Part shown: positions 1 to 30,406 of the stretch, piece by piece
Position numbering within the stretch: position 1 is the stretch's first letter
Layout: every line of letters starts with the position of its first letter
From: a virus
Direction: 5' to 3' (one strand)
IMG/VR virus record: IMGVR_UViG_3300044984_001435
Span: 1-30,406 of that record
DNA length: 30,406 bases
Notes under the pieces: generated by a model
What the model was told of the DNA's origin: nothing
Seen by the model: the letters and a program-made list of their open reading frames with translations, nothing else
Databases searched by the model: none
Translations under genes and position numbers: made by a program

Positions 1-196
1 TCGAACCATTGGTTCCGCTTGTTCCATTCGTACCCGAGGTTCCACTTGAGCCATTCGTTCCAGAAGTTCCATTCGTGCCGGAGGTTCCGCTTGTTCCGCT
101 CGTTCCGTCGGTACCCGAGGTTCCACTTGAACCGTTGGTTCCGGACGTTCCATTCGTTCCGCTCGTGCCGTTGGTGCCGGAGGTTCCACTTGTTCC
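1..196 (-). repeat. Gly-X-Y collagen-like repeat (9-base units), left copy
   Basis: About 21 consecutive 9-base units encode Gly-Thr-Ser, Gly-Thr-Asn and Gly-Ser-Ser triplets, with one Gly-Thr-Asp. The units share the wording of the large array at the right end of the window but use somewhat different synonymous codons. The array is cut by the window edge, so its length is unknown. Confidence 0.9.
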
Positions 197-370
197 GGAA
201 TATGTAATAGCATACGACGCGGTTTCTGCGTATGAAGATGATATGGCAAAACTCGCGGTTAATTGTGCGGTTCCTATAACAACCAAATTACCGGACACGT
301 TCAAATCTCCGGATATATTTCCGTCGCCTTCTACTATCAGGCCATTTCTGACGATTAGTTCGTTACTCAT
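1..370 (-). CDS. Collagen-like tail fibre/structural protein, N-terminal part (runs off left edge)
   Basis: The reading frame opens at the ATG at 370 and stays open to base 1, giving 123 codons of an incomplete gene. Residues 1-58 are not repetitive. They start [17 protein letters not shown] and include short beta-type segments and an Ala/Ser/Tyr stretch ([10 protein letters not shown]-like) common in phage fibre proteins. From residue 59 the sequence becomes strict Gly-X-Y, with X = Thr or Ser and Y = Ser, Asn or once Asp. The gene lies 114 bases downstream of the gp15-like gene on the same strand, a normal place for a tail or neck appendage gene. No clear Shine-Dalgarno sequence is seen; an AT element lies 17 bases before the ATG. 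It could be the 5' end of the same gene as the one ending at 27336 or a separate paralogue. The fibre role is inferred from composition and context. Confidence 0.75.
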
Positions 371-387
371 GGATGTTTATTATATTA

Positions 388-397
388 TATAAATATA
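388..397 (-). promoter_or_regulatory. AT element TATATTTATA upstream of fibre start
   Basis: Read in the direction of the gene, TATATTTATA lies 17 bases before the ATG at 370. The same ten bases in the same orientation precede the starts at 4331, 4432, 5890 and 10978. Its reverse complement contains TATAAATA, the T4 late-promoter word, but the orientation is opposite to that expected for T4. The function is inferred only from this recurrence. Confidence 0.4.
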
Positions 398-484
398 CCG
401 CCCCATCCTAAAATTGTTTTTATATCGAAAAAGCGTAGCGTTTTTGTCTGATATGTTTTTGGCCAAAATTCGTGCGTTGTCAAA

Positions 485-1828
485 TTAAACCATCATCCTT
501 ATAAGTTTAATAGTCCAATTGCCCGCTATCGGATTTGCTAGTATATTAATATTACCACCAGTGTTGTCTGCGGATAAAAATACAGGAACTGAGCCGATTT
601 GGCTTACTTCTGTGTTATAATATTTAATATAAGTGTTATTCCAAGTTGCGACCATTTCGCTCGTTTTAAAATTCGCACCACCATCGTTGATACTGATAAG
701 CCACTTCCCGGCATTTCCAGAAGAAATAGGGACGCTATCTATATAACCAGAGGCAGATACATTCAACGCTACGTTTGTATTGAATGAACCCGTAGCACCC
801 GCATTACTAATACTGATTGACCCGTATGTAACGGAACCGGACGCGTTAAGATAACTGGCCGTTGCAGCGGAGTTTGCATATGCTGAATAATCCGACACAA
901 ATGCGTGGTTTGAGTTTGGAGATATCCCAATGGGGGTACCATTTCTGGGAGATTGGATATCCATAGTACTGACTGAGAATAAGTCCGGTTTCGCGGCTTT
1001 ATCCGGGGCGGCGGATATGTTAGATGCCTCTGTTCCAAATACGATTTTACGAGGAGTGAATGCCTTCTGAACAACGGACTTATAATTTTCATATCTATTT
1101 GGCAATAGATATGCATATACCATCATACTAAATGTCGTTTTTACTACGCGGTCCTGTCCGGCTTCCAACGAGGTTTCAAAATTATAGTCGGATATAGAAG
1201 TTCTAAACTTGAATCTCTTCTTGTCTCCCCAATAGTCTTCGGTTGAAAAATTAATAGCTTGAATTATTTCATTTCCTTGTTCTACCAAATCCGTCCACAC
1301 GATGTAATCATAATTTATAATAACATGGTCTGGCATTGCAACGGAATATAACTCTTTCACGGGAGAAAACCCAGACATAGCAGAAAACTTATCATATTGA
1401 TTTTTTTCCGAAAACTTTTTCTCCACTGGGTATTGTAAATAACGATTGAATGTAATCAATCCATCATTTCTTTGCATCGTGGTGCGCCTGTATGCAATTG
1501 CCGGACATTGTATTTTTCCGTTCTTATCTCTAATTACACCATCTTTTCTTATTGATTTCCAACGTTCCTCCGATGCGTAGCTTATTGGCACCTTAACCTG
1601 TCTGCCGGAATCGATTATAGTCGGACTTATTACTGTATCTAGGTAAGTAAATATTGCGCCGTCAATATCTATTAAATTTACCGAGAAATCTTTCTCCGTG
1701 TCTTTGTCTCGCCGGACATTCATCGCACGATTCTCCGACACCTTCATCCCAGACATTTCAGTGGAATGATTTATGTTGTTTGGTGCCGGGTTGTTAGCCG
1801 GAGTATTTGTTGGGCCACGCCATGCCAT
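485..1828 (-). CDS. gp15: gp15-like tail sheath stabilizer/tail completion protein with C-terminal extension
   Basis: This 447-residue protein resembles T4 gp15, which caps the tail tube and sheath for joining to the head. Around residues 75-90 it has VPISYASEERW, comparable to VPITYASKEHF in gp15 as I remember it. A middle segment (about 155-245) has the gp15 pattern of a Tyr/Ile-rich strand, a VWTDLVEQ-like helix with GNEIIQAI, and a strand ending in YAYLLP. T4 gp15 is about 270 residues. Here residues from about 275 to 447 form an added Ser/Asn/Ala/Gly-rich segment (SAYANSAATASYLNASGS) resembling fibre or decoration domains. It follows the gp14-like gene and a small ORF and precedes the collagen-like gene, in keeping with T4 order 13-14-15. 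The assignment rests on remembered motifs, not an alignment. Confidence 0.6.
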   Translation of the reverse strand: MAWRGPTNTPANNPAPNNINHSTEMSGMKVSENRAMNVRRDKDTEKDFSVNLIDIDGAIFTYLDTVISPTIIDSGRQVKVPISYASEERWKSIRKDGVIRDKNGKIQCPAIAYRRTTMQRNDGLITFNRYLQYPVEKKFSEKNQYDKFSAMSGFSPVKELYSVAMPDHVIINYDYIVWTDLVEQGNEIIQAINFSTEDYWGDKKRFKFRTSISDYNFETSLEAGQDRVVKTTFSMMVYAYLLPNRYENYKSVVQKAFTPRKIVFGTEASNISAAPDKAAKPDLFSVSTMDIQSPRNGTPIGISPNSNHAFVSDYSAYANSAATASYLNASGSVTYGSISISNAGATGSFNTNVALNVSASGYIDSVPISSGNAGKWLISINDGGANFKTSEMVATWNNTYIKYYNTEVSQIGSVPVFLSADNTGGNINILANPIAGNWTIKLIRMMV

Positions 1829-1831
1829 AAA

Positions 1832-2242
1832 TTATTTGTTGTTTATTTGATCCCAAATTTGTTGCAGTCCATCGCTTTCATCATATCCACGCCTTGCAGC
1901 AGCATCTACGAACTCTTCATATTTTTTATATTTGCCCGCCATAAAGCCGAGAGCTGTTTCTTTACTTGGTTGTTCTGGTGTAAGACTTTTTAAATATATA
2001 CCATATGTTGCGCCATCCCGGTCTTTTACTATTGCCCGTTGTTCTCCGGTTTTTCTATCCGGTATACTGTCCGATACAAACGTCACGGGGGCACCGGTTA
2101 CAGTAAAAATTTCATCGCCAGCCGCATAATCGCTATGTTTAATTTTATTAATCATACCTTTCATCTGAGATTTAAGGTCTTGATTAAATGCGTCGATATT
2201 CTCATTTTTTATTTGCTCGACGATGGATTTTAATTTTATCAT
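1832..2242 (-). CDS. Small protein of unknown function with possible capsid-targeting leader
   Basis: A 136-residue soluble, charged protein of no recognised family. It begins MIKLKSIVEQIKNENID, a short amphipathic helix ending in Lys-Asn-Glu that resembles the leaders of several other small proteins here. The middle holds a compact beta-rich stretch with two Gly-Ala segments (TGAPVTFVSDSIPDRKTGE) and the C-terminus is helical and charged. It sits tightly between the gp14-like and gp15-like genes (3-base gaps), so it is made with neck and tail-completion proteins. It could be a packaged internal protein or a minor structural protein. Confidence 0.7.
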   Translation of the reverse strand: MIKLKSIVEQIKNENIDAFNQDLKSQMKGMINKIKHSDYAAGDEIFTVTGAPVTFVSDSIPDRKTGEQRAIVKDRDGATYGIYLKSLTPEQPSKETALGFMAGKYKKYEEFVDAAARRGYDESDGLQQIWDQINNK

Positions 2243-2245
2243 AAG

Positions 2246-2719
2246 TTAGTCGTTCCTCTCAATTATGTTTAGAGAGGTATACTTGGTATAGTGAGTGTTG
2301 CACACGATAGAGTGACTCTTATCAGCTTGTCCACCCAGAAGTTGTTCTTGTACAACATTATCTATTTCGTAATATCTATCATTCCAGAATATCATATCTC
2401 CAATTTCCGGATAAAATTCCAATTGGCGGAGCATTTTCTCTCGCAATTTAAATATATGATTCTGTGAACGACTTGGTCCGAAATCGTCATATTCGGCTTC
2501 CATGTCTGCACGTTCTATCAATGAAGAAACTTGAACCGACGGCATATACCATTTGCCGGTGGCCTGAGAAGTTTCTCCATATATGTTCGTGGCAGTCTCG
2601 TTTGGGGAGATTTTAAATATCTGGACCAAGTTTTCGATAATATCCCCCATTAGCTCGGCATTGAATTGCCCAACCAAATTTAAATCTCGTTGCGAAAAGT
2701 AACGTCCTCTTAATCCCAT
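2246..2719 (-). CDS. gp14: gp14-like neck (head completion) protein
   Basis: A 157-residue protein placed directly before the gp15-like pair. Its C-terminal third (about 110-138) contains LEFYPEIGDMIFWNDRYYEI followed by VVQEQLLGGQ. This parallels the T4 gp14 segment with GDLIYFPMDNSLFEI and a following Tyr/Gln/Leu-Gly-Gln stretch, as I remember that protein. gp14 joins gp13 in the neck that seals the filled head and receives the tail. The protein is shorter than T4 gp14 (about 256 residues). Its start overlaps the nuclease gene by 10 bases, implying translational coupling. The identification is moderate and depends on motif and gene order. Confidence 0.55.
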   Translation of the reverse strand: MGLRGRYFSQRDLNLVGQFNAELMGDIIENLVQIFKISPNETATNIYGETSQATGKWYMPSVQVSSLIERADMEAEYDDFGPSRSQNHIFKLREKMLRQLEFYPEIGDMIFWNDRYYEIDNVVQEQLLGGQADKSHSIVCNTHYTKYTSLNIIERND

Positions 2720-3117
2720 ATTAGTTTCCTCATTTGGTCGGTTGTTATTGGAGATTCTTCTCTAATTCTTATTATTTTTATGCCACTCTGCTTGGCCATA
2801 TTAGTTTTCAATTTATCCACTTTCATACTTTCTCGTTGGAATGGATATTTACAATCTTCCTCATTTAACGGATGCCAAAATGTTCCATCAAATTCAAACA
2901 AAATATTTTGGTCCGGAAGAAATGCGTCATAATATCTTCCTCCCATTGGATATTGCGTAATAAAACATACACCCAATTCGTTCAACATGTCGTAATATTT
3001 ACGTTCAAGTGAAGTAAATTTATCTCTCGGATTGAGAGTCTTTTTTATGCCAACGAATCCTAGTAGCTTGATTTCGTTCTTCGTCAGCACTTGGTTTAAT
3101 AATGAAAATGGTCTCAT
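2710..3117 (-). CDS. Vsr/DUF559-like PD-(D/E)XK endonuclease, likely free-standing homing or mobile nuclease
   Basis: A 135-residue protein with the core of the restriction-endonuclease fold as found in Vsr-like and DUF559-like proteins. Glu38 lies in a helix (SLERKYYDML), followed by Asp64 (RYYDAFLP), then Glu75-Phe-Asp77-Gly (ILFEFDGTFWHP) with a His after the acidic pair. A late segment, SGIKIIRIREESP, matches the usual strand carrying a conserved Arg-Glu. It overlaps the upstream gp13-like gene by an ATGA and the downstream gp14-like gene by 10 bases. T4 has no nuclease gene between 13 and 14, so this looks like an insertion. Homing endonucleases of phages often lie between structural genes; calling it one is inference. 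The catalytic residues appear intact. Confidence 0.65.
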   Translation of the reverse strand: MRPFSLLNQVLTKNEIKLLGFVGIKKTLNPRDKFTSLERKYYDMLNELGVCFITQYPMGGRYYDAFLPDQNILFEFDGTFWHPLNEEDCKYPFQRESMKVDKLKTNMAKQSGIKIIRIREESPITTDQMRKLIWD

Positions 3118-4331
3118 CCTATATAAATTCCAAGTGGGACCATGCGCAATGTGTCTTGCAATTGTTGAGCCTCGGCGGCGCGAATTTCGAGTTGTGCCTT
3201 ACGACTGGTCGCTTCGAGATTTTCTCTCAATTGTGTCATCAAGTCGGTTTTTTCTGCCGCCGCTTCTTGGCGTAATTCTCCGCCGTCCAAGGTAACTTCT
3301 GCGCCGGGAATTGGAATAGTTTGATATTTCTGGCGGATACTTCCCAACACTTCTTTACACAGAGCGAGAAAATATTTGCGAATCCATTGGCGACCCACGG
3401 AATTAATACTTGCATACGGTATTACATTGTACGGAACATTACTATAATCTCCAATCACGGTCGATGACACAGCCGATCCAGATGCATTGTAATATGAACC
3501 GGACGGAGATATGCCTTGAGCATCTCTCTCGGCCCCAATCAAATATTGGAAATATAGTTTCATCGAATATGTTGGGATTGGGAAAATTTTTATTTTGTTG
3601 TTGACCAACTCAAATCCGTATCCCGACTTTCTTACCATGTCATTAAATTCGATAGCTTGCATACGAAGCAAATCTTCGAATATTGGAGTCATCAAAAATT
3701 GAGTGGCTGGGGAATATCCCGCGAATCCCATTTCATTCAATACATTGCTGTAACTCATACCAGTCATGCTGAATGGGTCGTATATGCGTGCCGCTGCTGG
3801 TGGCATATCATGAAATATTCTACGAATTTCTATGCGGTTGTAACTCTCGCTGACATCTCCCCACAAAGATTGTAAATCGTAGGACTGGGTTCCGGCTGAT
3901 ATATTTATGCTTCCTTTTTTCCAGTCAACAGTTCCACCAACGCCAAACTCCGTGCCGTATCCTTGTGCAAGCTTTATTATATATGGAAGACCGCTACCAA
4001 CAACATTAGTCTGTGTGATGTTTGTGCTTACAGAAGTTCCTTGCAAAACCCCAATATTATTTCGAATGTTAAACTGATTCACCTGTGCACTATATTCGAA
4101 TATTGCTTCTTCGAAGCATGCATAAAAATTGGAATCAATCATTTCTATGTCGGTAATTGGGTACCCAAGTCGGGTAGCCGCCCAGCGGGCCGCTGCCGGT
4201 GCGTCTGTTTTAAACACCGGGTCGAGTTCAAAAAATCCAAATGGAGTACTTCCCGTTACGATTGCTGAACCGGACCCCGGCCAACGAACTCTGTCTTGGT
4301 CAACGTTGTAAGTTATGGATGTGTCTGGCAT
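3114..4331 (-). CDS. gp13: gp13-like neck protein (head completion/connector)
   Basis: About 405 residues from the ATG at 4331. An in-frame ATG six codons upstream (4349) is rejected because those codons are the AT element itself. The N-terminal third contains LGYPITDIEMIDSNFYACFE followed by EAIFEY. This matches the layout of T4 gp13, where LGGPVVNIEL is followed by a helix ending in an Ala-Ile-x-x-Tyr, as I remember it. gp13 forms the neck with gp14 below the portal. The middle holds Gly/Ser-rich strands and the C-terminal about 60 residues form a charged, Glu/Ala/Gln-rich helix. It is the first gene of the neck-tail block and is transcribed divergently from the lysozyme gene. It is longer than T4 gp13 (309 residues). 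Confidence 0.55.
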   Translation of the reverse strand: MPDTSITYNVDQDRVRWPGSGSAIVTGSTPFGFFELDPVFKTDAPAAARWAATRLGYPITDIEMIDSNFYACFEEAIFEYSAQVNQFNIRNNIGVLQGTSVSTNITQTNVVGSGLPYIIKLAQGYGTEFGVGGTVDWKKGSINISAGTQSYDLQSLWGDVSESYNRIEIRRIFHDMPPAAARIYDPFSMTGMSYSNVLNEMGFAGYSPATQFLMTPIFEDLLRMQAIEFNDMVRKSGYGFELVNNKIKIFPIPTYSMKLYFQYLIGAERDAQGISPSGSYYNASGSAVSSTVIGDYSNVPYNVIPYASINSVGRQWIRKYFLALCKEVLGSIRQKYQTIPIPGAEVTLDGGELRQEAAAEKTDLMTQLRENLEATSRKAQLEIRAAEAQQLQDTLRMVPLGIYIG

Positions 4332-4335
4332 ATTA

Positions 4336-4345
4336 TATAAATATA
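4336..4345 (-). promoter_or_regulatory. AT element TATATTTATA upstream of gp13-like start
   Basis: In the gene's direction, TATATTTATA ends four bases before the ATG at 4331, where a ribosome-binding site would normally be; no Shine-Dalgarno sequence is present. It is identical in sequence and orientation to the elements before 370, 4432, 5890 and 10978. Confidence 0.45.
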
Positions 4346-4370
4346 TCATCGTTGCCTATTTACTCTGCTA

Positions 4371-4398
4371 TTGTAAATAAAACGACCGGGTATATACT
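4371..4398 (+). promoter_or_regulatory. Candidate sigma70-type promoter for the plus-strand island
   Basis: TTGTAA at 4371-4376 (4 of 6 matches to the -35 consensus), a 16-base spacer, then TATACT at 4393-4398 (5 of 6 to the -10). It is correctly placed upstream of the lysozyme gene at 4432. The 16-base spacing equals that of the two stronger promoters at 22384 and 27291. Confidence 0.4.
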
Positions 4399-4414
4399 CT
4401 TTCTTGGTCTCTGT

Positions 4415-4424
4415 TATATTTATA
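4415..4424 (+). promoter_or_regulatory. AT element TATATTTATA upstream of lysozyme start
   Basis: The ten-base element lies seven bases before the ATG at 4432 on the plus strand. Its presence here in the plus orientation, while minus-strand genes carry it in the minus orientation, shows that it tracks the direction of the gene. No Shine-Dalgarno sequence is visible. Confidence 0.45.
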
Positions 4425-4431
4425 TCAGTGT

Positions 4432-5169
4432 ATGATTAAACTTAAAGATTTGCTCCGGGAGAGTAATATAATAAAAATGGCCCAAGACGAAGTCCAAGAG
4501 GATTACCAACCACCGGCAGACAAAGCACCATACAGTGCACACGAATTAACGCCACCAGTACATGTGGCATATGCCGACCCAGCTGGGTACAAGAACGTTA
4601 AAGGTATGGAACCATATGTGCCAAAAAACACAGATTTCACGGGAATGAGCACGGCAAAAAAATTTGAAGTCTCTGCGAATTTTATAAAATATTTGAAACG
4701 GGTAGAGAACAATATAAAAAAGGGATTCAAAAACGGAAAGTGGTACCCTCACCCGGCGGTCGAAGGTGGAAAAAGTTGGGACATTGGATATGGTCACAAA
4801 ATAACCGCAAAAGACGATATGGCTAAATTCAGAAATGGTTTGACTGAACAGGAAGTCATGGCGTTATTGAAAAATGATATAGAAAAAGCAAAAACGGAAG
4901 TTGAGAATTATTTAAAAAATAATCGCCTGCCTACCAACCTTTCACAACACCAATGGGAAATGTTAATAGATTATTCATATAATTTAGGAACTGTTAGAAA
5001 ATTTCCAGAAATGGTAAAAGCCGTAGTATTCAAAGATTTGTCGAAAGCTAAACGGGAATATAAGAGATTTGGTACATTCGGCGGAACAAAAAAAGAATTG
5101 GGGCGCAATGCTGAATTTTATAACACGTATCTCAAAGACCCAAATGTGTGGAAAAATGGATTGGGATAA
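4432..5169 (+). CDS. GH24/T4-type lysozyme domain protein with N-terminal capsid-targeting-like leader
   Basis: A 245-residue protein. The C-terminal domain (about 83-245) looks like a phage-type muramidase (GH24) that cleaves peptidoglycan. It has a helix with candidate catalytic Glu92 (KYLKRVENN), then WDIGYGHKIT at 116-125, which corresponds to YTIGIGHLLT of T4 lysozyme. A later helix, QWEMLIDYSYNLGTV, matches the usual Leu/Phe-Asn-x-Gly helix. Residues 1-12 (MIKLKDLLRESN) form a short amphipathic helix ending in Leu-x-Glu, like the gp21-cleaved leaders of T4 internal proteins. Residues 20-80 are a Pro/Tyr-rich linker. There is no signal peptide or membrane segment. It leads a plus-strand group, followed 12 bases later by another leader-bearing protein. 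It may be a lysis endolysin, or an enzyme packaged in the head. The domain call is firm; the packaged role is inference. Confidence 0.75.
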   Translation: MIKLKDLLRESNIIKMAQDEVQEDYQPPADKAPYSAHELTPPVHVAYADPAGYKNVKGMEPYVPKNTDFTGMSTAKKFEVSANFIKYLKRVENNIKKGFKNGKWYPHPAVEGGKSWDIGYGHKITAKDDMAKFRNGLTEQEVMALLKNDIEKAKTEVENYLKNNRLPTNLSQHQWEMLIDYSYNLGTVRKFPEMVKAVVFKDLSKAKREYKRFGTFGGTKKELGRNAEFYNTYLKDPNVWKNGLG

Positions 5170-5181
5170 TTTACAAAACAT

Positions 5182-5565
5182 ATGAAATTAACTGAAATAT
5201 TAAACGAAATAGTCACAGAAGCCAGTGATATATCAAAGATAACTCAACCAGAACGCAAAAGAATATCCAATGAATTCCATAAGCATCCCGAACTCGGCGG
5301 CACAAAAAAAGTAGATAGTCTAGGAAAAGTATTAACTATAATTACGCAAGCGTTGGATGTGGTCGGGTTTCAATTAGACATGGTCACTGGGGATTTATTA
5401 CTAGGAGAAAAGGGGCAGAGATTGCTTCCATACAGTAGAAAATCAATTGACCCAAAAACAGACCCGATACAGATACAAAATAGCCGTATTAGTTTTACGT
5501 GGGAAAATATGAATCCCGACAAATTCGGGCCTAAGAACATCGAGATTATCGCGTATCCGTCATAA
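5182..5565 (+). CDS. Small protein of unknown function with capsid-targeting-like leader
   Basis: A 127-residue protein of no recognised family. Its start, MKLTEILNEIVTEASD, closely resembles the T4 internal-protein leader MKTYQEFIAEA in length, helix pattern and the Glu-Ala end (Val-Thr-Glu before Ala). The rest is mixed: a charged helix with ERKRISNEFHKHPELGG, a hydrophobic helix around residues 55-70 (VLTIITQALDVVGF), and strands near the C-terminus ending IEIIAYPS. It follows the lysozyme gene by 12 bases and is probably cotranscribed. Packaging into the capsid is inferred from the leader alone. Confidence 0.7.
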   Translation: MKLTEILNEIVTEASDISKITQPERKRISNEFHKHPELGGTKKVDSLGKVLTIITQALDVVGFQLDMVTGDLLLGEKGQRLLPYSRKSIDPKTDPIQIQNSRISFTWENMNPDKFGPKNIEIIAYPS

Positions 5566-5573
5566 AAATAGTA

Positions 5574-5602
5574 TTGACGGAACATCTAGTTTTTAGTAAA
5601 GT
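5574..5602 (+). promoter_or_regulatory. Candidate sigma70-type promoter for the small lipoprotein
   Basis: TTGACG at 5574-5579 (5 of 6 to the -35), a 17-base spacer, then TAAAGT at 5597-5602 (4 of 6 to the -10). A CATAAT overlaps just downstream (5603-5608). The start codon at 5617 is only 14 bases past the -10, so the leader would be about 8 bases. Confidence 0.45.
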
Positions 5603-5616
5603 CATAATCGTAATAT

Positions 5617-5823
5617 ATGAAATATTTAAAATTTGTGGCGATTGCATTATTTTCTTTAACTCTCGGTGGTTGCATGGTTGTACCATCCGAACCACGCCAC
5701 CGTATAGTTCAATGCCCACCCCCACAAGTGATTGTGGTTCACGACCATCCTATATATTATTATAGCTATCCGACGATTGGATGGCACATTGGAGTTAGAA
5801 TGCGTCACTTGCATCGTCGATAA
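5617..5823 (+). CDS. Small Pro-rich lipoprotein, possible outer-membrane spanin (Rz1-like) or exclusion lipoprotein
   Basis: A 68-residue protein with a clear lipoprotein signal: Lys2 and Lys5, a hydrophobic core (FVAIALFSLTL), and the lipobox Leu16-Gly-Gly-Cys19. The mature part would be about 50 residues, rich in Pro, Val, His and Tyr (CPPPQVIVVHDHPIYYYSYP). Such short Pro-rich lipoproteins occur as outer-membrane spanin subunits in phage lysis cassettes, and a lysozyme gene lies about 450 bases upstream. However, no inner-membrane spanin partner or holin was found nearby, so a superinfection-exclusion or host-envelope role is equally possible. It has its own candidate promoter and is followed by a hairpin, so it may be an independently expressed single gene. 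Confidence 0.7.
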   Translation: MKYLKFVAIALFSLTLGGCMVVPSEPRHRIVQCPPPQVIVVHDHPIYYYSYPTIGWHIGVRMRHLHRR

Positions 5824-5851
5824 GATTCGAGACAATTTGCGTTAGTACGCG

Positions 5852-5874
5852 GGCCGTTTGATATTCAAATGGCC
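5852..5874 (+). terminator. Hairpin after lipoprotein gene, probable terminator
   Basis: Ten-base arms GGCCGTTTGA (5852-5861) and TCAAATGGCC (5865-5874) pair with one G-U wobble around a three-base loop. The T-rich run TTTATATTT follows at once. It lies 28 bases past the lipoprotein stop. It overlaps an upstream ATG (5869) of the next gene, supporting the later start at 5890. Confidence 0.5.
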
Positions 5875-5876
5875 TT

Positions 5877-5886
5877 TATATTTATA
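5877..5886 (+). promoter_or_regulatory. AT element TATATTTATA upstream of the 5890 gene
   Basis: The element ends three bases before the ATG at 5890 and follows the hairpin directly. It has the same sequence and orientation as the element before the lysozyme gene. Confidence 0.45.
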
Positions 5887-5889
5887 AGT

Positions 5890-6408
5890 ATGATTTTATT
5901 GAAACATCTTCTCAACGAAGTTCTTGATTCGCCTTATAAATACAAACATTCATTTGCAACCGAAGAAATTGACTACGAAGACGAAGAAACAGGGAAAACT
6001 TATAAAAAAGATGTATTAAGTCCCGTTCAAATAATAAGATTCAAAACTGACCATGGCGTTGATTATATGTGGTATGCCAAGCAAAGTAGATTCGATGACA
6101 CTGCGTGGGAAATAGCGTTCGGAGTCCACGAAGGAGTGGAATCGGACGGAACAAACAAATTAAATATCGGACTGACCAAAACCGGAGATGCGCTTAGAAT
6201 ATTTGCCACCATCATTGACATAACAAATAGTTTTGTTGAATTTGACGATGACAATCACGAGATATTGCGATTGACAATGACTGCCAAGGAAGATAATCGC
6301 GCCAACCTTTACATTAAAAGATTCGTTCCATTAATTGAAAATTTTAAGTTGGAAGACGTTAGAAAATTCCACGGTGAGTCGCATATTACGTTAGCTCGAA
6401 CAAATTGA
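5890..6408 (+). CDS. Protein of unknown function with capsid-targeting-like leader
   Basis: A 172-residue acidic protein from the ATG at 5890. The in-frame ATG at 5869 lies inside a hairpin, and its codons cover the AT element, so the later start is preferred. It begins MILLKHLLNEVLDSPYK, an amphipathic leader with Leu-Asn-Glu. The body is mainly beta-rich with many Asp/Glu pairs: YEDEETGKTYKKD, a strand with VDYMWYAKQ, then AWEIAFGVHEG, and a late FVEFDDDNHEILRLTM. It looks like one small globular domain of the sort seen in phage proteins of unknown function. It is the last plus-strand gene and ends convergently with the gp23 gene at a shared terminator. No function is assigned. Confidence 0.7.
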   Translation: MILLKHLLNEVLDSPYKYKHSFATEEIDYEDEETGKTYKKDVLSPVQIIRFKTDHGVDYMWYAKQSRFDDTAWEIAFGVHEGVESDGTNKLNIGLTKTGDALRIFATIIDITNSFVEFDDDNHEILRLTMTAKEDNRANLYIKRFVPLIENFKLEDVRKFHGESHITLARTN

Positions 6409-6436
6409 GCAATTTTTTATAACATTTTAGAAAATA

Positions 6437-6465
6437 AAAAAGCCCCCTCTTTCGAGGGGGCTTTT
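6437..6465. terminator. Bidirectional rho-independent terminator
   Basis: A perfect GC-rich stem, GCCCCCTC (6442-6449) with GAGGGGGC (6454-6461) and loop TTTC, is flanked by an A run on the left and a T run on the right. It therefore works on both strands. It lies between the convergent ends of the 5890-6408 gene and the gp23 gene. Confidence 0.9.
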
Positions 6466-6493
6466 GATTGAGGGTTATTCCTTACAAAGTTGA

Positions 6494-8098
6494 TTAGACT
6501 TCGTTCAAGTTGCCGATAACAATCTTACCGTAGAACTCAGGACGTAAGATCTTCTTGGCATAACGTGTCATCACGCCACGACGTGGGGTGAAGTTCACTG
6601 GGTCATACACCAACGGTGTTTGAATCAGTGGGATGTATGGAGCATATACAGCGCCGGTTTCTAGGAAGTTTGTTCCACGGAAACCTACCAACATGACGTT
6701 ATCGGTCATATATGGATTCTTGTAGATGGTCCAACGGTTGTTTAGAGCGCCAACTTTGGCAACGCCCATCGCGAACTTGGCTTGGTCGCCGTCCGTGTTG
6801 GTGCTGAATCCCGGAATGGATTCGATGATGGTAGCAACGTCCGGAGAACAGACTAGGAAGTTAGCTCCACCGCGCAATGTCAATTGGTGAATCTTGTTAG
6901 ATACCTTTTGGATTTTGTTTCCAAGTGTTTGGAACCATGTGCTCTTTACATAAGCTGTGCGATTTGCAGCAGTGTCATAGAATCCGCCCAAGTTGGCGTT
7001 GTATTCAGTTCCGATACGGGCGGACCAGTATTCGGTTGTTGCGGCAGGGGCAGCAGTTACCAACATGTCGAGGATTTCGAGGTCGATTTCCATCGAGACG
7101 TACTCCGACAACAGAGCAGTTAGCTCGGCTTCGGCGTCAATGGAGTGGTAGGCGTTCAAGTCTTGTGCCAACTCTGGTGTCCAGACGGCTTTCAACTTAC
7201 GTGTCTTTGCCACGATGGCTTCGCTCTTTAGCTCCAAGTTAACTTCTGGGATACCAATGTCGTTAGCAATGCCGGTTGCATTTGGCAATCCGGAACCTTG
7301 GTCTTCGAAGTCGCCACGGGAGGTGGCCTCTGGTTGCTTGTGGTAAGCAACTAGGATAGAAGGAGTAGCTCCGATTGCAGAACCGGAAACAACGAACGTT
7401 ACAACGTCGCCGGAGACCGTTGTGAATGCTGGGTAGAAATCAACAATTCCGGAACCGGAAACTGTGAACGCACGGATGCCAGTAGCATCAAAACCGGTGC
7501 TGTTCAAGTTGGCGGTAACGCGGAAGATTTCCTTGTCGGAAACGGACGAAGAAAGTTCTGGGACGAACTTTACGTCGAGGAACGAACCGGTGCTGGCTGT
7601 GCCAGTGACGGTTGTGGTCTGGTCATTGATGGTATAACCAAAGCGACCTTGGCCGTATAGACCGTTGGTTGCGCTGTCGGTGCTGCCCAACTTTGTGCCT
7701 GTGCCACCGAATAGCGACTGTCCGCTAAAGGCTGGCTTACCGGCTTGGTTGGAACCATATTTGAAGTCCAGATAGAATACTAGACCGGAAGGAAGATTCA
7801 TCGGTTGAACCGAGACGAATTCCTTGGCCGCGATTTCGGCGAACACACGACGAACTAGTGGAAGAGCAACGCCCGCCCATTGTTCGGAATTGGTGGAGGT
7901 ACCTGTGCGGGTAGCTTCATCAATTAGTTGTTTTGCTTGGTTCTCCAAAAGGATAGACATATGGGATTTTTCCATATCGTTCTTGACGCCTTCTAGAAGA
8001 CCAGTTTTTTCCCATTTGGCGACTAGGCCACGGGTTTGGGACATGAGTTGAACCATTGGGTTCGATGTCTCGCTGAGTAGTGATTTGATGTCTGACAT
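6494..8098 (-). CDS. gp23: Major capsid protein gp23
   Basis: A 534-residue protein, close to the 521 of T4 gp23, forming the head hexamers. After a charged helical N-terminal region comes LIDE at 58-61 followed by Ala62, a typical site for prohead protease gp21, close to where T4 gp23 is cut (after residue 65). Next come WAGVALPLVRRVFAEIAAKE and FVSVQPMNLPSGLVFYLDFK, the hallmark gp23 core segments. The C-terminal part has QTPLVYDPVNFTPRRGVMTR and ends PEFYGKIVIGNL. A Shine-Dalgarno-like AGGAAC precedes the ATG by about ten bases. It is last in the head operon and ends at the strong bidirectional terminator. The central region (about 150-260) is a Ser/Thr/Gly-rich insertion domain. Confidence 0.95.
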   Translation of the reverse strand: MSDIKSLLSETSNPMVQLMSQTRGLVAKWEKTGLLEGVKNDMEKSHMSILLENQAKQLIDEATRTGTSTNSEQWAGVALPLVRRVFAEIAAKEFVSVQPMNLPSGLVFYLDFKYGSNQAGKPAFSGQSLFGGTGTKLGSTDSATNGLYGQGRFGYTINDQTTTVTGTASTGSFLDVKFVPELSSSVSDKEIFRVTANLNSTGFDATGIRAFTVSGSGIVDFYPAFTTVSGDVVTFVVSGSAIGATPSILVAYHKQPEATSRGDFEDQGSGLPNATGIANDIGIPEVNLELKSEAIVAKTRKLKAVWTPELAQDLNAYHSIDAEAELTALLSEYVSMEIDLEILDMLVTAAPAATTEYWSARIGTEYNANLGGFYDTAANRTAYVKSTWFQTLGNKIQKVSNKIHQLTLRGGANFLVCSPDVATIIESIPGFSTNTDGDQAKFAMGVAKVGALNNRWTIYKNPYMTDNVMLVGFRGTNFLETGAVYAPYIPLIQTPLVYDPVNFTPRRGVMTRYAKKILRPEFYGKIVIGNLNEV

Positions 8099-8134
8099 AA
8101 TGTTTGTTCCTATAATTAGGTGTTGATTTTTGGT

Positions 8135-9619
8135 TTACTTACGAATACCGGCTAGCTTTTGGAAGCGGTTTGCCATAATGGCTCCTTCTGTCAAAACTGC
8201 TGGGTTTGTCGGTTTGGTTGATGCAACTGGCTTGCTAGCGAGTCCTTCGGTGATGGTTTTGACGGTTTGTGACATGACCTTCTTAGGGGCTGGTGCCACA
8301 ACTGTCTTTTTTCCACCGAAATTAGATGATTCGGCTAACGTAGCGTATACGAGCTTGGCTTCACGAACCGACTTCGTGAGGTCAAATGACTCTATTACTC
8401 TTAGTTTTTGCTCATTGTTTAGGCTGTGTTGCTTGAACAATTTGTTCGTGTAGAGCAGCTTGGCATTGAGCAGTGTAACTTCATTGATACGGTCCCGTAG
8501 ATAAACAACTGCGCTACGGTATTCTGCTAGTTCCTTTTTCAACGAAATGTTTTCTTTGACGGTTTTTTTGTCGTCCTTGTCGTCCTTGTCGTCCTCGTCG
8601 TCCTCGTCGCCCTCGTCGCCCTCCGGTTTCTTGATATTCTTCAAGAATTGTGGTGGGACTTCTCCTTCTCCTTCGGTGACTTGTTCGGCTTCGTCGTCAC
8701 ACGCAAGAATCTCTTCCAACGAGATTTCTTCATCGAGTTCATTGACTGGGTCGGCGCAATTGACTTCATTTGTGGAATCTTCCAATTCCTTGAGAATTTC
8801 ATCCAGTGAAGCTTCATCGACTACGTCATTCTCCTTGAGAGCGGACGTACCTGAATCGGTTTTCTTAAGACCATCGGAAACTTCGTTGGAAGCGCCCTGT
8901 GGGTCTTCTGTGCCGGAAGCTTTGATGTTCTTGATTTGATTTCCTGTCGCGGTCTTCTTATAGTCAGTAGACGCTGTATTTTCTTTCTTTCCGGGCGGGA
9001 GTGAGCCCTTTGTGGACATAGATGTTGCTTTTACAACCATCTTCTTGCCGGGGTCTGCTGTTTTGTGTCCGGCGGTTGTTTTCTTATAATCTGCGTCACT
9101 TTCGTTCATATGGTTTAGGTCTGATTGTTGTGGGTCTTCTCCGAAAATTTCTTCCATTCTTTCGTCTTCTTGTCCCGACATTGGTGTCGGATCGAGTGCT
9201 GGTGCGCTTGGTGCGCGTGTTGCTGGCTGTCCTGCTGCACCAATTGGCGCAATCGGGTGCTCGGCATCTGCGTCTGGTCCGACTGGGGCATCACCGCCGA
9301 ATGGGGCTCCATCGACGGGTTCTGGTACTTGTCCCATTGCGCCCGGTTGGTCGAGAGGTCCGCCCAATTGTCCGGCTTCATCTCCATCTGGTTCACCGGG
9401 AACCTGTTGTGCCGGAGCTTGTCCGACTTCTTCGCCGGTGTTGCCGTCAGTATTATCTTGTGCGCCGTCGGCGGCATTCAATTCATTGCGGAGTTTTTCC
9501 GATAACATGCTCTGTAGCATTGGGGCGAATTGTTCTTCGAGCGCAAATTTTGCGTTAGATAGTGCAGTGGCGCGGACTGCTTTTGCGTCTGCTATTGCTT
9601 GTTTGAGTAAATCTGACAT
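8135..9619 (-). CDS. gp22: gp22-like prohead core scaffold protein
   Basis: 494 residues from the ATG at 9619, preceded by AAGGA at about -11. An upstream TTG (9664) is rejected. It begins MSDLLKQAIADAKAVRATAL, an Ala-rich helical start I associate with gp22-type scaffolds of marine T4-like phages. The middle (about 55-200) is Pro/Gly/Ala/Asp-rich and disordered, and there is a strongly acidic run near 335 (GDEDDEDDKDDKDDKK). A coiled-coil segment follows (SLKKELAEYRSAVVYLRDRI), and the end is MANRFQKLAGIRK. The gene lies directly upstream of gp23, as in T4. It is much longer than T4 gp22 (269 residues). The scaffold role is supported by position, composition and the N-terminus. Confidence 0.7.
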   Translation of the reverse strand: MSDLLKQAIADAKAVRATALSNAKFALEEQFAPMLQSMLSEKLRNELNAADGAQDNTDGNTGEEVGQAPAQQVPGEPDGDEAGQLGGPLDQPGAMGQVPEPVDGAPFGGDAPVGPDADAEHPIAPIGAAGQPATRAPSAPALDPTPMSGQEDERMEEIFGEDPQQSDLNHMNESDADYKKTTAGHKTADPGKKMVVKATSMSTKGSLPPGKKENTASTDYKKTATGNQIKNIKASGTEDPQGASNEVSDGLKKTDSGTSALKENDVVDEASLDEILKELEDSTNEVNCADPVNELDEEISLEEILACDDEAEQVTEGEGEVPPQFLKNIKKPEGDEGDEDDEDDKDDKDDKKTVKENISLKKELAEYRSAVVYLRDRINEVTLLNAKLLYTNKLFKQHSLNNEQKLRVIESFDLTKSVREAKLVYATLAESSNFGGKKTVVAPAPKKVMSQTVKTITEGLASKPVASTKPTNPAVLTEGAIMANRFQKLAGIRK

Positions 9620-9712
9620 AATAGTTTTTATCCTTGTTGTTGGTGAAACTATTAAGAGTTTCAAAAAAGTTTTTATCTGCCTCGCACCAAAGAGTTAGTG
9701 CATTTTATAATA

Positions 9713-9722
9713 AATAAATATA
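9713..9722 (-). promoter_or_regulatory. AT element (9 of 10) in the gap upstream of gp22
   Basis: In the minus direction the sequence reads TATATTTATT, one base from TATATTTATA, inside the 145-base gap between the 9765 gene and the gp22 start. The gap is very AT-rich and probably holds a promoter for the gp22-gp23 pair. Unlike the other copies, it lies about 90 bases from the ATG. Confidence 0.3.
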
Positions 9723-9764
9723 TACCAATATATGAAAAAATATAAAATACTTGAATTTTTTTAT

Positions 9765-10235
9765 TTATTTTCTTCCAATCTTTGAAACTGCTATCGGCGT
9801 ACCTTCATCTAAACTCTTGATTTCAAAATAACGAGATAATATATGCCCGATGTCTTCGTACGCGGCTTCCATGCGCTGTTGTAGTGCATTTGCCTCTTTA
9901 GCAAACTTCGTCAGTTCATCTGCATATTTTTCCAAATTTTGCATGTTTTTGGTGACGACGTTCTTATCAAACCAACTGTCATCTCCACCTTTTTCGGTTT
10001 CGTGCATAGCCAGTCCGTGAGCGTGCTTGGTAATTTCTTTTAAATTGTAAGCAAGTTCCATCAAACTATGCTCGCGGCGCAATTGTGCTCCGAGTTGGTT
10101 GTATCCACCGATGGCTTCCAATGCGGTAGATTTCTCTTCTCGGGTCCATTGTTTTTCGTTGGTAGGAGTGAGTTGTGGGTTTGGATTTAAAGTTCCCATA
10201 CCCTCAATCAACGGTCTCATTTTTAATATATTCAT
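9765..10235 (-). CDS. Unknown helical protein, possible prohead core component
   Basis: A 156-residue, mostly helical protein. It begins MNILKMRPLIEGMGTLNPNP, a short hydrophobic-basic leader with LIEG like a prohead-protease site. The body has long charged helices (TREEKSTALEAIGGYNQLGA, QNLEKYADELTKFAKEANAL) and ends in SKIGRK. It lies between gp21 and gp22, five bases after the preceding gene, in the place where T4-type phages carry small core genes (67 and 68 in T4 lie just upstream of 21). I do not recognise the family. A core or internal head protein is the best guess from position and composition. Confidence 0.7.
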   Translation of the reverse strand: MNILKMRPLIEGMGTLNPNPQLTPTNEKQWTREEKSTALEAIGGYNQLGAQLRREHSLMELAYNLKEITKHAHGLAMHETEKGGDDSWFDKNVVTKNMQNLEKYADELTKFAKEANALQQRMEAAYEDIGHILSRYFEIKSLDEGTPIAVSKIGRK

Positions 10236-10240
10236 ATAAT

Positions 10241-10978
10241 TTATTCCGCTGGTGTTTCTTGGTCTGCTTCTGGATTTTTGTCGCTTTTAGTTACCATTGT
10301 GTTCATGGAGGTTAGCAACTCTCCCATACCGGGCAAAACTCTATATGGGGCCACATCGTTTGAAAACAATGCCATATCTTCCGGGGTCTGGATTTTTAAC
10401 TTCTGAGACATTTCTCCCGCCAACGCGTCGATTGTATTGGTCTTGAAGGCGTGATTCAAAATCTTGCCCAATAAATACTGGGTGCCCGGACCTGAATCTA
10501 ATTTAACATATGATTGGTTTTCAATTTCTTGTTCGGCTTGGTCCTTCTCGGCTTTGGCTTTTTCTAGTTCGGCCTTTGCCTTAGTAGCATCAGCCTCTGC
10601 TTCTTCGGGGGATTCTTCTGGTGCCGAATCTGCACCGGCTGGTGCATCTCCCGCAGGGGCGTCAGTAGGCGTATCTTGGTTACCGCCACCTGTGTCCGGT
10701 TGCTGCGGCGCTTCGCTCCCCATCGCGCCGGGGGGAGATTCTTGTGGTTGTTCGGCTGGTTGTGCATCTGGTGCTCCTTGGTCTTTTGGTTGTGCATCTA
10801 CATCCTCTTCACCGGGCTTTTTTTCGACGGCCTCGCGCTTCAATACTTTAGATTTCTTGTTCTTTTTTGCCTCGGCCAAAGCTCCCCAGCTAATGTCAGT
10901 TATTCTTCCAGAATTTGCATTGCTGGCAATGCCAGATATCAATTGCTTAAGGAATGGGTTAGTAATTTTGTTGCTCAT
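10241..10978 (-). CDS. Low-complexity head-operon protein of unknown function
   Basis: A 245-residue protein starting MSNKITNPFLKQLISGIASN. A basic patch follows (KKNKKSKVLKRE), then residues 55-130 are a disordered Pro/Ala/Gln/Glu/Gly linker. A charged coiled-coil comes next (ATKAKAELEKAKAEKDQAEQ), and a folded C-terminal domain (about 155-230) includes GTQYLLGKILNHAFKTNTID and APYRVLPGMGELLTSM. An AT element lies four bases before the ATG and the gene is 51 bases downstream of gp21. The layout recalls prohead scaffold proteins. No family is recognised. Confidence 0.7.
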   Translation of the reverse strand: MSNKITNPFLKQLISGIASNANSGRITDISWGALAEAKKNKKSKVLKREAVEKKPGEEDVDAQPKDQGAPDAQPAEQPQESPPGAMGSEAPQQPDTGGGNQDTPTDAPAGDAPAGADSAPEESPEEAEADATKAKAELEKAKAEKDQAEQEIENQSYVKLDSGPGTQYLLGKILNHAFKTNTIDALAGEMSQKLKIQTPEDMALFSNDVAPYRVLPGMGELLTSMNTMVTKSDKNPEADQETPAE

Positions 10979-10982
10979 ATGT

Positions 10983-10992
10983 TATAAATATA
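10983..10992 (-). promoter_or_regulatory. AT element TATATTTATA upstream of the 10978 start
   Basis: An exact copy in the gene's direction, ending four bases before the ATG at 10978. It occupies the usual Shine-Dalgarno position in the 51-base gap after gp21. Confidence 0.45.
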
Positions 10993-11029
10993 TATTAATT
11001 TGATAAACCTTCGCGGTGCCTAGCATATA

Positions 11030-11650
11030 TTAACGAATCTCGGATAAAATATCTCTTACCAATCCTTCAATTTTCATATACTTGTCGATTTCGGTGCGGT
11101 CTATCAAAAAGTTTTTGTTCTCACGCAATCTACCTTCATTTAAATTCATATATGCTCCGCGTGTGGACGGAGAAGATACAAGGTCAAAGCACAGCAACTC
11201 AAAGTCCTCTTGAACTTCAACAGTATTTTCCGAGATTTGACGAGTAGAACCGAGCCCACGACTAGAAATGCCAATGCGAATATTGTTGCGAATTAAATCT
11301 CTGGCAATATTTCCACTGGGAGTTGTAAGAATCTCTATAGTCCCCATGACAGTGTCACCTTGCCAATGACAATCCACCACGTTGTGAGAGACATTTTTCA
11401 AATTGATGACAGAGGATTCTGGGTGGTCCAGCTCGCCCAATGCTCTGCGTTCTTTAATAATCTGTTGGTATTTTTCAACCTCGCGCTCCAAAACTGGGCG
11501 TGGATATATACGACCGTTGTGGTTCTTTTCTCCCGCTTTTTGCAATGGACCTTTCAAGGTGAATGGTCCGGAGGTGTGGTTTTTGGCTTCGTTCAACACT
11601 TCTGGTGTAATGTCGAAAGGCATGAAATCTACTAGAAGTTGTTTACTCAT
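11030..11650 (-). CDS. gp21: Prohead core protease gp21
   Basis: A 206-residue protein, near the 212 of T4 gp21. This serine protease matures the T4 prohead by cutting after hydrophobic-x-Glu. The N-terminal part has GPLQKAGEKNHNGRIYPRPV, a conserved prohead-protease segment. His76 lies in GELDHPESS, and the nucleophile Ser129 or Ser130 lies in RIGISSRGLGS; both match the family motifs. The C-terminus ends GLVRDILSEIR, which contains a candidate self-cleavage site (Leu-Ser-Glu before Ile), and EVLNEA at residues 17-22 is another. A GGAAAG sequence precedes the ATG. It is surrounded by genes whose products carry possible cleavage sites for it. Confidence 0.93.
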   Translation of the reverse strand: MSKQLLVDFMPFDITPEVLNEAKNHTSGPFTLKGPLQKAGEKNHNGRIYPRPVLEREVEKYQQIIKERRALGELDHPESSVINLKNVSHNVVDCHWQGDTVMGTIEILTTPSGNIARDLIRNNIRIGISSRGLGSTRQISENTVEVQEDFELLCFDLVSSPSTRGAYMNLNEGRLRENKNFLIDRTEIDKYMKIEGLVRDILSEIR

Positions 11651-11651
11651 A

Positions 11652-12227
11652 TTACTTTCCTTTTAAATTGTTTTTTGACACAAGATTAAATGCTTGTGGG
11701 TACACAAGTCCGCCCAAACTTCTTAATCCGCTTTCTTGTATTGGAGCTTGTGGAGGCAAATCTGCACCGGTTCCGGCGTTCGCCGGGGTCAAATCTACCT
11801 GTATTTTAGAATCTTCTATGTAATATTCCGATTGACCTTTATCATCCGTACCTGAGAATACGACATAGTATTTATCTTTGCTGTGAACATATCGAACGTC
11901 AATTGCAGTCACTGTGAACGTATAATCTTTCACAATATATTGGTCCATAGAACCTCTGGAAGCTTTCGCCATCACATTTTTGTTCAGAAATGTTTTGGAT
12001 AGAGAATCTACGAACTGTTTCTTTACTTTATCTTCCTCCGTTTGAACTTTGGCTTTAAAATTATTAAAATCGGACAAGATATCCACTGCCTTATTGTTTG
12101 GACTTGGTGGCGGAGTGACTGCCGTAGGAGAGCGTCCCGGTGCCGTAGGTGCACCGGCGGATGGGCCATCACCCCATGTGTTTTCGTTTAAAATTTTCTT
12201 TGCTAGTTCAGCGAGATTGATATTCAT
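11652..12227 (-). CDS. Unknown protein with capsid-targeting-like leader
   Basis: A 191-residue protein from the ATG at 12227, which has GGAAAA six bases upstream. A TTG four codons earlier is less likely. It begins MNINLAELAKKILNENTWGD: an amphipathic helix ending Leu-Asn-Glu. A disordered Pro/Ala/Gly/Thr stretch follows (residues 18-50), then a helix and a small beta domain with YTFTVTAIDVRYVHSKDKYY and VVFSGTDDKGQSEYYI. The C-terminal part is again flexible. It ends one base before the gp21 start and overlaps no gene. The leader points to head packaging; the function is unknown. Confidence 0.7.
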   Translation of the reverse strand: MNINLAELAKKILNENTWGDGPSAGAPTAPGRSPTAVTPPPSPNNKAVDILSDFNNFKAKVQTEEDKVKKQFVDSLSKTFLNKNVMAKASRGSMDQYIVKDYTFTVTAIDVRYVHSKDKYYVVFSGTDDKGQSEYYIEDSKIQVDLTPANAGTGADLPPQAPIQESGLRSLGGLVYPQAFNLVSKNNLKGK

Positions 12228-12228
12228 A

Positions 12229-12726
12229 TTATTTTCCAATTTTGTGTATACGTTTGGCTATATTTTTCATTCGGGTGTGCATTTCTTTCATATCCGGTGC
12301 CGTACTTTTCCATAAATTTTCCATCGGAATATCACATTCATTTTTTAGGCGTTCGCAAATGCCGAGTAAATATTCAACCTCGCCCAACATTTTCTTTGCT
12401 TCTTTTATTCCCAATGATACTTTTCGGTGATTTTTCATCAAGTCGCTGTCCTTGAAATTTTTATATTTGCTTTTACCTTCTTCAACTATTGTCAACTCTC
12501 TGCGCAACATTGGAAGACTGTCACCAGATTCTTTTTCCTCCACGGTAGACTTTTCTTCCTTGCCTACCAAGGTATATCCATCCAATCCAACGGTAGCCTC
12601 AGAACCTTTAGTTTTTTTTCGGCCCCAATTTGGAGTGTTGACGCCAGCAACGGCACTAGTACCTGTCATTTCTTCGATGACTTCTTCAACAAGTTCGCGA
12701 ATGATTTTTTTGACGTCGTTTGACAT
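12229..12726 (-). CDS. Unknown helical protein with capsid-targeting-like leader
   Basis: A 165-residue protein beginning MSNDVKKIIRELVEEVIEEM, an amphipathic helix with several Glu residues suitable for a hydrophobic-x-Glu cut (Val-Ile-Glu-Glu before Met). After it comes a flexible Gly/Thr/Lys stretch (NWGRKKTKGSEATVGLDGY). The C-terminal half is helical and charged, with KVSLGIKEAKKMLGEVEYLL and a final basic helix (RMKNIAKRIHKIGK). It lies one base after the preceding gene and one base before the next. No family is recognised. The layout (leader, linker, basic helix) resembles T4 internal proteins in general character only. Confidence 0.7.
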   Translation of the reverse strand: MSNDVKKIIRELVEEVIEEMTGTSAVAGVNTPNWGRKKTKGSEATVGLDGYTLVGKEEKSTVEEKESGDSLPMLRRELTIVEEGKSKYKNFKDSDLMKNHRKVSLGIKEAKKMLGEVEYLLGICERLKNECDIPMENLWKSTAPDMKEMHTRMKNIAKRIHKIGK

Positions 12727-12727
12727 T

Positions 12728-13084
12728 TTATCTTTGTGCTCTTGGAATCCAAGTTTTATTCTTCACATCTTTTTCATATCCTGAATAAATACGAGAAAGA
12801 AATTTAAAATGATCTGACTCTCTTTCATAATTACCGTGAACATTGGGCCTATTACGATCACCGTCGACATAGTCCGGTATGTCCTCGTAGCTTATTTCTA
12901 TTTTTTTATCAAGTTCTTCGGCGGTTTTAAAATTATATTTCTTCATTGCCCATTGGGTAAAATCTACTACATCTATATCGGGATTGTTCTTTTTTGCCCA
13001 ATTTTTAAGAATTTCACTCTCGGGAAGTCCATGGATTTCGTTGATCACTTCTCTGATTAGTTGTTTTAGTTGTGATTTTTTCAT
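12728..13084 (-). CDS. Small unknown protein with capsid-targeting-like leader
   Basis: A 118-residue protein beginning MKKSQLKQLIREVINEIHG. This leader is nearly the same as that of the next upstream gene (MTKSQLKQLISEVIQEY), although the rest of the two proteins is unrelated. The body is charged and partly helical (DFTQWAMKKYNFKTAEELDK) with a Tyr/Asp-rich end. It lies one base from the downstream gene. The shared leader suggests a transferable targeting segment attached to different cargo. Function unknown. Confidence 0.7.
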   Translation of the reverse strand: MKKSQLKQLIREVINEIHGLPESEILKNWAKKNNPDIDVVDFTQWAMKKYNFKTAEELDKKIEISYEDIPDYVDGDRNRPNVHGNYERESDHFKFLSRIYSGYEKDVKNKTWIPRAQR

Positions 13085-13096
13085 GTTTTAGTTTCT

Positions 13097-13624
13097 TTAT
13101 TTTTCTATCCTTGGAATTATATTGGTAGGAATGCCTGTTATTTTATGAATGGTTATCACTCCCTGTCTGTCAAATTGTATATTCCTTGCTTCTTTTCCGT
13201 CTATTGTAGCGACAGCATCAAATTGATTTTTATCATGAAAAATTCTGATAAACCCGTGTTTTGTGCTTTGACTTGGCTCACGTGTTCTAAATTGTAGTAT
13301 GTCATCGCTACCATCTCTGGAATAAGCAAATTTTAGTAAAGTGCTATCGCCGGACTTTTTTGTACCGGCAATTAACAAAATCTTACCTCCGCGCAGCCAA
13401 GAAAATGGCCACACGTCGTTTATACGAATATTGAATAATTTTTTATTATCTCCGACTGCGTTTTTTAAATTTGCGGTATCGGCTCTGTCCGCAAATCTAC
13501 TAGCTTGGGCCGGTTTACCTCTACTTGCCGCAATACCAGCAGCTTTGCTTTGAAACTCGGCGTCGGTGCTTTTATACTCTTGAATTACTTCGCTAATAAG
13601 TTGTTTTAATTGTGACTTTGTCAT
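13097..13624 (-). CDS. Unknown protein with capsid-targeting-like leader
   Basis: A 175-residue protein beginning MTKSQLKQLISEVIQEYKS. A helical Ala/Arg/Ser-rich segment follows (AAGIAASRGKPAQASRFADR), then a beta-rich domain from about residue 60 (FNIRINDVWPFSWLRGGKIL) with alternating strands to the C-terminus. No enzyme motif is recognised. It lies four bases downstream of the 13629 gene and is part of the same transcript. The leader matches the neighbouring 12728 gene, so both are probably directed to the same place, most likely the prohead core. Confidence 0.7.
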   Translation of the reverse strand: MTKSQLKQLISEVIQEYKSTDAEFQSKAAGIAASRGKPAQASRFADRADTANLKNAVGDNKKLFNIRINDVWPFSWLRGGKILLIAGTKKSGDSTLLKFAYSRDGSDDILQFRTREPSQSTKHGFIRIFHDKNQFDAVATIDGKEARNIQFDRQGVITIHKITGIPTNIIPRIEK

Positions 13625-13628
13625 ATGA

Positions 13629-14504
13629 TTATTTTAAATTCTTTAACTCTTTGATAAGCTCGTAACTCAACATCAGTGCGGTGATTTGACTCTCCTTAAC
13701 CAGCGTACCTTTGGAGATTTTATCCAACTGATTTAACGTCTCGTCGAGCTTTATTCGCACAATTTCGTTTCCAACTCGGGCCTTAAGTTCATTTATTTCT
13801 GTTCGAACTACTGGGATTTCTTGATTGATATACTGACGCAGAGAGTTTGTATTACTTATATTATTGATGTATTCCCGGATAAGAATTTTCTGCTTATCGT
13901 CAAGTCCCTTGTATTTCACATTAAACGAATCAATCAATAGTTTATACGCCAACAATCTTACTTCCTCGTTCTGTCTTTGATATACCTGCATCAAATCCTT
14001 TTTCTCGTCTTCGTTTATTGCGCGAGTTGGAGTCTTTGGCGCGGCAATACTTTCCACTATACAATTTCTGGCTTTAAATATATCCCGAGGGTCGCATTGC
14101 ACAGAATTAACAGATTCCTCGAATACTTTATATATGGATGCTAATAATTTATAATTCGTGATGCTACCTACCAAAAAATCCTCTAACGGATAATTTGCGC
14201 CGATTTCCTTTATCAGATTGTACTTTTGTAGATTTAATGATTTCTCATCCAGTTTAGTGCGGGTTCTGATGATTGTTTCTAAAAGTCTGTCAGCCGAAGT
14301 CTGGTCCTTGGTTTTTTCTTCTAAAATAATCCGGTACAATCTATTTTCCTTCCCCAGCTCAGTCGATTCCGAAAAATATTTTCGCAATATATTATTTGCT
14401 TTGGAGTCTTCGTTGCCGTTGAGAATGTCTGCGGTCACTTGACGGACAAGTAGCTCAAATAAAATACCGGCATTTTTATACTTAGAGTGTTTCAGCTTCT
14501 TCAT
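13629..14504 (-). CDS. Conserved-looking helical protein downstream of portal, function unknown
   Basis: A 291-residue, highly helical, charged protein beginning MKKLKHSKYKNAGILFELLV. It has long helices such as KDLMQVYQRQNEEVRLLAYK and a C-terminal coiled-coil-like region (VVRTEINELKARVGNEIVRI). I recall proteins with a similar start beside the portal gene in environmental T4-like phages, but cannot name a function. It lies 47 bases after gp20 with an AT element in the gap, and leads the block of small leader-bearing genes. It lacks the short leader itself. It could be an assembly or core protein. Confidence 0.7.
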   Translation of the reverse strand: MKKLKHSKYKNAGILFELLVRQVTADILNGNEDSKANNILRKYFSESTELGKENRLYRIILEEKTKDQTSADRLLETIIRTRTKLDEKSLNLQKYNLIKEIGANYPLEDFLVGSITNYKLLASIYKVFEESVNSVQCDPRDIFKARNCIVESIAAPKTPTRAINEDEKKDLMQVYQRQNEEVRLLAYKLLIDSFNVKYKGLDDKQKILIREYINNISNTNSLRQYINQEIPVVRTEINELKARVGNEIVRIKLDETLNQLDKISKGTLVKESQITALMLSYELIKELKNLK

Positions 14505-14516
14505 ACTTTTGTTAAT

Positions 14517-14526
14517 TATAAATATG
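14517..14526 (-). promoter_or_regulatory. AT element (9 of 10) upstream of the 14504 start
   Basis: Reads CATATTTATA in the gene's direction, one base from the common element, and lies 12 bases before the ATG at 14504 in the 47-base gap after gp20. Confidence 0.35.
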
Positions 14527-14551
14527 TGTCTATATGATAAAAACTCAATAT

Positions 14552-16498
14552 TTAGATCGGTTTATCTTCATCTTGTATATTAGACTCGTCTAATATGGAG
14601 AGATTCTCTGAGATTAATCTGGTCTTCTTCTCGTACCTATCCTTAAGAGACCTCTTTATATTCTTTAATTCTTCGTCCAAAGATGCTCCTCTATATATAT
14701 GTCGGGTTCGTCTATCACTCTTGGAATGTTCAACATTTCCCTTGTTTCCGAGGATATCTTCTCCACGAGTTTTTGTAAATGTGTCGCTATATAATTGTTT
14801 TTTTCCTTCTTGGCTTGGTCTAATTCCACGTTCGCGTTCTTTGCGGGTTTCTTCGTCAAGTTCTTCTCCGTCCACTTCCTCAACTTCTTCCAACGGCGGC
14901 AAATCTCCTCCTTTTGGTTCGCCTTCTCCCGGACTTGGTAATTCGGTATTGTCGGCCCCCATATCTAACGGTTCATTTCCCATATCTGGCCCTCCGCCTC
15001 CACCCACATCTCCCGGCGCACCGTCTGACATTTTTTGACCACTTGTTGCTGGGTCATTGCCTTCTTCAGTAATTTGTGCCATTCTCCACTCACCTTTCTT
15101 ATCCTTTATAACATCGGTCTGCAATTCTTCAATATCTTCGTCGGACATCTTAAATACTTTCGAATAAATCCAACGCTTGCTGAATAGATTCGATTCCATC
15201 ATGTCTTTGGAGACGTTGACTTTACTTTGCCAGATTTCGATTTTCTCTTGTTCAAATATCGTGGATGGATTGCTTAGTTCCAATTCGAAATCTACGAGAG
15301 ATGCGTCTTGATAGCCCTGAACATACAAGTGAACAATTGCAATCTTGGTCAATTCTGAGACAATGATGCGTTGAATTCTACCTATGGTTCTGGCAAATCG
15401 AACGTCTTCTGCGGCCAACGTAGCTTTTCCAGAAATTCCTTCTTCATATCCAAGAAATGCCTTTGGAATCTTTAATGCGGACATCATCTTGTTACGAATA
15501 TATTCCAAATCATCAATACCCGTAAATTCCATTCCGGGCAAAGTATCAATTGTAGTTCCGCTATCTCCCCCGCGAACTGGTAGATAGAAATCCTCCATCA
15601 TGTTATTTAGATTAAACCGCAAATTATAATCTCCGGTCTTCTCATCAATATATGGGACTTTTTTGACTTGTCCTATAATTTTTTGCATCGCCGAATCAAT
15701 CTCCGCCGGGGGAATGTTGCCGACGTCAATCTTGAAAATTCTCTTCTCCGGTGCGCGTATTATGCGGTGAATTAACATGGCGTCTTCCGCCAGACTTAAT
15801 TGCTTCCAAACGCGACGGGCGGGCTCAATCATGCTTTTACCATACGGCAAAAAGTTACTATCCGAAATCAGCCGGAAGTGCGCGATTTCGAAATTTTCGT
15901 ATTCCATTCCTCCGCCCAATCCGTCGTGTTGATATTTTACGTAGCTTAGGTTTTTGGGGTCGGAACCTTCGACGCGTGTAAGTTCATACGGGCTAATAGG
16001 ATGTACCCCGTGCACACCATACTCTGGAGATATTTCCAACCGTAGGAAAAAATCTCCATACTTACACATGTTACGAGTCCAACTCCACATATTAAATTCG
16101 ATGTTGAGAATATCATAAAACAAGTTTTCTAGTATTTTTTTTATATTTTCGTTTTTTGAGCGAATGGTTAACACTTGCCCAAATTCACTTGGCACCAGAC
16201 ATTCATCTGAGTAAATATCCAATGCTGAGGCGATGATTGGGTCCATATCCATCACGTCGTAGTCTCTGAACAACTCCAATCGAGACGATTGATATGCCAT
16301 GGACATGTCTCTATTGTGTAAATTATAAGTAGAACTTCTCAGTCTATTAAATCTGTCTCGCAGACTGTTTCTATCCGTCGCGTACTGAACGTTATCCGTG
16401 TCTATAATCTTCAACGTTTTGCCGCCCTTATGACGGGCAATAACGTTCGTCGAAAACATCTTCTTTAATCTCGTGAATAAGTCTTTTTGTTCAGCCAT
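14552..16498 (-). CDS. gp20: Portal vertex protein gp20
   Basis: A 648-residue protein matching gp20, the dodecameric portal that starts head assembly and channels DNA. Diagnostic segments are YDVMDMDPIIASALDIYSDE (about 80-99), FYLPVRGGDSGTTIDTLPG (304-322) and ALKIPKAFLGYEEG (341-354). T4 gp20 has 524 residues; the extra length is a C-terminal tail from about 475, first Gly/Pro/Asp-rich, then acidic (LEEVEEVDGEELDEETRK) and finally basic-helical. The gene lies directly after the terminase gene, reversing nothing relative to T4 (17 upstream, then 20 and 21), although in T4 genes 18 and 19 lie between. An AT element lies upstream. Confidence 0.95.
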   Translation of the reverse strand: MAEQKDLFTRLKKMFSTNVIARHKGGKTLKIIDTDNVQYATDRNSLRDRFNRLRSSTYNLHNRDMSMAYQSSRLELFRDYDVMDMDPIIASALDIYSDECLVPSEFGQVLTIRSKNENIKKILENLFYDILNIEFNMWSWTRNMCKYGDFFLRLEISPEYGVHGVHPISPYELTRVEGSDPKNLSYVKYQHDGLGGGMEYENFEIAHFRLISDSNFLPYGKSMIEPARRVWKQLSLAEDAMLIHRIIRAPEKRIFKIDVGNIPPAEIDSAMQKIIGQVKKVPYIDEKTGDYNLRFNLNNMMEDFYLPVRGGDSGTTIDTLPGMEFTGIDDLEYIRNKMMSALKIPKAFLGYEEGISGKATLAAEDVRFARTIGRIQRIIVSELTKIAIVHLYVQGYQDASLVDFELELSNPSTIFEQEKIEIWQSKVNVSKDMMESNLFSKRWIYSKVFKMSDEDIEELQTDVIKDKKGEWRMAQITEEGNDPATSGQKMSDGAPGDVGGGGGPDMGNEPLDMGADNTELPSPGEGEPKGGDLPPLEEVEEVDGEELDEETRKERERGIRPSQEGKKQLYSDTFTKTRGEDILGNKGNVEHSKSDRRTRHIYRGASLDEELKNIKRSLKDRYEKKTRLISENLSILDESNIQDEDKPI

Positions 16499-16540
16499 AA
16501 ATTTTACCGATTGTATTTGTATATATATGAGTCTCTATCT

Positions 16541-16550
16541 CATAAATATC
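16541..16550 (-). promoter_or_regulatory. AT element (8 of 10) upstream of portal gene
   Basis: Reads GATATTTATG in the gene's direction, 42 bases before the gp20 ATG, in the 90-base gap after gp17. It is the weakest member of the set and is listed because of its position. Confidence 0.25.
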
Positions 16551-16588
16551 AAATTTTGGGTTTTTATAATGCCAGTGGGGCATTATTG

Positions 16589-18241
16589 TTACAATAGCCA
16601 TTTTAAATCTATTGGAGACCGCCCGCCACCCGGTCCTCCAATTTTCATTTGCCATGGGTCATTATATACTCCATATGGATTTGTTCCACCCGACCTCAAT
16701 AATGGCCCACTTGAGTTTTTTGTTTGGTCGTTTGACGTTGACCCTATCTTTGATATAACAGCGCGAGTAACAGCGTCGGTTTCTTTGCGCAATCTCAGCG
16801 CAACGTCTCTTATCCAAAGTCCAATTGCAAGCGACATAACTAAATCGTCATTATATCCGGTCATAGCCTCCGCCTTGGCAGATGAGCCCGTGACTTTCCA
16901 TATAAATACGTTCAATTCCTCTATTAGCCGCTTGCTATGTAGAATTGGTTCTTTATTTCTTATATAGCTCTCAAGCTTTGATATTAATAATGGTCTAGAC
17001 TTATTGGACGTGGTAAATCCCGGAGTCATCTTTCTTTCCTCGGAATTTATTTTGTTTGTCATTTGAGCCTCGACGTCAACATATTGCAAATCTGTTGAAC
17101 TATAAAATAAGTTGGGATAATTATTATCTATAATCTCTTGAATTACCGCCCAACCAACATTGGCATTTTCTACTACAACAAGTGCTGTGTTATATTCGGT
17201 ACCAATCGTCATCAGCAATCTTGCATATTCCTTCGTAGGAAGTTTTCCTTTATATTCTGCAACTTGTTCCATGGTTTCTATGTCAAGTACTTGACATGCC
17301 GAGAAATCCGCAGCATCTCCTCGCGCAACGTCCGCAGATATCATATAACTTTTACCGGGCTGGGGATACTCAAATATCCAATATCCTTTATCAAACATTC
17401 TCTTTTCGTGTGGCTCCCGCGATTGAGTTTTTTCGTACCATTGTAATGTTGGGATATCTACCACGGTGTTACCCGAAGTAGAAAATTCACAATCACATTC
17501 CTGTGCAGCGCCTTTTTCTCCCGATAGTTTAGTTTGCTCATCTCGCCATTTTTGGTCTCTTTCTGGGTGTAAGTGCCACGGCAAACTTATACGATTCATA
17601 TCGTTCAAACCTTGCTCGGATTGTACCCATAACTTATGAAAGAAATTTCCCACGCCATTCGGAGTAGATAGAATAATAGCCTTACCACCAGTCGATAGGG
17701 TGTACTGCGCGGACAGCCAGATTTCTTCTATCCCTTCAATGAATGCAGCTTCGTCGACGATTAACAAAGACAGCGCGGACGAACGACCGGATGTACCGGC
17801 ACTCGATGCGGCTTTTATTTGTGACCCATTCTTTAATTTCAGAGACAGTCTGTTATCTTCCGTCGCGGGAATTTTTAGCCAACTTGGTAAATTATCATTC
17901 GCGAATCTAACCTTGGTAACAATCGCTTTCGAAGTCTCCTGTGTAATACTGAGACATAATATTTCCTTGTCCGAATGAAATGTCATCAACCATAGAGCGT
18001 ACCCGGATACGAGAGTAGTAATTCCCATCTGTCGGGATTTTAGAATTATATTTTGATTATGTTTGACGAAATCTTCCAACGCCAAATCTTGGAATGGGTA
18101 TGTTAAGAATGCCAAAGTGCCCCTCGTCGGATGCTGGATTTTCACATACTTCTTCATGAAATATATGGGGCCTTTCGCGCATTTTATGTATTCTTCGCGA
18201 ATGACATCCTTGATATTTTTAGATTTGATAGGCTCAGACAT
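16589..18241 (-). CDS. gp17: Terminase large subunit gp17 (packaging ATPase and nuclease)
   Basis: A 550-residue protein. The N-terminal ATPase has a Walker A-type loop KSRQMGITT (68-76), Walker B LLIVDEAAF (159-167) and the coupling motif STPNG (192-196). The C-terminal RNase H-like nuclease has Asp304 in SADVARGDAADFSA, Glu358 in VVVENANVGW and Asp465/Asp466 in GYNDDLVMSLAIGLW. These are the motifs of the T4 gp17 family, which drives DNA into the prohead and cuts headful lengths. It is slightly shorter than T4 gp17 (610). Its start overlaps the preceding 127-residue gene by 8 bases. A Gly/Pro-rich tail ends the protein. Confidence 0.96.
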   Translation of the reverse strand: MSEPIKSKNIKDVIREEYIKCAKGPIYFMKKYVKIQHPTRGTLAFLTYPFQDLALEDFVKHNQNIILKSRQMGITTLVSGYALWLMTFHSDKEILCLSITQETSKAIVTKVRFANDNLPSWLKIPATEDNRLSLKLKNGSQIKAASSAGTSGRSSALSLLIVDEAAFIEGIEEIWLSAQYTLSTGGKAIILSTPNGVGNFFHKLWVQSEQGLNDMNRISLPWHLHPERDQKWRDEQTKLSGEKGAAQECDCEFSTSGNTVVDIPTLQWYEKTQSREPHEKRMFDKGYWIFEYPQPGKSYMISADVARGDAADFSACQVLDIETMEQVAEYKGKLPTKEYARLLMTIGTEYNTALVVVENANVGWAVIQEIIDNNYPNLFYSSTDLQYVDVEAQMTNKINSEERKMTPGFTTSNKSRPLLISKLESYIRNKEPILHSKRLIEELNVFIWKVTGSSAKAEAMTGYNDDLVMSLAIGLWIRDVALRLRKETDAVTRAVISKIGSTSNDQTKNSSGPLLRSGGTNPYGVYNDPWQMKIGGPGGGRSPIDLKWLL

Positions 18242-18617
18242 AGTTTAATGGTTCGTATTTTGTATATAGCGGATGAGTATGATTGGCCATAACAACTTCC
18301 GGAATTTCCTCGTATACGTATTTTCTGAACTGCGATGCGGCGGCATCTATCACGACTCCCTCGACTTCTACCCAATTATGATCTATTGTATATTCGTCAT
18401 TGACCTCATCAAGAGGACTAATAAACAGATACGATGCGGGTTCGTCTAGATGGAAATTTCCCTCCACGTGGTGAGCGATAATCCCCCTAGCCGATAGTTC
18501 GGCAACCAATTCCTTAGCTATGAATTCACACGCGCCCTTTTCCGGATATCTGCTTTTTACGCGGAGAGCAAGTCCGTCGATGAGATCACTTTGTGGCAAG
18601 AACTTCGTTAATTGCAT
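18234..18617 (-). CDS. Papain/transglutaminase-fold-like protein with Cys-His-Asp set
   Basis: A 127-residue protein. Cys30 lies at the start of a helix (KGACEFIAKELVAELSARG), followed by a strand with HHVEGNF, then DHNWVEVEGVVIDAAASQF carrying His80 and Asp91. This Cys helix with a His-x-Trp-Val-Glu-Val-x-Gly-x-x-Ile-Asp pattern is typical of small papain-like/transglutaminase-like proteins and would give a complete Cys-His-Asp triad. The enzymatic activity and substrate are unknown. It overlaps the upstream zinc-ribbon gene by 32 bases and gp17 by 8, so it is coupled to both. The start could be slightly downstream but no better ATG exists. Confidence 0.6.
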   Translation of the reverse strand: MQLTKFLPQSDLIDGLALRVKSRYPEKGACEFIAKELVAELSARGIIAHHVEGNFHLDEPASYLFISPLDEVNDEYTIDHNWVEVEGVVIDAAASQFRKYVYEEIPEVVMANHTHPLYTKYEPLNYV

Positions 18618-19218
18618 TGGTGGTCTTTGTTAGCTCCTTTTGGGCAGACTTAAGTTTTTTTAAGCATGTAACAAAGTCTTTTTCAATGCCTTCTAGAAGT
18701 TCTAGGCGGGCTTCGTTCTTCCACTCTTCCACGAGACCGTTGGAGTTTACGAACGTGATTATCTTATTCTCTTCCAAATACTTCTTACCATCCTTCAATT
18801 TTTGTCTGACATCGTTCAAATATGAAATCTCGTTTTCCAGAAGTTTGCGCGTCTCGTACAATTTATATTTACCTTTTATTTTTAGTTGGGTCTCTTCTTC
18901 GACCAAGCAGTCGAAGCACTTCTGCGTCTTGAAAAACATCTTTCTGTCCAGTTTGTTACCCCAACGAAGTTCTCGCTTACACCCCGAACACTTGTCGTTA
19001 GTTTCCAGTCGAACTATATCCATGACTCGGGTTGTACTCTGTGGGCCGCTTTCCTTCTCAACCCATTCTTTTCCACTCGAATCCGTCCACGTTTCTCCCA
19101 ATTTTCGAATGATGTATTTGTCTTTTTCTCCCGCATATCCGACTTGGACAAATGGGCGTTCTCCGTTTAAATAATCTTGTACTATATCAATATTTTTTTT
19201 ACCGCTGGCTTTTTTCAT
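18586..19218 (-). CDS. Zinc-ribbon and coiled-coil protein at the small-terminase position
   Basis: A 210-residue protein. Residues 66-110 hold two CxxC pairs, Cys77/Cys80 (NDKCSGCKRE) and Cys101/Cys104 (TQKCFDCLVE), 20 residues apart, as in a zinc ribbon. The rest is a long charged coiled coil (ENEISYLNDVRQKLKDGKKY and EKDFVTCLKKLKSAQKELTK). It lies two genes upstream of gp17, where small terminase subunits are often encoded. A coiled-coil DNA-contacting protein would fit, but I see no helix-turn-helix, and T4 gp16 has no zinc ribbon that I know of. The function is not assigned. Confidence 0.65.
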   Translation of the reverse strand: MKKASGKKNIDIVQDYLNGERPFVQVGYAGEKDKYIIRKLGETWTDSSGKEWVEKESGPQSTTRVMDIVRLETNDKCSGCKRELRWGNKLDRKMFFKTQKCFDCLVEEETQLKIKGKYKLYETRKLLENEISYLNDVRQKLKDGKKYLEENKIITFVNSNGLVEEWKNEARLELLEGIEKDFVTCLKKLKSAQKELTKTTNAINEVLATK

Positions 19219-19287
19219 AGTGTTGTAACTTTCTTATATATATATACGAAGTTTTAAATTTTTCTCCAAATTATGGCTATATTTTCT

Positions 19288-19422
19288 TTATTGCCCACGG
19301 CCCCAACCACTCACACCCGTGTAATAAATTATATTGTTGGTAGAAGTTAATTTAAGACTATCGAACAACTTCTCGGCGACTGATACGTAATTCTCATCGC
19401 TGTGGGTTACGTACAAGTTCAT
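19288..19422 (-). pseudogene. 44-codon ORF, possible truncated remnant
   Basis: The ATG overlaps the kinase stop as ATGA (19419-19422), so it would be translated by coupling. The peptide begins MNLYVTHSDENYVSVAEKLF and continues to NIIYYTG before ending in GWGRGQ. The start looks like the first beta-alpha-beta unit of a larger nucleotide-sugar or glycosyltransferase-type protein, and I recall phage proteins opening in this way, but nothing follows. It may be a gene cut short by deletion or a genuine small protein. The family is uncertain. Confidence 0.4.
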
Positions 19423-20150
19423 ATGACAGATACACCGCGATGCTTCACCACTTTACTTGCACACTTGTTCGCGAATTTGATTGCCGCCCGGATATCTTCA
19501 TTTTTGCTATATTCTATCACCAACCCGGCCAAGAAAGAATCCCCGGCCCCGGATACGTCAATAACGTCTCCTCGCTCGACTGGGAAATTCTCCCCGAGAT
19601 AATAACATCCGTCTGCCCCGGATGTTTGAATTATTTTACCGGCCATCTCGGAGGTTATAACACTCTTAGACCTAGCAAATTCGTGGTCATTTATTTTAAT
19701 AAATTTAACATACTTAGTCCAAGCCCCCAATACTTTTTTGGTGTCTAAAAACACGTTGGTATGATTTTTAGAAATATCCTCAATGTCCGACTCGGTCAAA
19801 AATCCCTTATCGTAATCGGATATTACAATATAATCGTATAAATAATTAATATCGCCCAAGTTAATACGTTGCATTTCTTCCGCCGAATCTAATCTAAAAA
19901 ACATATGATTAGTGGAACTGTGGACATATCGTGTTTTTGTGATATTATACCAATTAGAATTGGTCACAATGTCACAATCATCTATGGTCGTTTTGATATT
20001 TCGATGCACATTCTTTGCCATGCCGGGATTGTCGTTCTGGTCAACAATCTGTAGGATTGGTACTGGCTTGTCTGGACACATACGAGTTGATGAGCAATAA
20101 ACATGCACGTCTCGACAACTGTCACCTATCACTAAAATTCGTTTACTCAT
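19419..20150 (-). CDS. PfkB-family sugar kinase, HldE/RfaE N-domain-like (heptose phosphate kinase candidate)
   Basis: A 243-residue ribokinase-family protein. It starts with the glycine strand RILVIGDSCRDVHVY and has NPGMAKNVHRN at 41-51, the counterpart of the Gly-Gly-Ala-Ala-Asn-Val segment. It ends with the PfkB signature DVSGAGDSFLAGL at 198-210, in which Asp204 is the catalytic base. The order and the start resemble the kinase half of HldE, which phosphorylates D-glycero-D-manno-heptose 7-phosphate at C1. At 243 residues it is shorter than that domain (about 310), so some lid or loop segments are reduced. It overlaps the transketolase C gene by an ATGA. The exact substrate is inferred from the heptosyltransferase and transketolase neighbours. 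Confidence 0.7.
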   Translation of the reverse strand: MSKRILVIGDSCRDVHVYCSSTRMCPDKPVPILQIVDQNDNPGMAKNVHRNIKTTIDDCDIVTNSNWYNITKTRYVHSSTNHMFFRLDSAEEMQRINLGDINYLYDYIVISDYDKGFLTESDIEDISKNHTNVFLDTKKVLGAWTKYVKFIKINDHEFARSKSVITSEMAGKIIQTSGADGCYYLGENFPVERGDVIDVSGAGDSFLAGLVIEYSKNEDIRAAIKFANKCASKVVKHRGVSVI

Positions 20151-20629
20151 ATTAGATGCTTGCCGTCTTTTTTAAGACAAATTATTGCCGGTTTCTTCAA
20201 TAGATGCGCCTCAATCATCGCTCTCTCGGTTTCCTCCGAATTTCTCGGGAAAAAGCTGACAATATTCTTGAATAGTGCACATAATCCCGGCGCATTCAAT
20301 GGTCGGTGTGTAGGGCCATGTGTAGGATAGTCCGAGAATCCAATTAATGTCACCGGCAAACATTGCTCGTCAATGTCGATTTTAATCTGCTCAAACGGGC
20401 GTTCCAGTAGAAATGGGGTGATGGAGTATACCACGGGGCGAATGCCCTCTAAACACATCCCAGCTGCCATACTAATCATACTCTGCTCACACAGTCCAAG
20501 GTTATAAAACCTGTCCGGGAATTGTTGCTTGAATTCGTCCATTTCTTGGACCACGTCTCCGGTAAGCAAGAATAGATTTGGGTCTTTCTTTCCTAGAGTT
20601 ACTATAGTTTTACCAAATGCTTTTCTCAT
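20147..20629 (-). CDS. Transketolase, pyrimidine-binding half (C-terminal subunit)
   Basis: A 160-residue protein from the ATG at 20629, four bases after the stop of its partner. A longer frame from 20722 would overlap the partner and is rejected. It matches the central Pyr domain of transketolase: LLTGDVVQEMDEF near the start and YNLGLCEQSMISMAAGMCLE with Glu48, the residue that activates thiamine diphosphate. These are followed by RPVVYSITPFLLERPFEQIK and a HGPTHRPLNAP segment. It lacks the third, C-terminal transketolase domain, which makes it shorter than typical split subunits (about 300). With the 20634 gene it should form the two-subunit enzyme that moves two-carbon units between sugar phosphates. 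Confidence 0.85.
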   Translation of the reverse strand: MRKAFGKTIVTLGKKDPNLFLLTGDVVQEMDEFKQQFPDRFYNLGLCEQSMISMAAGMCLEGIRPVVYSITPFLLERPFEQIKIDIDEQCLPVTLIGFSDYPTHGPTHRPLNAPGLCALFKNIVSFFPRNSEETERAMIEAHLLKKPAIICLKKDGKHLI

Positions 20630-20633
20630 ATAT

Positions 20634-21359
20634 TTAGGATAATTGTTTAAGAATCTCAGCTTCTTCCGCTGCGTTCGGCCACTTGGAGTGCCATTCGGGC
20701 TTGTTCTCCATAAAATCCACACCTTTTCCTTTCACTGTATTTGCTACAACAAAACGCGGCTTATCGCTGGTGGCTAGCAGCGCCGCCAATATCTCGGACT
20801 CGGCGTGTCCATCTATTATAGAAACGTCCCACCCACAAGACTGCGCAACTGCTGCGATATTATCTACTGGTAAGATATCGCTGACATAACCGGAGCCTTG
20901 AATTTTGTTAAAATCGACTATTATTGTAAGGTTGTTCAACTTGTGAAATCCTCCCAATAACAAGCTTTCCCAAGTAGTTCCTTCTTGGCATTCTCCGTCT
21001 CCCATTAATACAAACACACGCCCATTCTTTTTCAATTTCTTTTTTGCGAATGCCATTCCCATACCGGCAGGAAATCCGTGACCCTCGCTACCAGTTGTCC
21101 AATGTATTCCATTTGGTATATCCAAGTGTGGATGTCCTTCCAGTGTAGGATTCAACCCCTTCTCTCGCAAAATTACATAAAGCCCCCAGCAAGAGTGTCC
21201 TTTGCTCAAAATGAACTTATCGTCTTTACCAAGGACTCTGTCATATAAATTTGACAAAATTTCAATTGTTGAAAATGTGCCACCGTAATGATAGCCACCA
21301 TTTGCTTTCGAGAGCTTATATAAGTCTCTACGTAACTGTTTTGAGCGTTCGTTTAACAT
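20634..21359 (-). CDS. Transketolase, thiamine diphosphate-binding half (N-terminal subunit)
   Basis: A 241-residue protein with the transketolase PP domain. It has KGHSCWGLY at 53-61, GSEGHGFPAGMGMAFA at 90-105, and the thiamine diphosphate/magnesium motif GDGECQEG at 120-127 followed by Asn151 in IIVDFNKIQGSG. Residues and spacing fit split transketolases of bacteria and archaea (N-terminal subunit about 270). Transketolase forms sedoheptulose 7-phosphate from pentose phosphates, the entry point to bacterial heptose synthesis. It is three bases after the dehydrogenase stop. A phage copy of a two-gene transketolase within a glycan operon suggests precursor supply, which is inference. Confidence 0.88.
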   Translation of the reverse strand: MLNERSKQLRRDLYKLSKANGGYHYGGTFSTIEILSNLYDRVLGKDDKFILSKGHSCWGLYVILREKGLNPTLEGHPHLDIPNGIHWTTGSEGHGFPAGMGMAFAKKKLKKNGRVFVLMGDGECQEGTTWESLLLGGFHKLNNLTIIVDFNKIQGSGYVSDILPVDNIAAVAQSCGWDVSIIDGHAESEILAALLATSDKPRFVVANTVKGKGVDFMENKPEWHSKWPNAAEEAEILKQLS

Positions 21360-21362
21360 ATT

Positions 21363-22373
21363 TTAAATATCAATCATTATTCTTCCACTTTTACCCGAGC
21401 GGAGCTGGTCAACTGCGGAGTTGATGTTTAACAGACCGTGTCTATCTGTGATTAAGTTTTGTAACTTTATTAGTTGGTTCTTGTAGAGATTTAAATATCT
21501 GGGAATATCGGAATCCGGGTCAAATCCACCAGCTTGAGTAGTACGAATGGATTGGCCTCCGGTGGAGAATAGTTTTCCCGGATTGATTACCGTGAGTTGT
21601 GAATCTGGTTTCGGTTGGGCCACTAATATGCAACGCCCCCGGTCGGAAAGCAGAGGCAAGTATCGAGAAACCAAAGCCATGTTGCCGGTGGTGTCTATGA
21701 TGCAGTCGAATGGACCCGGAAGGTCTGCATATTCATTTCCATTAAAAAAGATGCCTCCGTTTCTAGTTACTATACCTTCTTTTTCTGGTGCAATGTCCAC
21801 TCCATATATTGGATATGCCTGAGATAAACTTGCCGCATAAATACAATTTAATCCCACTCCACCACACCCCAAAACCAATACGCTCTCTCCAAATTTTATA
21901 TTTGCATCTTTGTTTACGACGGCAAATCCGGTTGATAAACCACATCCCAAGAGAGCAACAAAATCGTTGTGAGTATCGAGCGCCACTCTGGTCAATCTAT
22001 TTTCCGATACCACGCTATATTCCGACAATGTCGTAATCTTCCCACCAGACATGGACTTTCCATTCAACCTATAAACAGGAAACTTGGCTTCTATTCCACT
22101 CCCCTTTCTCCAATGCATAACTACCTTATCACCAAATTTTACTTTGGTTACTCCCGGTCCTATTGCCTCAACAATGCCACATCCCTCGTGACCGATAAGA
22201 TGTGGCATGAATTTTTCATTTCCTTTTAGTCCGGCTATCTCTTGGAGTTGTGCTCCACAAAGACCGCTAACTAACACCTTTACTATAACTTGACCGTAGT
22301 CTAGAGTGTTTGGTAGTTCGACATCTTCTATAACTAACGGTTCGTTCTTTTTATATAAAACGGCAGCTTTCAT
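21363..22373 (-). CDS. Zinc-type medium-chain dehydrogenase (alcohol/polyol dehydrogenase-like)
   Basis: A 336-residue medium-chain dehydrogenase/reductase. The catalytic zinc set is present: Cys39 (SGLCGAQL), His62-Glu63 (GHEGCGIVEAIGPGV) and Cys144 (LLGCGLSTGF). The NAD(P) fold has VLVLGCGGVGLN at 165-176. The four-Cys structural zinc loop is missing: the stretch from about 86 to 110 (HWRKGSGIEAKFPVY) has none. The family oxidises or reduces alcohols and sugar alcohols; the substrate is not predictable here, but a sugar or sugar-phosphate intermediate fits the operon. It has its own candidate promoter, 10 bases before the ATG, so it may start a second transcript with the transketolase and kinase. 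Confidence 0.87.
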   Translation of the reverse strand: MKAAVLYKKNEPLVIEDVELPNTLDYGQVIVKVLVSGLCGAQLQEIAGLKGNEKFMPHLIGHEGCGIVEAIGPGVTKVKFGDKVVMHWRKGSGIEAKFPVYRLNGKSMSGGKITTLSEYSVVSENRLTRVALDTHNDFVALLGCGLSTGFAVVNKDANIKFGESVLVLGCGGVGLNCIYAASLSQAYPIYGVDIAPEKEGIVTRNGGIFFNGNEYADLPGPFDCIIDTTGNMALVSRYLPLLSDRGRCILVAQPKPDSQLTVINPGKLFSTGGQSIRTTQAGGFDPDSDIPRYLNLYKNQLIKLQNLITDRHGLLNINSAVDQLRSGKSGRIMIDI

Positions 22374-22383
22374 GTATAGAAAT

Positions 22384-22411
22384 ATAGTAAACTTTTAAAT
22401 CTATATGTCAA
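22384..22411 (-). promoter_or_regulatory. Candidate sigma70 promoter for dehydrogenase-transketolase-kinase genes
   Basis: In the minus direction, TTGACA (22406-22411, perfect -35), a 16-base spacer, then TACTAT (22384-22389, 4 of 6 to the -10). It fills the only gap in the glycan operon. The ATG is 10 bases past the -10, so the transcript would be leaderless or nearly so. Confidence 0.5.
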
Positions 22412-22417
22412 GAAAAA

Positions 22418-25165
22418 TTACCAAATAGTTCTTCCACCATCAATTATAAGATTGTGTCCTGTTACATATGACGAGGCGTCGGATGCCAAGAATACTGCCC
22501 CACCAGCAATTTCGTCGGCGCAGCCAACACGTTTCATTGGTACCATGTCGGATAGCCCACGTACATACTGTGGATTTGCATTCGCCGCGTCTGCTGGGGG
22601 TTTAGGAAAGTGGCCCGGACTTATACAATTTACTCTTATACCTTTATCGGCATATTGAACTGCAAGTTCTTTGGTCAGTTGAATAGATGCCGCTTTTGCT
22701 GCACAATAAAACGCGGTCGAACTTGGTACAACTTGATATGCACGTTGGTCTATTCCAATCATTCCATATATGGACGCAATATTAATTATATTGCCATAAT
22801 TTTTCTTGGTCATTTTTGGTAAAACTACCTGACAGCACATGAATTGCTGAGTGAGAATGTTATCCATGCCAGTAGACCAGTCTGCATCTGTCAATTGTTC
22901 GAACGGTTTTCTTTTTTCGTTGAACGCATTATTTACTAAAATATCTACGTCGCCTATATTGTCTATGACCGATTGGAACTGACTCCTGTCTGTCACGTCG
23001 CATACGGTTGGTATAATATTATCTTTTAGAAAATTTTCCGCTGTTAATAACTTATCTTTTATTTTTGATACATCTCTACCAATAGCATACACTTTTGCAC
23101 CTTGTGCCACCAGTCCCATGCAAATAGATGCGCCCAAATGCCCACCCGCCCCAGTGACGACTGCGGTTTTACCTTTCAAATTAAACAGATTATTATAAAA
23201 AGATGGGTCGGTTATTAATTTTGTAGACTGTCTTGCTTCTGGCGAATTATCAATTTTTGGCGGAGGCGTATTTACTACCAAACTTACTTTCTTTTGTTTC
23301 TCGGCAGCAATTTCATCAGATGGCCGATTATCCATATAAATTAGAATTTCTTCGTAATATTCTAGGAAATGTTCATTGAATAAATCCCATTTTATATCTA
23401 CGCCATCTACACTACGAACTTCGTAGTTATTAATGGTAACTAGATAAGTATCTCTAAATTTACGGAATGCCTCGGTTCTGGGTTCATCTTCTAGATGCCA
23501 CTCACCAGCAACTTTCTTGACATTTTTCATAATCCAATCTCTGTTTTCAACCGTGAATATATCATATTCCCCACCCTCACAGTCAATCTTCATGAAATCT
23601 ATTTTGTCAATCTTAGCCTCCGCCATTATGTCTAATAATGGAGCCGTCGTGAAATCCTCAACCACACAGTCATACACCAATCCATCTTTTATAAATTGAG
23701 GCTCTTTTGATACGCCTTTGTTTACTACGATGACCGGCAATCCTTCTAGATTTTTCTTTAATACTTCGGACCTAATTGCACTTGGTTCGACTGCCACGAC
23801 AAGCTTTGGCTTCTTTCTAAATGCGCCACATGAAAATGCGCCAACGTGTGCGCCAATGTCCATAACAATATCTCCGTCTTGAACTTCAAACATAGATTCA
23901 TATACATTGTCCAAGAATATTTCTCTATATAACAATTCCTTTTGGCCAGTTGTCACCCGGCTTCCCCACTGGAATTTGTGTATTGTGTTTCTGTAGAATG
24001 GAGTTTGCAATTTGTCAATTTCTTTAATGACCATTTCAGAGCTGATTTGTGTGGTGCACTCGAAATTTTTCTTTCGGGGACAATACATCCAATTTCCTTT
24101 ATCGAATTTGGTAGTGTCATCGTTTGTGCATCCGTGACACACGCTTTTATTTATAACTCTGTGTGGCGTGAAAAACTCTGTAAATCTGTCACCCACTCCA
24201 CTAATCAATATTACCGGAATTCCAACTGTCCATGCAATCCATGATAGACCAGAACTTAGCCCGATGAAAAAGTCAGCCCCACTCAGTTGTTCCATGCGAA
24301 CTTCGAGTGGGAAATCCCCCGTCTTATCGACCGCTCCTCTCGGCATATAGTTCATAGACTCTTTACTTCCATACGAACTGTGTCTATCTATGCACCACAC
24401 CTCATATCCAAGTTGTTTTAAGTATCTAACAACTTCGTCCCACCCCGTCTTATTGTTCCAGTACTTGAATTGCGCGGTAGATTGCATTCCAATACATACA
24501 TATTTTTTATCGCCATGCTTCTTTGACCTATCAAATGCAAACGTCGGTTTGAAATCTACCATTCCAAATCCTAGTATATCGCTTGCAATATTTGCCAAAC
24601 ACATATGTTGAGGGTTACGTCTTGCACGACCTTGCCAATTCGAAAACCAACCTATCTTGTATGCCGCATAATAGTCTTCATCCCGCTCATTTACACCGGA
24701 AAAAGATATATTTTTATAATTTTCTATAAATATGTTACGCATCACTTCGCTAAAAACGACGCAATGTAATTGACATTTATGTTTAAATTGGAATTCGTTT
24801 ACTGCTCCAATATAAGCAATCAAATCCCCAATTGATTGTGTATCTAACACTACTTTTACCGGTTTATTTTCTAATGTTAATTTTTCTTCTTTTACCACCG
24901 TAGAACCGAGTTTCACGACAACTTTCCAATTTACAAAATATTTCGTGTTATCTGCACACCACATATTATTTTTTATAGTGGTAGAATAGGTGATAGAGTT
25001 CTTATCCAAGTCTATAAAATCGACTGTATATTCTTCCGGAATATCCCCGGTTATATTGACTTTTGGGCCATCTACGAAGCTGATTCGTATATTATTGTGT
25101 ATGTCTCCCACGTCTGTAGGACTAAGCATTGCATTTTTATAACTGTCAATTAGCTCGTACTTCAT
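22418..25165 (-). CDS. Three-domain fusion: autotransporter-type O-heptosyltransferase, FkbM methyltransferase and SDR oxidoreductase
   Basis: A 915-residue protein. Residues 1 to about 390 resemble the TibC/BAH-type autotransporter heptosyltransferases of the GT9 fold. The metal-finger cysteines lie at 343, 346, 362 and 370 (SVCHGCTND, then WMYCPRKKNFECTTQIS), and the donor-site region includes GADFFIGLSSGLSWIAW at 296-312. Residues about 400-615 are an FkbM-type methyltransferase: MDIGAHVGAFS at 435-445 binds SAM and FMKIDCEGGEYDIF lies at 524-537. Residues about 655-915 are a short-chain dehydrogenase with TGAGGHLG at 671-678, NNA at 745-747, Ser798, and Tyr820/Lys824. Linkers between domains are short and Pro-rich (VVNTPPPKIDNSP). 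TibC-type enzymes put heptose on Ser of repeat proteins. The ATG overlaps the GT4 stop. The domain calls are from remembered motifs. Confidence 0.8.
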   Translation of the reverse strand: MKYELIDSYKNAMLSPTDVGDIHNNIRISFVDGPKVNITGDIPEEYTVDFIDLDKNSITYSTTIKNNMWCADNTKYFVNWKVVVKLGSTVVKEEKLTLENKPVKVVLDTQSIGDLIAYIGAVNEFQFKHKCQLHCVVFSEVMRNIFIENYKNISFSGVNERDEDYYAAYKIGWFSNWQGRARRNPQHMCLANIASDILGFGMVDFKPTFAFDRSKKHGDKKYVCIGMQSTAQFKYWNNKTGWDEVVRYLKQLGYEVWCIDRHSSYGSKESMNYMPRGAVDKTGDFPLEVRMEQLSGADFFIGLSSGLSWIAWTVGIPVILISGVGDRFTEFFTPHRVINKSVCHGCTNDDTTKFDKGNWMYCPRKKNFECTTQISSEMVIKEIDKLQTPFYRNTIHKFQWGSRVTTGQKELLYREIFLDNVYESMFEVQDGDIVMDIGAHVGAFSCGAFRKKPKLVVAVEPSAIRSEVLKKNLEGLPVIVVNKGVSKEPQFIKDGLVYDCVVEDFTTAPLLDIMAEAKIDKIDFMKIDCEGGEYDIFTVENRDWIMKNVKKVAGEWHLEDEPRTEAFRKFRDTYLVTINNYEVRSVDGVDIKWDLFNEHFLEYYEEILIYMDNRPSDEIAAEKQKKVSLVVNTPPPKIDNSPEARQSTKLITDPSFYNNLFNLKGKTAVVTGAGGHLGASICMGLVAQGAKVYAIGRDVSKIKDKLLTAENFLKDNIIPTVCDVTDRSQFQSVIDNIGDVDILVNNAFNEKRKPFEQLTDADWSTGMDNILTQQFMCCQVVLPKMTKKNYGNIINIASIYGMIGIDQRAYQVVPSSTAFYCAAKAASIQLTKELAVQYADKGIRVNCISPGHFPKPPADAANANPQYVRGLSDMVPMKRVGCADEIAGGAVFLASDASSYVTGHNLIIDGGRTIW

Positions 25166-27282
25166 AGATATAATTCACTTTTAATTAGATTGATATTAGT
25201 TGTAAAATCTCCCGGTGTCAAGTACTTTACATTACTATATTTCGCATACATGTTTTTATATGCTGGTAAATTGTGTATAAGACAAGGCAATTTCCACGAA
25301 ATTGCTTCGCGTATAACTAGAGGGGAGGTCTCCATTTTAGATGGAAATATCATTAAATCTGCCGCTTGGCAAAACGTATCCACGTCTTTTCTTTCTCCCC
25401 AAATAACACAATTATTAGGAAGGGCTTCCATAATAGGTTTCCAATACTGCTCGAAATTTGACGCTTGATTTCCTATAAAGTGGAATTTGACCTTCTTACC
25501 AGTCAGAGCCCGAGCAAGTTCTATTGTCTCAGCTTGATTTTTCCATGGAGCAAACAGACCTACTTGTATGATATGTTTATATTCCGGGTCAAGTCCTAGA
25601 GATTTCTTTGAATTTACCTTGTCTGGCTCAGATATATCTATAGGATATTCTACGATACTGTACGGCACTCCGAATTGCTTATAAATATCGGCCTGATATT
25701 CAGACACAAACAAAAACTTATCTGGGAAAAATACCTTTTCTTCGGGTTTAAAATAAATCCCGTGATAGCTCTCAAATAATAGATAATTTCTATCCTTTCT
25801 ATAAATAGTCTTTGCTATGTCCGAACGAACGAAGGATTCCGGGAATTCTTCTAAATGAATCACGTCCGGAGAAATATTTTTTATTATTTCCAGCAAATCC
25901 TCTTTGGGTCTATCCCCAATACTAGTAAACCTGTCACCCAAAAGACCTATGATTGCATCGCGCTGTACTACATACTCCGACGCAATGAAGTTATATTCGA
26001 CACAGTACACCTCAAATTCGTCGTTAAGTAATTGTATTTTTTTGAGCAAGTACTGTGGAGCCCCGCCCGTAGATAAATGTTGGGCTATATATAAAATCTT
26101 TAGTTTTTTCTTGGCCGCATTTATTTTTCTGCTGGAATTGAAATTTTTAAGTTTGGTGGCTCCAATTTCCCCCACTGCTTCCCAGCTATATTCTCGCCGA
26201 ATATCGGGAGAATATAACATGGCCCGAGTTTTATGCGAATCGTAATTTTTATATGCATCGCGCATCACTTCACCCAGATGTGAAAAATCCGGCTCATAAA
26301 AATCCCCGGAACACACCGGAGAAATCTTCTCTCCCATAATTCTTACTGGCAATCCTCGATTTTTTGTAAATTCCAGCTGGCCACTGCAATTAGAATATAT
26401 CACAGGAGTTCCACATGCCATCGCCTCTATCAATGGCAAATTCCAACCTTCTCCGCGAGCACAAGAAAGAAAAACGTGCCCCTTTTTTATGAATTTTATA
26501 TAGTCTTCGCGGGATGTAAAATGTAATATTTTTATACGCGAGTCTTCAATCCCGAAATGTGCAAGCCTTTCTTCGGTAGTTTTAAATTCATCTTGGGAGA
26601 ACCTATTGTCTACTGATATAATTAAGTCTACTGGCTCATCTCGGCCAAACGTTGCGAGAAATGTCCGAATTATTTCAGTTGTGGATTTTCTATACTCCCA
26701 GCGACCAAAAACTACAAATTTAAATCGTCCATCTTTATAATATTCATCAAACTCTATATTCTCCGGAAAAAATACTTCGGATTCAACACCCGCCGGAACA
26801 ACCTGTAGTTTTGCTTCCGACATTCCTTGTTTTACCATACATTCTTTTTGCCAATTGCTGGCTACCCAAATCTCATCATATCCTACGATACGGTCAAAGA
26901 AGTGCTGTGGAAGTCTGGTAGATTCCCATACCATATATGCAATCTTTGGTCCTTTATAGCTATCGTAGAAGTAGAACCCGTCTACAATTTCTATTACCAA
27001 ATTTACATCGAATGGTTCCGTAGGTTGTTCATATATTGAATAATCCTTACGTACACCATTATCCCACAAAGTTTGTTTGTATAGAATTTTCTTATCTGTT
27101 TCTGTTAGATATGGCTCCTTGTCGTGTGGAGTATTATTTCCTCCCCACGTCTCACCTACGGTGAAATTGCGCGCTTTTAGGTTGCAATGCTTAGATAATT
27201 CTCTTAAAAAATGTCTAAAATGATTATTTAGACCCGTTACTCCTATATAGGAAGTGTGTGCGCAAACATTTAAATTACTCAT
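25162..27282 (-). CDS. Tandem GT4 glycosyltransferase (two domains)
   Basis: A 706-residue protein with two GT-B glycosyltransferase units. The first (about 1-390) has VVFGRWEYRKSTTEIIRTF near 190-208 and the nucleotide-sugar site SCARGEGWNLPLIEAMACGT at 273-292, with both Glu of the EX7E motif. The second begins at about 393 (LKILYIAQHLSTGGAPQYLL) and has IIQVGLFAPWKNQAETIELA and a second, looser EX7E site (FPSKMETSPLVIREAISWKL). GT4 enzymes add sugars retaining anomeric configuration, often in surface-polysaccharide or protein glycosylation. The gene is first in the glycan operon, preceded by a consensus promoter and directly downstream of the fibre gene. It overlaps the next gene by four bases. 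The acceptor is not known. Confidence 0.88.
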   Translation of the reverse strand: MSNLNVCAHTSYIGVTGLNNHFRHFLRELSKHCNLKARNFTVGETWGGNNTPHDKEPYLTETDKKILYKQTLWDNGVRKDYSIYEQPTEPFDVNLVIEIVDGFYFYDSYKGPKIAYMVWESTRLPQHFFDRIVGYDEIWVASNWQKECMVKQGMSEAKLQVVPAGVESEVFFPENIEFDEYYKDGRFKFVVFGRWEYRKSTTEIIRTFLATFGRDEPVDLIISVDNRFSQDEFKTTEERLAHFGIEDSRIKILHFTSREDYIKFIKKGHVFLSCARGEGWNLPLIEAMACGTPVIYSNCSGQLEFTKNRGLPVRIMGEKISPVCSGDFYEPDFSHLGEVMRDAYKNYDSHKTRAMLYSPDIRREYSWEAVGEIGATKLKNFNSSRKINAAKKKLKILYIAQHLSTGGAPQYLLKKIQLLNDEFEVYCVEYNFIASEYVVQRDAIIGLLGDRFTSIGDRPKEDLLEIIKNISPDVIHLEEFPESFVRSDIAKTIYRKDRNYLLFESYHGIYFKPEEKVFFPDKFLFVSEYQADIYKQFGVPYSIVEYPIDISEPDKVNSKKSLGLDPEYKHIIQVGLFAPWKNQAETIELARALTGKKVKFHFIGNQASNFEQYWKPIMEALPNNCVIWGERKDVDTFCQAADLMIFPSKMETSPLVIREAISWKLPCLIHNLPAYKNMYAKYSNVKYLTPGDFTTNINLIKSELYL

Positions 27283-27290
27283 TCTCCGCC

Positions 27291-27318
27291 ATTATATAAC
27301 TATAACATAGATTGTCAA
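27291..27318 (-). promoter_or_regulatory. Consensus sigma70 promoter of the glycan operon
   Basis: In the minus direction, TTGACA (27313-27318) and TATAAT (27291-27296) are both perfect and separated by 16 bases. The ATG at 27282 is only 8 bases past the -10, with GGCGGAGA between them. It lies in the 53-base gap after the fibre stop, so the glycosyltransferase genes can be read independently by host RNA polymerase. Confidence 0.8.
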
Positions 27319-27335
27319 GCAATAATTTACTATAA

Positions 27336-30300
27336 TTATGCCCCCATCATCATAAATATTGGAGAGAAATCTGGCGTAGCCGCAGCTATTGTGCCTGTAA
27401 CAGTCAATGATCCTGTTATGATTGTATTTCCATTTACATCCAATTTTGCATTCGGTGTAATTGTACCAATACCAAGGTTAGTGCCGTCATCATACAAGAA
27501 ATTGCTTGATGATATAGTGTTTGTGCCAGAGATTTTTACCAGTCGATTTGTTCCGGAGATGGATAATGATGTACCGGACGTTCCACTCGAACCATTCGTT
27601 CCGCTCGTTCCATTTGTACCCGACGTTCCGTTGGTACCCGAAGTTCCACTCGACCCGTTAGTGCCAGAGGTTCCACTTGAACCGTTCGTGCCACTCGTTC
27701 CGCTTGAACCGTTGGTGCCAGATGTTCCGCGAGTTCCGGACGTTCCACTCGACCCGTTGGTACCGGACGTTCCACTCGAACCATTCGTTCCACTCGTTCC
27801 ATTTGTACCCGACGTTCCGTTCGTGCCACTCGTTCCACTCGAACCATTCGTTCCGCTCGTTCCATTTGTACCCGACGTTCCGTTCGTGCCACTCGTTCCA
27901 CTCGAACCATTCGTTCCGCTCGTTCCATTTGTACCCGACGTTCCGTTGGTGCCACTCGTTCCGCTTGAACCGTTCGTGCCACTCGTTCCACTTGAACCGT
28001 TCGTGCCAGAGGTTCCACTTGAACCATTGGTGCCAGATGTTCCGCGAGTTCCGGACGTTCCGCTCGAACCGTTCGTACCACTCGTTCCACTCGAACCATT
28101 CGTTCCGCTCGTTCCATTTGTACCCGACGTTCCGTTGGTGCCACTCGTTCCGCTTGAACCGTTGGTGCCACTCGTTCCGCTTGAACCGTTCGTGCCACTC
28201 GTTCCACTTGAACCGTTCGTGCCAGAGGTTCCACTTGAACCATTGGTGCCAGAGGTTCCACTTGAACCATTGGTGCCAGAGGTTCCACTTGAACCATTGG
28301 TGCCAGATGTTCCGCGAGTTCCGGACGTTCCACTCGACCCGTTGGTACCGGACGTTCCACTCGAACCATTCGTTCCGCTCGTTCCATTTGTACCCGACGT
28401 TCCGTTCGTGCCACTCGTTCCACTCGAACCATTCGTTCCGCTCGTTCCATTTGTACCCGACGTTCCGTTGGTGCCACTCGTTCCACTTGAACCGTTCGTG
28501 CCAGAGGTTCCACTTGAACCGTTCGTGCCAGAGGTTCCACTTGAACCATTGGTGCCAGATGTTCCGCGAGTTCCGGACGTTCCGCTCGAACCGTTCGTGC
28601 CACTCGTTCCACTCGAACCATTCGTTCCGCTCGTTCCATTTGTACCCGACGTTCCGTTGGTGCCACTCGTTCCGCTTGAACCGTTCGTGCCAGAGGTTCC
28701 ACTTGAACCGTTCGTGCCACTCGTTCCACTTGAACCGTTCGTGCCAGAGGTTCCACTTGAACCGTTCGTGCCAGAGGTTCCGCGAGTTCCGGACGTTCCG
28801 CTCGACCCGTTGGTTCCACTTGTACCACTCGAACCGTTTGTACCGCTCGTTCCATTTGTACCCGACGTTCCGTTGGTGCCACTCGTTCCACTCGACCCGT
28901 TGGTGCCAGAGGTTCCACTTGAACCGTTCGTGCCACTCGTTCCACTTGAACCGTTCGTGCCAGAGGTTCCACTTGAACCATTGGTGCCAGATGTTCCGCG
29001 AGTTCCGGACGTTCCGCTCGACCCGTTGGTTCCACTTGTACCGCTCGTTCCATTTGTACCCGACGTTCCGTTGGTGCCACTCGTTCCACTCGACCCGTTG
29101 GTACCGGACGTTCCACTCGAACCATTCGTTCCGCTCGTTCCATTTGTACCCGACGTTCCGTTGGTGCCACTCGTTCCACTCGACCCGTTGGTGCCAGAGG
29201 TTCCACTTGAACCGTTCGTGCCACTCGTTCCGCTTGAACCGTTGGTGCCAGAGGTTCCACTTGAACCGTTCGTGCCACTCGTTCCATTTGTACCCGAAGT
29301 TCCGTTGGTGCCACTCGTTCCGCTTGAACCGTTCGTGCCAGAGGTTCCACTTGAACCATTGGTGCCAGATGTTCCGCGAGTTCCGGACGTTCCACTCGAA
29401 CCATTGGTTCCGCTTGTTCCATTTGTACCCGACGTCCCGTTGGTGCCAGAGGTTCCACTTGAACCGTTCGTGCCACTCGTTCCACTCGACCCGTTGGTGC
29501 CAGAGGTTCCACTTGAACCGTTCGTGCCGCTCGTTCCATTTGTACCCGACGTTCCGTTGGTGCCACTCGTTCCACTCGACCCGTTGGTGCCAGAGGTTCC
29601 ACTTGAACCGTTCGTTCCGCTCGTTCCGTTGGTGCCCGAAGTTCCGCTCGAACCGTTCGTACCACTCGTTCCACTCGAACCATTCGTTCCGCTCGTTCCA
29701 TTTGTACCCGAAGTTCCGTTGGTGCCACTCGTTCCGCTTGAACCATTCGTGCCAGAGGTTCCACTTGAACCATTGGTGCCAGATGTTCCGCGAGTTCCGG
29801 ACGTTCCACTCGAACCATTCGTTCCGCTCGTTCCATTTGTACCCGACGTTCCGTTGGTGCCGGAGGTTCCACTTGAACCGTTCGTGCCACTCGTTCCACT
29901 CGACCCGTTGGTGCCAGAGGTTCCACTTGAACCGTTCGTGCCGCTCGTTCCATTTGTACCCGACGTTCCGTTGGTGCCACTCGTTCCACTCGACCCGTTG
30001 GTGCCAGAGGTTCCACTTGAACCGTTCGTGCCGGATGTTCCACTCGAACCATTCGTTCCGCTCGTTCCGTTGGTGCCCGAAGTTCCGCTCGAACCGTTCG
30101 TACCACTCGTTCCACTCGAACCATTCGTTCCGCTCGTTCCATTTGTACCCGACGTTCCGTTGGTGCCACTCGTTCCGCTTGAACCGTTCGTGCCACTCGT
30201 TCCACTTGAACCGTTCGTGCCACTCGTTCCACTTGAACCGTTCGTGCCAGAGGTTCCACTTGAACCATTGGTGCCAGATGTTCCGCGAGTTCCGGACGTT

Positions 30301-30406
30301 CCGCTCGACCCGTTGGTTCCACTTGTACCACTCGAACCGTTTGTACCGCTCGTTCCATTTGTACCCGACGTTCCGTTGGTGCCACTCGTTCCACTCGACC
30401 CGTTGG
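27336..30406 (-). CDS. Collagen-like fibre protein, C-terminal part (enters from right edge)
   Basis: The Gly-X-Y frame is open from the right edge to the TAA at 27336, giving 1022 codons of an incomplete gene. About 945 residues are uninterrupted Gly-X-Y, X nearly always Thr or Ser and Y Ser or Asn, with scattered Gly-Thr-Arg. The last 77 residues are non-repetitive and typical of phage fibre tips or linkers: SISGTNRLVKISGTNTISSS, then LGIGTITPNAKLDVNGNTII, TGSLTVTGT, and the end FSPIFMMMGA. Collagen-like repeats in phage fibres form trimeric rods. There is no Pro for conventional collagen stability, so Thr-rich rods may need glycans, as proposed for Thr-rich bacterial collagens. The glycan operon follows directly. 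Fibre identity is inferred from repeats, C-terminus and context. Confidence 0.85.
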   Translation of the reverse strand, partial: NGSSGTSGTNGTSGTNGTSGTNGSSGTSGTNGSSGTSGTRGTSGTNGSSGTSGTNGSSGTSGTNGSSGTSGTNGSSGTSGTNGTSGTNGTSGTNGSSGTSGTNGSSGTSGTNGTSGTNGSSGTSGTNGSSGTSGTNGSSGTSGTNGTSGTNGTSGTNGSSGTSGTNGSSGTSGTNGSSGTSGTNGTSGTNGTSGTNGSSGTSGTRGTSGTNGSSGTSGTNGSSGTSGTNGTSGTNGTSGTNGSSGTSGTNGSSGTSGTNGTSGTNGSSGTSGTNGSSGTSGTNGTSGTNGTSGTNGSSGTSGTNGSSGTSGTNGSSGTSGTNGTSGTNGTSGTNGSSGTSGTRGTSGTNGSSGTSGTNGSSGTSGTNGTSGTNGTSGTNGSSGTSGTNGSSGTSGTNGSSGTSGTNGSSGTSGTNGTSGTNGTSGTNGSSGTSGTNGSSGTSGTNGTSGTNGTSGTSGTNGSSGTSGTRGTSGTNGSSGTSGTNGSSGTSGTNGSSGTSGTNGSSGTSGTNGTSGTNGTSGTNGSSGTSGTNGSSGTSGTRGTSGTNGSSGTSGTNGSSGTSGTNGSSGTSGTNGSSGTSGTNGTSGTNGTSGTNGSSGTSGTNGSSGTSGTRGTSGTNGSSGTSGTNGSSGTSGTNGSSGTSGTNGTSGTNGTSGTNGSSGTSGTNGTSGTNGTSGTNGSSGTSGTNGSSGTSGTRGTSGTNGSSGTSGTNGSSGTSGTNGSSGTSGTNGSSGTSGTNGSSGTSGTNGSSGTSGTNGTSGTNGTSGTNGSSGTSGTNGSSGTSGTRGTSGTNGSSGTSGTNGSSGTSGTNGSSGTSGTNGTSGTNGTSGTNGSSGTSGTNGTSGTNGTSGTNGSSGTSGTNGTSGTNGTSGTNGSSGTSGTNGSSGTSGTRGTSGTNGSSGTSGTNGSSGTSGTNGSSGTSGTNGTSGTNGTSGTNGSSGTSGTSLSISGTNRLVKISGTNTISSSNFLYDDGTNLGIGTITPNAKLDVNGNTIITGSLTVTGTIAAATPDFSPIFMMMGA
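27567..30406 (-). repeat. Gly-X-Y collagen-like repeat array (9-base units), right copy
   Basis: About 315 consecutive 9-base units with no frame break. Most encode Gly-Thr-Ser, Gly-Thr-Asn or Gly-Ser-Ser. Nine Gly-Thr-Arg units (word CCGCGAGTTCC on the plus strand at 27727, 28042, 28312, 28564, 28780, 28996, 29374, 29788 and 30283) are spaced by multiples of 9 (315, 270, 252, 216, 216, 378, 414, 495). Blocks of several units recur, showing segmental duplication. The array keeps other reading frames open as well, creating false ORFs. Confidence 0.95.

Follow-up and report, generated by a model that had tools for sequence, protein, structure and literature searches.

The closest described parallels to the locus reported here come from phage T4 and a few other phages. 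In T4, the propeptides of head proteins are 10 to 19 residues long, residues 4 and 7 of the internal protein IPIII matter for targeting and residues 8 and 10 for processing, and the internal proteins are ejected into the host cytoplasm (PMC9026906). A head-packaged, peptidoglycan-degrading protein that is ejected at infection is known from T7 (gp16; PMC6116005), and crassviruses keep their cargo protein 1 in the capsid and the tail (PMC10172136). Enzymes of the cyanophages S-CREM2 and S-SCSM1 that carry a leader were detected in CsCl-purified virions (PMC10665884, PMC9602691), and the S-CREM2 authors were uncertain whether the regulatory enzymes among them are truly packaged (PMC10665884).

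The stretch of DNA analyzed here in its entirety (the window) is a 30,406-base metagenomic record from a T4-like phage of an environmental sample, with genes for a portal protein, a terminase (PF03237), an S77 protease, and the major capsid protein gp23, all on the minus strand. By the protease, its nearest cultured relatives are Microcystis phage Mel-JY01 (50%) and the Flavobacterium immuto phages (46%). A lysozyme gene sits in a short plus-strand island, with gp23 on one side and a neck-type gene on the other. The features of the locus are as follows.

4336..4343, plus strand: TATAAATA, resembling a T4 late promoter (T4 late box), 96 nt upstream of the lysozyme ATG
4417..4424, plus strand: TATTTATA, directly upstream of the lysozyme ATG
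4432..5169, plus strand: GH24 lysozyme precursor, 245 aa, ATG start (PF00959, fold match)
5182..5565, plus strand: second leader gene, MKLTEILNE..., 127 aa
5617..5823, plus strand: small lipoprotein, 68 aa, lipobox LGGC, about 450 bp downstream of the lysozyme gene
5890..6408, plus strand: third leader gene, MILLKHLLNE..., start corrected from 5869
6494..8098, minus strand: major capsid protein gp23 (PF07068)
11030..11650, minus strand: prohead protease S77, gp21-like, predicted to cut the leader (PF03420, E = 7.4e-24; phrog_207)
11652..13624, minus strand: four small genes between portal and protease, in the place of T4 gp67/gp68
14552..16498, minus strand: portal protein gp20 (PF07230)

Three of the four small genes between portal and protease have leader-like N termini (MKKSQLKQLIRE, MTKSQLKQLISE, and MSNDVKKIIRE). 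In one relative (L007), the second leader gene is replaced by an unrelated leader gene that begins MIKLKQLIE|A. In gp23, LIDE|A lines up with FLTE|A, where the T4 protein is cut, and the pattern in the group is [LI]xxE|[AS]; the N terminus of gp23, MSDIKSLLSE (8069-8098), itself matches the leader pattern. The rest of the window includes a block of sugar genes at 19419-27282, encoding a PfkB kinase, a transketolase in two ORFs, a zinc dehydrogenase, a glycosyltransferase-FkbM-SDR fusion, and a protein with group 1 glycosyltransferase domains. The ORFs at 27536-30394 and 9-392 are a wrong-frame reading of minus-strand collagen-like Gly-X-Y repeats; in the right-end repeats (27536-30394), Gly makes up 93% of every third residue.

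Pfam matched Phage_lysozyme (PF00959) to residues 113 to 219 of the lysozyme (E = 1.5e-10; score 41.9 bits, cut-off 22.3). In the AlphaFold2 model, residues 4 to 10 form a helix, residues 14 to 57 are disordered, and a domain modeled with confidence starts at about residue 80; residues 75 to 241 match the lysozymes of T4, P22, and prophages with VIA-align Z scores of 11.7 to 12.4. The gene can thus be divided into three parts.

4432..4461, plus strand: capsid-targeting-like leader MIKLKDLLRE, codons 1 to 10, predicted cut after Glu10 (T4 register, leader family, conservation)
4462..4647, plus strand: linker, residues 11 to 72, predicted to be disordered at 14 to 57 (model, alignments)
4675..5148, plus strand: lysozyme domain, residues 82 to 239, predicted catalytic residues E92, E111, and D117 (alignments, model, fold match)

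In the alignments, residues 40 to 72 of the linker form a conserved motif of the type PP..H.AYA.PA...KPY....IDFSG. The counterparts of T4 E11, D20, and T26 appear to be E92, E111, and D117. E92 and E111 are conserved, and the T26 position is occupied by D117 in the window lysozyme and by Asp in that of L007 but by Thr in most relatives, for which reason the muramidase activity of the window copy is putative. Neither a signal peptide nor a transmembrane segment was found in the protein, the 19-residue Kyte-Doolittle maximum being 0.41 overall and -0.21 in the first 40 residues, and on this hydropathy a SAR or secreted endolysin was rejected. Pfam, the AlphaFold2 model, and hydropathy together confirm the architecture described in the original prediction, a GH24 domain behind a leader and a flexible linker without a signal peptide. 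It had also pointed to the lack of a holin close by; none was recognized near the gene, but this carries little weight because the T4 holin gene, to our knowledge, is likewise not adjacent to gene e. The small lipoprotein gene downstream had been overlooked. The mature lysozyme has a predicted pI of 9.3 and a net charge of +9, resembling T4 IPIII. Matches in bacterial genomes were weak (24 to 39% over parts of the protein). Phage matches included a lysozyme of phage CBB, and the CBB endolysin was dropped as a parallel because it is described with an N-terminal transmembrane segment.

The N terminus of the lysozyme, MIKLKDLLRE|SNI, is in register with MKTYQEFIAE|A of ipII/ipIII and MAKINELLRE|STT of gp24 in the T4 genome. 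It carries L4, L7, L8, and E10, that is, the hydrophobic residues at 4, 7, and 8 and the Glu at the cut of a T4-type leader, and a gp21-type S77 protease is encoded in the same window.

The leader is not confined to the lysozyme. In related loci, a regular expression for it matched 196 of 1,393 gene N termini versus 35 of 4,215 internal methionines, a comparison that is partly redundant since the loci include overlapping, near-identical contigs. A second test was therefore made on 98 proteins with mutually unlike bodies, with only the opening M[ILVFM]x[LF]x fixed. Among the free positions, 81 of the 98 had L/I at position 7, 80 had L/I/V at position 8, and 53 had Glu at position 10 against a background of 7.2%; these counts are approximate, as some of the ORFs are probably spurious and some families, lysozymes included, are counted repeatedly. 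By both sets of counts, the leader in this phage group is not a product of chance. MIKLKxLLxE opens dozens of unrelated proteins of aquatic T4-like phages (contigs L002-L180 and L206-L220; for example, L080 3838-11866), often in runs of neighboring genes, and looks like a general signal for head cargo. Its carriers include an ADP-ribosyltransferase-like protein in L036 (PF18760, below its cut-off) and NUDIX-like proteins (judged by eye). A 250-kb contig encodes a 306-aa protein in which the leader is fused to GNAT acetyltransferase and lysozyme domains (L113 5545-6465). The consensus of the window phage group, MIKLKxLLxE, differs from the MKxFxxFLxE of cyanophage virion enzymes.

We compared the virion proteome table of S-CREM2 (PMC10665884) with the 219 CDS of that phage. 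A leader with Glu10 opens all three virion enzymes listed as regulatory (a SAM hydrolase, a kinase, and a cytidylyltransferase), and gp13 and gp136, also found in virions, carry one too. When known structural proteins are left out, 5 of 9 motif carriers were detected in virions versus 23 of 186 other proteins (Fisher p = 0.0036); for all proteins, the same comparison gave p = 0.037. Four proteins with the broad motif were undetected in virions. The S-CREM2 lysozymes gp169 and gp170 have no leader and are absent from the virion list. Two large proteins called endolysins in the table, gp208 and gp209, are in virions without a leader, and their size and position beside baseplate genes suggest that they are tail parts. 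As to the doubt of the S-CREM2 authors, the leader favors true packaging of the regulatory enzymes. Another virion-detected protein, the Cas9-like gp12 (L097 7704-10313), has a leader-like SFMAE|A near residue 24, which suggests a longer propeptide or an annotated start that is too early. In S-SCSM1, of which three stretches were read, the virion NMNAT begins MKSFLQFLKE|A (PMC9602691).

Taken at the level of sequence, packaging of the window lysozyme in the head and its cleavage by the S77 protease encoded nearby are well supported by the T4 register, the leader family, the cyanophage virion enzymes, and the protease gene. Capsid packaging, which the original prediction had proposed, is in our judgment, rather than by computation, quite probable. 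We could find no earlier case of a lysozyme that bears a T4-type capsid-targeting leader. A literature search, covering the nearest isolates through one Flavobacterium phage paper, found no virion proteomics of the window phage or close relatives.

Among 18 members of the lysozyme family, pairwise identity is 67% in the leader, 47% in the next stretch, 60% in the linker motif, and 68% in the catalytic motif, and nonsynonymous changes make up 48% of codon differences in the leader versus 68 to 69% elsewhere in the gene. On these figures, selection at the protein level maintains the leader to about the same degree as the catalytic motif. It is present in 28 of 46 distinct related lysozyme contexts and absent by the regular expression in the other 18. 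In relatives whose gp23 is 84 to 92% identical, the locus holds a divergent lysozyme that shares the leader and the conserved linker motif; several relatives have lysozymes with other N-terminal fusions, and the syntenic lysozyme of a 353-kb relative (G002) lacks the leader. The idea that the lysozyme is a dispensable accessory was rejected, as the loci of the relatives missed by PF00959 hold a divergent leader-lysozyme in the same place. In two contigs of relatives, a protein whose N terminus resembles a signal peptide adjoins the lysozyme (L014 4895-5689 and L018 11660-12493), and the one in L014 is a DNA/RNA non-specific endonuclease (PF01223).

Upstream of the gene, the late-box-like TATAAATA occurs 13 times in the window versus 2.2 times expected in shuffles, and it is found upstream in relatives too. 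TATTTATA also precedes the neck gene, the leader gene at 5890, the gp22-like gene, and the core gene at 13629-14504; 5 of its 13 copies are near a start codon (Poisson p of about 4e-6). Copies lie directly 5' of head-gene starts at 4417-4424, 5879-5886, 10983-10990, and 14517-14524. A clear Shine-Dalgarno sequence is absent before most genes of the window, and this scarcity and the position of TATTTATA may reflect very short 5' leaders in late mRNA. Judged by these elements, expression of the lysozyme is late-like.

We propose that the leader of the precursor, folded as a short amphipathic helix, would dock into the prohead scaffold core in the manner of the T4 internal proteins, and that the phage's own S77 protease would cut after Glu10, so that a basic lysozyme of 235 aa would be enclosed with the DNA. 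The enzyme would exit through the tail together with the DNA at infection and, if it meets the periplasm, would cut peptidoglycan at the entry site. Late-made lysozyme that stays unpackaged would probably double as the endolysin, since no other peptidoglycan hydrolase was found in the one large relative inspected in detail (G034, 297 kb). For this explanation as a whole, we estimate a probability of roughly 0.65. Its parts differ in strength. A muramidase has no substrate in the cytoplasm, and a periplasmic role, the one suggested in the original prediction and one option among several, needs extra assumptions because the T4 internal proteins reach the cytoplasm; given packaging, we would set the chance of an entry function at just under even, again by judgment and not by computation. 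An endolysin function, alone or additional, is by the same kind of judgment evenly balanced. That one lysozyme acts both at entry, as the packed form, and at exit, as the unpackaged form, with MIKLKxLLxE marking many proteins, few of them described so far, that are delivered from the head in common aquatic T4-like phages, is a tentative proposal with the odds somewhat against it.

The main alternative is that the protein is a plain phage endolysin equivalent to T4 gpe, in which case packaged copies would be idle and a late cytoplasmic pool, with a distant holin, would lyse the cell. The relative G034, as far as its 297-kb sequence reaches, speaks for it: the leader-lysozyme is its one family match and its one lysozyme gene, and profile searches for Amidase_2, M15_3, M15_4, M23, GH19, and SLT gave no match there. 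Nor was a second GH24 or hub lysozyme found in G034, with a T4 control showing both of its two; a GH108 search matched nothing anywhere, controls included, and is hence uninformative. The second endolysin gene that the original prediction had suggested looking for, and whose absence it had named as one half of its refutation, was thus not found in this 297-kb relative, the window being a 30-kb fragment, and because of this a combined or purely endolysin role stays viable. In the window and in L007, L026, and L030, the gene is followed by one for a small lipoprotein, which in L030 is weakly similar to Rz1/o-spanin. Late expression and the lipoprotein neighbor fit a lysis gene as well; T4 gene e adjoins ipIII and ipII, and the syntenic lysozyme of G002 is leaderless. 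However, a canonical gpe-type endolysin has no packaging leader, which the window protein has, and an idle tag would not need selection about as strong as that on the catalytic motif. Leaderless GH19 enzymes take the place of the lysozyme in more distant relatives (W01 and W02; Mel-JY01 and the immuto phages), and the leaderless gp169 and gp170 of S-CREM2 are outside virions. We regard a plain endolysin as unlikely, though it deserves serious consideration.

The N terminus might instead be a translation-friendly or scaffold-independent motif, the A/T-rich MIKLK codons aiding initiation without a Shine-Dalgarno sequence, as would suit a window in which few genes have one and a family in which many leader genes open with ATG ATT AAA or similar; but the pattern extends to Glu10 with a fixed hydrophobic spacing and codons that vary synonymously, and the same register is found on virion enzymes of other T4-like phages, so we hold this to be very improbable. 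A tail or baseplate lysozyme, as a detached form of T4 gp5, is harder still to credit, for the match to PHROG 13211 (baseplate hub and tail lysozyme) is limited to the lysozyme end (744-860 of 887), the neighbors of the gene are gp23 and a neck-type gene and not baseplate genes, and the 245 aa, in which Pfam finds only PF00959, hold no hub or needle domain, on which ground this reading was rejected.

If packaging and ejection of the lysozyme are true, it would be the first peptidoglycan hydrolase known to us to enter the head by T4-type capsid targeting, and it would supplant the customary arrangement of one lysin in the tail for entry and another in the cell for exit. The leader would be a simple sequence rule for spotting the proteins that aquatic T4-like phages bring into their hosts, having been seen on lysozyme and GNAT proteins and on ADP-ribosyltransferase-like and NUDIX-like ones. 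It could also explain the repeated detection of NMNAT-like and kinase proteins in cyanophage virions by proteomics.

Among known systems, T4 gpe shares the GH24 fold (Z of about 12) at about 20% identity but has neither leader nor linker, and T4 gp5 is alike in that a GH24 domain is carried in the virion; the original prediction was correct in setting the window protein apart from gpe, which has no leader, and from gp5 of the tail needle. T7 gp16 is, by analogy, a precedent for a head-packaged hydrolase, but it belongs to the ejectosome, is large, carries a transglycosylase motif, and is not known to us to have a cleaved leader. In the cargo protein 1 homolog of crassvirus cr128_1, residues 331 to 458 are 30% identical to the window lysozyme (E = 5e-9), and this lysozyme-like stretch lies ahead of a crAss_CARG1 domain (L238 5011-7575). 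The crAss_CARG1 domain is absent from the window lysozyme, and cr128_1 is a podovirus. The homolog, with its putative lysozyme-like activity, is a parallel and not a relative in organization. The T4 internal proteins IPI, IPII, IPIII, and Alt share with the window lysozyme a ten-residue leader, hydrophobic residues at 4, 7, and 8, Glu10, and a basic mature protein, and share with its phage group an S77 protease and variable accessory genes that have only the leader in common. T4 cargo differs in comprising restriction inhibitors and an ADP-ribosyltransferase and no peptidoglycan hydrolases, and the presence of the window lysozyme in virions is predicted. The cyanophage virion enzymes have the same type of leader with Glu10, but on different enzymes.

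Follow-up and report, generated by a model that had tools for sequence, protein, structure and literature searches.

Why should a phage carry, close to the gene of a collagen-like fibre, an enzyme of a family known from the heptosylation of bacterial adhesins? The question is raised by an IMG/VR virus record of 30,406 bases from a T4-like lake phage, analysed here over its whole length (the window). The window contains the terminase, portal, prohead protease, and major capsid protein genes of a T4-like head module and, in minus-strand order, a collagen-like fibre gene (fibre 1), a double-GT4 protein, a TibC-FkbM-SDR fusion, a Zn-dependent alcohol dehydrogenase, an N-terminal and a pyrimidine-binding transketolase gene, a PfkB/HldE-like kinase, two small genes, and the terminase; the gene positions and the strand assigned in the earlier note were all borne out. 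The genes from GT4 to the kinase overlap or lie at most 44 bases apart. The terminase large subunit, in the next module downstream (16589..18241, minus strand; phrog_2, 4.9e-45), is nearest to terminases of Microcystis and Flavobacterium phages (50-54%), its closest relative being that of Microcystis phage Mel-JY01 (54%), and the order Gly-X-Y fibre, GT4-TibC, terminase is found again in Mel-JY01 and in locus L004.

The interval from the stop codon of the fibre gene to the start of the GT4 gene contains a sigma-70-like promoter (27291..27318, minus strand; TTGACA-16-TATAAT), recognised by a perfect consensus match only, which would yield an almost leaderless transcript; the gene starts of the cluster (19419-27282, minus strand) have no clear Shine-Dalgarno sequence. 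Within the neck/head-completion module, a small gene (2710-3117, minus strand) matches phage HNH/homing endonuclease families. In other loci (L004:11470-15390, L007:11243-13162, L028:11203-15123, and L031:11201-15103), the glycosyltransferase cluster and the terminase are separated by a large gene, absent from the window, that combines a cytidylyltransferase-like domain with an RNA-ligase-like KxDG motif.

The identity of the enzyme is clear. Residues 1-390 of the 915-aa fusion (23996..25165, minus strand) match the TIGR04414 profile with 322 bits (E 3.6e-96), above its cut-off of 200, and the sequence of PDB entry 4rap with E 2.7e-69. The AlphaFold2 model of the domain (pLDDT 90.3), a prediction, superposes on 4rap with a TM score of 0.86 over 369 columns, including the beta-barrel and the iron-finger region, whereas on the LPS heptosyltransferases WaaC and WaaF it reaches only about 0.43-0.51. 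In TibC, the catalytic residue is Asp-110, the donor is contacted by Thr-226, Lys-230, Arg-286, and Trp-305, and iron is bound by Cys-339/342/358/370 (PMC4358343); all have equivalents in the phage domain (D114, T230, K234, R290, W309, and C343/346/362/370), and the stereoselectivity position is occupied by Ser, residue 304, as in AAH. That the domain is a TibC-type enzyme is beyond doubt, and the profile search and structure prediction suggested for these residues in the earlier note thus confirmed the heptosyltransferase with a four-Cys finger that had been recognised there. No autotransporter gene with strand-loop-strand repeats was identified in the window, where the nearby repeat protein is of the Gly-X-Y type, and for this reason the phage enzyme is regarded as a variant rather than a canonical BAHT member. 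Canonical members are dodecamers that use ADP-heptose to heptosylate Ser. To our knowledge, the known substrates of TibC are beta-helical autotransporters and not collagen-like proteins. The fusion continues with an FkbM-type methyltransferase domain (23201..23995; PF05050, 1.7e-7) and a short-chain dehydrogenase (SDR) domain (22418..23200; PF13561, 3.1e-45), and the preceding gene encodes a 706-aa protein in which two stretches match GT4 glycosyltransferases (25162..27282; PF00534/PF13692, phrog_2170), all on the minus strand.

The putative acceptor, fibre 1, is represented by its 3' part (27336..30406, minus strand), the 5' end lying beyond the contig. The fragment shows the long unbroken Gly-X-Y run that is typical of collagen-like proteins, with 315 uninterrupted triplets of four kinds (GTS 123, GTN 111, GSS 72, and GTR 9) followed by a short unique C-terminus; position X is occupied by Thr or Ser throughout, and Pro does not occur. 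When copies of the repeat are compared, identity at codon position 3 is 0.27-0.51, while positions 1 and 2 are at 0.70-0.82, and third positions so close to random beside conserved first and second ones indicate purifying selection on the protein pattern and not a young expansion of DNA. The Ser/Thr-rich repeat described in the earlier note was thus found, with 510 such residues (267 Ser and 243 Thr), but the idea that hundreds of both serve as acceptors has to be narrowed, since the residue reported as modified by TibC and AAH is Ser and not Thr (PMC4358343), so that the 267 Ser of the fragment are the expected sites. A second collagen-like piece lies at the opposite end of the window, the N-terminus of another fibre ORF (2..370, minus strand; Pfam Collagen, 1.9e-9), which in a 99.99% identical sister contig belongs to a protein that spans at least 2765 aa and contains two Gly-X-Y blocks. 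A circular genome joined through the repeat was considered, in which the two pieces would be a single gene; this reading is not supported, as the ends share no long stretch beyond repeat sequence and the sister contig runs on into a different part of the larger fibre.

The likely explanation of these features is that the locus encodes a protein O-glycosylation system of the phage, in which the TibC-type domain would use an ADP-activated donor to attach a heptose or related sugar to Ser residues in the Gly-[Thr/Ser]-Ser repeats of the fibre or fibres, probably while these are being synthesised during infection. This first sugar would then be extended or methylated by the GT4 and FkbM domains, and the product would be a fibre rod coated with sugar. 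The explanation is built on the identity, predicted fold, and conserved active site of the enzyme, together with its genomic pairing with repeats in viruses and cells (see below). A triple helix devoid of Pro is expected to be weak and could be stabilised by glycosylation; in a repeat without Pro, the glycan may thus help to hold the helix together, besides shielding the fibre. The dehydrogenase-transketolase-kinase cassette would be a local add-on outside the common core, which adjusts the sugar supply or changes the sugar.

This cassette, on the minus strand throughout, begins with the Zn-dependent alcohol dehydrogenase of the MDR type (21363..22373; PF08240; phrog_2640, 7.8e-75), 54% identical to SSM2_197 of cyanophage S-SM2. 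The split transketolase proposed in the earlier note was recovered in part: the N-terminal, thiamine-binding subunit (20634..21359; PF00456) has a split-chain transketolase, 6yak, as its best PDB match (4.3e-45), but the second gene (20147..20629, in an ORF open from 20722) carries the pyrimidine-binding domain alone (PF02779, 1.1e-19), without Transketolase_C, and probably starts at the ATG at 20629 rather than at the GTG at 20722. Likewise, the 243-aa kinase (19419..20150), of the PfkB type, is HldE-like, as had been stated, with HldA as its best PDB match (1.3e-7), but it scores only 98 bits against the HldE equivalog TIGR02198, for which the cut-off is 345, and belongs to phrog_8133 (1.5e-83), a family known from cyanophages, being 56% identical to the S-SM2 kinase. 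Among 102 TibC loci, the cassette occurs in this phage only, as does the SDR, while the kinase is also present in L078; the idea that transketolase and kinase belong to TibC systems in general was accordingly rejected. Neither a GmhA isomerase nor an HldE nucleotidyltransferase (HldE-II) was seen among the genes of the window, which is the 30 kb known of this genome. With the cassette confined to this phage among the 102 loci, a kinase below the HldE cut-off, and these two enzymes not seen, the proposal that a heptose donor is made or boosted by the phage is not supported as a common property of TibC systems. The donor may be supplied by the host or encoded outside the 30 kb; alternatively, the sugar may be something other than plain heptose.

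The last of these options, which overlaps with the explanation given above, is a possible but not a likely alternative: the fibre would be modified, and the dehydrogenase, SDR, transketolase, and kinase would make another activated sugar for this version of TibC or for the GT4 domains. The fusion of the SDR to TibC in this phage fits such a role, as do the missing heptose genes and the weak kinase score just described, and in S-SM2 a Zn-dehydrogenase, a TPP enzyme, and an HldE-like kinase follow one another in the same order, although the TPP enzyme there is a different, E1-like one. Plain heptose is favoured by the donor-site residues, which are those of TibC, and by the AAH-like Ser at the stereoselectivity site; the host, or the part of the genome beyond the 30 kb, may provide the missing genes, and the HldE-II-like nucleotidyltransferase that S-SM2 carries in addition fits an NDP-heptose. 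The S-SM2 gene annotated as phosphoheptose isomerase was rejected as evidence of GmhA. Such cyanophage genes (L164:17975-18286 and 19616-19945, and L166:12716-13060) have the look of HAD-type phosphatases, with a VDIDxT motif, and their annotation is therefore probably wrong.

If the enzyme acts on the fibre, the two should be found together elsewhere. A profile search revealed relatives of TibC in at least 585 viral contigs, and among the 102 loci, homologues of the second GT4 domain of the window occur in 65 and homologues of the FkbM domain in 47. Gly-X-Y proteins were present within about 10 kb in only 21 of 82 TibC loci, and whole contigs were therefore searched with a Gly-[S/T]-[S/T] DNA pattern, which was found in 34 of 41 TibC contigs, with five or more matches in 31 of 41, a count that leaves out contig G022, where the backwards control also matched (it was nearly absent elsewhere). 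The same pattern occurred in one of 14 T4-like terminase relatives of at least 20 kb without TibC, four complete phage genomes included, so that 33 of 44 TibC records stand against 1 of 14 (Fisher p=9e-6, with near-duplicates among the TibC contigs and kinship ignored). In the reverse test, viral contigs of at least 20 kb were picked by their repeat only, and TibC above the cut-off was found in 18 of 50 with Gly-Thr-[S/T] and 1 of 44 with Gly-Pro (p=2e-5, kinship ignored), the latter being a noisy control, since GGNCC is palindromic and just 54 of the 79 loci concerned contained a real Gly-X-Y ORF. Among contigs of at least 60 kb, the figures were 13 of 18 (one just below the cut-off) and 1 of 16 (p=1e-4). 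All these statistics concern contigs that are fragments, some of them near-duplicates, and take no account of kinship. GT4 domains were much more weakly enriched in the same sets (19 of 50 versus 8 of 44, p=0.04), and a generic enrichment of glycosyltransferases was rejected on this basis.

The repeat-selected contigs with TibC have a nearly Pro-free Gly-X-Y gene within about 7 kb in 13 of 19 cases, the strand not always being shared; opposite strands are frequent for Gly-X-Y genes and TibC. In the clade of TibC enzymes to which that of the window belongs (L010-L031), most loci have no Gly-X-Y gene nearby, and the whole of a 91-kb TibC contig (G005) contains no Ser/Thr-rich Gly-X-Y repeat. Exceptions to the pairing occur in both directions: the collagen-like protein near TibC in one phage contig (L430) is Pro-rich and almost free of Ser and Thr, and two terminase relatives (L287 and L291) have the Ser/Thr-rich repeats with no TibC on the contig.

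When bacterial and archaeal genomes were scanned once with the TibC profile, four matches were obtained; the scan used a single peptide pattern and is no measure of the frequency of TibC in bacteria. One is a phage-like contig, where a Gly-X-Y fibre gene ends 4 bases before the GT4-TibC gene. The other three are metagenome-assembled genomes (MAGs) of Acidiferrobacterales, of a gammaproteobacterium, and of Schekmanbacteria, with Gly-Ser/Thr-Ser repeat proteins nearby, which in the first two are small and lipoprotein-like. Over the whole MAGs (3.7, 3.8, and 9.2 Mb), 26 of 26, 16 of 16, and 15 of 16 exact matches to the pattern lie at 1.2, 1.2, and 5.7 kb, respectively, from the only TIGR04414 gene above the cut-off; pooled, 57 of 58 lie 1-6 kb from it, for which the rough chance is 3e-9 in three genomes that were themselves found via TibC. 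In the two proteobacterial MAGs (L433:6569-9098 and L434:5899-9071), a small lipoprotein-like GTSGSSG-repeat protein with an acidic tail (142 aa in L433) is divergent beside a conserved gene of 276-277 aa and a stand-alone TibC, probably forming a bacterial repeat-glycosylation pair. In the Schekmanbacteria MAG (L432:1387-2841 and 7938-9143), a Gly-Ser-Ser-rich protein lies about 5 kb from the sole TibC gene above the cut-off. These cellular pairs provide the strongest support, because a shared phage lineage cannot easily explain them, and the recurrence of one enzyme-repeat pairing in viruses and in three bacterial genomes makes sugar-coating of the repeats the most likely function of the enzyme. 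The two computable points on which the earlier note had made its proposal depend, a match of the domain to heptosyltransferases and co-occurrence with Thr/Ser-rich collagen-like proteins in related phages, thus came out in its favour, the latter also in other viruses and in cellular genomes.

Canonical enzymes have different neighbours. In 398 Pseudomonadota genomes, eight had a TIGR04414 gene above the cut-off, seven of them canonical with about 480-650 bits, and among those with a readable neighbour several (L435, L436, L438, and L439) adjoin autotransporter-like strand-loop-strand repeats. In a tree of 70 sequences, with a midpoint root used for drawing only, canonical enzymes form one clade (100/100) inside a wider, mostly viral diversity; the Gly-X-Y association recurs on several deep branches, and the TibC of the window falls outside the canonical clade. 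Since TibC here tracks Gly-Thr-[S/T] repeats while canonical TibC/AAH adjoin autotransporters, the mostly viral subfamily probably O-glycosylates Gly-[S/T]-Ser repeats.

Two further readings leave the fibre unmodified. In the first, which is unlikely, the cluster would alter the surface polysaccharide of the host during infection, for superinfection exclusion or receptor masking, and would lie near fibres only through a shared variable host-recognition region. Polysaccharide clusters do typically contain GT4, FkbM, and sugar genes, the dehydrogenase and kinase share 54-56% identity with cyanophage sugar-cassette genes, some TibC loci have no Gly-X-Y gene nearby, and glycosyltransferases in a pelagimyophage host-recognition cluster were read in this way (PMC7029224). 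The phage domain is closest, however, to protein heptosyltransferases and not to WaaC/WaaF, its enrichment with Gly-Thr-Ser repeats far exceeds that of GT4, and on cell chromosomes the same enzyme adjoins a repeat protein. More improbable still is that TibC modifies another Ser/Thr-rich virion protein, such as another fibre or a tail protein, and co-occurs with Gly-X-Y fibres because the same phages favour both. Loci without a nearby Gly-X-Y gene that adjoin a tail sheath (L036 and L043) or S/T/N-rich structural proteins (L060) might suggest this, but most such phages still have the Ser/Thr-rich repeats elsewhere on the contig, and in the cellular pairs there is no further virion protein on which the enzyme could act.

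The association of enzyme and repeat is thus real and well supported, and points to a known enzyme family in a variant form that is carried mostly by phages and probably has a new class of acceptor. A broader proposal can be offered tentatively: a large and predominantly viral section of the TibC family may be a dedicated system for Pro-free, Ser/Thr-rich collagen-like repeats, in phages (jumbo phages and a Microcystis phage included) and a few bacteria, where glycans on Ser would replace stabilisation by Pro/Hyp, and the autotransporter TibC/AAH enzymes would be one specialised clade of a wider repeat-glycosylating family. Hundreds of uncultured phages thereby gain a testable enzyme-substrate pair for virion glycosylation, a way in which Pro-free collagen-like rods could be stabilised is suggested, and the bacterial pairs are small enough for quick testing without a phage.

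The earlier note knew of no described phage system of this composition, and a search of one literature library for TibC or collagen-fibre glycosylation in phages likewise found no paper linking TibC to phage fibres, but glycosylation of phage virions as such is already known. Mycobacteriophages Che8 and Rita have glycosylated virions (Freeman et al., 2023, as cited in PMC11256854) and, like the present phage, carry glycosyltransferase genes; according to that citation the acceptors there are capsid proteins, whereas here a TibC-type enzyme is proposed to act on a collagen-like fibre. The pelagimyophage cluster shares the location of glycosyltransferase genes beside tail fibres in T4-like phages, but it is GT8-dominated and was read as modifying host LPS, and TibC is not mentioned in the available part of the source (PMC7029224). 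The sugar/LPS cassettes of cyanophages S-SM2, P-TIM68, and P-SSM2 have kinases 33-57% and Zn-dehydrogenases 53-54% identical to those of the window, with the order dehydrogenase, TPP enzyme, kinase shared by S-SM2 and P-TIM68; those genomes contain no TIGR04414 gene and no Ser/Thr-rich Gly-X-Y repeat, and their TPP enzyme is different, in S-SM2 being flanked by the kinase and dehydrogenase near the HldE-II-like gene. The closest system is that of the TibC/AAH BAHT enzymes (TIGR04414; PDB 4RAP and 4RB4; PMC4358343), which have in common with the phage enzyme the fold, the N-terminal beta-barrel region, the catalytic Asp, the donor contacts, the four-Cys iron finger, and a Ser-rich repetitive partner encoded nearby. 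The phage enzyme differs in its lower profile score and its place outside the canonical clade, in its fusion to FkbM and SDR domains beside GT4 domains, and in its partner, a Gly-X-Y repeat instead of an autotransporter beta-helix, thus widening a family known from the heptosylation of adhesins.
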